Assembly (NCBI GenBank): GCA_037447655.1
Contig: JBBHKE010002273.1
Coordinates: 20,584-84,583 of the forward strand
Direction of reading: 5' to 3'
DNA: 64,000 nt
DNA from: Zygnema cylindricum
Lineage: Eukaryota > Streptophyta > Zygnematophyceae > Zygnematales > Zygnemataceae
This document shows positions 1 through 64,000 of this stretch, one piece after another (position 1 is the stretch's first letter; every line of letters starts with the position of its first letter). The notes under the pieces were generated by a model. It had not been told where the DNA came from, made no database searches, and worked only from the letters and a program-made list of their open reading frames with translations. Made by a program: the position numbers and the translations under genes.

Positions 1-1219
1 AAGTTTAGAACTGAACGCATGGTACATGGACGCATGCTTCATTAGTACGCTGTTTTGAAAATATGTAAAACGTGAAACCCTAAAAATGAGCTGGCGTACA
101 GACTGGCGTCTGCAAAATGTATAAAAGTTTTGTCGCATGATTACTTCGTACGCAGGTACATGGTACGCAAGTCAAGATTTGAAGTTAAGTTTGTCAGTGC
201 TAAAAATCTGAAAGATATTCAATATCAGATCGTAGCTTGCGTGGCGCCAGTCAATTTAGAACACGCTACGTGATGGAACTTCGACTCAATCGACTCGGTC
301 TGTAGAGTTTGCCGTACAGAAACGTATGATGGAACTTCACCCTAATTATGATTCGCGGTGTCCTGTAACTGCCAAAACGTAGGTGAAAGCTTCGTCGAAA
401 ATGCGAAAGCAAAAAGAAATCTTGACTTGTGTACCTGCTGGATATTTACATATTTAGGTCCAATTCCAGAAGAGAATTAGAAAAACAAAGGCAAAGAAAT
501 ATCTTGCGCGTAACGTGGATCCGCACTATGAATACGAATGCACATTATCCACCACGTACTGGATGTCTTCCACTTAACGGTGGCGCACCTGCGTCCAAGC
601 GGGTTCGAACTCCGGACTTCGTAGTGCAGTTTAGCAATCGAGTTCCCAGATGGCGTGGCAGCGCGCTTATCCACGACACTGGACACGGAAAATGACTTCT
701 GACCAAACCAAAATACGAATTTGTATTAAAAGTAGTACTGTATTGAAATAAACTCATCCAAAGGTACATAACTTGCTCATTTGTTCGTACGGTCTGTGTA
801 CCCATGTACCTAGTTGTACGGTACGTCAGAGTGTGAATCTGCCGTTGGAGATTCTCGTTTACAAAAAAATAAAGAAAAAGAGTAAAATTAAATACCGATA
901 ACGATAGTAAATTAATGGACTGGCTCGTAGGTACTTTAGGTGTTCATGGCAGCTATGAAACTGTAGCGTTGAAACTTTTTGGTAAAGCAATTCACTTTCC
1001 ATCTTTAATTTAAACCTACTGTACTGTATTTTAATACTTCATTTTATTACTTTGTTTTAATACTTTATTTGAATAATTTGTATCCATATCCTTTCAAGCT
1101 CTTTCCTAATAATGTGCGACTGAGTTTTATGTTCACATTTTGAACAGTAACACGTATTCTATACAGTTTCACTGTCTAATTCAGTTTTTGACCAATTTTT
1201 TTTTGTGTAGTCAGAAGAA
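1..1219. other. 5' flank of the M48 gene
   Basis: No convincing coding exon is visible. The last bases before the first ATG (about 1195-1210) are a T-run followed by GTGTAG, which looks like a 3' splice acceptor, so a 5'-UTR intron with an upstream non-coding exon is likely. A tRNA-like segment lies at about 595-690. Two short direct repeats beginning GATGGAACTTC occur near 272 and 330. No TATA box could be assigned. Confidence 0.4.
595..690 (-). repeat. tRNA-like / SINE-head candidate
   Basis: Read on the minus strand there is an A-box-like TGGATAAGCG (about 665-674) and, about 60 bp on, AGTTCGAACCC (about 603-613), a near-perfect Pol III B box. No clean cloverleaf could be drawn, so this is more likely a SINE head or tRNA relic than a working tRNA. 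Confidence 0.3.
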
Positions 1220-4200
1220 ATGGCAACTTTCATTTCATCTCAGAAGCTTTCTGTGAACTTATCCTTTGGTATTAAAAAGAATTTGCTTTTTTCTGGAGCT
1301 GTTTATCTGGAGAATCCCTGGTCCAATGGTCCTTTACCTAAAAACCGTCCAGGTTCATTGACGTACCGACGTCATTCAGTTTCTATGGCGATTGGAAATG
1401 CAGAAATTCTCCCAAGCGAAAAGGTCAATCTTCAAGCTTTTCAGTCTATGTATTTACGTTTTGGTTCTTTATTATTGATTTTGATTTGCTGGTTTTGGTT
1501 TTGGATTTGATTTGGTTCTTTTTTATTGATTTTGATTTTGATTTTGATTTTTTCAAATTAACAGCTTTCTTAATTTCTTCTGAGCATTATTTAAACGTCT
1601 GTTCATTTTTTTTTTTCCTGAGCTTGTGTCTTTTTGTTTTTTGTTTTCTGATTTTCTATTTGTTTTTATTAATTGCTGCCAAATAAGCTGTCTTTGTTCC
1701 AAAGCTCCTGTCAAATTAAAAGGACATTTGTGTCTTTCGTTTGCTTACTGATTTTTCCTATACCATCTCTCTTCTCTTTTTGGTCCATATTATACAAAAT
1801 TGGCAAACTCAATCACTTTCATGAGATTCAAGTCAAGTCATTGTTAAATGTGGACTAATTACAGACATATGTCAGTTTATTTGTCTTTTGCCCTCTTGTC
1901 AATCTGTATTATGAGCCATGTTTTCAAACTGTTTCCAGCCTCAATCTGTTTCAATTGTAAAACTGATGATTTGTCCTTTGTAGGTAGAAAGCAATAGACA
2001 CCGCCCGTCGCTATTAAAGCTAATCACTCTCATTTGGACGTGTGTTTTTTTGATCCAAAACCATAAATTAGTGTTAGTAACACTATTTAGTTAAGTGGCC
2101 CATATTGAGCCACGTGGCAAAACATAATTTTAGTGTGGTTGATTTCCAATAAAGTGTTAACTCTTACAATTTACTACTTCTAGAAGCAATGTAGGGGGTA
2201 AGTTAAGTGTTAGGAGATGTGATGGATTATAGTCCATTCTTTAGAAACACTATTTTGTGAGTTTCGCTAAGAAAAAAAGTAGCGACCAAATTAATGTTAT
2301 TAACAATAATAAAGATGGGCAACGTAGTTTTAAAAGCTTAATACACCCCCATCGCTTTAAGAGTTGGTGAATTTTATCACTTTATAATAGTTGACTACAC
2401 TAAATGATGTCCAACCACGTGGCTTCTTATGGGCCACATAACTTAATAGTAGCACTAATTTATGATTTTTGGGTAAAAATCATGAAGCTGTGGCTCGAAT
2501 TAGCGTTTTTTACTCTAATAGTGATGAAAGGTGTGCTTAACTGTGTGAAAGGTTTGCATTTCAGGAAAAGAGAGAGGTTCCACCTCATCGCACTCAGCCA
2601 GCTGTGCTTTTTAGCAGTCTTGGAGCCGACGAGTTTCGTCACCCACTGGACCGCCAGGTCAGCTATTAGCATGTGTTAAAAGACCAACCAATTGGCTTCT
2701 TCTTTTATTTTAATTATTTATTTATGCATAAATGTTGCATGGTAGATTTTGTTGTTCTACCAATGAAAATTCGGATGGTTGGCAAAAAAAGCCGTGTTCG
2801 CAAGATGGTGTGCAATATTTGGGTAGGAAGCAACAACTTGGCCTGACTCTATTGTTTTTATTTGATGAAGGAGTAATAGAGGGGAATGGAAATGACTGTT
2901 GTGGGTAATTTGTATGGTATACACATCAATAACTCAAGTAGTTGAATGGTTGAATTGTGAATCTTTGGAATTGTAGCATTGAACTTCAGGAAAGTGTCTT
3001 AAAAGATAGTCTTAATAGATGACTTAAGAGATAATTCGTAAAGATGTCTCAGAAGATGTTTGAAAAAGGTGGCTTGAAAAATGTAATGACATGGTTGCAG
3101 AACACAGCGTTGCTCCAAGCTTTTCCGGGTCTGAAGAACCTAGGGCAATTGCTTTTAGGTGAGAGGCTATACTTTTATGCTTTAAAGGGCAAGATACAGG
3201 CTGGTTTCTTTTATAGCTTGACAAAACATAACGTGGATAGCTCACTTCTTTTTTCGATCCGGGAACGCTGGAATTGCATTGGCTGTTAGTGGAAAAAAAC
3301 TCAGAATGCATTACATAAACATTTTGTTGAACCGTGGATTTTTTGTTCATGGAACGGACCTTTCGGAGCTTTTCCTGCTGACATTATAAAAAGCTGTTAG
3401 ATACTTGTTTTTGTCTCGTGTATGTCATCTTTTGATCAATGGATACCACTAGAAGGTCAATTTGGTTTCAAGTAAAAAAAAAAAAAAATGTGGAACAAAC
3501 TAGTTTACCCTCCATCGAAAGAATTACACCGCCCATCGCTGTTAGAGTCCATGAATTATTAGAGTTAGCATTTTATTAGAATCAACTACACTTAATTGTG
3601 CCACATGGTTCATTATTCATTAGTTTTAATCTATGATTTTGGTTTAAAAGAACACTCACTTAAATTAGAGCGATTCACTCTATATTGCCCCAAGGCATGC
3701 ATTAATTATTTCATTCGGGTTGGGAACAGGTCCTATGACGGAACAGATGATGCTTTTAGAAAATATGGGCACCTCTGTCCTGGTTAGTGAGTCCCAGGTG
3801 AGTTTTGCATTGGATTTTTGGAGGGGTATCTGTGGTTCGCATTAGTATATACATTTTTTTTTTAAGGAAGGTCTCTGTACTGGTGCCTGCATAGATAGTA
3901 GTGTCTAGAAAAATAAAAGAAAGGAACTAATCACCAACGTCCTCCAGAAGCCCAAGTTACCACACACAATAATGTACTCTGGTTCTGTACGACCAACAAT
4001 GGATAGTTGATTATTTAGAAAATTTGCTACAATCATTTGAAGGCATAATGCAGTTTAGGCAATGTGGATTCTAAGCAAAACAGGATGCCCTCCACCGTTG
4101 AAATCATTTACCGAAAGAAAATTGATGCATATATCAAAAGAATGTTGGTGCAAGTATGAAACAATACAACTGCACTTATCGAAAGAATGTCAATGTAATT

Positions 4201-7200
4201 ATCAACAGAATGTCAATGCAATTATCAATAGTACCGCTTTCTAAAGATTACGGGATGTTTGCAGCTCTCTCGATTGCATGTTTTGATGCAAGAAGCTGCT
4301 TCAATACTAGGAATGCCTGCCCCGGACCTTTACGTCAGACAAAGTCCGGTTCCTAATGCTTATACATTGGCCATAGCGGGAAGACGGCCATTTGTTGTTA
4401 TCCATACAGCATTAGTGGAGCTACTTACACCAGCAGAGTTACAAGTGAGAAGCCCAAGAATTTTTAGGTGTTTATTGACAAGGAATAAAGGTTTGAAACT
4501 GTTGCGAGGCAAAACGCAGTTATTTATCGTCAGGAATGTTCAATAATTGCCATTGGTTGAAGAGATCAGGAGGTTTGCATGGTCAGTTTTTTACAGTTGT
4601 TTAAAGGACTGCGACTATTTAAAGCTGTTCATCCAATTATTTCTATATTTGATCACTAGTTTCACTGTGTTTTCACGAAGAGTCTTAGTTAAGAAAGTTA
4701 TAGCATAGTCAGAGTGTTGGAACCTAAAATTGTTAATCATATTGTTTCTTTCTTTGGTCACTGGTTCAGCAACTTTTAATAAAGAGTCTTAACTATGAAT
4801 GATAAAGCTAAGTCAGTGTTTGAGGAAAATACTGTTAATATATTGGGTTTCTATATTTGCTCACTGGTTCAATGAGTTTTAATGAAGAGCGATTAATGAC
4901 GTAAGTGATAAATGAGGAGTTTTAATTCAAGAATGATAAAGCAAAGTTAAGAGTGTTGAATTTTTCTGTCTCTGAAGACCCAAATCAAATAAACAGAATG
5001 ATTGAATAAGGACTATGGAGGGTCAACAGGCAGTTCTTGCACATGAGCTCGGTCATCTCAAATGTGATCACGGAATCTGGCTCACTTTTGCAAATGTTCT
5101 TGCTTTGGGGGCATATTCTGTTCCAGGTAAGACGATATATGGCCCATCGCTATCAGTTTTACACATTTTTCGGGCTCTAAAACGCTTGCTAACTATATTT
5201 CCAACCGCTGGATTTATTTTGTTTGGGGAGCAGTAGAAATGTAATGGTCTGACCTTTCGATCTTAGTGTCACGATTGAAAATTGGAAGACTCTGTGATGA
5301 GAAAAAATACTTAAAACTGCTCGAAAAAGATTCAATACTATGGGTACATTATGGTCATTCGTTTTTGTCGACTAGAGTCGATGAGAAAACAAGTGATCCA
5401 AGAATTTCTTGTCCGATTTACAAATTGAATTTGCTGTGTGACAAGCTGGTGTCGTTTTATTTGGGATTATTGCAGGCCTTGGGGCAATGATTGCACGAAA
5501 TTTGGAAGATCAACTGATGCGATGGTTGAGGGCCGCAGAGTTGACTTGCGACAGGGCGGCTCTCCTTGTTGCTCAGGATCCAAAGGTAAAAATAAAGGGA
5601 CGATTTTTAACATATTGAAAGGAGTAGTAGTACACCGTGAATCGCAGTAGCGTTATTAACACTAATCCGGTCCTAGTTTTTTGTGCCCCCTGAACACAAA
5701 CAAGCGTTAATATTTCTAATTGTTATTTTTTAACATGTGGCTCACAATCTTCCGTGCCATTCGCATCTGAGTTTGAACTATTAACACTTAAACAGTTCTT
5801 GTACTAATTATTTTCTTAACGCTGATAGAGATTCAGGATGTAATATTAATAGTAGTCAGGAATTACAGGAGTTTCTTTAGCATCTGATTGGTCTTTCCTC
5901 ACTAAGTATGTTTGATTCAGGCAGGATAAAGAGGTACTATTGTTGAATGAAATAACTGTTACTTATTCGTATGCTCTTCAACCCCACCTTGAAGCTGCTC
6001 CAATTTGGGTCTGACTACATACATTGTCTTTTTTCACACATTTCGTCACTGAAACTTTGCATCACATCTTCACAATTGTGGCCACCTTTTGCGAGCTTGT
6101 TTGTTCCTTACTTTCCATATTTACAGTATTTTCCATTATTTTTATAAAAGCCGACAAAGCCGGAAATGCCTTGTCGTTTTATACCGTTAATAGTATGATC
6201 TCCGACTGTTGTATTGAATCCTAAAGAGCCTTGAATCCTTGAACTTTTACACCGGTTTGTATCCGTTTTAATTGTTTTTAATCCTAAGAGCATTGAACAC
6301 GTAAATATTTACACCAGTTTGTATCCGTTTAAACGTGAAATAGCTATTGCTGTTTTGAACCCTACATTAGTCCTGAACACTTAATACTAAAAATACCCAC
6401 AGAACGTCGAAGTGAAGCCAAGGCTAGGTGAAAGCTTTGTCGAAAACGACAAAGCAAAAACTGTGGTTTTCCGTGGGGAGTGGCATCAGGTGGTTGTTTC
6501 GGTGCTCATGAAATTGGCAGGTGGCAGTCCCTCATTGGCCGCGGATTTAAGTGTGGATGCCTTTTTGCAACAAGCTCGGTCTTATGACGAAGCGGCTTCC
6601 AGTAGTCCTCTCGCTTGGTATTTAAGGTGAGTCGATCGGTTTCTTCAATTAGGCCATGTTTAAAAATCAATTTTAATCTTAATCTTAATCCTTATCTTAA
6701 TGGGTTCGTCAGTTAGGCCATATTTGGAAATCCAGTTTTGATGTTTTTGAAAATAAAGCTATTGAATTCTTAAAAGTCAAGATTTTAAAATTTTGAAAAG
6801 TTTGAATGAAAGTTTTCAGTCCAATTTGCACAAGGAGAGAAATCGTGTTAGTTTCTGATACAGGGTAATAGTTAACACCAAATATAGAGTAGCATAAAAG
6901 TATGAAATAGTTTGGTTGGAGGTTGGGACATAAGGATGGTCTATCACTTCCTATCTGAGGATGGTTTGGGGTCCTCTCACCATATATGGTTTGACTATAT
7001 GTATTTGTATCATATGTTTATGTTCTTTCCTCCCTCTTTCTTCTGTCGTTGTTAATTTTCTTTTGAAACTAACTGGGTGTGTCCTTGTCCAATGTTGCAC
7101 TCCCCGTTTTGTTTTTTGGAAGCTTTGGTTTGCTTTTACTATCCATGTATTGGTGAGTTTCTTCACATTAGTTAAGCAAATTTTTGTTTCACATACTGAT

Positions 7201-7507
7201 TGGAGGAGATATTTTATACCGTCTTTCTTTTCAGTTCAATGATAGCATAAATACGATGGAAAGTTGTTTTTCTAACTTCTTCTGCCTTAGAGGTTGAAGA
7301 CAAATGTTCTTAAAAGATATTGTTATTAATTCCCCGTTTTTGAAACTGGTGTTTCGCAGAAATGCTCAAACTCGTCAGCTTTCTCATCCCCTCCCTGTGT
7401 TACGGGCTCGAGAAGTTGACCAATGGTCTCGAAGTCGAGAGTACAAGGCTCTTATAGGGAGTGGTCGGAGAGAGGCCGCGTCTCGAGGAATAGTTTCAAC
7501 CTCGTGA
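1220..7507 (+). CDS. M48-family zinc metallopeptidase, plastid-type (nine exons)
   Basis: Coding exons, all with GT-AG borders and compatible phases: 1220-1423, 2565-2657, 3101-3158, 3730-3797, 4265-4444, 5030-5126, 5476-5585, 6490-6626, 7360-7507. They sum to 1095 nt, a 364-residue protein. The order of conserved blocks follows the plant M48 peptidase family (Arabidopsis At3g27110 type): ADEFRHPLD (exon 2), AFPGLKNLG (exon 3), APDLYVRQSPVPNAYTLA (exon 4), then the zinc site HELGH at residues 206-210 (His ligands and catalytic Glu, exon 5). The AAELTCDRAAL block has the probable third ligand Glu255 (exon 6). A hydrophobic stretch at about 213-240 may be membrane-associated. The first ~60 residues are Ser/Asn-rich with few acids, as in a chloroplast transit peptide. 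The exon 1 donor (GTCAAT) is weak and chosen by phase; the other borders are well supported by family similarity. No internal stop breaks the joined frame, so the gene looks functional. The exact substrate is unknown. Confidence 0.88.
1998..2203 (-). mobile_element. MITE family copy A (intron 1)
   Basis: About 205 bp, beginning CACCGCCCGTCGCT and ending in a degenerate complement (GCAATGTAGGGGGT). Its reverse complement aligns with copy C at 3526 over the central part, which includes a GCCACGTGG-type motif. It lies between exons 1 and 2 of the M48 gene. Confidence 0.5.
2343..2535 (+). mobile_element. MITE family copy B (intron 1)
   Basis: About 193 bp, starting ACACCCCCATCGCT and ending in an imperfect inverted copy (AGTGATGAAAGGTGT). 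The flanks GCTTAA (2336-2341) and GCTTAA (2535-2540) may be a target duplication. It shares its interior with copies A and C and ends only 25-30 bp before exon 2 of the M48 gene. Confidence 0.5.
3526..3698 (+). mobile_element. MITE family copy C (intron 3)
   Basis: About 170 bp, beginning ACACCGCCCATCGCT. The right end is degenerate (ACTCTATATTGCCCC). The interior matches copy A in inverted orientation and copy B directly. It ends about 30 bp before exon 4 of the M48 gene. Confidence 0.5.
4640..4965 (+). repeat. Diverged tandem repeat in intron 5
   Basis: Phrases of the type CACTGGTTCA...TTTTAATAAAGAGTCTTA recur about every 110-120 bp (near 4655, 4760 and 4862), followed by repeats of GAATGATAAAGC. 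This looks like an old tandem duplication inside the intron. No coding potential is seen. Confidence 0.35.
5633..5846. mobile_element. Putative MITE in intron 7
   Basis: About 213 bp with imperfect terminal inverted repeats: TACACCGTGAATCGCAGTAG at the left and TCAGGATGTA preceded by CGCTGATAG at the right. The interior differs from MITEs A-C. No clear target duplication is visible. Confidence 0.3.
6219..6336 (+). repeat. Two-copy tandem repeat in intron 7
   Basis: Two adjacent units of about 60 bp, each with AATCCTAA(A)GAGC, TTGAAC or close to it, and TTTACACC(G/A)GTTTGTATCCG. They lie in the large intron before exon 8 of the M48 gene. Confidence 0.45.
6434..6455. other. Perfect hairpin near an acceptor site
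   Basis: GCTTTGTCG and CGACAAAGC form a 9-bp stem around an AAAA loop, 34 bp upstream of the exon 8 acceptor. A related sequence (GGTGAAAGCTTCGTCGAAAA) occurs near 383. It could be a small dispersed repeat or a structured intron element. Confidence 0.3.
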
Positions 7508-9197
7508 TGATACAATTGAGCCTCTAGTCTAAACTTCTCCCTTGTGTATAATTTTCATTCACCTTAATTATAGACGATTTTGGAAACATTATTTCAATTG
7601 TGGCAGACATCCGTGACTCTAGTAGATGTCTGTATATATTGGGTACTTCTTGTTGGAAAAAAATGTTACGCAGATAGTATATATGCTTTTGTTTGTCACT
7701 TCATTTGATATACAGTGAGAAGGATGTAAGTGACGACCATGGCTTTTATAAACATAACTCAAAGTATGGCTTTGGTGCATCGAGGATTCATTGATGTTTT
7801 TGACAATATCGGAGCAACTTTGGGAACTTACACTCCAACAAGCATGTGGATTAGTTGATGATTCAAACTGTTCTATGCTTTTTTTTTTTTTGTTCAAGTA
7901 GATGTCGCTATTTTCCTCTACAAGTTACACAGGTTTGCATGGAGTGAAATATTGCAATAATTTTCATGACGTTTCTTTGAAATTATTAATGCGAAGGCGG
8001 TGCAATAAGACATAGCATAATTTCAATAAAATTTTCTGGCTTGGTTGTAGGACACCCCTTGTCGTGAACAGTACACCTTGTATCATTATTGCTGCTGGTA
8101 TTGCTTTTGCCACGTTAATCAGCTATTCTCTCTGCATTTGTGTTCAATTTTTGTTCAGATTTCGCCAATAAGAAAGGAAGCATGATACCTTTCCAATGCA
8201 ACCGTTGGATTAAAATGAGTAAGATGCAAAGACTGAAAAACAAATGAGCCCTGACGGTGTTATATGTAGAACCATAGCACCGACTACCCATAAATTCAGG
8301 AACTTCCGGTCAAATAAAAATTTCACCTAAGGTAAAAGCTCCAAAGTATCAGAAACTTGCAAACCATTTACGCCTATATAACTTGAATGAAATTTCCATT
8401 TTTATTTGTCCTGTGCGGCATGGAGGGAGACATAATAATATGAAATCTTAGAAAATTGTAGAGGGTTACATACATCGTACGCCTGTTATTCCAGATCTAC
8501 AATCCACTATTAGAAACGCTTTTGAGCCCCAAAATATAAAAATCCAGTGGTAACCTTCCGGAGGTGTGTTACATCTGCATGCGAAATTGAGGATTTACAT
8601 GCTGAAACAAGATACAGTGAGAACATAGAAATACATTAAAATGCTTCGCGGTAAAATTTGTCAATTATTAAAATCGTTTTCCAATTGTTCAAATCAACTT
8701 AAACAAAAGTACGTCGACTAAGAACCTCGACTTCAAGTCCCTTGTTTCTATAAGTGCCTAATTACACATTCTTCTTACAGATGTTGAGATGGTTACGTTG
8801 ACAATAGTTGTCCTATTTTTATCAGTAAATCTAACTAGGGTTAAATGAGTGTGTTTTCTGCTCCACAACTATCCCTGAGAGTTACTTTCATAGTTTCTTC
8901 TACAAATTTGGTGTTCCAACCAAGCGAGTCAACCGTACTTCAGAACACACCAGGAATCACAACTATATCATTCACAGATAAAAGAGGATTATGGAATCAA
9001 AACTGCAGCAAATGCCCACTTCTAAATGCCACATACACCACTTCTATATCTTGGCCTGATTATAAGTGTCCTATGCCCCATGGCTTTCATCGTTAATGAT
9101 AAAAAAAATAGGCCATACCAAGGATCTCCATGACAGCTTAGTCATCATCATCAACAAACACAACATCGCGACTCATCATCACCGAACATAACTTTAA
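7508..9197. other. Convergent intergenic region
   Basis: About 1.7 kb between the stop codons of two convergent genes. It must hold both 3' UTRs and polyadenylation sites, but these cannot be placed securely. It is AT-rich. A 40-codon open stretch near 8051-8171 has a hydrophobic segment but no recognisable similarity. Short repeats of GTCATCATCA near 9140 echo the acidic C-terminal codons of the downstream gene. Confidence 0.5.
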
Positions 9198-12100
9198 TTA
9201 GTCATCATCACCAAACGTAATCTTTTTGCCAGTTCCTGCAACAGCTAGCATCTTCGCCTGGGCAGCTTTAGCAGCCCAAGAAGGATGGTTTTGTGCTAAA
9301 ACTTCCCGTGACTCAGTTGAGTGTCCCCTATTATCCTTAAACTCTTTTTGGCCTTTCCCTTCTCTCCAATCTCTAGACTTACCGCTGATATTTCCCGTAA
9401 CCCTCTTATTAACCTCGTTATAATTCCTGTTCTCTCGTTTTTCGTCTCTTCCCACGACCTGTCGACCTCCTTGAAGACTCTTCCTTTTATCAACAAACGG
9501 AGGAGCTCTTGGTCCCAATTTTCTGTCTTGAGAGGAGCCTTTTCCGATATGTTTTGCACTGTTTCCATATTTCATCTCAGCCAGTCTGCAGAAAATTTCC
9601 AACGAACATATCACCGTATAAGTCAGTTTCTTGCCTTCAAATTCCCTCTTTCTTTGTCTTTCTAAGATTCCTTGTTACCCCATTCTTAAACAGTAAAGAA
9701 AAAACAGTGAAGAAAGTTGACATTAAGCACTACAAATCAACAATGAAGTAAGACATTCTAAATAATGGGGATAAAATCCTTTGTAAAACTTGACTACAAT
9801 CGGAAACAATGCAGCGCATATCCAATGTTAACAACGGAAAGCTTTTTTTATTTGATTTCTAGCCTTCTTTTGTTTAATGGGTTCTCCCCTTCACGACTCA
9901 ATGAAATTCATATGTTTACGCTTTCGGCTATTAGTAAATTAAAGCTCTACATTCATCTAATAAACAGTCTATACCAGCCGGTTATTTTGTATCATCATTC
10001 AACACGAAAGACCTACAACATTCTATATAATAAACCATATTCACTGTTTCCCTAGAATCATCTCCAGAGAAAACTCACACTACATGCCAAACTGACATGT
10101 GCTGATGTGACATGACAAATGATGTGACCCACTGGCCAACCACATGGATTGACATTTTAACAGCATCGTTTCATTTTTGTTTTAACACAATACCTTTGCC
10201 GTTCTCGCTGTCCCAACCGATTCTTTGCCTTCTTGTTGACTGCTTTAGACTTTGATTGCTTTTGGTTGCTCTCACGCAGGAAACGCCCATTTGCAAGCTG
10301 CAGTAAAAAAAACACCTCAACATAAGAGTATGCTAGTAAACTAATCCAGCTAAGTTACCAAATAAAAAAAAACAGTAGTTTAAGCATGCGATGACCTCAT
10401 GCATATTCATGATTAATCATATAAATCTGGTCTCAGATCACAGGAAATTTAGCGTACCACTTAATCCTTTCACAACTACTTTTGCTTCAATCGACTTAAA
10501 CGCCCTTCCAAACGACTTGCATCTTCAGCCCAGAAAAAAATAAAGAATACAGCAACTACGGCCCTCGTCACCTGTTACAAACTACCAACCAGTACAAAAA
10601 TACAGATCAAAAGTATCCACAGTAAGTTCTCCCACCTGTACTTCGGCAGCTTCGTCTGAATCAAAGTCGCTTTCAGACAGGCTTGGAGGAGGAGAGCTGT
10701 CCAAGAAAAAATCATCGTGTTCTTCGAACTTCTCCACCACAGTTTCATCTGGATTTGTGACAGCACCTGGAGAACCTGTTAACATAATAGGTTCCGGTTC
10801 TTCAACAAATCCTTCAGGAACGGAAACTTCCACCTCTACTTTCTTTACACTAGGAGCAATTCTAGCTACCTTTCGAGCCCCTCCACTATCCAACTCCAAT
10901 CCTTCTTGCTCGGAGCTTTTTTTCCGTTTCTGTCTTGCTCCCCCTTTTTCCTGCTGCACTTTGTTAACAAGCGGATGTTTGTTTGGCAATAAAGGGCGTT
11001 CCACAACTTCTGTTTCTCTCAAATTTTCTCTTTCAACCTCCCCTGTTCTACCTGTAGTCTCCTCATCATTACCAGCTTCCTCAGCCTCGTCTTTGAACCC
11101 CTCATCACCTTCCCCATTGGTGTCTCCTTCACTTGCCAAATTTGCAGCAGATTCTTTAGCCATTTGAGAAGTTGCTACCTCCTTTACTGCTATTCTTACA
11201 CAAGTGCTCCCCCGTATCCTCTGTTGAGCCCATTGCACTGCATCGCTATTAGCAACGCTGTTATTTGCCCCTTCATCTCCATTCGTTTGGTCTTCAGAGG
11301 GAACCACACCTGCCTCATCGCACACCTTGTTAAGGACAGGTTGCAAATTCAAGCCCTGCATTCAACCGAAACTCAAAGCTCGTGTCACAACTACAATTCA
11401 CTCGTTGCAGCACAATTGTGATTCATAACTCAAGTCTCGACTATAGTTTCAAAATCATGTCACGACTACACTTCACAACATGCCTCAAGCCTGGGTAAAC
11501 AATTGCCAAAAAGAACATCAATAATGATTAAATCACACAAATAATGATGATATGTAAAGTGACAGCGTAGAAGACTTGAGCTCCTGTATTGTTGTACGCT
11601 CCTCCTTGAGTAATACTTCATAGCTACCTAACTTAAAACACTTTGAAGGCTTTAGACACATAAAAAAGTTTGGCTTAACTTTTAACTTGATTGTGCCGAT
11701 TACAACACTGGTCGATATCAATGAAGCTTTTCGTTTTTAGTATGATCTCAGGTTTAAAAAAAAAATACTGGTAACGGCAGAAAAAGGAGAAACAAACAAA
11801 GATGAAAAAACTACCTTCCTTATAGAAACTACGGCTATCCAACAGAACTCCATGAGACACTGGTATCATTTACAAGGCTCAAAAAGAAGGCAACTCATTT
11901 ATCTTCCAAAATTTTGCCCAGATGATGAATATCTGTCAGTTTGTGAGGTTAAACTCTTCAATGTCAATACCTTTCGCTATAAAAATGGCAATTCTGAAGT
12001 GAACATGGTTTGGTTCTAAATCACAAAAATGTAAAATTGATTTGCGATGTTGAATGCTTATGTGATGTTTTTGAAAAAAGATCAGCAGTTTAATGCATGT

Positions 12101-13326
12101 GGTGAGTATTAACATAAACAAATTGAGGAAAATAACATTCAGAATAGACAATGGGGCAAAACAGCGCACAAAAATATCTAAACATGCGTTCTTCACCGAA
12201 AAAGTTATACATTGGCTTGACAACAGCACACATGTTTGGGCGAGACACACCAGAATGACATTCTTTACAACGCCTGTTTTCATTTCAAAAATTCAGTTCC
12301 ACATATCCATCCAGTTTTATACAACCCTTCATAAAAAACAGTAAAGCCCATCTGTTGGAAAGGTGGTCACCTTGAGAGCCTCCAGTTGCTCACTTAGTTT
12401 TGTGATATCCAGGGACGCTGACTGCTTATTATTACTTGGGACCTCTCCATTAGCAGCTTGTCTCAGCTTCCTCCAAACCTTTTTAATCTCAAAATTTTTC
12501 GCTTTCTTGATAGCCTGTTTTGCATTCCCAAACACAAGCAAGGAATAAGGTACATCCTCTACCTAGGAAACTCCAGGACCAGACCAAGCTAGGTATCGTC
12601 AACAACATACATGATGTTTGTAACATGTTCCCAACAGTAGTAAGAATGTAAATTTACACATTCCAACGCAAATGTGATCCAAGTTTCTTGGTTTATTGAC
12701 AAACATTTCGGTGAAGGAGAAGAAAAAGGAGAAGAAGGAGAAGAAGGAGAAGGAGAAGAAAAAGTGGTGAAGTTCCTGTAACAACACGAAAATAAACACT
12801 CCCTGAAAGTAATGTAGTTGGTGCAACAAATTCCACTATACGTCCAGAAGCTTACATGTGGCAGAATATATGTAACACAAAGAAACAAGAGACAACTTGG
12901 AAAACAAAAAATAGGTTACAACTTGAGTTGTTTAAAATAACAACAAATTTCTACTCCAAATTGCTAGACCGTATGTACTCTACCGTATGCTACTGACAAT
13001 CTATTCAAAAACGATGAAGCCTGAAAAATGAAAAACAGCAAAAAGCATGAAACACGGACAGACAAAGTCTACAGAGTAGAAAAACACTCCCCCTCCCCCT
13101 CCCCCTCCCTCCCCCTCCCTCTCTCTCTCTCTCTCTCTCCCTCTCTCTCCCCTCTGCTTTAAGCCATAGAATGGATAGCGGAGAGGGAGACAGAAGCGGA
13201 AGGAAGCACTTATCAACAATACAAACTCTTGATGTACGTCGAAGCAAGAAGAGGAGTCATTACCTGACGCAGGACACGAACCTCATGCGGCTCCCTTTTA
13301 AAATTTGGATTCCTTACAAACGCCAT
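9198..13326 (-). CDS. BUD22/SRFBP1-family protein (five exons)
   Basis: Exons on the minus strand, in coding order: 13326-13264, 12514-12371, 11355-10636, 10297-10194, 9585-9198. They sum to 1419 nt, a 472-residue protein, and all junctions are GT-AG and in phase. Exon 2 holds a basic helical block (KKAKNFEIKKVWRKLRQ) followed by EQLEALK, as in the BUD22 N-terminal domain. Exon 3 (240 residues) is a long acidic, low-complexity region with SESDFDSDEAAE near its end. Exon 4 ends in KNRLGQRERQ and exon 5 opens with YGNSAKH, the family's NR.GQR...YG..AKH signature. HPSWAAK at about 444 and KKITFGDDD at the end match the conserved C-terminus. Yeast BUD22 acts in the SSU processome for 18S rRNA maturation, and animal SRFBP1 is a nuclear relative. 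A nucleolar ribosome-biogenesis role is inferred. The exon 1/2 join is the least certain, because a missed small exon in the 750-bp intron 1 cannot be excluded. Confidence 0.82.
12716..12766. repeat. Purine-rich GAA/GGA tract in intron 1
   Basis: A nearly pure run of GAAGGAGAA-type repeats on the + strand inside intron 1 of the BUD22-like gene. It is simple-sequence and creates artefactual Ser/Pro- or Phe/Ser-rich reading frames. Confidence 0.75.
13087..13152. repeat. Homopyrimidine tract (CCCCCT)n-(CT)n
   Basis: Over 60 bp of uninterrupted C/T on the + strand in intron 1 of the BUD22-like gene: first CCCCCT units, then a CT run. A mirror-symmetric polypurine-polypyrimidine tract of this sort can form triplex DNA. 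It creates artefactual Arg-Glu repeats on the minus strand. Confidence 0.85.
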
Positions 13327-13790
13327 AATTAGTGTTGACCTATGAAAATAAAAATAAAAACCTCACTCTTTGAAAGAACTCATGTGTGCCGCTTATCCTT
13401 TCAGCTAAAAGGGTTTAAAGTTCATCTATTCAAAAAAACGATATATTCTCACGCCGTGGCTTCTTTGAGAAAAAGATAAAATGCAAAGAAGAAAAAATGC
13501 AAGGAATAACTGATTAGAAAACAAACAATATTACTGCTTTCAGAATCTAATTCTTGTCGAAAAACAAGACCTTGGCAACTTTTAAAATCTGAGGCTGGCG
13601 CCTGGTCCTCTCAGAGGACAATATTCGGCCGACGGTTCAACAAACAAATTTTGAAAAAAAAAAATGCATTTCTTGAAGTGTGATTTTTGCTAAAGAGCAG
13701 AAAAAAGATGACAACGAGAGGCTGAAAAGGGAGCTAAGGGAGAAAAGAAAGAAAGGAGTGAAACGGTACGATACTGTGAGCTCAGGTGTC
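13327..13790 (-). promoter_or_regulatory. Presumed promoter region of the BUD22-like gene
   Basis: About 460 bp between the start codon and the foldback element. No clear TATA box is seen. GTCCTCTCAGAGGAC (about 13605-13620) is a short palindrome. Assignment as promoter rests on position only. Confidence 0.3.
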
Positions 13791-14780
13791 CACTGGGCAG
13801 AGGTCTCGCAAACGGTCAACCGAAACCGTGACCGACCGATAACTGACCGCCCGCGTCGGATCCGGAACGGATTCGGTTGCCAAATTTGGGGGGCCGGGCG
13901 GATTCGGGCGGTTGATTCACAGAAAGATAAAAAAAAAACGGTTGCGGTCGGGTAAGCAAAAATCGAGAAAATGAAAATTTTGTTCTGTCCGTACAATCCA
14001 ACATTACTGTACTTTGTACTCTTGTTATCATTCAAGGTATACAGGAGATGTACCACTAATTTTGTACATATTCGGGTACGGGCGGGTACGGGTAGTCGCG
14101 AGAAATCGAGTTTCGGTTAACTTTTGTTTTCGTAAACGCATTTCGGGTAACAGTTAACAATTTTGGAGCGTGACATAACCCGGTCGGACGTCGGGTACTC
14201 AAATATTGAAAAAAAAACAGTCGGTTTCGATTATCTAAAATTTTGACTTTTGCGACCTTTACCACTAGGCAAAAGTCGCAAAAGTCAAAATTTCCGATAC
14301 CCAAATCCAACAAATTTTTTTTGTTCAAAATTTGAACACCCTAAACCCGACCGGGTTATGTCACGCTCCTAAATCGTTACCCGGTACCCGCTACGCGTTT
14401 ACGAAAACAAAACTTAACCGAAATTTGATTTCCGACGACTACTCATACCCGCCCGTACTCGAATAAGTACAAAATTCGTGGTACATCTCCCTCATACCAT
14501 CCACTATACTAAGAGTACAAATTACAATAATGTTGGATAGTTTGGACATTACAGTACTCTACTCTACAGTACAGCAGTGGAACGTACCTACGAAACCTTC
14601 ATTTTTTTTAGTTTTTTGCTTACCCGACTGTGCCCCAAATTGTTTCTTATTTTTGGTATCACCCAGTTGAATCAGACCGACCTCCAAAATTTTGCACCCG
14701 AATCCGTTCCGGATCCGACGCGGCCGGCCAGGTATCGGCCGGGTACGGATTCGGGTACCCGACTGCGACCTCTACCACTG
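13791..14780. mobile_element. Foldback element with ~460-bp inverted arms
   Basis: The two halves are imperfect reverse complements over nearly their whole length, for example CGTCGGATCCGGAACGG at about 13854 and its complement at about 14703. GGAGCGTGACATAACCCGG at about 14166 likewise pairs with its complement at about 14350. The centre is a perfect 19-bp stem (14238-14256 with 14275-14293) around an 18-nt loop. The tips are CACTGGGCAGAGGTC and GACCTCTACCACTG. No transposase and no clear target duplication were found. It is a non-autonomous DNA transposon of foldback/long-TIR type and would form a very long hairpin if transcribed. Confidence 0.75.
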
Positions 14781-14978
14781 AGTACTAAAGCGACAATTCA
14801 CCCTTTGATTGATTGGAAGCGACACTGATTTATATCGAATCGAGCATCGGATTACAGTGCGACTCTCCTATTTATTGGCAAAAAACTGCAAAAAATACTA
14901 GAATCTTAAAGTAACGGTGCATTACGCGTATAGTACAGTACCGTAATGAACTTTGTTGCACCTCGCGCCATGGTAATG

Positions 14979-16075
14979 TGTCAAGCTCGTGTGCATTCTC
15001 GGCACACACATTTATTCAAGATTTCCGGACCTCTTTTTACCCCGTACGGTCACCAATGTACGGATACTTGAGTGTAATAGACCACACCAGATTCCTTTAT
15101 TTTTCACACAGAGCTCAACGCAATTTGGTTCACGTTTAACGGAGGCCTGACAACCAAGTTATTATGCTTCTAAGATTGCAGTTTCACCACCTAGAAGCAG
15201 TTTCCCGCACCCCTAGCGGAGGGTATATTGTGGACTTGCATGTTACCTTAGGAATTGCAATCTAGATAATGTTGTTGGACGTCAGTAAGAATTTAGTTTA
15301 GGTCCAACCGGCTTTCGATTCATTAATTACCCTAGGTTAAAGTCTGGTGTTTCAGCGCCACTTAAGTACTTTGATAGATTAGTGGATCCAATTTGGACTC
15401 CCTGCCACGGATCTAGCCGGAGTCCGAAGTATTACTTTTTGCCCTGAGTGAGGTATTACCTAATTTGTCCTATGTCCGTTCAATTGGTATTGCTCTCCGC
15501 TCATAAGCTCTTAGCATTGCGTTGACCTTTTTGGATTTGAACTAGACAAACTCTGTTGTATTAGGCACCTGGGGACGATGGAGACAGGTTGCTGTTTTTA
15601 GTACCGTCTCTTGAGAGAAACCTTAGAAAATTTCGAAGCAAACTTTCTTTTGGAGAACTTTTGTCTTGCTTTGTGTGACTCTGTTTCCATCTCCGGTTGT
15701 GAATTGTCTCTTGTGGAAATCGTAGTTCGGTTGGTTAATTGGCATTTCCCTTCCCTTAGGCGGTTTAAGTCTTTTTGCTGTTGAACCTGGGAAGAGTCTT
15801 GTCGGTCCTGTGTCGCGGAAGCCGAGGTGTGAGGGAGGAACTTACCGGTTTCTGGTGCCTTTGGGGGAGAGAGTTCGTTTCTTCTTTGTGTCATTGTTTA
15901 TCACCGGGGTATGTTGAGCTTGCTTCACCATTATTCATCATTCTATCTGTATTTCTCTTTTCTAGGGCAAGGTGAAATTGTTAAATCTGAAACAACATAT
16001 TTTTTTGTATAATTTTTTCTGCGTGGAAGTCCCTTTGTGCACTTGTTGGTGGTTTCTTTGGCTCCTGCGACAATC
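14979..16075 (+). repeat. G 5' LTR (LTR1)
   Basis: Starts TGTCAAGCTCG, matching TGTCAAGCTC at 34656. The two copies share their sequence (CGCACCCCTAGCG, TCTAGATAATG, GTCTGGTGTTTCAGCGCC) up to about TTGGCTCCTGC. The exact 3' end is uncertain within about 20 bp, and the primer-binding site was not identified with confidence. Confidence 0.75.
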
Positions 16076-16259
16076 ACACCGGGGTTGGCTAGTTTTACCT
16101 CTAGGATAGAAGAGAGGTTACCGGGTAGCCATATGCCGACTTTTGGCAGATTAGCACAGTATTGAAAACAACAACTTGTCTGCTCGCATTAGAGGGGATA
16201 GTAGCTCCATCTTTGGTACCTTCTCCTTCTATACAAGAGTCAGACTTTATTCTCGGTTA

Positions 16260-17368
16260 TGTTATGTCTCCCTCTTCCCTCACCCAATGAGAGGAGGAGA
16301 AGCCCAAGATAGGGGTACTTCTAATTTTGGATCCGAAAAACAGGGTAGACAGGTGAGAGTTCCACAGGAGGAAGAGCCCCTAAGGCCCGAGGAATATGCT
16401 CCGACGTCCTCCCTCTTTGATTCTCCACTCAAAGAACGCGCCGGGGCCCCCACTCCCCCACCTCTTCCTAACGTGACCCCTGAGCAATTTCCTTCTCTGG
16501 CCAAGGCTGCCAGGGCCGAAGCTGAGGAGAGGAAGAGAACATCCCTTACCTCTCGGAGAAAAGGGTTAGCTTATAAAGAACCCGCCCCTGGTCCCCTTCT
16601 GGATGTTGGATTTCATACACGGTCAAAGGTACCCAGGGTCGAAATCCCCATATATCCTGAGATTTTGGCAGACCCTCGTTGGCTGAGGAGGAAGGAAATT
16701 TTTGCTCTTCATAACCTACATGAGTTGAAAGTGAAAAAAAAATTGGTGCAGCGGGTGGCCCGAACAGACAAGGCCAGGGTGGTTATGCCAATATGAGGGG
16801 TCGTGGAGATCCTAAGTAGTTCCTTGGAAAGTAGTTCCTCACAATCCGTTCAGAACCAGTCTCGGAATATTCCTACTTCTCGCCCCCAGACCACCTATTC
16901 CCAAGACACTGCTATCAGCAGGCAAACCAGGTGGGTACTACTTACCGGACCCGTGCTGCAGAAGGAACCAACAGAAAAGAGTCCCAAGGGTTCCTAGATT
17001 CCCAGAAGTGGAAGAAATTTGACCACAAGGACAGCAAGGGGAGGTTTGCCCCAAGACCCAAAGAGGAAACGTCTCCTCTCCGGGTAACAACATCTACTAG
17101 GGGGTTTCCTCTCTCACCAGCTCGGCCTTCAGAAGGATTGTGGCAGACAAGACCCACCGATCCAAAGTATCTGGTATGGGGATAAGTGATTTGGATGGGG
17201 TAGTTAATTAGAGCCAGGAGTTAGTGAATCTTTTGAAATCTCAAAGAGGGGCTATGGCCGGGACCGGACCCGTCACCTTATATTGGGAGGCTTTAGAAGA
17301 GGAAAAAAAGAAATTATGGGAACATGAACTAAGTCTGATCCGAGAGGCTCGGCGTAGGTCAGGACCTC
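16260..17368 (+). pseudogene. G gag, N-terminal part (broken)
   Basis: A proline- and charge-rich polypeptide is readable for about 170 residues from the MRGGEAQDRG segment near 16288 to a stop at 16794. It continues in other frames (SSSLESSSSQS, QTTYSQDTA) up to the copia insertion at 17369. It includes PPPLPNVTPEQFPSLAK and a basic stretch TSRRKG. No family-level match beyond gypsy Gag position is claimed. The frame resumes after E1 at 21323. Confidence 0.5.
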
Positions 17369-18221
17369 TGTTGAAAAGAATTAATTAATATTCACTTCTT
17401 AATTTAGGATCTAGAGTGGAGAGAGAGAGAGAGAGTCACTATGGTTGCCGCCATAGTCAGAAAGAAACAGGCAGCTAAGCAAACAAATTGATAGATTACC
17501 AAATTGTAGCCCAAATCAAAATTTGAACCTTGATCAACGAAAAACTTTATACACCTATGCCTTAACCATTAAGGCACTAACGAGATACACGTTTGTGGTT
17601 CGGTAATTAATTAAATGTCACGCAAACGTCACTTTCACTTAAACAGACCAAAATTGACAAAACGACATCTATAATCAAACCACGCTCGCGGCCGCGAATC
17701 TAACCGTGTAAAATACATAATCGGACGGACAACGTCGCCCCCGCCAAACCCGAATGAATATTTGGCGGCTTTTGGACATAGTGGCGCGCAATGCCACGTG
17801 GCGCCACATAATTTTACGCTTGAAAAGATGAAAGAGGAACGATGGCTCCCAAGCGGACAAGTGTCAACTAGAAGGCCATGTTGTACAGTGGCCGTACAAG
17901 AAGTAGAATCAGCCATTTCATAGATTCTTTTTGCTGCGGACTCAAGGGAGTCTATGCTACACACGGGTGTAGTCGGTCAGAGTTTTTCCTTTCCATGATG
18001 GTTTCATTTTTAAGGGAAAGTCAAAGTGGGGAATGTTGTCTAAAACATATGTTCAAGCTTTGCATTCTGTGATGAAACTGAGCACACAAAAAGTCTTCTT
18101 TCACAGATGTGAAACTGTATATGAGTTTTGATTATCAAGGTGTGAGTCATTTGGGTTTGTATGAACTTGGAGTCGACACTATCTAGATAAGCTTCTTTAG
18201 GTGTGCGATTTCTGTGGGAAA

Positions 18222-19260
18222 ATGGAACTCATAGAAGTTTAGGTTATGGGCCCATCATCTAAGGTGTCTATGTTTAATGGAACAGACTTCACTTCTGGGA
18301 AGTTATGATGGAGGGATTGCTTTTCGAAATGCACTTATGGGGAATTGTTTCGGGATTAGAGAGGTGTCCGCCATCGGGCTCCCGTAGAACTCACTATGGA
18401 AATTCAACTGGGGCTTCATAGAAAACCAAACGGATTTTAGATGCAACGGAAGGTGAAAGGGAATTTATTGCAATTGAAGAGGGAAAAAGGGAGAAGGGTA
18501 AAAAAACACCTGTGGTGAGGGGAAATAGGCTCTCGCCTACAGTTCCACTTGTAGGGGTTATAGCTAATCCAACAACTTAAAAACATGACATTAAAATTTG
18601 GGAGTACAAAAACACTATAGCTAAACATCTCATGCTTAGAAACGTGTCTAAGTCTATAGCTATTACTCTTATAAACCTAACCAAGTCTTCAAAAATCCGG
18701 GAAACACTAATTCAGATTTATAACAGTATGACTATTTAGAGGTAGCAGTTAGTAAAACAGGAAATAGAGGCCTATGTTTATAAAGGCGGTAGCATGGTAA
18801 AGTTTTGCAATGATATTGCTGCGTTATATGTTGAGCTTGCTAGTGCAGGATATATAGAATCCGAGGTGAGAAAGATTAACACACTAATCATGAAACTACC
18901 AGATGAGTACGAAAACATCATTAACTGTATACAGGAAATGGACTAGTCCTCATGGACTTGGAACATTACCATGGGGATGATTCTTGTGAAGGAAATCACT
19001 TTGGAGCTTCGTAGGGGAAGTGACTTGGTGATACACTGACAGCTGGTGGTGACTAGCGCAAGCGTGATGAGAGGAACGATGGTGACTAGTGGAAGTGTGA
19101 TGAGAGGAAGAAGCGTATCGGAACTTCGGTGGAAAAAGAGGAAGAGGAAAAGAAAGGGGAGCTTTGAAAGGGGGGGTTTGCTTCTTTTGTAGGGAACTTG
19201 GTCACTATATGGCGGAATGTCTTTGTTTGGAAGAAATTAGAAGTAGGAATGTGAAATGAG
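18222..19260 (+). pseudogene. E1 gag (broken)
   Basis: The frame opens with ATG at 18222 inside the LTR end and passes through the primer-binding site (VMGPSSKVSMFNG), but the codon before it is TAG. Homology to Gag of B, C and E4 continues in pieces (KHLMLRNVSKSIAITL, VYKGGSMVKFCNDIAALY). A zinc knuckle CFFCRELGHYMAEC of C-x2-C-x4-H-x4-C form lies at 19179-19220. Several stops and frameshifts are present. Confidence 0.7.
18242..18253 (+). other. E1 primer-binding site
   Basis: GGTTATGGGCCC directly follows the LTR. It is complementary, with one mismatch, to the anticodon-stem region of plant initiator tRNA-Met (GGGCUCAUAACC) rather than to a tRNA 3' end, as in Drosophila copia. Confidence 0.7.
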
Positions 19261-20200
19261 GTGGAAGAAGGGGAAGAGGAGAAACACGATGAAGATATTT
19301 CAAATCTTCTCCACATCAGTAGTACGGGGAAGAGAGAAGAGCACACGAAAATTCCACGAAAGCAACAGTGTGCTTTTGGAGGTATAACGGAGGTAAAAAG
19401 AAAAGAGGTATTTCAGGGAGTTAAACACCATGAGGATGTCAAAGAGTATAGAGTAAATGACTTAGAAATGAGAAATTCAGATTTAGAATCAAAATTGGAA
19501 GAAGGGAAAAATCAGAATATTGTGGATATCCTAATAGATATTTCGGAGACAGAAAACAGGTCGAAAAAAGAGACTTCAACAGATTTCGAGGAAAGAGGAA
19601 AAGTAAATCTAGTAGGAGCTTCAAAGGATAGGGGAGAAGAGGAATATTTAATCAACGGTTTAGGGGAGGAGAAATATCTTTTGGGAATCAAAATAGAAAG
19701 TGACAGTGGAAAGAATTACACGGGAGAGAGTGAGGGAGGTTGAAAAATGGGTAATTATCATCTAAAAATATATGAGTACGAAAGATGTAGATTTTATGAG
19801 GAACTTAGTGGGAATTCGTGATTTAAAGATCAATTTAGGGGGTAATGGATTTGACATCACTAATGAGAGTGATGCCATTTATGAAGGTGTGATTGTAAAA
19901 GGGTTAGCATCTGGGTATGTGTTGTAGGTTGGAGATGGGACTGGCTGTTTTAAATGCAAGTGGGAATTTGGATTTTGCTCGAATTAAAAATGAATGAGGT
20001 GGATAAAATCATTGCTCCAAAAGCCAAAATTTATGAAAAATGAAATGCAAAATAAAATGTGTGATGCAATTATTATTTCAATTTATCTAATACACTGTTT
20101 CAAATACAGGGGTATTCACTTAAAGTTTGACGAGGGGAAAAGAAAAAGGAAAAAGAAAAAAAAATATATAATTGTGTTTTGTTATTAAGTGTGAGTTAAA
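19261..20200 (+). pseudogene. E1 fused tail: acidic linker and RNase H remnant
   Basis: After the EEHTKIPRKQQCAFGG motif comes a strongly acidic/basic linker (DLEMRNSDLESKLEEGK). It then jumps to sequence corresponding to the end of RT (GEEKYLLGIKIESD) and a relic of the RNase H region (NESDAIYEGVIVKGL). The protease active site, integrase and polymerase are missing. The same arrangement is seen in E2 and E4. Confidence 0.6.
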
Positions 20201-20278
20201 AGAAAAGTAGACTAGAAAATATGGGGAGTGTTAAAATGTGTGGACTTAAACTAAAAGTTGAATAAGAATTAAGGGGAG

Positions 20279-21322
20279 TGTTGAAAAGAAGTAATTAATA
20301 TTCACTTCTTAATTTAGAATCTAGAGTGAAGAGAGAGAGGGAGAGAGTCACCATGGCTGCCGCCATAGTTAGAAAGAAATAGGCAGCCCGGTAGACGGAT
20401 TGATAGATTACCAAAATGTAGCCCTAATCAAGATTTGAACCTGGGTCAACGAAGAACTTTATAGACCTATACCTTAACCATTAAGGCACTAACGAGATAC
20501 ACGTTTGTGGTTCGTTAATTAATTAAAGTGTCACGCAAACGTCACTTTCACTTAATCAGACCAAAATTAACGGAACGACAGCTATAGTCATACGACGCTC
20601 GCGGGCGCGAATCTAACCGTGTAAAATACATTATCGGACGGACAACGTCGCCCTTGCCAAACCCGAATGAATCTTTGGCGGATTTCGGATATAGTGGCGC
20701 GTTGTGCCACGTGGCGCCACATTATTGAAGGCCTAAAAAGATGCGAGGAGGAACGATGGCTCATAAGCTGACAAGTGTCAACCAGAAGGCCATGTTGTAC
20801 AATGGCCGTACAAGAAGTACAATCAGCCACTGTACCTTTTTGTACTATACACTCTTTTGATTGGTCTACGGTTGAGTAGTAGGTAGGTGTGAGTAGGAGT
20901 TAAGGGTTTAGCGTGATTGAGGTGCCTCTCTCCAGGTGACCTTTCGTATTTATAGGCCATCTTTGGCCAGCCATAACTAACCGCTTAGAGGAGAAAATTT
21001 AGAGATTCTTTTTGCTGCGGACTCCGCGGAGTCCATGCAACACAAGGGTGTAGTCGGTTAGAGTTTTTGCTTGTCATGGTGGTGGTATTTCTAAAGGAAA
21101 GTCAAAGTGGGGAATGTTGTCCAAAACACATGTTCAAGCTTTCCATTCTATGATGAAACTGAGCTCACAGAAAGTCTTCTTTCACAGATGTGAAGATGTA
21201 TACGAGTTCTGATTGTCAAGGTGTTAGTCATTTGGGTTTGTATCAACTAGGAGTCAACACTATCTTGATAAGTTTCTTTAGGTCTGCGATTTATGTGGGG
21301 AAATGGAACCCATAGAATATAA
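20279..21322 (+). repeat. E1 3' LTR
   Basis: Starts TGTTGAAAAGAAG and ends ...CATAGAATATAA. In order it holds the antisense tRNA-like module (20421-20496), a GTAC cluster (about 20795-20850), TATTTATAG (about 20948) as probable TATA box, and a perfect GGACTCC-GC-GGAGTCC hairpin at 21019-21034. It is the complete copy to compare with the deleted 5' LTR. Confidence 0.8.
20421..20496 (-). other. tRNA-like module in copia LTR (antisense)
   Basis: On the minus strand: AGTGCCTTAATGGTTAAGG (A-box and D-arm-like, with CCTT/AAGG stem) and, about 45 bp on, GGTTCAAATCT (B box, close to the GGTTCRANTCC consensus). Spacing is tRNA-like. Equivalent modules, always antisense to the element, occur in every copia LTR in the window. 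Confidence 0.6.
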
Positions 21323-24300
21323 ACCTCTTCTCTGCGGCCTGGTGGCCACTCCTCCCAGAACATCGTCACCTAGTGGAGAAGAGACGCTGTGAGCATCTCC
21401 TACCCCTATGTCACAGCCTGAATATCCCTCATCGCAAGATCGACGAAGGACTCATATTCAGCGGGAAAGGGGGGGCATTACTGGATCTAATGGGGAGGGT
21501 TTGGGTGTAGATCATTCTTCTTATCAGGCTGTAGCTCCTCGAAACTTTCCCACATTTGTCTTGGTGGAGGGATCCGCCACTTTGGAAGCTGTGGTAGAGT
21601 TATAACCGGACCAGAGGTTACATTTCTCGTTGGGCGTGTTAGTCCACCATCCTCTCCTCCCATACCATCTTCCGATCCTCATTCTTGTATCAACCCACCT
21701 CTTTACTCTCCGCTCCTAGATACCAGTGTCTATCCCCGGGAAATTCTCAAAACTATTGCCGGGTTGGGAGTTGGATTCCAAGCTCTTTCCGCTGTAACTG
21801 AGACTTCAATCCCTGCCTATTCTTCTCCTCATCAGCATTCCCCTTCCACCATTTCCGGAACTCCACCTCCTTCTCGGACCCGACGGCAGGGTCGGAGACA
21901 AACCCCATACCCCAAGCAAGGACAAACGCCTTCTCCTTCAACGTCAACCTCTTGAGGTTCCCTGCATAACCTACCTCTTCTCCAAATTCCTTCCGTGGAA
22001 CCAGGCGGGAGAACTCGCAATTCCGTTAGACATTTGGTATCCGAAGCTATATCAAGCTTCGACCTTCTATCTCATTCAACAACAATCCAACCTTCTTCAG
22101 TGGTATGGGAGACTACCGTTGTTAATCTCGCACCTTCTGTTGGAGAAGGAAGAGGCACTCGTTTTGAAGAAGAGGACCTAGAATTCATTTCCCTTGCTCA
22201 TTTCGTAAGCTCCACTAGGCGGTCATCCCCCCATTTCACCAATCTTGCAGAGGAGGAGAAGATAACCGGGGACGTGAAGATCTTTATAGGGAACAGCTCG
22301 GAGATCGCTTTCTCGATTTTGAATTGTTGTGGAAATCATTCACACAATCAATGATCAATTAATTCAGGGGAGGGGCAATTTCGGATGACTTTGAAACTAC
22401 CTTTTTCCCAATGATGGTCAACTATCTCTCTTCGGGAGCTCTACCACACTATAAGGAGCGAGAACCCCTGTTGATGGTTCCTAGCATCAAGATTTCAGAC
22501 CTGGCTCTTCATGCGGCAGTCTTGCAAGCAGAAACCAACTTGGCTGCAGTAGCGGCCGCACTTGTCATGGCCACCTTCATAGATGACATGAAGTTGCAGT
22601 CATAGGGACAAGAATACGTCAACCAACTGCAAGCAATTCAAGCTGCCTAGGCAGCCACTCGAATGGTCGCCTACCCTACACCATCTACAACTCTTCTGAA
22701 CGCCTGGAGACTTGTGTACAATGAAAGGAACGAGTCCGCCATTAAGGAATTCACAAAATTCCGATGTTTGAAAAATGAGACACCGCAAACCCTTTTCAAG
22801 TGACTCTCTGATTTCTGCCAAAAGACAAAACTGTCAACCATTGACCTTCGGGCTATGGCAACCAAATATTTCATCGCTGTCCAAAATTCGTTCTGGCCGA
22901 CAAGACAAATTGCTTTGGATAATAGGATTGCAGGTCAGGCGATTCATGACATAAATCCCTCGCCGAAGCAAATCTCTCAAGTGGCTAGGAAACTGTACGA
23001 TTATTTTGTCAACAGCGAGGCACGAGAAAAGGCTGTCACTGGCAAAGCCTAGGCCAACTTTGCAAGGTTCACGGAAGAGACATCCTTGAGCCAGGAAGTA
23101 CAGGCGGAACTGCAATCTTCGCGAAAGCTTTAAGGGAAGCAAGAGGCGGAAATAAAGGCCGAACAAGCAATGGGGGCGGATGAGAAAGTGTTTCTCTATA
23201 ATTGCCTAAATTGCCAACAAGCAGATCACGAATGGAAACAGTGTCCAAGGAAACTAAAACGTGAATTTGTAATCAAGAAAGCTGAGTTGAAAAGGAACGC
23301 GTGGAAAGGACCCGGAAACAACAAGATCGCAGAGAACAAGGGGGCGAAGGAGACATAACACCCGTTGATAAAGACACCTACCGACCCACCCGTTAGTTAG
23401 AAAAGGCCAAAATGTCTCAATCTCAGTTGAGACTAATCAAACTCTTGAAGTTCAATGATGCTCAAATCTCCAATGAGTTAAGGAGCAGATTCACCACCGA
23501 GGGTTCCAAGTGTGAGGCTTGTGGTTTCATGGGACACAAGACGGGTCAATGTTTTTCGAAAGAATGGGGTCCCAAAAGAAATGATGCAAAATGCTTTGTT
23601 TACCGAGCGAGGAGAAACTGTTGTAAATCCTCTCCCCCTCCAACTCCTTTACCTCGGGGGCGTGAAAGAATGGACGGACCGAATGCGCGCCATTAGGTTA
23701 AGCAAGACTTACCTCGGTGAATATCATTTAGCAACAAAGCCAGCAATTGGCCGCGATGGATGCCGAATTGGCAGCCTTGCGTTTAGGATCTTCTACCCGG
23801 ACTCGTGCTTTGACGACCGCTCAGAAAATCTAAAACAAGAAACATGATTTGTTACAAAAACTGGCGGAGCTTCAATAAGAAGCCACGGCGGGTGGAGACG
23901 ATAACGATGTTATGGGGTCGGATATGGAACCACCTAAAGCCCACCAAGCCCACACCTTTATGTCAAGAACTTAGAATGTGGGAGTGTGGGAGAATCGCCC
24001 GCAGCTACGCTTTTCAACATCGGAGCAAATGAAGGATAAACAGAAAATGGACCAAGAAAGACCACAACCACAAAGTGACTGGACCTTCATCTTTTACTCC
24101 AAAGGCGGTAATCCTGAACACCGATGTCGGCCTCGGCTTGATGCCAAACGAACCACCTCCACCACCTCAACCGAAACTGCCACCAGGATTTGAACATTTT
24201 TAGGCGGATAAGGAAATATGTTTTAAAAAGATTGCCCTTGACAAACAACCTGATCAGGAATGGTTTGAGAAATATCTAGCTGAAGGGCTGGAAGACATCC

Positions 24301-24420
24301 CTCCAGGCACACCTCCGACTGCAGATTTTGATGACGAAGGTGAGGAAACCAGGGGGGAGGAGCAAAAAAAATCGGAAAAACCAATTTCACCACCTGAAAC
24401 TCACCCACCATCCTCTAAGC
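21323..24420 (+). pseudogene. G gag, C-terminal part with two zinc knuckles (broken)
   Basis: The frame continues from the pre-insertion sequence into a Ser/Pro/Arg-rich linker (21408-21600 and onward). It then enters a capsid-like helical region (LHAAVLQAETNLAAVAAAL about 22500; TKFRCLKNETPQTLFK about 22755; AREKAVTGKA about 23020). Two CCHC zinc knuckles follow, CLNCQQADHEWKQC (23203-23244) and CEACGFMGHKTGQC (23511-23552), so it binds nucleic acid as a nucleocapsid would. The stretch to 24420 is an acidic/proline linker with at least three frameshifts. Stops are mostly TAG/TAA. Confidence 0.65.
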
Positions 24421-24599
24421 AAGCGGTGATGTTGGTACGACATCTTATGCCATACGCTCTCACCCACGTGAAAACCCTTGCTTCCTCCCATAATTTGCCA
24501 GAAGACATCCTCATTAGGACTTGGGGGAAGAGATTCATATGGGAAAGGGAAAGCTGCTCTAGCAAACTTGTCCGAGAGAGTCTTTAAGTCTTCAAAAGT

Positions 24600-25160
24600 A
24601 AAGACCCTTATTGTGGATAGGGATTACAAGGCTTTATCGGTGGCACTCATCCTCAATCGAGCCGTAAACTTCAAACTCAACGGATACGGAGGATATCAAG
24701 AGGTCGTGGTCGATACAGGGGCTCTCCCTAACTTGTTAACCAATTCGGCTCTGCAACAGATGCCTTAGGAACTTCGGCCGGATATTTGCCCAAGCGACAT
24801 TTACCTGAGCACGGTTAGCACTGGAAGCCAACCAGTCCACGGTATTATAAAAGCCATGACGATCAAGTTCTCCGGTGACGAGGGCCAACAAGTCCAGATT
24901 GAACTCCCTTTCTTCGTGGTGGAAGTTAAACAATTTGAAATTCTGTTGGGGATGGCTACGTGGACACGGCTGAATATAGGGCTGAGCATTTGGAGAGAAT
25001 AGTTTACCATCAAAGATCTTGAAAATCCTAAAGGTACCAAAGTGGTTGTTCCCTTAACATTATAGAATAGGGGAAAGACGGCTATTCCGGTGTCTGAGGC
25101 TACCTTGTATATTCCACAACAACTCCTGCAGATCTCTTTGCCAGCTGAAGAGATATAGCC
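24600..25160 (+). pseudogene. G aspartic protease
   Basis: VVVDTGALPNLL (Asp-Thr-Gly-Ala at 24712-24723) is the catalytic motif of retroviral-type pepsin-fold protease. The downstream stretch LPFFVVEVKQFEILLGMATW (about 24900-24963) matches the flap and C-terminal 'ILLG' part of the gypsy protease family. One TAG at 24765 and one at 25063 interrupt the frame. The domain lies directly before the methyltransferase segment. Confidence 0.75.
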
Positions 25161-25346
25161 GAGGGAATCTAGCAATTCTGTTTTTCCAAGTGGTGTGAAA
25201 AGGAATACCAAGAAAGATTATTACAGGTAGCAAAACCTCGGCAAGCGGTAAACTAAACTTTTGCAGCGATTATACCCGAATGCACAACGTACCTTCGGTA
25301 AGAACCTTCGGATGTCCCCAACGACGGAAATAGATTCAACCGACAA

Positions 25347-26270
25347 GTGGTGTCATTGATGATTCCCAAATTCAGACTTTGGATTTTATTTCTAGTTTAT
25401 GGAATCAGCTCCGATCTGAAAGCCGTTCTACAAGCACGATACCAAATGGTGGACTATGCAGCAGTAGAAATAGCAGTAAAAGCTCGGGTTGTCAGTGAGC
25501 ACCGTTTGCATTATCTCCAGCAGCTCTATCCGCAACAACTACCTATATCCTCTTTTTTGAACTCTCACAATAAGCTCCCCCAAAATGTGGACAGCATTAT
25601 AAAGTCTCATTTAGAAAGTATGGGAAGGGTGGATCTCATAATGGCTGGGTGGCCTTGTTAAGGATACTACTTAGCACGACAAGGAAAAGGACACCAAGAT
25701 AGCCAGAGTAGAACTTTCTTCTAGATGATTCGGTTGATCTCAAAAATACAGCAGAACCTTAAGACGCCAGTGGGGTATGTATTCAAAAATGTTCACCCAA
25801 CAGATGACAAAAAGAAACATGATGCCAGCAGCTGGAATTAAATCACGCAAATTTTGGTGGCACCAATAGTTATCGATGCAGCACAAATGGGATCCAGGGC
25901 ACATAGAGTTAGAGCTTATTGGACGAACCCGGTCCCACTCTCAATTCTCAAGCAACTATTCGCCAATCAGGTTCTAGATCCCCAAATTAATGTCTAACAT
26001 ATTATGGGGAAGGGGCGAATGGCCACGCCCGTGAGCACAACAGACAGGTCCCCGTTCTTTCGTTGTCATACACCAGGAGCCCTAAGACGAGCACTTCCCA
26101 CTGTAGTCTCTTTCCCACACAGCCACGCCTAAAAGAAAAGAGCCCCAAGGATGATATACGATAGCGCATCCAAAGCCTGGACAACGCCAAACATTGAAGA
26201 ACGAGAGCAAGATATGGGATTCCAACGTGCAACAACGGCCGCACCAGGTGATTAAAACCTCCAAAGGTGT
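25347..26270 (+). pseudogene. C5-cytosine DNA methyltransferase domain carried by gypsy element G
   Basis: One reading frame of about 300 codons, broken only by TAA/TAG codons (25659, 25725 and four or so more), shows the ordered motifs of a DNA (cytosine-5) methyltransferase. Motif I-like LFLVYGISSDLKAVLQA (25386 on, eroded from a Gly-rich loop) is followed by VEIAVKARVV (motif II-III region). Next is AGWPC, with the motif IV catalytic Cys at 25656-25658 and Gln of PCQ replaced by TAA, then KNVHP (25785-25799; motif VI ENV with Glu to Lys). QMGSRAHRVRAYW (about 25884-25922; motif VIII) follows, then RALPTVVSFPHSHA (motif IX region) and TPNIEERERDMGF (about 26180-26220; motif IX/X). It sits between protease and RT on the same strand and is therefore part of pol. 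The copy is dead, but its length and motif order are complete. Whether it derives from a DRM/DNMT3, DNMT1 or bacterial-type enzyme cannot be told here. Confidence 0.8.
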
Positions 26271-26639
26271 AGCTTAATAAGACAGAGTATGGATATGAAC
26301 TCCATATCCTGGGTGTTAAAACATTCTCTTGCATTTTCCATTCTTCAGTCCTCGCAGGCTAGGACTAAGTACCTTCAAGCTCCAAAATTGTTGGCGATGC
26401 TTGCCACATTCCAGCTTGAGGGGAGGAGAGAGGCAAGGAGAAATAACTCAAAATTTTCACTTTCTAGCATTACACATGATCCGAGGATTTCCCTCGTATG
26501 GGGGAGCAAAGGATCTGAAAGGGATAGCTTAGCACAAGTTGTCAGCAACATTGTTCTAACAGGAGGGGGGAAAGAAGACCCACCGGTAAAGTTGTAATTT
26601 GACATCTCCCGCTGGGGCAGACTACCGGAAGCAAGGGCA

Positions 26640-27740
26640 GCAATGGAATGAGGGAAGATGGATTGGACCTTAGGGGAGCAATTGGATCCTCAACAGAAGG
26701 CGCTACTCTTCAACTTGTTAGAGGAGAAGAAGCAGGTGTTCTCATGGTCGGATAGCGACGTTGGCATATATAAAGGGGCCCTTTTTTTCGGATAGATTCG
26801 ATAGATGAGACGTCGACTGTTTGGCATAAATAGAACCCACTCTGCTGCAAGGAAAAGGAATTTATGACGACGAAGGTAAAAACCCTGGTTGATGCATTAT
26901 TGGTGCAGGTAAGTACAGGACTCCATGGGTTTGGATCTCCAACAGTTCTCCCACCTAAGAAGGACTCGTCTGGAAAAACTGTAGATTTTCGGATGTGTGG
27001 AGACTATAGGATGCTCAACAGAGCAACTGTATCTGACCGATACCCGATGCAATCTTGTGGAGAGATCTTCCACTCCCTTGCTGCGGCCATAATCTATTCC
27101 ACGCTGGATATGAAAAATGGGTTCTACCAAATCGAGATGGAACCGTAGCACCGGGATAGGAAAGCGTTTTAGGCAGGGTTCAGGTTGTACGAGTGGCTCT
27201 AAATGCCGTTCGGATTAAAAAATGCACCTGCCAAATTCCAACGAGCAATGGAAGGGGCACTTCAGGGAATTAACTATGCACGGTGCTATATTGACGAAAT
27301 GATTATTTTCTCAAAAACCTTTGAGGAACACTTGGAGCACAAATAGATCGTCTTTCGGGCCCTCAAAGCAGCGGGCTTGAAATATCACCTTGGTAAAGGA
27401 ATTTTTAAGGTGCAAAAAATTATTTACGTGGGACATGAAGTTACCCCTGAGAGAGTGGGTCCCCATATGGTCAAAGTGGTTCCCCTTGATGCTTTGCCTC
27501 CTCCGCAAGATGTTTCTGCACTCCGTATGTTCATAGGCCTGGCCAACTACTATCGGAGATTTATTCCCGAGTTTAGCAACCACGCTCAGCCTTTAAACGA
27601 ATTATTCCGGAAGGACCAAGAGTGGAAATGGGCGGAGGAACAACAAATTTTCTTTTTGTTTTTGAAGGATTTCCTTAAGCAGCACCCCGCGGTCCGGATG
27701 CCCAATCACCATAGGCCTTTTCTCTTTTACACTAATTAGA
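26640..27740 (+). pseudogene. G reverse transcriptase
   Basis: LDPQQKALLFNLLEEKKQVFSW (about 26688-26752) is the segment that precedes RT in gypsy Pol. Palm and fingers follow: GSPTVLPPKKDSSGK, DYRMLNRATV, STLDMKNGFYQIEM (27099-27145), MPFGLKNAPAKFQRAM. The catalytic YxDD box reads YIDE (27287-27298), so the second Asp is lost. The thumb continues GLKYHLGKGIF...VGHEVTPE, then MFIGLANYYRRFIPEF. Stops stand at expected Gln positions (for example after MEP and after YEWL). Confidence 0.85.
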
Positions 27741-28250
27741 GCAAGTTTGGATTGGGGGCAGTTTTGGCTCAATTGGATGATGCCGGGGAAGAGTATGTGT
27801 TCGCTTATGCTAGCAAAAGCAATAATAGAGCAGAGTGTCAGATATTTATTCCCGAGTTTAGTAGCCACGCTCAGCCTTTGAACCGGTTATTCCGGAAGGA
27901 CTAAGAGTGGAATTGGGTGGAGGAACAACAATTTTTTTTCCTGTTTTTAAAAGATTCCCATAAGCAGCACCCCGTGCTCCGGATGCCCAATAACCATAGG
28001 CCTTTTCTCCTTTACAGTGATTAGAGCAAGTTTGGATTGGGGGCACTTTTGGCTCAATTAGATGATATCGAGGCAGAGTATGTGGTGGCTTATGCTAGCA
28101 AAAGCAATAATAGAGCAGAGGGGAATTACAATAGTAATCATGGGCAGTTGCTTGCCGCAGTCTAGGCGATTCAACATTTTAGACCATATATGGGGTTCAC
28201 TTCCATCTGATTACGGATCACCATCAGCTCCAGTGGATCATGATGATTAG
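27557..28250 (+). pseudogene. G RNase H with internal tandem duplication
   Basis: The segment from IPEFSNHAQPLN to ASKSNNRAE occurs twice, about 27557-27836 and again 27845-28120. Each copy includes the connection and the RNase H start (SKFGLGAVLAQLDD). The second copy then continues normally (NYNSNHGQLLAAV.AIQHFRPY). The join is at TGTCAG|ATATTTATTCCC (about 27840). Both units carry stops. E2 interrupts the element at 28530. Confidence 0.8.
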
Positions 28251-28529
28251 TAAGTTAACTGGCAAGCTGGCCAGTTAGGTGTTAATACTACAGATTCCAG
28301 TATAATCCACCAGGCAGGGGAAATCCATGGGAACGACGACGGACTTAGTAGAAATCCAAACCCTTCCACCAGAGATTTTAACCGGGCCTTTCACGACGAG
28401 GATGGCAAAATTAGTGTGGGGCTTATTCGAGCCTCCTCTGCCTTTATTTAGCTTCCTCGATCTGGGGGGGAGCTGTCAATTTTTTTTGAAGATGTGGTGG
28501 GGTAGGCGCCGACAGAGGCTGGACTTAAG

Positions 28530-29714
28530 TGTAACTTTGAGACCTCCATAGGTCTTCAAAGTAGGCAACTCTCAAGTAACTTATCTAATTAGTGCCGACT
28601 CTAAGGTTATACAAGCTGTAATGATTGACCCTTTGACAATTAAAACCCCAATACAACTTCAACCTTGTGAAATAAGAATTTTTGTGTGCTCAGTTCCACC
28701 ACAGAATGCAAAGTTAGAATATGAGTTTTGGACACATTCCCCCAATTTGACTTTCCCTTAGAAATGCAGCTACCCAGGCTCGCAAAAACTATGACCAACT
28801 ACACCATTGTGTAGCCTAGACTCCCCTAAATTTGTAGCAAAAAGAATCACTGAATTTGGTCAACCGAGTGAGTTTTAATTAAATGGCAAAGTTTGCCTAT
28901 TTATACAGGTGCTCTCTGGGAGAGAGGCGGCTACCTACCAAAATTATTCTAAGTCCTAGAACCCCTCTCTAAGCCCCCTAGTACTAAGGTACAGACAAAT
29001 CATAAGATTGTACCGTACAAGAAAGTACATATACCGGCGTAGTTTTTGTACGGTCCCTGTACGACATCGCCATAATGTGACATTTGTCATATCCAAAATT
29101 GTCATCTCCTGTTCCAAAGGTCCTACGATCCTCTCGGATCTTGCCACGTGTCATCCGGAGTGGCGGTGCCGAAAAAAGCCAAGTCGCCCACTCCGGAATC
29201 CTGGCTCGCACCACGGCCGATCGATGAAGACCAACATTTAAAATTGGCCGTCTAAATTATTGCGCGATATTTGTTTCATGTTTGAAACAAATGCATGATA
29301 TCTGTTTCGAGATAATCCGTAGTTTGTAAAATACGAAATTTATCTATGTCTTACTATTCCGTTAAATGAATTAGTCTAAATGTTTATGTTTATATATTTA
29401 TCGTACTCTATATGTTTTAGCACTGGTTATAGACTACATGATAAAGTTACTGGCTACTAGATTCTTGACGGACGACAGGTACCAGGATCGAGTCCTAGGT
29501 CCGTCAAGACACTTTTGGTAAACCTACCTAATACTACAACCTGTCTCTCTCTCTGGGCGGCATGGGCAGCTATGGCTCTGGCTTCCTATCCAACCTTTAG
29601 TGATTGCGACAAGTGTGGGGGTTTGGAGAGTGGTGTGAGAGGCAGGCTGCCTTTGCTGACTTTCTATTTTTGATTTTCCTTTATTCAAACCTAGAAAATA
29701 CATACATTTCAACA
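28530..29714 (-). repeat. E2 3' LTR
   Basis: About 1185 bp, TGTTGAAATG...AAAGTTACA in element orientation. It contains the tRNA-like module (about 29425-29510, sense on the + strand; ACCAGGATCGAGTCCTAGG T-arm-like) and a GTAC cluster near 29005-29065. Confidence 0.75.
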
Positions 29715-29889
29715 CTTCTTTTATTTTGTAGTCTACTTCCTTTCAACTCCTACCAAATACATTTTTCTTTTCTTTTTCTTCTTTCTTTTCTTCTTATAAA
29801 TCTTTAAGGAAATAACCTTATTCAAAAAGGTCTGTTAGATGAGCTGAATAAACATTCCATCTTGTTGATTACACATTTTATTTAGCAAC

Positions 29890-31742
29890 CCACTTTTTAT
29901 AAATCCGATTTTATCCACCTCATCTCTTTTCCATCCTCACAAAATCCAATTTTCCTCTTGCAATTCAAACAGCCAGCCCCATCTCCAATCTGCAACACAC
30001 ACTTAGATGCTAACCCTTTTACAGGCACACCTTCATAGATGGCATCACTCCCATTAGTGATGTGAAAACCATTACCCCCCAAACTTATCCTTAAATCAAG
30101 AGTCCCCACTAAATTCCTCATAAAATCTACATCTTCCAAACTCATATTTTTATCCATGATAATTACACCATTTTTTGAACTTTTTTCACTCTCTCCTATG
30201 GAATTCTTTTCACTATCACTTTCTATTTTTATTCCCAAAATATATTTTCCCTCAACCTTTCATTAAATTTTCCACTTCTCCCCTATTCTTTAAAACCCCC
30301 TCTAGATTTACTTCTCCATTTTCCATGGAATCTGTTCAAGTCCCTTTTTCCGACCAGTTTTTTGTTTCCAAAATATCTATAAAATTATACTCATTATTTT
30401 TATTTTTCTCCTTTTGAATTATGGATCCTAGATCTGACTTTCTCATTTCTAATTCATACTTTCTATACTCATTGAAATCCTTATCATGTCTAACTCCCTC
30501 AAAAGCCTCCCTTCCCTTTACTTCTTTTACGCCTTCAAAAACACAGGGTTGCTTTCGTGGAATTTCTGTGTGCCTTTCTCTCTTCCCCCTATTACCGATG
30601 TGAAGAAGCTCCAAAATTTCTTCATCCTCTTTCTCCTCTGAAATTCTGTGGTCTCCATTGACCCACAGAATGAGCAGCCTATGTAAAGCCTCTAGGATAA
30701 TATTTGCCCCTTCTACTTTCCCGCTGAATAAGCGCCACCCAGGCACACAAATATTCTGACCACCCTTTTTTCCAAAGCTCCCTTTTCTTTTCCTTTCCCT
30801 CTTTTTCCACCAAATTTTTGATAAGGTTTACATTTGTCTTTCTTCCTCTCATCACGCTTACGCTCGTCACCGTCATTCCTCTCATCACGCTTCCGCCAGT
30901 CACCACTAGCTGTTATTGCATTCACCTTGTCACTTCCCCTACAAAGCTCCAAAGTGCTTTCCCTCACAAGAATCATCCCCATGGTAATGCTCCAAGTCCA
31001 TGAGGAGCCATCAATTTCCTGCATACGGTTAATGATGTTTTCGTACTCATCTAGGAGTTTCATGATTATAAGTTAAACTTTCTCTCCTCAGATTCAACAT
31101 ATCCCGCACTTGCAAGCTCAAGATATTACGCAGCAATATTATTGCAAAACTCTATCATGCTACCGCCTTTATAAACATAGGCCTCTATTTCTTGTTTTAC
31201 TAAGTGCTGCCTCTCTATAGTCTCAATTTTATAAAGTTGTCTTAGAGTTTCCCACATTTCGGAAGGCTCGGTTAGATTTAAAAGAGTGATAGTTATGGAC
31301 TTAGACACATTTCTAAGTATGAGATGTTTTGCTATATTGTTTTTACACTCCCAAATTCTACTGTTAGTTTTTCAGTTTTATTTATAACCCTTACAAGTGG
31401 GACCGTAGCCGAGAGCCTAGCTCCCGTCACCATAGGTGTTCCTTTTCCTTTCTCCCTTTTTTCCCTTTCTATGGCAATGATTTTCCCTTCACCTTCTGTT
31501 GCATCTGAAATCTGGTTGGTTTTCTTGGAAGCCCAGGATGAATATTCTTAGTGAGTTGAACCAAAGCTCGGTGGCGGACACCTCACTTGTCCCAAATCGA
31601 ATCCCCATAAGTGCTTTACAAAAAGCAACCCCTCCATCGTAAAATCCCAATAAGTGAGGCCTGTTTCATCAAACATAGGCACCTTAGATGGTTGGCCCAT
31701 ACTTGTAACTTTAAGACCTTCACAGGTCCTCAAAGTAGGCAC
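29890..31742 (-). pseudogene. E2 gag and fused tail (broken)
   Basis: Gag begins near 31700 (SMGQPSKVPMFDETGLTYWDF) and is followed by RHLILRNVSKSITITLLN and the helical VYKGGSMIEFCNNIAA. A basic RKRDERKKDKCKP repeat leads to the place where the zinc knuckle should be. The knuckle is replaced by a piece of another family's LTR (30639-30760). The remainder (EIPRKQPCVFEG, then acidic linker, then MGIKIESDSEKN and SLGGNGFHITNGSDAIYEG) repeats the E1/E4 tail, ending near 29897. Confidence 0.65.
30639..30760 (-). repeat. LTR-end fragment of the B family inside E2 gag
   Basis: About 120 bp matching the last part of the B-family LTR (TCAGAATATTTGTGTGCCTGG ... GACCACAGAATTTCA in element orientation). 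It ends exactly at the LTR 3' terminus and is truncated at its other side. It replaces the zinc-knuckle codons of gag. Same orientation as E2. Confidence 0.75.
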
Positions 31743-32875
31743 CTTTCAAGAAACTTATCTAATTAGTGCCAACTCCAAGTTGATAAAACCCAAATGATTG
31801 ACCCTTTGACAATCACAACCCGAATACAACTTCACCCCTGTGAAATAAGACTTTCTGTGTGCTCAGTTCCACCACAGAATGCAAAGTTAGAATATGAGTT
31901 TTGAACACATTCACCAACTTTGACTTTCCCTTAGAATTGCAACCACCCTTGAAAAAAAAACTTTGATCGACTACACCGTTTTGAAGCGTGAACTCCCCCG
32001 AGTCCGTAGCAAAAAAAATCATTGAAGTTGGTCAACCGAGTGAGTTTTAATTGAATGGCAAAGTTTGCCTATTTATACAGGTAATGTCTGGGAGAGAGGC
32101 GGCTACCTACCAAAATTATTCTAAGTCCTAGAACCCCTCTCTAAGCCCCTCACTACTAAGGTATATACGAATCGTAAAACTGTACCGTACAAGAAAGTAT
32201 ATATACCGGCGTACTTTTTGTACGGTCCATGTACGACATCGCCATAATGTGACATTTGTCATATCCAAAATTGTCATCTCCCGTTGCGGAGGTCCCGCAA
32301 TCCACTCAGATCCTACCACGTGTCATCCGGAGTGGCGGTGCCTGAAAAAGCCAAGTCGCCCACTCCGGAAATCTGGCTTGCACCATGGCCGTTCGATGAA
32401 GACTGACATTTAAAATTGGTTGTCTAAATAATTGCGCGGTATTTGTTTCACGTTTGAAACAAATGCGCGATATCCGTTTCGAGATAATCTATAGTCCGTA
32501 CAATACAAACTGTATCTATGTCTTACCATCTTGTTAAATGAATTAGTCTAAATGTTTCTGTTTATATATTTATCGTACTTTATATGTTTTAGCACTGGTC
32601 CTAGACTACAAGATAAAGCGGATTCCTGACGGACGACAGGTACCAAGATTAAGTCCTAGGTCCGTCAAGACACTTTTGGTAAACCTACCTAATACTACAA
32701 CTTGTCTCTCTCTTTGGGCAGCATGGGCAGCCATGCCTTTGGCTTCCTCTCTAACCTTCAATGACTACGACAAGTGTGGGGGTTTGGAGAGTGGTGCGAG
32801 AGGCAGGCTGCCTTTGTTGACTTCCTCTTTTTGATTTTCCTTTATTCAAACTTAGAAAATACATACATTTCAACA
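31704..32875 (-). repeat. E2 5' LTR
   Basis: About 1172 bp; same ends and order of modules as the 3' LTR (tRNA-like module about 32595-32675, GTAC cluster about 32185-32240). The last codons before the primer-binding site have lost the ATG (GTG). Confidence 0.75.
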
Positions 32876-34111
32876 GGATATTTGGAACAGCCGCGATTCC
32901 CTCTAGTCCATCTAACAAGGTTCCCCACTTCGACATTTGTCTGGAGCTCAGTTATCCCTGATACAGACCAGAATGGCGGCGTACGAGTGGGAAAGGGGCA
33001 TTCTAATCCGGAAGTGGGCTGATGGGATAAAGAAAGTAGTCCCTCCCCCAACCGACCGATAAACTCTTATTTCTCGCCTCCATCAGCAATGTGGTCATTT
33101 TGTGTAGAAATAGACTATTCCCTTTTTTACAAGATCGTGCTCGTGGCACGGGTTGAGGACCTAAGTCAATCGGATTGTGAAGACCTGTCTTTCCTATGGC
33201 TGAGTGAGAGCAGCTTTCCACAAAAAAGGGGGAACAGAAGTTCATTCTCTTCCCATCAGGGAATGTTTTATCGGTGGTCTTTGGATCTGTTAGGCCTTTT
33301 CCCCACTAGCACACGGGGGAAGCGCTTTGTATTGGTGATGATATAGCATCTTTCCAAATGGATAGAATTCGTTTTGCTGCCCCGGAAGGAGTCAAAGGCA
33401 ATTGCAGACGGATTCTTCCTAAGAGTGTTGTCCTAATTTGGGGCACCATCAGAGGTATTGACTGATCAAGGCTCCGAATTCCCAGGAGAATTCTCCAACT
33501 TGTTGGAATTGTGTCTGATCGACCACCGATCGACCAACTGAGACCACCCTCAAGCCGATAGTTTGGTAGTAAGGTGCGTACAGTTAGTGAAGCGGTCATT
33601 GCGACAATATGTTGTGGAAAAAGATTTGGGGGAGTGGGACAGACTAATGCCTTTGATTGCCATGGGGTACAGATTTAGTCGCCAAGCTTCCCTCCACTCT
33701 TATAGCCCTTATATCATCTTGTTCGGACGATATCCCATCCTACCCTGCGGTGCCTTGGCCCAAGCGGTGATCCTTTCGGAGATGGATAACAAAAGGGACG
33801 GTCGAGAAACTGATTGTCGACAGGGCAAAGGTATTTCACCGGGAAATGCCTCTCGCCATTGGGAACTTACAAGCAGCCTTACACCGAGATCAACTATGGT
33901 AATCGCAATGCCGGAGAGGGAATTTTGTCCCCCGGCAAGGGTGATTCATGCTCGGGGATTTCGTGTACCGAATGCAACAGAAGAAGGTAACTCTGGATAT
34001 TTATGCAGGATGAGTGATTCTAAAGGTGGTAGAGGTTTCTAATAAGGGTGTCCTGACGCTGGATGGGAAGGATGGTCGCAAAATAAAGGAGAATCAAATG
34101 AATGTGGCCCA
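32876..34111 (+). pseudogene. G integrase (broken)
   Basis: The His-His part of the zinc-binding domain is visible as LISRLHQQCGHF (about 33070-33100). The core follows with WSLDLLGLFPTST (first Asp, about 33274-33312), LTDQGSEFPGEFSNL (second Asp, about 33461-33500) and HPQADSLVVRCVQ (about 33548-33580), where the third acidic residue appears lost. The C-terminal part runs DRLMPLIAMGYRFSRQASL and a GPY-like end (GVLTLDGKDGRKIKENQMNV). Multiple frameshifts and stops. Confidence 0.75.
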
Positions 34112-34112
34112 T

Positions 34113-34339
34113 TGACACCTCCGGGGATTGGAAGACGAGCCGACTTTCCACCTAACCTATTTTGCCAACCCACCTTTTTGTTCCTCCTTCTGCCTTTTGT
34201 CATCCGAGCCAGGTCCTGTCTTGGTCTTCGATCGATGCAACCAGTGTTGGCATCAATCCTGCCTTTCCTCCTCTTACGACTCTCATCCTCAACCCAGTGA
34301 CCCTTGGTTCTGTGGGAACTATGAGTTCGACGGGTAAGC
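34113..34339 (+). pseudogene. PHD-like zinc finger at the end of G pol
   Basis: The open frame after integrase reads FCSSFC...VFDRCNQCWHQSCLSS...DPWFCGNY before a TAG at 34338. This fits the C4HC3 PHD pattern: an N-terminal Cys pair (34179 on), a [C]-D-R-C pair with the first Cys now Phe, Trp-His-x2-Cys, and WFC-x2-[C] with the last Cys now Tyr. PHD fingers commonly read histone H3 tails. In this position chromoviruses carry a chromodomain, so a role in targeting integration is a reasonable inference. Two zinc ligands are mutated in this copy. Confidence 0.6.
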
Positions 34340-34655
34340 TATTTATTTTCTTAGTCCCGATACCTAGAGGGGGGGAAATTGGGATATCATCCCACTCCTC
34401 TTTTTTCCGGCCTCATGGGGAAACGAGGTGTAGAGGGGGGATCTTCTTTTTCTTCACTTGCCCCTGCATTCATTTATCCGGCATGTCCCCTCCCTTCCTA
34501 AGTTTTGCATCCATGTCTACAGGAGGGATTAGGGCAAAAGTGGGCATGACCATGTTTTAGGGAAGCATCCACATCTGGGAGGTTTTGCATGTCTTTTTTG
34601 GACAACTTTGTGGACCATCGGCCGGTCCTCTATACTCGTCAGGCACGCTGACAGT

Positions 34656-35828
34656 TGTCAAGCTCATATACATTCTTGACACACTCACATTTATTCAGGA
34701 TTTCCGGACCCGTTTTTACCCTGTACCGTCACCAGTGTACGGATATTGGAGTGTTATACACCAGATCAGATTCCTTTATTTTTCATACGGAGCTCGACGC
34801 AATTTGGTTCACACCTAACAGAGGCCGAACAACCAAGTTATTTTGCTTCTAAGATTGGAGTTTCACCACTTGGAAGCAATTTCCCGCACCCCTAGCGAAG
34901 GGAATATTGTGGACTTGCTTTGGGATGGCAATCTAGATAATGGCAGTTTCCCGCACCCCTAGCGAAGGGTACATTGTGGCTTGCATGTAACATCTGGGAT
35001 TATAATCTAGATAATGCTGTTGGACGTCACTAGGACTTAAGTTTAGGTCCAACTAGCTTTCGGTTCATTAATTACCCTAGGTCAAAGTCTGGTGTTTCAG
35101 CGCCACTTAAGTACTTTGATAGATTAGTGGATCTAATTTGGAATCCTTGCCACGGATCTAGCCGACTCTAAAGTAGAACTATTTGCCCTAAGTGTGGTAC
35201 AACCTAATTTGTCCTATGTCAATTTAATTGCTTTTGCTCTCCGCTCATTGGCTCCTAGCATTGGGTTGACCTTTTTGGATCTGAACATGACAAACCCTGT
35301 TGTATAAGGCAGTAGGGGACGAATGAGACATGTTGTTGTTTTCAGTACTGTCTCCTGAGAGAAACCCTAGAAAATTCCGAAGTAAACTTTCTTTAGGAGA
35401 AATTTTGTCTTACTTTGTGTGACTCTGTTGTCATCTCTGGTTGTGAATTGTCTCTTTTGGAAATCATAGTTCGGTTGGTTAATTCGCATTTTCCTTTCCT
35501 TCGGCGGTTTGAGTCTTTTTGTTGTTGAACCTGGGAGGAGTCTTGACTGTCCTATGTTGCGGAAAGCCGAGGTGTAAGGGAGGATCTTACGGGTTTTCGA
35601 TACCTTTGGGGGAGAGAGTTCTTCTCTTCTTTGTGTGATCATTTATCACTAGGGTATGTTGAGCTCGCTTCACCAGTATTCATCATTCTATCTTTATTTC
35701 TCTTTTTTAGGGCAAGGTGAAATTGTATAATTTGAAACGACATATTCTTTTGTATACTTATTTATGCGTGGAAGTCCCTTTTTGCACTTCTTGAAGGTTC
35801 TTTTGGCTCCTGCAACGCTTTGGGTTGG
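34656..35828 (+). repeat. G LTR2
   Basis: Starts TGTCAAGCTCAT and matches LTR1 throughout. It contains a two-copy tandem duplication (34874-35015) of the CGCACCCCTAGCG segment that is single in LTR1. The border with the following internal region is interrupted by E3 at 35829. Confidence 0.75.
34874..35015 (+). repeat. Tandem duplication in G LTR2
   Basis: Two units of about 70 bp, each from TTTCCCGCACCCCTAGCGAAGGG to ATCTAGATAATG. LTR1 has one unit, so this arose after or during the last insertion. Confidence 0.8.
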
Positions 35829-36905
35829 TGTGCCTATGAGACCTCCCTAGGACCTCGGAGTACGTAGCTCACACGAAGCTTCTAGGATAACCCTGACCCC
35901 TTTGTCTTTCCGCATGAATAACTCCCACCCTGGAAAAAAAAAACACTGATCACCTTCATCTCAGTGAAGGCAAAACTCCCTTGAGTTGATAGCAAAAAGA
36001 ATCTTTGAATTTTCTCCCCTGAGCAGTAAGTTATGGAGGGTCAAAGTTGACCTTTTGCTTAGAAGCTCTCTAGGAGAGAGGGTCCTATCTACCAATTTTT
36101 CTAAGTCCTATCCCTCTCACAAACTCTATCTACTGATGTACGGAACCAATCATATTACTCTTCCATACACAGAAGTACAGCTGTCGGTGTACTTTGTGTA
36201 CGGATACTGTACGACATGGCCTAAATGTCGACATGTGGTATATCAAGATTTGCTCCCTTAATCCCCGGAGATGCCGCGATCCAATGTCATTTTGCCACGT
36301 GTCATCCAATGTGGGGATGACCAAAAACCGCTGAAAATCCTCTTCCGCAATCTCGCCATTCTTTCCGACCGTCCGATTAAATGCAAATTTACTCATAGCC
36401 GTAATAAATACCAGCGCGGTATTCGTTTCACTATCGAAACAAATGCGCGGTACTTGTTTCTTATCCGTACCTTAGTCCATACTTTTACATAACCGAATCT
36501 ATGTATCTTGTAAGTAGTTTCCGTTAAATGAATTTGTCAACGTAAAAATGTTTATGTAATTATCAAACCACATAAAATCTAGCACTCGTCATACACTAAA
36601 TGGATAGAGCGATAGGCTACCGGCAGCTCTAACGGCCGGTAGGTACCAGGATCAAATACTGGTTCCGACAGCTCTACTTTTAGTAAATTAGGATATCAAA
36701 TAATTTACTATTGTAAGTCAACAAATCTACTACCTGTAAATCTCAGGATAGCATAGGTAGCCATGGCTCTAGCTTCATCTCCGACTTTCAGTGATTGCAA
36801 CAAATGTGGGAGTTGAAGAGAGAAGTTAGAGGAAGATTGCCTTGGCTTCTTTTCTGTATTTTATTTTAGACCTAGAAAATACTAAAATAACCATCAATTT
36901 CTACA
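35829..36905 (-). repeat. E3 3' LTR
   Basis: TGTAGAAATTGATGG start (complement at 36905). Its last bases read GACCTCATAGGCACA-like in place of the usual GTTGCA, so the terminus is slightly eroded. Carries the tRNA-like module at about 36595-36680 and GTAC motifs at about 36136-36210. Confidence 0.75.
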
Positions 36906-36959
36906 CTCCCTTTATTTTCTAGTCAATCTTCAATTTCAGACCACACTTCTCTTTGCATA

Positions 36960-38872
36960 AAATTAGCGTAGGGGAAGGCACAGGTTTGGTCATCATATCT
37001 GCTACCATCTCGCTATCTGGGCGGTACTCTAAACTGATTATTTTATTTTCTACTTTCTCTCCAATAAAACTGAGTCTAATGTCCATGTGTTTGGCATTAA
37101 AATGATGTTTAGGATTGGCAGAAATAGCGATTGCTGCCTGATTATCACAAAAAATTTATGCACACCACTCTGAAGGTGACCAAGCTCACCAAGCAAAGAC
37201 TTGACCCACATCAATTCTTTTACAGCAGAGCAAGAGGCCATGTACTCAGCCTCCATGGTGGACTGAGCAATAACCTTTTGTTGTTTGCTACTCTAACAGC
37301 AAGCCCCATCACCCACATATAATACATATCCAGAAGTGCATCTCCTCATCGGAGCATCACCATAACTAGCATCACTCCAAGTAGTGATGTCAGTATTCTC
37401 CCCACCCAAATGCAACCATAGATCCCTAGTTCCTATCAAATATCTAAGGACTCTCTTAGCTGCTTCCCAATCCTTCTTAGTGGGAGCATTTAGACTTCTA
37501 CTCAGCACTCCTACAGCTGCAGCTAAATCCGGCCGGGTACAATTCATAAAATAGATTAGACTTCCCACTACTTGCCTGTAAGGAATAGTCTGCATGAACT
37601 TCTGTTCTTCAGGAGATAATTCCTCGTCTAAGACTATGACTCCTCCTTCCTCACTCCCCTCACTTCCCTTCTTCAACTCCATTGGAGTTGTACAACTATT
37701 AGCTTTATCCATTTGAAATTTTTCAAGCATGTTCCCTATTGCTTCCTTTTGAGTCAATCTTATAATTTTTCTTTTTCGGTCTCTCTCTACTTGAATTCCC
37801 AAAATATATTTTGCTTCCCCCATATCCTTCATTTCAAATCTCCCCTTAAGATCGGTTTTCAGTTTATTAATTTTTTCCATTGATTTACTTAAAACAAGTA
37901 AATCATCAACATAAATTGCAATAAATATAACACCTTCCTCATCTTCAAATACATAGATTGAGTGATCTGAGTTGATCTGGATATATCCCAGACCGGTAAG
38001 AAACTCATCAAGCTACTTATTCCATTGTCAAGGCGCCTGTTTAAAACCATAAAGGGATTTGATCAGCCGGCATACCTTACTCTCCTCTCCTTCTTCCACA
38101 AATCCTTCGGGTTTAAGCATGAAGATCTCCTCTTCTTATTCTCCATGCAAAAGGCTGTCTTGATATCCATTTGGTGCACCTCCATGTCTTCCGCTGCTGC
38201 TAGACTGAGAAGTATGTGGACAGAGGGAAATATGACGACCAGGGCAAAGGTTTCCTCGTAGTGGATTTCTTCTTTCTGTGTAAATCCTTTTGCCACTAAT
38301 CGGGCTTTGTAACGTTCAATAGTGTTATCGTAGTTCAGTATTAATTTGAAAACCCACTTACAACTGATTGTTTTTCGTTTAGGTGGACAATCCACCAGCT
38401 CCCAAGTATCGGCTTCCATAATTGAGGCCATCTCCTCATTGATGGCTATCTTCCACCGGTTCCTTTCTGGACAAGTCATTCCCTCTCCATAAGTTTGAGG
38501 TTCATCTTGATGAGATAGTCTTGTTACCTTGTTATTAACTTGTTTTTCTTGCAATCTTTCGAAACTTCTCCTTCCCCCCTCAAAATCTGTGGCCGGAATA
38601 GATGGTTCTCGTGAGTTCTTTCGAACAATCTCGGCTTCTCCCTTATCCTTTGATTCCGAATCAATTTCCATCACAACTTCCGCTTCGGGTAGAGTTGTCA
38701 CTGGAGTTTCCGCAGCCGAGTTCTTTTCGGTCTGATTTGTACCTGTAAGAATGTCATCTTGTCTAAAACCTGGATAGTTAGGAAGCTTAAAGTCATCGGA
38801 ATTTTTTGACTCAAATTTGATTTTTTGTGACTTTGTATACTTGAAGGGATCCACAAACTTTTCTTCATCCAT
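36960..38872 (-). pseudogene. E3 reverse transcriptase and RNase H
   Basis: RT opens with WELVDCPPKRKTISCKWVFK, then [13 protein letters not shown], the QMDIKTAF palm motif, and the catalytic YVDD at 37902-37913 intact. It runs on through RFEMKDMGEAKYILGIQ to the RNase H block (TWSDASYGDAPMRRCTSGYV and MEAEYMASCSAVKELMWVK), ending near 36960. Interruptions: a frameshift around 38150 in the segment after FCME, and stops near 37995 and 37265. Otherwise long open stretches remain (37293-37880, 38063-38872). Confidence 0.85.
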
Positions 38873-40150
38873 AACTGCTAGATGCTTTACTAAGATTATA
38901 TCTTCCCTTTTTTAGATCGTAAACTCTATATCTTTTAACATCCTCAACATATCCTAATAAGTATCCCGGTTTTCTTTTAGAATATAGCTTCCAATTCGAC
39001 CGATCTGTATCTAGACTGAATACTTGACTGCCGAAAACCTTTAAATAAGATAAGTCTGGTTTCCGGCCTGTCCATCTCTCATAAGGTGTTTGATCTTTTA
39101 TAGCAGAAGTAAGAACTCTATTTTTGAGGTAATTATCACAGTTCATTGCTTCTGCCCAAAACCTTTTTCCTATCTTCTTATGCGACAACATACTTCTAGC
39201 ATTATCACTTAGTGTCCTATTTAATCGTTCAGCCACCCCATTTTGTTCTGGGTTTTCTGGAACTGTCTTTTGGTGCTGAACTATATCTTCCCTGAGAAAA
39301 TCCTCAAACTGGTTAGAAATATACTCTCCACCATTGTCACTCCTTACTCTTTTGATTGGAGTTTCATGGAGTTTTTCGCTCCATGTTTTATGTTGTCTAA
39401 AACAATCCTGAGCTTCTGACTTGTTTTTCAAAAAATACACCCTGGAATACCGAGACCAAACATTAGTGATAGTCATCATAAATCTCTTCCCCCCTGGTGA
39501 GGGTACTTTTGCAGGTCCCCCAATATCTGTGTGTACAAAATCTAGTATTTTTTCTCCCCTATTGGTGGCTGTTTTGGGAAAGGGCAATCTGTGTGCTTTC
39601 CCTTGAGTACATCCACTACAATCACCTAGATTCTCACTCTCACTGAACTGAATTCCTTCCATCACTCCCATCTTTTTCATCTCTCTTAGCTTATCAAGAT
39701 TCACATGCCTAAGCCTCTTATGCCACATAATTATATCATGAACACCAACATAATAAAGTTTCTTCTTTTCATTGCTTAAAATCAGCCTAAACATCCCTTG
39801 GCTACCTTTTTCAGCGGTGAAATAAACTTTTTCCTCAAAACTAGCAGTAAAGACTCCTTTCCTAGTGCTAGTATCAAAACCCTTATCATCTAATACAGAC
39901 GTAGAGATGAGGTTTTTGTTCAGCTCCGGAATAAACAATACACCGAAGAATGTAACTATGGATGTCTTTCCTTCTACTAACACTTTTAGATTTACCGATC
40001 CTACAAGAGTTGTAGTGACTATCCTCCCATCCCCGTAGTGTATCTCTACGGTGGGAATCTTTCTTATTTTAGTGAACATGTGTTTATCCTTACACATGTG
40101 CATAGAGGCACCTGAATCTACAATCCAGCTTGCTTCACCTTTCTATCCAC
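38865..40150 (-). pseudogene. E3 protease and integrase
   Basis: Protease active site IVDSGASMHM (Asp-Ser-Gly at 40110-40118). The GAG-pre-integrase zinc domain follows (MWHKRLRHVNLDKL ... CSGC). The integrase core has the first Asp in HTDIGGP, second in RSDNGGEY, and Glu in NGVAERLNRT; NRVLTSAIKDQTPYERW follows. The 412-codon frame 40103-38865 is uninterrupted. Only a few stops separate it from gag upstream and RT downstream. Confidence 0.85.
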
Positions 40151-40169
40151 CGAAAGCACATTTTTGCTT

Positions 40170-41270
40170 TCGTGGAATTTCTATCTCGTTTGTCGATTCG
40201 AACTCCTCATCCAATTCGAGCTCATCGTCCTCGTCTTAGGATTCCACCTCATGTACCTGTGTCACAAGGGCCTTTTCCTTTCCTCTCGGGGTTCCACCGG
40301 TCTGTCCTTCCTTTGACTGAAGCTCGGTTAGCTTAGTGCACTCCGCCATATAGTGCTCTAGTTTCTTACAGAAATGACATAAACCCTTGGGAGCCTTTGG
40401 TCCTAACTCCTCGGTCTGATTTTTCTGCTCCCCCCTTCCGTAATTTCCGACCGGTCTTCGAGATTCCTTGTTCCTCCAGTCGGTCCCAACAGCCAAGGCT
40501 TGCCCACTCTTTCCTCCCCTTCGGATCTCAATTGTATTCTCTCGAACGAGAATCATTCCTACCACTGAGTTCCATATCCATCTTGAGTCCAGCAAGTCCT
40601 GCACATGGTTGACTATGTTCTCGAACTCACCGGGTAACTTCATCAATAGAGAGTTAACCTTTTCTTTTTCACTAAAATCTTTTCGAGCACTCTCTAGCTC
40701 CATAAAAAGTGTAACAAGCTCACTGCAAAAATCCAACATCTTCCCCCCTTTGTATACATACTCCTTAACTTTTTGATTAGCCAACTGTTGTTGCTGAAAC
40801 GTACCACTTCGGTACATCTCTATGAGAGCCACCCAAAGATCGGATGCCATTTCTACCTGCAAATGAGGACATGCAAGTCCTTGAGTAAGATGGCGGAGGA
40901 TCAAGTGCTTTGCGGCCATATTGTCCCAAGTATCAGTATCAATCTCCTCGTTCCTCGGAATAGGTGACATGAATGCCGAACCAGTTGCTATTGGTGTGGT
41001 CGTCTCCTTCTCCTTTCATTTGTCCACCACCTCTCCTTCCTTTGTCTCTTCCGTTGAAGATGGATCTGCATCTCTAGTTAATGTGCCTCTTGTAAACCCT
41101 GGAGGTATCCCAAGACTGGATGGACGCCTCACCCGTCCACTCCATATTCCCCAAAACCGTTTCTCACATAGAGCTCCTGTAATCATACTTTCCCAGTATA
41201 TGACCCCAACTCCATTGAATATGGGCACCCTAGATGGTGGGCTCGTAACCTGCAACTCTGAGACCTCCAT
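40170..41270 (-). pseudogene. E3 gag
   Basis: Gag is open from ATG at 41270-41268, inside the LTR, through the primer-binding site (MEVSELQVTSPPSRVPIFNG). A stop at about 41018 (VVDK*) is followed in the same frame by the main Gag helices (MSPIPRNEE, AAKHLILRHLTQG, YVYKGGKMLDFC). The zinc knuckle is CHFCKKLEHYMAEC (40379-40338; C-x2-C-x4-H-x4-C). A single TAG after VHEVES leads to the EIPRKQKCAFGG motif found in all copia copies here. Confidence 0.8.
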
Positions 41271-42327
41271 AGGACCTCAGAGTAAGCAGCTCACACGAAG
41301 CCTCTAGGATAACCCTGACCCCTTAGTCTTTCAGCACGAATAAATCCCACCCTGGCAAATAAAAACTCTAATCACCTTCACCTTTGTGAAGGCAAGACTC
41401 CCCTAATTCAATAGCAAAAAGAATCTCTGAATTTGCTCCCTTGAGCAGTAAGTTATGGAGGGTCAAAGTTGACCTTTTGTACAAAAGCTCTCTAGGAGAG
41501 ACGGTCCTATCTACCAATTTTTCTAAGTCGTATCTCTCTCACAAACTCTATCTACTGATGTACGGAACCAATCATATTACTCTTTCGTACACAGAAGTAC
41601 AGCTGTCGGAGTACTTTTTGTACCGATACTGTACGACATGGCCTAAATGTCGACACGTGGTATATCTAGATTTGCTCCCTTAATCCTCGGAGATGCCGCT
41701 ATCCAATGTACTTTTGCCACGTGTCATCCGATGTGGCGATGACCAAAAACCGCCGAAAATCCTCTTCCGCGATCTCGGCATTCATTCCGGCCGTCCGATT
41801 AAATGCAGATTTACTCATAGCCGTAATAAATACCTGCGCGGTATTTGTTTCACTATCGAAACAAATGCGCGGTACTTCTTTCTTGTCTGTACGTTAATCC
41901 GTACTTTTACATAACCGAATCTATGTATCCTGTAAATAGTTTTCGTTAAATGAATTTGTCAACGTAAAAATGTTTATGTAATTATCAAACCACATAAAAT
42001 CTAGCACTCGTCATACACTAAATAGATAGAGCGACCGGCTACCGGCATCTTTGACGGCCGGTAGGTACAAGGATCAAATCCTGGTTCCGACAGCTCTACT
42101 TTTTGTAAATTAGTAAATCAACTAATTTACTACTGTAAATCAACTAATCTACTACCCGTAAATCTCAGGATAACATGGGGAGCCATGGCTCTAGCTTCAT
42201 CTTCGACTTTCAATGACTGCAACAAGTGAGGGAGTTGAAGAGAGAAGTTAGAGGCAGACTGCCTTGGCTTCTTCTCTGTATTTTATTTTAGACCTAGAAA
42301 ATACTAAACTAACCATCAATTTCTACA
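41251..42327 (-). repeat. E3 5' LTR
   Basis: TGTAGAAATTGATGG...GAGTTGCA, 1077 bp. In element order: AGCCATGGCT palindrome, antisense tRNA-like module (42008-42092), GTAC cluster (about 41568-41640), and leader hairpins including CCTTCAC-AAAG-GTGAAGG (about 41378-41395). Confidence 0.85.
42008..42092 (+). other. tRNA-like module in E3 5' LTR (antisense to element)
   Basis: AATAGATAGAGCGACCGGC resembles a tRNA D-arm/A box. CTACCGG/CCGGTAG forms a 7-bp anticodon-arm-like stem. AAGGATCAAATCCTGG resembles a T-arm with 7-nt loop. The anticodon-like stem is longer than the standard 5 bp, so this is tRNA-derived rather than a tRNA gene. Confidence 0.5.
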
Positions 42328-43906
42328 GGCTGCATTTACCTCTGGGATAGAAAAGAGGTTACTAAGTAGCCATAGGCCGACTTTTGGCAGATTAGCACCA
42401 ATAGGGATATCATCCCACTCCTCTCTTTTCCGGCCTCACGGGGAAAGGAGGAGTAGAGGGGGGGTCTTCTTTTTCTTCACTTGCCCCTACATTCATTCAT
42501 CGAGCATGTCCCCTCATTTCCTATGTTTTGCATCCATGTCTATGGGAGGGATTAGGGCAGATTTGGGCATGGCCATATTCCAGGGAAGCATCCGCATCAG
42601 GGAGTTTTTACAGGTCTCTTTTGGACAGCTTTGTGGATCATTGGCCCGTCCTCAATACACACAAAGCATGCTCGACAGCTATCTAGCTCGTGTGCATTCT
42701 CGGCACAGTCACATTTATCCAGGATTTCCGAACCTCTTTTAACCACGTACTGTTGATATTTGAGTATTTCCTAGGTTTTTATTTAGGATAGGAAAAAATA
42801 TAGAGGCAATCTGCCTCTGACTCCCTTCTCTAAGCCCCCACAATCGTTATAGTCACTAAAGGTTGGAGAGGGAGCAAGAGCCATTGCTGCGTAAGCTCTC
42901 CAGAGAAACAAGGGTAGATAATGGTAGGTTTACTAAAAAGGTGCTTGACGAACCTAAAATTTGATCCTAGAACCTACCGTCCGTCAAACAACCTTTAGCC
43001 GTTAGCTTTATCCGTTTAGTCTATGACTAGTGCTAAGACATGTAGGGTTTGATTGATATTCAAATAGTTACACGTAGGGTTTTGTATTTAACTGGATTAC
43101 GGTATATAGGGCATAGAAACACTTGTACTTTAAGTACAGGACGAAACAAATAGTGCGGACATTTGTTTTGACGGTCCGCATTAAATGACGATATAAATCG
43201 GACGGCCGTGGTTAAGCACTGGCTTCGCGAAAAAGATACATCGGTGGTTTGCGGACGTCACCACCCCGGATGACATGTGGCGACATCGTACGGGTCGCGC
43301 AATCTCCGAAACGCAAGATAACAAGTTTGGATGTGAGAGTTGTCACCAGTATGGTCCTGTCGTACAGTTGCCGTATATTAAGTACTCTAGCGTGTGTACT
43401 ATTCTGTACGGTACACTCCACAGAAAGTACTCCGACGCCTATACTTTTCTGTACGGTACAGTCTTGTGATTGGCGTCGGTCTTAGTAGAAGGGGTTTAGA
43501 GAGGGAAGAGGACTCAGAATTTTTGGGTAGGTAGTCGCCTCTCTCCCAGAGAGCACCTTGTATTAAAAGGCTAAGTTTGAGGAGCCATAACTATCAACTT
43601 AGTTGACCAAATTCAGTGATTTTTTTTGCTATCGACTCGAGGAGTCTGCACTACACTAGGGTTAGAGTGTTTTCTTACCAGGGTGGCTGCATTTGGAACG
43701 GAAAGTCAAAGTGGGGAATGTTATCCAAAACCCATATTTTAACTTTGCAGTCTGTGGTGGAACTGAGCACACAGAAAGTCTTATTTCACAGAGGTGAAGT
43801 AGTAATGGTGTTGTGATTGTCAAGGGGTCAATCATTTGGGTTTATATAAATTTGGAGTCGGCACTATCTAGATTAGCTTATTCGGATTTGCAAATTTTGT
43901 GTGGCA

Positions 43907-45248
43907 ATCGAGCCCGTAGAATATCAGGTTATGGGCCCACCATCTAGGGTGCTTATGTTCGTTGGAAGAGACTTCACTTCATCGGAGTTTACGATGAAGG
44001 GATTACTTTTCGAAAAGCACTTATGGGGAATTTTTTTGCAACAAGTGAGGTGTCCGCCACCAAGCTTTGGAGGAACTCACTATGGAGAATCATCTGGAGC
44101 TTTCTAGAAAACCAACCGGAGTAAGGATGCAACGGAAGGTTAAGGGAAAATCATTACCATGGAAGGGGGAAAAGGGGAGAAGGATAAAGAGACACCGATG
44201 GTGAGGGGAGATACGCTCTCAGCTACGGTCCCACTTGTGGGGGATTATAACTGAAGAAAATGACAAAAAAAATTGGGAATATAAAAACACTATAGCAAAA
44301 CATCTCATACTTAGATATGTGTCTAAGTCCATAGCTATTACTCTTTTAAATCTAACCAAGTCTTTGGAAATTTGGGAAACACTACTTCAAATTTATAAGA
44401 GTGAAACTATACAGAGGCAGCAATTAGTAAAACAAGAAATAGAGGCCTCTGTTTATAAAAGCGGTAGCATGATAGAGTTTTGCAATGATACTATTGCATT
44501 ATATATTGAGCTTGCTAGTGCGGGATATGTAAAATCAGAGGTGAGAAAGACAAACACACAAAATGAGTACGAAGACATAATTTACCGTATATAGGCAATG
44601 GATTGCTCCGTATCGACTAGGAGCATTACCATGGGGATGATTCTTGTGAGGGAATGCACTTTGGAGCTTCGTAGGGGAAGTGACAGGTTGAATGCACTAA
44701 CAGCTGGTGGTGACTCGCGGAAGCGTGATGAGAGAAACGGAAACGGCGGTGACTCGCGGAAGCATGATGTGAGGAATGGCGGTGACGAGTGGAAGCGTGA
44801 TGAGAGGAAGAAAGACAAAGGTAAACGTTATCGAAACTTCGGTGGAAAGAGAAGGAGAGGAAAAGAAAGGGGAACTTTGAAAAAGGGGGTTTGCTTCTTT
44901 TGTAGGGAACCGGGTTACTATATGGAGGAGTGTCTTTGTTTAGAAGAACTTAGAAGGTGGAATGTAAATGAGGAGGAAGAAAGAGAAGAGGAAAAAGAGG
45001 ATGAAGAAATTTTGGAGCTTCTTTACATCGGTAGAATGGAGAAGTTAGAAAAACACACCGAGATTCCACGGAGGCAACATTGTGCTTTTGGAGGTATAAA
45101 GGAAGTAAAGAGAGGGGAGGTACTTGAGGATGTTGAGGAGTGTAGAGTGAATGACTTAGAGATGAGAAAGTCAGATCTAGGATTCATAAGTGAAAAAGGG
45201 AAAGAGAAAATTAATGAGGATAATTTCATAGATATTTTGGAAATTTGA
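43907..45248 (+). pseudogene. E4 gag (broken)
   Basis: The frame crosses the LTR/primer-binding-site border (IEPVEYQVMGPPSRVLMF). The LTR start codon is ATC here but ATG in the element's own 3' LTR (48142-48144), so it was lost after insertion. Gag helices HLILRYVSKSIAITLLN and VYKSGSMIEFCNDTIA end at a TAG near 44592. The frame goes on into a repeated basic segment (RKRDERN, RKHDVRN, RKRDERKKDK). The zinc knuckle CFFCREPGYYMEEC (44892-44933) has His to Tyr. EIPRRQHCAFGG follows near 45062, then the acidic linker. Confidence 0.75.
43927..43938 (+). other. E4 primer-binding site
   Basis: GGTTATGGGCCC immediately after the LTR; same half-tRNA initiator-Met type as in E1, B and C. Confidence 0.7.
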
Positions 45249-45880
45249 AACTGGTCTGAAAGGGAAACTTCAACGGATTCTGAGGAAAAGGGAGAAGTAA
45301 ATCTAGAGGGGGCTCTAAAGGATAGGGGAGAAAAAAGATATTAAATGGAAGGTTTAGGAGAGGAGAAATATTTATTGGGAATAATATTAGAAAGTGATAG
45401 TGGAAAGAATTCCATGGGAGAGAGTGAGGAAAGTTTAGAAAATGGGGTAATCATCATGGATAGAAATATGAGTTCGGAAGATGTAGATTTTATGAGGAAC
45501 TTAGTGGGGACTCTTGAAATAAGGATATATTTCGGGGGTAATGGTTTTGACATCACTAATGGGAGTGATGTAATCTATGAAGGTGTACCCGTAAAAGGGT
45601 TAGCATCTGAGTGTGTGTTGCAGATTGGAGATGGGGCTGGATGGTTGAATTGAAAGAGGGAAGTCGGTTTTTGTGTGGATGGAAAAGAGATGAGGTGGAT
45701 AATATCTTTGTTCGGATTTATGAAAAGTGGGATGCTAAATAAAATGTATGATAAACTAGATAGAATGTTTACTTCAGCTTATTTAAAAGACCTTACTAAA
45801 TATGAGTGTGTTGTCTTAAAGTTTTATGAAAGGAAAAAGAAAAGGAAAACGAAAAGGGGAATAAAATGTGTTTTTATTTG
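45249..45880 (+). pseudogene. E4 fused tail (RT end / RNase H relic)
   Basis: GLGEEKYLLGIILESDSGKN corresponds to the end of RT (YILGIQVERD in E3). FGGNGFDITNGSDVIYEGVPVKG and CVLQIGDGAG correspond to the RNase H block (LGG..TDITTWSDASYGD.PMRRCTSGYVL). Catalytic residues of RNase H are not all kept. About 70 residues of Lys-rich tail end near 45887. The same chimeric structure is present in E1 and E2. Confidence 0.65.
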
Positions 45881-46596
45881 TTTGTAAGAATTGAAGGAAA
45901 TAGACTAGAAAATAAGAGGAGTGTTGATATTTGAGTATTTTCTAGGTCTTTATTTAGGATAGGAAAAAGAGCAGAGGTAGTCTGCCTATGACTCTCTTCT
46001 CTAAGCCCCCACACTTGTTGTAGTCGTTGAAGGATGGAGAGGGAGCTAGAGCCATGGCTGCCTAAGCTCCCAAAAAGACAGGAGTAGATAATGGTAGGTT
46101 TACTAAAAATGAAAGGAGTAGATAATACTAAAAATGTATTAGACGGACCCAAGATTTGATCGAGGTACCTGTCGTCCGTCAAAGAACCCATAGGCGTTAG
46201 CTTTATCCGTTGAGTCTAGGACTAATGCTAGGACATGTAGGGTTTAGTTACACGCAAGGTTTTCCATTTAACTCGATTACGGTATATAGGGCATAGAAAC
46301 ACTTGTACTTGAAGTACCAGACGAAATAAATAGTACGTATATTTGTTTTGACGGTCTGCATTAAATGACGATATAAATCGGACGGGAGTGGTTAAGCACC
46401 GGCTTTGTGGAAAGGATAATTTGGCGGTTTGCGGACGTCACCACTCCGGATGACACATGGCGACATCGTTCGGGTTGCGGAATCTCCGGAACGCAAGATA
46501 ACAAGTTTGGATGTGATAGCTGTCACCTGTATGGTCCTGTCGTACAGTTGTCGTACAGAAAGTACTCCAGCGCCTGTACTTTTTTGTACGGTACAG

Positions 46597-47773
46597 TGTT
46601 GAAATTTAAGTATTTTACAGGTCTAGAGATTGTAAAATAAAAGTCAAAACAATGACAGCTTGCCTCTAACTATTCACTAAAGTCCCCACACTTGTCGCAG
46701 TCAGTGAAGACTTGAGAAGGAGTTAGATCCATGGCTGCCTAGGCTGTCCAAAGAGCACAAGAAGGCAAATCTCGATAGAGTAACCTAAAATATTTGACGG
46801 GCCCAGGATTTTATCCGGATATCTGCCGTCCATCAAATTAGCCGGTAACCTTAACCTATAAGTCTAGGACTAGTATTACGTTATATAAGGTTTGATAAAT
46901 ATATAAATTGTTACACATAGATTAATTCATTTAACCGAGAATAGATACTTAGTGCATAGATACAGTTTGATTTAGTATGGAGTACGGTATGGGGACGGAA
47001 CGGATACCGTGCATTTGTTTCGATAGCGAAACAAATACCGCGCGTCGAATTTCAGCGGCTAGGATTATAGCCGGTTTTGATCGGACGGCGGCGATAGGCG
47101 CCGCAATCACGGAAGAGTTACTTTTGGCGTTTTACGGCCTTTGCCACATCAGATGATACGTGGCGTGATAACATTGGGTTACAGGAACTCCGGAGATTAC
47201 AGGAACAAATCCTGATTTGACACGTGTTGACATTTTGGCCATGTTGTACTATGGCTGTACAAAAAGTACACCGGAACCTGTACTTTTCTGTACGACACAG
47301 TAATTTGATTGGTGCCGTACTTCAGTAGATAGAGTTTTAGAGGGGGAATACGACTTATAAAATTTTGGGTAGGTAGCTGCCTCTCCCAGAGAGCACCTTG
47401 TATAAATGGCAAACTTTGGCCAGCCATAACAATAATTTACTTGACCATTTTCAGTGATTCTTTTTGCTGCAGACTCAGGGGAGTCCAGGCTACACAAGTA
47501 TGTAGTGGGTCAGAGTTTTTGCTTGGCAAGGTGGCTGTATTTCTTAGGGAAAGTCAAAATGGGTGAATCTGTCCAAAACTCATATTCTAATTTTGCATTC
47601 TGTGGTGGAATTGAGCAGATAGAAAGTCTTATTTCACAGGGGTGAAGCTACAATGGGTTTGTGATTGTCAAGGGTCAGTCATTTGGGTTTGTATCAGCTT
47701 AGAGTCGGCACTATCTAGATAAGCTTCTTTTGGATCTGCGATTTCTGTGGGCAATGGAGCACACAGAGTTTCA
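46597..47773 (+). mobile_element. Solo copia LTR E5
   Basis: 1177 bp, TGTTGAAATTTAAG...GAGTTTCA, flanked by a perfect TACAG duplication (46592-46596 and 47774-47778). It lies inside the 3' LTR of E4. No internal region remains, so an element inserted and then collapsed by LTR-LTR recombination. It keeps the tRNA-like module (about 46795-46870), GTAC cluster (47244-47325), TATAAATGG (about 47401) and terminal ATGGAGCACACAGAGTTTCA. Confidence 0.92.
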
Positions 47774-48345
47774 TACAGTCCTTTGATTGGCATCGTGCTT
47801 CAGTAGAAGGGGTTTAGAGTGGGACTAGGACTTAAAAATTTCGCGTAGGTAGCCGCGTCTCTCCTAGAGAGCACCTTGTATAGAAGGCTAACTTTGAGTT
47901 GTCATAACTATCAACCCAATTGACCAATTTCAGTGATTCTTTTTGCTGCGGACTCAAGGGAGTCTAGGCTACACAAGAGTGTAGTCGGTCAGAGTATTTT
48001 CTTGCCAGGGTGGTTGCATTTGGAAGGGAAAGTCAAAGTGGGGAATGTTATCCAAAACCCATATTCTAACTTTGCATTTTGTGGTGGAACTAAGCACACA
48101 GAAAGTCTTAGCTTCTTTGGATCTGCAAATTCTGTGCGGCAATGGAGCCCATAGAATTTCACGTACGGTCACTAGTGTACAGATATTGGAGTGTAACAGA
48201 TCGGACCAGATTCCTCTATTTTTCACACGGAGCTTGACACAATTTGGTTCACGCCTAACGGAGGTCGTACGACCAAGTTATTCCGCTTCTAAGATTGCAA
48301 TTTCACCACCTAGAAGCAGTTTCCCGCACCCCTAGCGGAGGGTAC

Positions 48346-49378
48346 TGCAACTTTGAGATCTCCATAGGACCTCAAAGTAGGCAACTCACACGAAGCCTTT
48401 AAAATAACCTTGACCCGTTTGTGTTTCAACAAGAATAACTGCCACTTTGGCAGACAAAAACTTTAACCACCTTCACCCTTGTGAATGGAAGACTCTCTTA
48501 AGTCGATAGCAAAAATAATCTCTAAATTTGCTCCCTTGAGTAGTAAGTTATGAAGGGTTAAAGTTGACTGTTTGTATAGAAGCTCTTTGGGAGAGAGGGT
48601 CCAATCTATCAAATTTTTCTAAGTCTTATCTCTGTGTAGAACTCCATCTACTAAAGTACGGCACCAATCATAATACTGTATCGTACATAAAGGTACAGGT
48701 GTCGGTGTACTTTCTATACGGCCATTGTACGACAAGGCCAACAAGTCGACACATGTCACTTTTGGATTAGTTTATGTAATCCGCGGAGATGCCGTAATCC
48801 AATGTGATTGTGCCACGTGGCAATTGATGTGACGTCGACCGCAAACCGCCGAAAACCTATTCCGTAATCTAGGCATGCTTCGTGGCCGTCCAATTAAGCC
48901 GGATTACAATCGTGGGCCTTATAAATACTTGCGCAATATTTGTTTCGTCTTCGAAACAAGATGCGCGGTATCCGTTTCGGATTTTCCGTACCCCGTAGAT
49001 TACAAACTGTATCTATGTCTAAATATAACGTTAAATAAAATAGCTTACGTGTTATCATGTAAATAGCCACCAAACCGTATATACTCTATCATTGAATTTG
49101 ACTAATTGGCTGAGGTAACCGGCTACGGGCCACCCTGACAGACGGCAGGTACCGGGTTCAAATCTTGGGTCCGTCAAGATCTATTTTGGTAAATATACCA
49201 ACCTAAGGTCTGTCCCCGTCCGGATAGCATAGGCGGCCATGGTTATATCTCCCTCTCCAACTTTCAGTGACTGCGACAAGTGTGGAAGCTGGAGAGAGGA
49301 GTTAAAGTCAGACTGCCTCTGCTTCTTTTCTGCATTTTACAAACCTAAAAAATACAAGAATAACCTTTAATTTCTACA
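48346..49378 (-). repeat. E6 3' LTR
   Basis: 1033 bp. Contains the tRNA-like module (about 49100-49180, with canonical GGGTTCAAATC B box), a GTAC cluster (about 48655-48735), and leader hairpins near 48470-48500. Confidence 0.8.
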
Positions 49379-49399
49379 CTCGCTTTATTTTCTAGTCAC

Positions 49400-50188
49400 T
49401 CTTTATTTTAAGACCACACTTCTTCTACAAAAAAATAGTTTAGTGGAAGGCACAGGTTTGGTCATCATATCAGCTACCATTTCACTATATGGTTTATACT
49501 CCAAACTGATTATCTTGTTTTCTACTTTCTCCTTAACAAAGCTAAGTCTAATTTCCATGTGTTTGGCTTTAAAGTGATGTTTAGGATTGGCAGAAATGGC
49601 AATGGCAGCCTTATTATCACAAAACACTTTTTGGACACCACTCTTAAGATGATCAAGCTCACCAAACAAAAAATGACACACAGTATAACTCCCTCTTCCA
49701 ACCTCCCCTCACTTACCTTATTTAATTCCATAGGAGTGGTACAACTATTAGCCTTGTCCATTTGGAATTTTTCTAATATGTTTCCAATGGCCTCCTTTTG
49801 AGTTAATCTTATTATTTTTCTATCTCTGTCTCTCTCTACCTGAATTCCCAAAATATATCTTGCTTCTCCCATATCTTTCATCTCAAATCTTCCTTTTAGA
49901 TCATTTTTCAACTTATTTATTTTATCTATAGATTTACTTAAAATAAACAAAACATCAACATAAATTGCAATAAAAATAATTCCTTCCTCATCTTCAAACA
50001 AATAAATTGAGTGATCTGAGCTGATCCGAATTTATCCCAAACCTGTAAGAAACTCATCGAGCTTCTTGTTCCATTGTCGGGGCGCCTGTTTCAGCCAATA
50101 CACAGATTTGATCAATCGGCATATCTTACTTTCCTCCCCTTGCTCCACAAATATTTTGGGCTTTCGCATAAAAATTTTACTCTTCCAA
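49400..50188 (-). pseudogene. E6 RT end and RNase H, internally deleted
   Basis: From 50001 downward: IFIAIYVDVLFILS (the YVDD box reads YVDV), RFEMKDMGEARYILGIQ, IIRLTQKEAIGNILEKFQMDKANSCTTPMELN. It then jumps near 49680 to FGELDHLKSGVQKVFCDNKAA and HFKAKHMEIRLSFVKEKVENK. The segment between, holding most of RNase H, is deleted. The frame upstream to 50188 continues the RT palm with stops. Confidence 0.75.
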
Positions 50189-50193
50189 CTCTC

Positions 50194-51092
50194 TGTTGAA
50201 AAGACGTACTTTATAGTTCAATTCTATAGTTTAGTTAGAATGTAAAGAGAGAGAAAAAGAGAACCAAAGGCACGCCATGGATGCCGCATCATTTAGGAGG
50301 GAGAATGAAATAGAAGGTATTTTACTATTTGTAGCACAAGACTACCTCTAGCCGGATTTGAACCGGGGTCTACGGAATACTATTTAGACCTTAGCCTTGT
50401 CCAATAAGGCACTAGCGAAACGATATATGTATTACGTTTTACGCATATTTATGTATTTGTTAAACGGCTAATTTGCAGCAGACTAACGAAAACACACATT
50501 AATCAATTCATGCATAGAAGCGAATCGAAGCAGCATAAATACAAATGATCGGACGGCCACAATTGCAGCCGCCACCCGCAATTAACTTTTGGCGGCCTTT
50601 GGGGATAGCGTCACGCGATGCCACATGGCACCATACTATTGGATAGCGGATAAGATAGGAGGAGGAACCATGGCTCCCGTTTTGACAGGCGTCACTTTGA
50701 AAGCCATGTCGTACAATGGCCGTACAATAAGTACATCGCCTAATGTACCGTCTTGTACTATATAGTGTTTCTATTGGACTAGGGTTTAGTAGTAGGCAGT
50801 CGTAAGTAGGCAGAATTGGACTTAGTGAAATCTAGGTACCTCTCTCTAAGAGAGCTTGTAACTATAAAGGTCATATTTGACCAACCATAACTTCTTACTC
50901 AGGGGAGCAAATTCATTGATTCTTTTTGCGTTTCACTCAGGGGAGTCTTGTCCTCACAAGGGTGAGAATAGTCAGAATATTTGTGTGCCTGGGCGGCGCT
51001 TATTCAGCGGGAAAGTAGAAGGGGCAAATATTATCCTAGAGGCTTTACAGAGGCTGCTCACTCTCTGGGTCAATGGAGACCACAGAATTGCA
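50194..51092 (+). repeat. B 5' LTR
   Basis: Modules in order: tRNA-like (50345-50417, antisense; B box complement GGATTTGAACC at 50354-50364), GTAC cluster (about 50705-50750), TATAAAGG (50863), leader hairpins (50934-50966), and terminal 20-nt frame ATGGAGACCACAGAATTGCA (51073-51092). Confidence 0.88.
50345..50417 (-). other. tRNA-like module in B 5' LTR (antisense)
   Basis: Minus strand: CTAGTGCCTTATTGGACAAGG (A box/D-arm) and CCCGGTTCAAATCCGG (B box/T-arm with a complete CCGG...CCGG-type stem). A and B boxes are about 45 bp apart, as in a real tRNA gene. The acceptor stem does not close convincingly. Confidence 0.6.
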
Positions 51093-52300
51093 GGTTATGG
51101 GCCCACCCTTTTGGGTGCCCATATTTGATGGATCATACTTTTTTTATTGGGAAATGATGATGGAGGGAGAACTATTTGAGAAACACCTATGGAGCATAGT
51201 GTCCGGACAAGTTCGATGCCCACCTCCACCTGGGTTTGGAGGAACGCGTTTTTTTGGCACCTCCGCCTCTACAGTAGGTAGAACAGCTGCCACCATCACT
51301 GAGGATGAAGACGAGGAAGGAGAGGAGATTGTCATGGAAGGAGAAATGGGAGGAGTTGCAACTCAAGTGACACCATTGCCGAAGGCGATACCGGCAGCAA
51401 CACCACTAGCAACGGCGACAAGGGTTCAGATCGAAAGATCGGAGTATGAAAAGTGGAACTTCAAAGACAAGGTTGCTAAGCTCTTAATTCTTAAAAGTGT
51501 AGCAAAGGGCATTGCCATTTCCCTTATCACGTCAAATCTTCATCTCAGATTTGGATATCACTAGTTAACAAATATAAAAGTGGATCATTGCAACAGCAAC
51601 AGTTGGCAGAAAACAAGATTGCAGCTTATACTTATAAGGGAGGAAGCATGAATAATTATTGCAATGATTTAGGAGCATTATTTGGAGAGCTAGAGAGTGT
51701 AGGTAACTGATGTTCTGATAGAAAAAGAGTGAACACATTAATGATGAAACTACCTGAAGAGTATGAGAATATCATTAATCGATTGCAGGACATAGGAGAT
51801 AGCAATTGGAATTGGGATGACACATTGGGAATGATTTTAGTGAAAGAAAGCACCATATAGCTTAGGAGAGGGAGTCCAAGTGTTCAAGCTTTGTCTGCAG
51901 GAGCTGATTGGCGGAATCGCGATGAGGGGATAGAGAAAGATCCTTATCGAAACTTTAGAGGAAGAGGACAAGGAGGTGGCAGATTTGATACACAGGGGAG
52001 AGGAACTTCTCGAGGAGGATTATGTCACTTCTGCAAGAAATCGGGACACTATATAGCAGATTGTGGCAAACTTGCAGATCTTCGACTAAAAGATGGGCAA
52101 GGGAACTCAAGAAATGGAGGGAAAAAAAAGGCTTTCCTAACTCAAGTTCATGATGAGCAAGAGAACGAAGAAACCGAACAGGAAGAGGAGCTTGAGGAGC
52201 TTGAGGAGCTTATTCTTAATCTGAAAAACACTGAAAAGCATGTTGACATTCCACGGAGACAAAAGTGTGCTTTCGGAGGTAAGAGGGATCCACTTGAAGA
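51073..52300 (+). pseudogene. B gag
   Basis: Open from ATG 51073, 20 nt inside the LTR, through the primer-binding site (METTELQVMGPPFWVPIFDG), for 163 codons. A frameshift at about 51540 follows SLITSNLH. Gag helices continue in another frame (YTYKGGSMNNYCNDLGALF, LMMKLPEEYENIINRLQD). Gly/Arg-rich RGRGQGGGRFDTQGRG precedes the zinc knuckle CHFCKKSGHYIADC (52023-52064). The acidic EQEEELEELEEL and DIPRRQKCAFGG close the region. Confidence 0.8.
51093..51104 (+). other. B primer-binding site
   Basis: GGTTATGGGCCC directly after the LTR. Its ATG is in frame with both the upstream LTR ATG and Gag. Confidence 0.7.
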
Positions 52301-53410
52301 TGGGTGGATCATACACTCAGGGGCCTCAATGCATATGTGCAAAGATAAAAGGTGGTTCATTAAACTAAGAAAGATCCCAACAGTTGAGATAGAGTACGGA
52401 GATGGTAGAGTAGAAACCACAAGTCTTGTTGGAACTGTTCACTTGAAGGTTCTAGTTAATGGAAAAGGCCTCAATTGTAACACTCTCAGAAGTTCTTTAC
52501 ATTCCACAGCTTAGTAAGAACTTGGTCTCAACATATGTCCTAGATGAAAAGGAGTTTGAAACAGGAACTAGGAAAGAAATCTTCACAGCAAGCTTTGATA
52601 ATGAGGTTTATTTCATAGCTGAGAAGGACAGTCAGGGAAGGTTCAGAATTGTGCTTTGCAATGAAAAGAGTGTTTTTTACTCGTGTGCAAGTGAGATGAT
52701 GCTTTGGTACAAAAGGTTGGGGCATGTGCATCTAGATAGATTAAAGAAAATGAAGAAAATTGGAATAGTGGAGGGTATTACTTTTGAGGATGATGAGACA
52801 TTTGATGATTGCAGTGGATGTGCCCAAGGGAAGATTCATAGACTTCCATTTCCAAAGGCAACCACATATAGGAGAGAGAAAGTATTGGATATAATTGACA
52901 GTGATGTTTGGGGACCTGCTAGATATGCTTCACATGGGGGGAAGAGGTGGATGTTAACTATCACAGATGATTGGTCTAGATACACGAAGGTATACTTTCT
53001 CAGACATAAGTCAAAGGTATAGAGATGTTTCAAAGAGTATAAAGTATGGAGTGAAAAACTACGCGAAACCTCAATAAAAGAGATAAGAGTGATAATGGGA
53101 AAGAATACACCTCAAGGGAATTTGAAGAATATCTTAAAGAAGAAGGAATTCATCATGAGAAAACTGTTCCCTATAATCCGGATCAAAATGGAGTAGCAGA
53201 AAGAGTGAATAGAACTTTAGGAGATATGTCCAGAAGTATGTTAACTGATAAGACGATAGGGTTGCAGTTTTGGGAGGAGTCTATGAACTACGCTAATTTC
53301 ATCAAAAATAGAGTTCTAACTTCAGCAAATAAGGAGGAAACTCCGTATGAGAGGTGGACAGGAAGAAAGCCTGATTTGTCTAGTTTGAGAGTGTTCGAAA
53401 GTCAAGTCTA
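52300..53410 (+). pseudogene. B protease and integrase
   Basis: The protease active site reads WIIHSGASMHM, with catalytic Asp replaced by His. It continues KIPTVEIEYGDGRVETT with a frameshift near 52465. The GAG-pre-integrase zinc domain is MLWYKRLGHVHLDRL...CSGC. The integrase core has Asp in DSDVWGPARY, TITDDWSRYTKVYFL, a stop at 53020, and a frameshift over the second Asp region (53085-53160). NGVAERVNRT (Glu) and NRVLTSANKEETPYERW follow to 53411. Confidence 0.8.
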
Positions 53411-53411
53411 A

Positions 53412-54747
53412 AGTTTGGATTCCGATAAGACTAAATGGAAGTTAGAGGGGAGAGGGAAGCCAGGATATCTTGTAGGATATGATGAGAGCACAAAAGGATA
53501 CCGAGTTTATGACTTGAAAAAGAAAGATAAAATTTTGGTAAAACACATAGTGGTGATGAATGAAGAGAAGTCCATTGATCCATTCAAATATAATAAGGAA
53601 GTCAAAATCAGATTTGAAACGGATCAGTTTTCTGACTTTGACTTTGAAAATGAAGAGAAGGAAGAGGGAGAAAAAGAAAAATCTGCAGATTTTCCAAAGG
53701 AGAAGGAGGAAAGGACAACATCTAAGGCAACGCCACAATACAAAGTGGAAACCGAAGAGGAACTTGATGAGACACCGGAATTGGAAGATAGGGGAGCTGA
53801 AAATCTCCCTAAACGAAACCCAAGGATGCCTTACATACCGGCAACCGATTTTGAAGGGGGAAGAAGAAGTAGTAAACTACTTCAAGAAAGACAAGTAAAT
53901 AACCAACTCACAAAGATGTCTCACCCAAATGAACCTCAAACATACTTAGAGGCCATAAACACTCCAGAAAGTAGCCGGTGGATCACAGCTCTAAATGAAG
54001 AAATGGCCTCTATCATGGAAGCCAATACATGGGAGTTGGTAGATTGTCCACCGGACCGAAAACCGATCGGATGTAAGTGCTTTTTTAAACTTAAATTAAA
54101 CATGGATAATACCATTGAAAGGTACAAAGCTAGGTTAGTTGCAAAATGATATACTCAGAAAAAAGGGAAAAACTACGAAGAAACCTTTGCACTTGTTGTC
54201 AGATTTCCTTCTGTTAGAATCCTTTTAAGTATAGTCGCAGCGGAGGATATGGAAATCCACCAGATGGATATTAAAACGGCCTTTTTGCACGGAGAGTTGG
54301 AAGAAGAAATTTACATGAGGCAACCGAAAGGATTCGTGGAAAGTGGGGAAGAAAACAAAGTTTGCAAACTGATAAAATCACTCAATGGGCTTAAGCAAGC
54401 CGCGCGACAGTGGAATATAAAGCTCGACGAATTTCTGACCGGTTTGGGGTATATCAGAATTAGTTCAGATCACTCCATATATTTATTTGAGGATGACGAT
54501 TGAGTGATATTTATTGCTATTTATGTGGATGATTAGTTGGTCTTAAGCAAGTCATTAGATAAAATTAAAAAACTAAAACGGGATCTTAGAAGTCGCTTTG
54601 ACATGAAAGATCTCGGCGAAGCAAAGAACATTTTGGGAATTCAAATGGAGAGAGATATAGGGAATAGGATTATAAGACTCACTCAGAAAGAAACAATTGG
54701 TAATATGCTAGAAAAATTTCAAATGGAGAAAGCAAACGGATGTACTA
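53412..54747 (+). pseudogene. B RT, left part
   Basis: The linker after integrase (YLVGYDESTKGYRVYDLKK and an acidic stretch) leads to RT: WELVDCPPDRKPIGCK, ERYKARLVAK, a TGA at 54147, HQMDIKTAFLHGELEEEIYM, LNGLKQAARQWN, and the YVDD box at 54522-54533. A TAG follows YVDD at once. The frame resumes through RFDMKDLGEAK and stops at MEKANGCT, where element C begins (54748). Confidence 0.82.
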
Positions 54748-55389
54748 TGTAGAAATAAAAGGTTATTTTAGTATTTTCTAGGTTTTGCAAAATGCAAAAA
54801 AAGAAGCCGAAGCATTCTGCCTCTAACTTCTCTCTTCAGCTCCCACACTTGTCGTAGTCACTGAATGTTGAAGAGGGAGCTAGAGCCATGGCTGCCTATG
54901 TTGATTAGAGATAGAATTACGTGTTGTATATTTTGGTAGATTTACCAAAATAGAAATTGACGGACCCTGGATTTGAACATGGTACCTACCGTCTGTCAAC
55001 ATAGCCGGTAGCCTTAGCCAGTTAGTCTGGCATCATGGTTGGACATATAGGGTTTCGTAATTATTTAGATGTTAACACGTAGCCTATTTTCATTCAACGG
55101 AATATTTAGACATAGATACAGTTGTAATGTACAGCCACGGAACATCCGAAACGGATACCGCGCATTTTGTTTCGAAGGCGAAACAAATAGTGCGCAAGTA
55201 TTTATGACGGCCACGATTGTAATCCGACTTCATCGGACGGCCACGAAGCATGCCGAGATCGCGGAATGAGTTTTCGGCGGTTTATGGTCGACGTCACATC
55301 AATTGCCACGTGGCACAATCACATTGGATTTCGGCATTCTGGGGATTCCGGGAATGAATCCAAAAATGACATGTGTCGACTTGTTGGCC

Positions 55390-55472
55390 ATGTTGTACAA
55401 TGGCCGTACACAAAGTACATCGGTACATGTACCTTTATGTGCGATACACTCTTATGATTGGTGCCGTACTTC
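55390..55472 (+). promoter_or_regulatory. GTAC-motif cluster in C LTR
   Basis: Five GTAC tetramers within about 40 bp and one more at about 55467, as in TTGTACAATGGCCGTAC. Similar clusters sit at the matching place in all copia LTRs in the window. GTAC is the core bound by plant SBP-box factors, so this may be the element's enhancer. Confidence 0.45.
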
Positions 55473-55620
55473 AGTAGATAGAGTTTTAGAGAGAGATAGG
55501 ACTTAGAATTTTTTGATAGATTAGACCATCTCTCCCAGAGAGCTCCTGTACAAAAGGTCAACTTTGACTCTTCATAACTTACTGCTCAGGGGAGCAAATT
55601 CAGAGATTCTTTTTGCTATA

Positions 55621-55655
55621 GACTCACGGGAGTCTTGCCTTTACAGGGGTGAAGG
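55621..55655 (+). other. Paired leader hairpins in C LTR
   Basis: GACTC-ACGG-GAGTC (55621-55634) is followed by CCTTTAC-AGGG-GTGAAGG (55638-55655). The B family has CCTCAC/GTGAGG (63695-63710) and E1 has CTACAC/GTGTAG at the second hairpin, so pairing is kept while sequence changes. Confidence 0.55.
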
Positions 55656-55759
55656 TGGTCAGAATTTTTGTCTGCCAAGGTGGCAGTTATTCTTGCTGAA
55701 ACACAAAGGGGTCAGGGTTATCCTGGAAGCTTCGTGTGAGCTGCCTACTTTGAGGTCCT

Positions 55760-56700
55760 ATGGAGGTCTCAGAGTTTCAGGTTATGGGCCCCACCATCTA
55801 GGGTGCCCATATTCAATGGAGTTGGCTTCATATACTGGGAAAGTTTGATGACAGGAGCTCTATGTGAGAAACGGTTTTGGGGAATAGTGAGTGGACGGGT
55901 GAGGCGTCCATCCAGTCTAGGGATACCTCCAGGGTTTACAAGAGGCAGATTCACTAGAGATGCAGATTCATCACAATGGAGGAGACAAAGGAAGGAGAGG
56001 TGGTGGACAAAAAAAGGAGAAGGAGACAATCACACCAATAGCAACCGGTTCGGCATTCATGTCACCTATTCCGAGGAACGAGGAGAATGATATCGATACG
56101 TGGGACTTCAACAATATGACGGCTAAGCACTTGATCCTCCGCCATCTTACTCAAGGGCTTGCATCTCCCCATTTGCAGGTAGAGAGAGCATCCGATCTTT
56201 GGATGGCTCTCATAGAGATGTACCGAAGTGGTACGATTCAGCAACAACAGTTGGTTGATCAGAAAATTAAGGAGTATGCATACAAAGGGGGGAAGATGTT
56301 GGATTTTTGCAATGGGCTTGCTACACTTTTCATGGAACTAGAAAGTGCTGGAAAAGTATTTAGTGAAAAGGAAAAGGTTAATTATTTACTGATGAAGTTA
56401 CCTGAGGAGTTCGAGAACATAGTAAACCGTGTGCAGGACTTGGCGGACTCAAGGTGGATTTGGAATTCAGTGGTAGGAATGATTCTCTTTCGAAGAATAC
56501 AATTAAGATCCGAAAGGGAGGAAAGAGCGGGCAAGCTTTTGCAGCCAGGACTGATTGGAGAAACAATGATTCCAGAAAATAGGTTGGAAATTATTGAGGG
56601 GAGCTGTGGAAAAATCAGACCGAGGAGTTCGGACCAAGGACTCTCAAGGGATTGTGCCATTTTTGTAAGAAACCCGGGCACTATATGGCTGAATGCACTA
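55760..56700 (+). pseudogene. C gag
   Basis: The LTR-encoded start (MEVSEFQVMGP, ATG at 55760) is followed by an extra C in the primer-binding site region (GGGCCCCACC) that shifts the frame. The Gag sequence itself (VPIFNGVGFIYWES) is intact beyond. A second frameshift near 55960 leads into the long stretch with MSPIPRNEEND, TAKHLILRHLTQG, YAYKGGKMLDFCN and LPEEFENIVNRVQDL. A third near 56490 leads to the zinc knuckle CHFCKKPGHYMAEC (56655-56696). Confidence 0.8.
55780..55791 (+). other. C primer-binding site
   Basis: GGTTATGGGCCC after the LTR-terminal TTTCA; same half-tRNA type as in B, E1 and E4. Confidence 0.7.
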
Positions 56701-58958
56701 AGTTAACCGAGCTGCGGTTAAAGGAGGGGCAGATTGGTGGACCCCCGAGAGGAAAGAAAAAGGCCCTTGTGACACAGGTACATGAGGCGGAATCCGAGGA
56801 CGAGGACGATGAACTCCTATTGGATGAGGAGTTGGAAGCGAAAAGAGAGGTCGAAATTCCACGAAAGCAGAAATGTGCTTTTGGTGGATTGAAAGGTGAA
56901 GCAGGCAGGATTGTAGATTCAAATGCATCCACGCACATGTGTAAAGATAAACACCTGTTCATTAAGATAAGAAAGATTCCCACCGTAGAGATAGAGTACA
57001 TGGATGGGAGGATAGTCACTACTACTCTTTTAGGATCGGTAGATCTAAAAGTGTTAGTAGAAGGAAAGACATCTATAGTTACATTCTCCGATGTGTTGTT
57101 TATTCCGGAGCTGAACAAAAACCTCATCTCTACGTTTGTATTAGATGATAAGGGTTTTGATACAATCAATAGGAAATGAGTAATTACTGCTAGTTTTGAG
57201 AAGGAAGTTTATTTCACTGCTGAAAAAGGTAGCCAAGGGATGTTTAGGTTGATTTAAGGCAATGAAAAGAAGAAACTTTACTATGCTGGTATTCATGATA
57301 TAATGTTGTGGCATAAGAGGCTTGGGCATGTGAATCTAGATAAATTAAGAGAGATGAAAAAGATGGGAGTAGTGGAAGGGATTCAGTTCGGTGAAAGTGA
57401 GAATCTAAGTGATTGTAGTGGATGTGCTCAAGGTAAAGCACACAGGTTACCATTCCCAAAAACTGCCACCTATAAGGGAGAAAAGATTCTAGATTTAGTA
57501 CACATAGATATATGGGGGCGGGCTAGTGTGCCATCACCCGGGGGGAAGAGATTTATGATGACTATCACTGATGATTGGTCTCGGTATTCCAGGTTGTATT
57601 TTTTGAAAAATAAGTCAGAGGCTCAGGAATGTTTTAAACAATATAAAGCATGGGGTGAAAAACTCCATGAAACCTCAATCAAGAGAGTAAGGAGTGACAA
57701 TGGTGGAGAGTATACCTCCAACCAGTTTGAGGATTTTATGAGAGAAGATGGAGTGCAACACCAAAAGAAATTTCCTGAAAATCCTGAGCAAAATAGTGTA
57801 GCCGAAAGATTAAATAGAACACTAAGTGATAGTGCTAGGAGTATGTTGTCAGATAAGAAGATAGGAAAGAAGTTTTGGGCCGAAGCAATGAACTGTGCAA
57901 ATTATCTAAAAAATAGAGTTCTTACTTCAGGAGTAAAAGGCGAAACACCCTATGAGAGATGGACAGGCCGAAAACCAGATGTTTCACACTTAAAGGTTTT
58001 TGGTAGTCAAGTGTTCAGTTTAGACACAGATCGGTCAAACTGGAAGTTAGACCCAAAAGGAAAACGAGGATATCTACTAGGATATGATGAAGGTGTAAAA
58101 GGATATAGAGTCTACGATCTCAAAAGAGAGGATATTATCCTAGAGAAGCATCTAGTGGTTATGGATGAAGGAAAATCTATAGATCCCTTTAAGCATACAA
58201 AGACAGTCAAAATCAGATTTGAGTCAGAAAATTCTAATGACTTTGAGCTTCTTAACTATCCAGGATTTCAAGAAGCTGATGATCTTGCAGGTTCGGATCA
58301 GATCGAGAAAGACCCAAATGTGGAACCCCTAGTAGTAACTCCAACCGAAGCGGAAGACGTGGTGGAAATCGACCCGGAATCAAGGGATAGGGGAGAAGTA
58401 GAAACTGTTCGGAAGAATCCAAGAGAACAATATATTTCGGCAACCGAGTTTGAGGGAGGAAGAAGCAGCAGCAAAAGACTGGAAGAGAGACAAGTTAACA
58501 ATAAGGTAACCAATCTGTCACACCTTGATGAACCTCAAACTTATAATGAGGCAATGACTTGTCCTGAAAGAAATCGGTGGAAGACAGCCATTAACGAGGA
58601 GATGGCCTCAATTATGGCTGCCGATACATGGGAATTGGTGGATTGTCCTCCTGACAGGAAGCCAATTGGGTGTAAGTGGGTATTTAAGCTGAAAATCAAC
58701 CCGGATAACACCATAAAGCGCTACAAGGCTCGGTTAGTGGCGAACGGATTTACCCAGAAAGAGGGAATTGACTACGAGGAGACTTTTGCCCCGGTCGTCA
58801 GGTTTCCTTCAATTCGGATACTTCTCAGTATGGCGGCAACAGAAGACATGGAAGTGCATCAGATGGACATCAAGACGGCCTTCCTACATGGAGAGTTGGA
58901 AGAGGAAATTTTTATGCGACAGCCCGAAGGATTTGTGGAGCAAGGGGAGGAAAGCTAG
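56700..58958 (+). pseudogene. C protease, integrase and RT start
   Basis: EIPRKQKCAFGG is followed by the protease site IVDSNASTHM, where Gly of DSG has become Asn. A TGA at 57177 and a TAA near 57255 come next. A continuous 551-codon frame then runs 57303-58958: zinc domain LWHKRLGHVNLDKL...CSGC, integrase Asp in VHIDIWGRA, Asp in RSDNGGEY, Glu in SVAERLNRT, then RT (CKWVFKLKINPDN, KARLVANGFTQKE, HQMDIKTAFLHGELEEE). Confidence 0.85.
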
Positions 58959-60116
58959 GTATGTCGATTAATCAAATTTTTGAATGGGCTGAAACAGGCG
59001 CCACGGCAATGGAACAAGAAGCTCGATGAGTTTTTTACAAGTTTGGGATATATTCGGATTAGCTAAGATCACTCAATTTATTTGTTTGAAGTTGAGGAAA
59101 GAATTATTTTTATTGCAATTTATGTAGATGATTTGCTTGTTTTAAGTAAATCTATGGATAAAATAAATAAGTTGAAAAATGATTTAAAAGGAAGATTTGA
59201 GATGAAGGATATGGGAGAAGCAAGGTATATTTTGAGAATTCAGGTAGAAAGAGACAGAGATAGAAAGATAATAAGATTAACTCAAAAGGAGGCCATTAGA
59301 AACATGTTAGAAAAATTCCAAATGGACAAGGCTAATAGTTGTACCACTCCTATGGAATTAAAGAAGGGAAGTGAGGGGAGTGAGGAAGAGGGAGTTATAA
59401 TCTTAGATGATGAGGTAGGCTTGGAAGACAAAATATTTATGCAGACCATCCCTTATAGAGAAGTAGTGGGCAGCCTAATATATTTTATGAATTGTACCCA
59501 TCCGGACATAGCTGCAGCTGTAGGAGTACTAAGTAGGAGTCTGAATGCTCCCACTAAGAAAAATTGGGAGGCAGCTAAAAGAGTCCTTAGATATCTCATA
59601 GGGACTAACAATCTATGGTTCCATTTGGGTGGTAACAATACTGACATCACCACTTGGAGTGATGCCAGCTATGGGGATGCTCTTATGAGGAGATGACCAT
59701 CTGGATATGTATTGTATGTGGGTGATGGGGCTTGCTGCTGGAGCAGCAAGCAGCAAAAGGTCATTGCTCAGTCCACCATGGAGGCCGAGTACATGGCTTC
59801 TTGCTCTGCTGTAAAAGAATTAATGTGGGTCAAGTCTTTGCTTGGTGAGCTTGGACAACTTAAGAGTGGTGTCCAAAAAGTGTTTTTTGATAATCAGGCT
59901 GCCATTGCCATTTCTGCCAATCCTAAACATCACTTTAAAGCGAAACACATGGACATTAGGCTTAGCTTTGTTAGGGAGAAAGTAGAAAACAAGATAATCA
60001 GTTTGGAGTATAAACCAGATAGTGAAATGGTAGCTGATATGGTGACCAAACCTGTTCCTTCCCCTAAACTAATTTTCTGCCAAGAGAAGTGTGGTCTTAA
60101 ATTAAAGAGTGACTAG
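58959..60116 (+). pseudogene. C RT end and RNase H
   Basis: After TAG at 58956 the frame goes on LNGLKQAPRQWNKKLDEFF, with another TAA at 59062. IYVDDLLVLSKS follows with an intact YVDD at 59121-59132, then RFEMKDMGEARYIL. RNase H has TWSDASYGDALMRR, a TGA at 59694, SGYVLYVGDGACCW and MEAEYMASCSAVKELMWVK. It ends with HFKAKHMDIRLSFVREK and a stop at 60114-60116, 14 bp before the 3' LTR. Confidence 0.85.
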
Positions 60117-60129
60117 AAAATAAGGGGAG

Positions 60130-61158
60130 TGTAAAAATAAAAGGTTATTTTAGTATTTTCTAGGTTTTGCAAAATGCAGAAAAGAAGCCGAAACAGTCTG
60201 CCTCTAACTTCTCTCTTCAGCTCCCACACTTGTCGTAGTCACTGAATGTTGAAGAGGGAGCTAAAGCCATGGCTGCCTATGCTGATTAAAGATAGAATTA
60301 CGGGTTGTAGATTTTGGTAGATTTACCAAAATAGAAATTGACAGACCATGGATTTGATCCTGGTACCTAGCGTCCGTCAACATAGCCGGTAGCCTTAGCT
60401 AGTTAGTCTGGCATCATGGTTGGACATATAGGGTTTCGTAATTATTTAGATATTAACACGTAGCCTATTTTCATTCAACGGAATATTTAGACATAGATAC
60501 AGTTGTAATGTACAGCCACGGAACATCCGAAACGGATACCGCGCATTTTGTTTCGAAGGCGAAACAAATAGTGCGCAAGTATTTATGACGACCACGATTG
60601 TAATCCGACTTCATCGGACGGCCACGAAGCATGCCGAGATCGCGGAATGAGTTTTCGGCGGTTTATGGTCGACGTCACATCAATTGCCACGTGGCACAAT
60701 CACATTGGATTTCGGCATCTCTGGGGATTCCGGAAATGAATCCAAAAATGACATGTGTCGACTTGTTGGCCATGTTGTACAATGGCCGTACACAAAGTAC
60801 ATCAGTACATGTACCTTTATGTGCGATACACTCTTATGATTGGTGCCGTACTTTAGTAGATAGAGTTTTAGAGAGAGATAGGACTTAGAATTTTTTGATA
60901 GATTAGACCATCTCTCCCAGAGAGCTCTTGTACAAAAGGTCAACTTTGACTCTTCATAACTTACTGCTCAGGGGAGCAAATTCAGAGATTCTTTTTGCTA
61001 TAGACTCACGGGAGTCTTGCCTTTACAGGGGTGAAGGTGGTCAGAGTTTTTGTCTACCAAGGTGGCAGTTATTTTTGCTGAAACACAAAGGGGTCAGGGT
61101 TATCCTAGAGGCTTTGTGTCAGCTGCCTACTTTGAGGTCCTATAGAGGTCTCAGTGTT
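60130..61158 (+). repeat. C 3' LTR
   Basis: Near-identical to the 5' LTR from TGTAAAAATAAAAGG to GAGGTCTCAG. The last bases (TGTTA in place of AGTTTCA) are altered at the junction with B sequence. Confidence 0.82.
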
Positions 61159-62925
61159 AGCTCGACGAATTTCTGACCGGTTTGGGGTATATCAGAATAA
61201 GTTCAGATTACTCCATGTATTTATTTGAGGATGAGGATGGAGTAATATTTATTGCTATTTATGTGGATGATTTGTTGGTCTTAGGGTATGGTTACATCAG
61301 GAGGTCTCTGTAATAGTACGGACAGCAAAATTTCTGTATTACAGAGGCCTCGGTTACATCGCGTATCATCTGTAAACAAGTTTTTATATACGTGTTCTGA
61401 TTTGAGTGATTCCACGTAGGTCGACGATCAAATCTATAAAATCGTCAAAGATTTGGAAACCGACCATTTTCGTATAAAAATCCGTACTTGCGTATTACGT
61501 ACGTGTACTTCACAAGTGTACCGCGTCAATGTACCTCAGAGATCTCCTTCACGCTGCTGACTTTCAGGAAAAAACCGTATTTCTTTTCGGCAAAAATTTT
61601 ACGGTCACCTTGTCCGAAGGCACGTGACTTTGTGGACGTGTGAAAATTTTCATATTTCATCGACGCACGTGTCTGACGTCCAGGTGTAGCGATTTGACTG
61701 GTTCTGTATTGCTGAACCCACCTCGGCGAGGTGGGTTCACCAATACAGAGGCGTATGGAGCGATTGCTTCGCAGATGAAGACCAAAATGTAATCGGACGG
61801 TCGATGTCTTCTCCTGGATACTTGGAGAATCGTAATCTTATTTTCTGTAATGTTGTTTTTAAGAAACTCACGAAAATATAGTACGGCATGGTACGGGCAA
61901 GTACAAAATTCTGTATTAAACCTCACTTTTCGTCTGATGTAACCATACCCTTAAGCTAGTCATTAGATAAAATTAACAAACTAAAACGGGATCTTAGAAG
62001 TCGCTTTGACATGAAAGATCTCAGCAAAGCAAAGTACATTTTGGGAATTCAAATGGTGAGAGATAGAGGGAATATGATTATAAGACTCACTCAGAAAGAA
62101 ACAATTGGTAATATGCTAGAAAATTTCAAATGGAGAAAGCAAACGGATGTACTACTCCCATGGATTTGAAGAAAGTGAGTGAGGGGAGTGAAGAGGGAGG
62201 AATATTTATCATAAATGATGAGATAGATGAGATAGAAAGAAGATTTATGGAAAATATCCTTTATTGGCAGATTGTAGGCAGTTTAATATATTTTATGAAT
62301 TGTACCTGGCCGGATATAGCTGCAGCCGTAGGAGTCCTCAGCAAGAGTCTAAATGAACCAAGAAAAAGGGACTGGGAGGCCGCCAAAAGGGAGATGAGGT
62401 ATCTGGTGGGGACAAGGGAATTATGGTTGCATTTGGGAGGGGAGCACACTGACATCACAACCTGGAGTGATGCCAATTATGGAGATGTGCCTTTAAGGCG
62501 GTGTACGACTAGATATGTGTTGCAAATTGGATCTGGTGCATTTGTTGGAGTAGCAAGCAAAGAAAGTAGTTGCTCAGTCCACTATGGAGGCTGAATACAT
62601 GGCTTCCTGTGCAGCTACCAAAGAATTAATGTGGGTGAAATCTCTTCTTGAAGAACTTGGGTTCTTGAAGCCAAGAACTCAGAATGTTTTTTGTGATAAT
62701 CAAGCTGCTATCTCTATTGCAGCTAATCCAAAACATCACTTCAAAGCTAAGCATATGGATATTAGACTAAGCTTTGTCAAAGAGAAGGTTGAAAATAAAA
62801 TCATTAAACTGGTTTATAAAACTGATAAAGAAATGATTGCAGACATGATGACAAAACCAGTACCTTCCCCTAAGTTTATTTATTGTAGAGAAAACTATCG
62901 ATTAAAATTGAAAAGTGACTAAGAA
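61159..62925 (+). pseudogene. B RT (second copy of segment) and RNase H
   Basis: Restarts at LDEFLTGLGYIRISS, already present at 54420, and repeats through YVDD (61260-61271), RFDMKDLSKAKYILGIQ and MEKANGCT. It then continues beyond the C insertion point: TPMDLKKVSEGSEEGG, LIYFMNCTWPDIAAAVGVLS, TTWSDANYGDVPLRRCTT, MEAEYMASCAATKELMWVK. It ends HFKAKHMDIRLSFVKEKVENK and a stop at 62922. A MITE splits it just after the YVDD box. Confidence 0.82.
61284..61950. mobile_element. PIF/Harbinger-type MITE
   Basis: 667 bp with perfect 17-bp terminal inverted repeats GGGTATGGTTACATCAG and a TTA target duplication (61281-61283 and 61951-61953). No transposase. The right half contains a near-perfect 45-bp palindrome (61704-61748) with a 12-bp GAACCCACCTCG stem and a second 8-bp CTGTATTG stem. 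It is inserted 10 bp after the YVDD codons of element B. Confidence 0.9.
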
Positions 62926-62935
62926 TTAAAGGGAG

Positions 62936-63835
62936 TGTTGAAAAGAGGTAATTAATAGTTCACTTCTATAGTTTAGTTAGAATGTAAAGAGAGAGAAAAA
63001 GAGAACCAAAGGCACGCCATGGCTGCCGCGTCATTTATGAGGGAGAATGAAATAGAAGGTATTTTACTATTTGTAGCAAAATACTGCCTCTAGCCGGATT
63101 TGAAATGGGGTCTACGGAATGCTATTTAGACCTTAGCCTTATCCATTAAGGCACTAGCGAAACGATATACGTATTACGTTTCACGCATATTTATCTATTT
63201 GTTAAACGGGCTAATTTGCAGCAGACTAACGAAAACACGCATTAATCAATTCATGCATGGAAGCGAATCGAAGCCGCATAAATACAAATGATCAGACGCC
63301 CACAATTGCAGCCGCCACCCGCAATAAACTTTCGGCGGCCTTTGGGGATAGCGTCACGCGAAGCCACGTGGCACCATACTAATGGATATCGGAGAAGATG
63401 GGAGGAGGAACTATGGCTCCTGTTTTGACAGGCGTCACTTTGAAAGCCATGTCGTACAATGGCCGTACAATAAGTACATCGCCTAATGTACCTTCTTGTA
63501 CAATATAGTGTTTTTATTGGACTAGGGTTTAGTAGTAGGCAGTCGTAAGTAGGCAGACCAGGACTTATTGAAATTTAGGTACCTCTCTTTAAGAGAGCTT
63601 GTAACTATAAAGGTCATCTTTGACCAACCATAACTTACTGCTCAGGGGAGCAAATTGAGTGATTCTTTTTGTGTTTGACTCAAGGGAGTCTTGTCCTCAC
63701 AGGGGTGAGGGTAGTTAGTATATTTGTGTGCCTGGGCGGCGCTTATTCAGCGGGAAAGTAGAAGGGGCAAATATTATCCTAGAGGCTTTACATAGGCTAC
63801 TCACTCTCTGGGTTAATGGAGACCATAGAATTGCA
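62936..63835 (+). repeat. B 3' LTR
   Basis: TGTTGAAAAGAGG...ATGGAGACCATAGAATTGCA. Modules: tRNA-like (about 63090-63165), GTAC cluster (63450-63505), ACTATAAAGG (about 63604), hairpins GACTC-AAGG-GAGTC (63677-63690) and CCTCAC-AGGG-GTGAGG (63695-63710). It differs from the 5' LTR at a scatter of positions, so B is older than C. Confidence 0.88.
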
Positions 63836-63840
63836 CTCTC

Positions 63841-64000
63841 CATGTAGAAAGGTCGTCTTGATGTCCATCTGATGCACTTCCATGTCTTTGTTGCCGCTAT
63901 ACTGAGAAGTATCCGAACCAAAGGAAACCTAAGGACCGAAGCAAAAGTCTCCTCGTAGTCAACTCCCTCTTTCTGGGTAAATCCCTTCGCCACTTACCGA
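63841..64000 (-). pseudogene. E6 RT fragment beyond B
   Basis: Minus strand: [32 protein letters not shown], then a one-base deletion relative to C before the [14 protein letters not shown] block. It continues E6 pol across the B insertion and runs off the window. Confidence 0.8.

Follow-up and report, generated by a model that had tools for sequence, protein, structure and literature searches.

A DNMT3-type cytosine methyltransferase is a component of a gypsy retrotransposon family in Zygnema cylindricum

DNA cytosine methylation is one of the chief means by which plants and their algal relatives fight retrotransposons, and a retrotransposon that carries a cytosine methyltransferase itself raises the question of whether this enzyme is part of the element or a chance passenger. 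In the window analyzed here (the whole stretch of 64,000 nt, C1715:20584-84583 of the assembly), an initial annotation had placed a cytosine-5 methyltransferase (MT) between the protease and the reverse transcriptase (RT) of one gypsy element, element G.

We observed that positions 25335-26324 (+) of the window encode a DNMT3-type cytosine-5 methyltransferase with six in-frame stops and no net frameshift. The Pfam profile search against the C5-methyltransferase family was significant (PF00145, E 1.4e-5, 25.1 bits compared to a curated cut-off of 22), and the best PDB matches are DNMT3A and DNMT3B (best E 5e-8). These matches confirm the claim that methyltransferase motifs lie in one frame at 25347-26270, and the frame is as described; this interval is inside the domain but does not cover it, because motif X (QSMDMNSISWVL) comes 3' of 26270. 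All motifs named before are present (AGWPC at 25644, FKNVHP at 25782, HRVRAYW at 25902, RALPTVVS at 26088 and TPNIEEREQDMGF at 26184), but the last one has Q in the sequence where R had been given (...RDMGF). The window copy thus has the catalytic Cys (AGWPC), the Asn of the ENV motif (KNV) and the Arg of RxR (HRVR), and its frame continues into the N-terminal linker of the RT (VFSWSD, 26736). A motif I stretch is followed by motifs IV, VI, VIII, IX and X, which is the DNMT3 order. Plant DRM enzymes are DNMT3-related as well and are the next PDB match after DNMT3, but they have a rearranged motif order (described in the consulted text of PMC6453930), which is absent here. For a profile built from eight MTs (the window's included) the matches to solved structures were DNMT3A with E 1.5e-16, DRM with E 2e-8 and then bacterial enzymes (HhaI with E 6e-6).

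A long single-frame query from the window matched two public proteins, P0001 (CCHC, protease, then MT) and P0002 (MT, integrase, PHD). Using the MT of P0002 as query we obtained 213 proteins at E 1e-3 or better; the best 120 of these 213, P0002 included, were taken and together with P0001 form a set of 121 proteins. Five of the best 120 bear the names of green algae (four Haematococcus lacustris, one Monoraphidium neglectum). All 121 proteins match the MT region of the window, 118 of them with a tblastn match inside the domain stretch and all in the same frame (best E 5e-48, 25383-26342), while a control with reversed proteins gave no match on the window at E 1e-4 (tblastn). Of 46 columns conserved to at least 95% in the 121 proteins the window copy retains 29, compared to at most 9 in 10,000 residue shuffles. 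The similarity of the window MT is far beyond chance.

The catalytic Cys and the Asn of ENx were found in all 121 proteins, whereas before the Cys, where Pro is usual, 84 proteins have Glu, 24 have Pro, 7 have Ser, and Asp and Ala occur in 3 each. Pro in motif IV is paired with ENV in 18 of 24 proteins and Glu with ENT in 60 of 84, although this pairing may reflect kinship because there are only two supported independent pairs on the tree. Glu in place of Pro may alter the activity. The domain order is RT-MT-integrase in 101 proteins, MT-integrase without detected RT in 15, RT-MT in four and, in this comparison, MT alone in P0001; in nearly all of the 121 the MT lies between RNase H and integrase. 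The public polyproteins P0002-P0121 resemble element G in having RT, integrase (49% identity at best), PHD finger and an MT, which is at most 35% identical to that of the window. They differ from it in the place of the MT, which in element G lies between protease and RT, and in mostly showing the WEC form, whereas the window copy has WPC. At least six of the 120 listed proteins (P0004, P0030, P0053, P0054, P0056 and P0092) contain a nucleic-acid-binding G-patch domain (PF01585). One gypsy MT polyprotein, P0082, is labelled as a Minisyncoccia bacterial metagenome-assembled genome, and the label is probably due to eukaryotic contamination of the bin. A phage origin of the MT was considered and rejected: the MT of P0033 gave only local matches in 11 phage records, the 10 listed ones with 32-41% identity over at most 33% of the query. 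No confirmed relative of the MT was found in the viral contigs scanned, and none in the prokaryote contigs scanned.

The element surrounding the MT (Table 1) has the order gag, protease, MT, RT, RNase H, integrase and PHD, spread over several frames because of decay. With RT and RNase H before the integrase and long terminal repeats (LTRs) on both sides it shows the Ty3/gypsy order, and its LTR pair is identical in 949 of 1090 ungapped columns (87%, K2P 0.143). Element G is an old, dead copy of a Ty3/gypsy retrotransposon. Both the location of the MT within gypsy pol and the death of this copy had been claimed from the letters alone; the former is borne out by the LTRs, protease, RT, RNase H and integrase around the MT, the latter by the stops in the MT and the broken frames. 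Inspection by eye revealed neither matching 5-base flanks as a target site duplication nor a clear tRNA complement as a primer binding site. A chromodomain, the chromovirus trait, gave no match in the scanned stretch after the integrase, where a PHD finger is found instead, which the initial annotation had missed; the PDB matches of this finger are weak (best E 0.005). Element G further contains, where RT and RNase H meet, a tandem duplication of 283 bases (27553-27835 / 27838-28120, 88%). Elsewhere in the window, an open frame at 9201-9674 (-) matches BUD22 (E 2.4e-12) and is probably a host gene exon, the sole non-transposon gene piece recognised among the few window frames scanned, and the region 37000-63000 holds several copia elements, which occur in both orientations and have long open frames (e.g. 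57258-58958), together with many related terminal repeats.

Table 1. Features of element G in the window
Feature	Position	Strand	Remarks
5' LTR	14979..16072	+	begins TG, ends CA; aligned with 3' LTR
Open frame just inside 5' LTR	16155..16796	+	probably gag start, judged from position; no Pfam match
Nested insertion	17369..20829		own terminal repeats 17369-17915 / 20279-20829, 89%
Gag end, two CCHC zinc knuckles	23203..23552	+	23203-23244 and 23511-23552, different frames
Aspartic protease, DTGA at 24712	24541..25000	+	PF13975 E 0.0036, below cut-off; first few query residues, outside match, deviate from the sequence
UAG-CAA-UUC, in-frame, leaky-stop candidate	25170..25178	+	165 nt before MT; TAGCAATTC in 27/30 loci
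Linker, same frame as MT, toward RT N-terminal segment	26325..26790	+	
RT and RNase H	26852..28192	+	PF00078 E 9e-23, PF17919 E 8e-14
Nested insertion	28530..32875		own terminal repeats 28530-29714 / 31704-32875, 87%
Integrase	32877..33745	+	49% identical to best public relatives over second half; 178-aa piece without Pfam match
Integrase C-terminal part and PHD finger	33810..34322	+	PF00628 E 3.6e-6; zinc-binding core 34191-34319
3' LTR	34656..35816	+	self-comparison

We searched the window's own assembly (352.8 Mb, 2689 contigs) for further MT-bearing copies. With PF00145 the best 123 of 782 candidates were scored as matches, and with the window MT the best 121 of 1770 candidates were scored, which are 54-74% identical to the query (the window itself aside) and include 24 copies without any stop. 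The union of both searches gives at least 209 distinct MT places, among which a few may belong to methyltransferase genes of the host or show a single copy twice on allelic contigs. For the 29 closest loci fetched besides the window we observed protease, MT and RT in this order on one strand in 26 cases, MT and RT in two and the MT alone in one, with identities to the window of 72-81% for RT, 57-77% for the protease and 60-66% for the MT. Near-identical loci may be allelic contigs, and for this reason not all copies are independent. ENV and WPC are kept in most of the fetched copies of this first family, that of the window. In two first-family copies (10-kb stretches) uninterrupted frames of 1520 and 1525 aa comprise MT, RT, integrase and PHD; both copies are interrupted upstream of these frames, above a conserved UAG described below. 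Among the loci fetched, no first-family copy was found open from gag to PHD, and the stretches fetched for two first-family copies contained no matching LTR pair for dating. The live relatives that the initial annotation had pointed to as the thing to find thus exist in the same genome as far as uninterrupted MT frames are concerned, whereas its view that such elements are rare did not hold, as they are numerous both in this genome and among public proteins.

Some single loci deserve mention. Identical MT stretches were found on different contigs for L014/L015 (C1920, C1974) and L041/L048 (C1344, C1407), and each pair either arose by very recent copying or represents a single copy seen in both haplotypes. 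A first-family element at L066 (C961:66800-76700) shows two consecutive integrase-PHD stretches beside an assembly gap; a frame of 5743 aa at this place was discarded as an artefact of the assembly N run. At L007 (C514:125180-128428) a PF00145 match lies in a short frame of 100 aa without a match to either retrotransposon MT query, and this locus may belong to a host methyltransferase gene as one of its exons.

With the RT rather than the MT as the starting point, we scored the best 150 of 3465 candidates in the same genome, and 69 of the 150 have a listed MT upstream at a spacing of 1.28-1.85 kb from start to start. When the 12 best RT loci (11 besides the window) were read directly, an MT was present upstream in all of them, including three that are absent from the MT lists. 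A further 12 RT matches were picked by hand down the list from the 81 without a listed MT, and eight of them have an MT as well (one as a 27-residue tail); in the remaining four lower-ranked matches there is no detectable MT within 1.75 kb upstream and no protease in the stretch read. A junction of protease and RT without an MT was not seen among the RT loci read, which are a small sample. Other copies lacking the segment had been named as a sign of a chance insertion; against such an insertion stand the MT in all of the best RT loci and the protease-MT-RT order shown by 26 of the 29 relatives. These gypsy elements carry the MT as a component of the family, and a chance insertion was rejected.

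The same arrangement was observed in a second family of this genome, in which protease, MT and RT follow each other in all nine fetched loci. Its copy L041 has an open frame of 2395 aa with two CCHC knuckles, protease, MT, RT, integrase and PHD, and its motif IV has the WEC form. The terminal repeats of L041 are plain, direct and identical over 834 of 834 aligned bases, and therefore the insertion is recent. The MT protein of L048 is the same as that of L041, and L048 may be an allelic contig. A third, more distant type was found at L003 (protease 49%, MT 44% identical).

To evaluate selection, pN/pS was calculated between stop-free first-family copies (16 for MT, 15 for protease, 14 for RT), and pairs with pS of at most 0.03 were dropped. 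The median of seven disjoint pairs each is 0.29 for the MT, 0.40 for the protease and 0.20 for the RT, and over all pairs the values are 0.22, 0.20 and 0.09, respectively. These ratios indicate purifying selection on the MT that is weaker than on the RT and about equal to that on the protease. In MT trees with DNMT3A pieces as the only outgroup, the protease-MT-RT elements (the three types of the window's own genome together with P0001) form one group (94/87) apart from the 18 other public MTs used. In an earlier tree the window copy had joined P0001 on long branches, and P0001 stayed in the group after intact relatives were added. An AU test did not reject (p 0.53) a tree that sets 37 public MTs as one cluster against the window copy, P0001 and DNMT3A. 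Because long branches remain (P0001, DNMT3A), we take the tree as support for the group and not as proof. From the tree and the shared PHD finger the simplest reading would be a single capture of the MT with a later move within pol; alternatively, the MT might have been captured twice from the same source.

Copies of the window's family have gag-protease and MT-RT-integrase-PHD in one frame that is divided by a UAG 162-171 nt before the MT. We found TAGCAATT in 27 of 30 loci (in the window at 25170), always followed by C and in 24 cases in frame with the MT, while two of the remaining three loci show a one-base difference and one is without the stretch; these loci are not independent because they comprise two main subgroups and near-identical pairs. 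The frame above the UAG is open for at least 443 codons in six loci, up to the end of the stretch examined, and the frame below it for about 1520 codons in two other loci. Third codon positions from +14 to +29 downstream of the UAG are 89-96% conserved, with +11 at 52%; before the UAG, nine of the ten third positions from -31 to -4 are conserved to 41-56% and those from -88 to -76 to 85-96%. The rows for this count were chosen by the nine-base motif, so the conservation of the motif itself is circular there, and the pattern around the UAG is suggestive only. The tobacco mosaic virus readthrough context is UAG-CAR-YYA, which UAG-CAA-UUC fits except for the final A, and the soybean element SIRE1 uses stop suppression. 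The conserved UAG-CAA-UUC suggests stop-codon readthrough in the window's family, which would not be general since L041 has no stop between protease and MT.

A DNMT3-type domain in LTR gypsy elements is already known from KnitGypsy-Dnmt3 of Klebsormidium nitens (de Mendoza et al. 2018, PMC5890265). As far as described in the text consulted, this element is like element G in having gypsy LTR-element domains and a Dnmt3-type non-rearranged DNMT inside the pol ORF; it is intronless, occurs in several copies and is reported to be under purifying selection. Its repeats are DIRS-like according to the legend (PMC5890265), whereas element G and L041 have plain terminal direct repeats, a comparison made by description, and in the main text of that paper the terms chlorophyte, green alga and PHD do not occur. 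For the gypsy DNMT3 of K. nitens an assay in yeast detected no methylation, a result that the authors call inconclusive, and SymbioDIRS-Dnmt3 of Symbiodinium methylates CG de novo in yeast (both PMC5890265). The latter is also a Dnmt3-type DNMT in a retrotransposon Pol polyprotein, but differs from element G by its DIRS class, its tyrosine recombinase and its dinoflagellate host. DNA methylases carried by transposons are present in green algae and charophytes and absent from land plants according to the part consulted of Morozov et al. (2019, PMC6338049), and for streptophytes and dinoflagellates a survey of 2025 (PMC12344493), citing the 2018 paper, mentions DNMT3s in DIRS elements and in 'LTR Copia'. 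In the open-access literature as far as searched, we found no published account of a PHD finger, a UAG or a protease-MT-RT placement in such elements. Within the same scope, the protease-MT-RT placement, the PHD finger, the UAG switch and the breadth of the group are new here, and DNMT3 in gypsy pol was already known.

Building on homology, architecture, family-wide presence, purifying selection and the conserved stop, we infer a mechanism for readthrough, activity, substrate and targeting. In working first-family copies gag-protease would end at UAG-CAA-UUC, where a smaller share of the ribosomes probably continue past the UAG and add MT, RT, RNase H, integrase and PHD in the same frame. Readthrough would set the MT at the dose of Pol, and the MT would be packaged in the particle, where it most likely methylates the new cDNA of the element or the DNA into which this is inserted. 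Being joined to the integrase, the PHD finger would direct integration toward nucleosomes with a particular histone H3 state. As a consequence, new copies would arrive already marked and blend into methylated chromatin. We consider it probable that, as this account has it, MT and PHD are regular parts of pol, the UAG is read through, MT at Pol dose marks new copies and the PHD finger guides insertion. A wider version can be put forward only tentatively: a single ancient DNMT3-type capture might have founded a green-lineage-wide gypsy group with a PHD reader and a methylation writer in either of two pol slots. In the window's lineage the UAG would set the dose of the writer so that new copies are methylated during or right after integration as camouflage, and within the group the widespread change from Pro to Glu would define a new enzymatic class.

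Other roles of the MT have to be weighed against this account. That a fragment of a host DNMT3 gene was trapped in a single dead gypsy copy without serving the element would fit the decay of element G and the four lower-ranked RT matches without an MT nearby, but we regard it as extremely improbable in view of the shared order in 26 of 29 relatives, the MT in all 12 best RT loci, the purifying selection and the related MTs in 120 other polyproteins (the best 120 of 213), 101 of which are flanked by RT and integrase. The MT could also be a brake that benefits the host, by which the element methylates and silences its own copies, limits damage and is thereby able to persist. De Mendoza et al. 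discuss this possibility in the text consulted (PMC5890265), and de novo DNMT3 activity marks silent DNA in moss according to the consulted part of PMC6453930; on the other hand, L041 inserted recently despite its MT. Present data do not separate a brake from protection of the cDNA, and we consider the brake rather doubtful.

A methyltransferase acting on RNA, e.g. the packaged genomic RNA or the tRNA primer, would be consistent with the observation that 97 of the 121 related proteins have Glu, Ser, Asp or Ala instead of the motif IV Pro and with the yeast result for the K. nitens enzyme, and RNA methylation is discussed for LINE elements, another class, in the consulted text of de Mendoza et al. 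(PMC5890265). WPC and ENV are nevertheless kept in most first-family copies, and DNMT3A and DNMT3B are the best solved relatives in the profile comparison, so that an RNA substrate seems unlikely. Defence against DNA viruses or rival elements, which Morozov (2019, PMC6338049, in the part consulted) suggests for the methylases of retrotransposons in general, appears very unlikely, as the location of the MT within pol points to a function in the life cycle of the element itself.

Taken together, we favor the reading in which the MT, produced at Pol dose, would mark the element's own new copies. The conserved UAG and the PHD finger, both absent from the published text consulted, provide handles on dose and targeting. 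The MT of these elements is maintained by selection; the window's family has uninterrupted copies and the second family has inserted recently, and it is therefore testable whether they methylate themselves and whether this benefits the element or its host.
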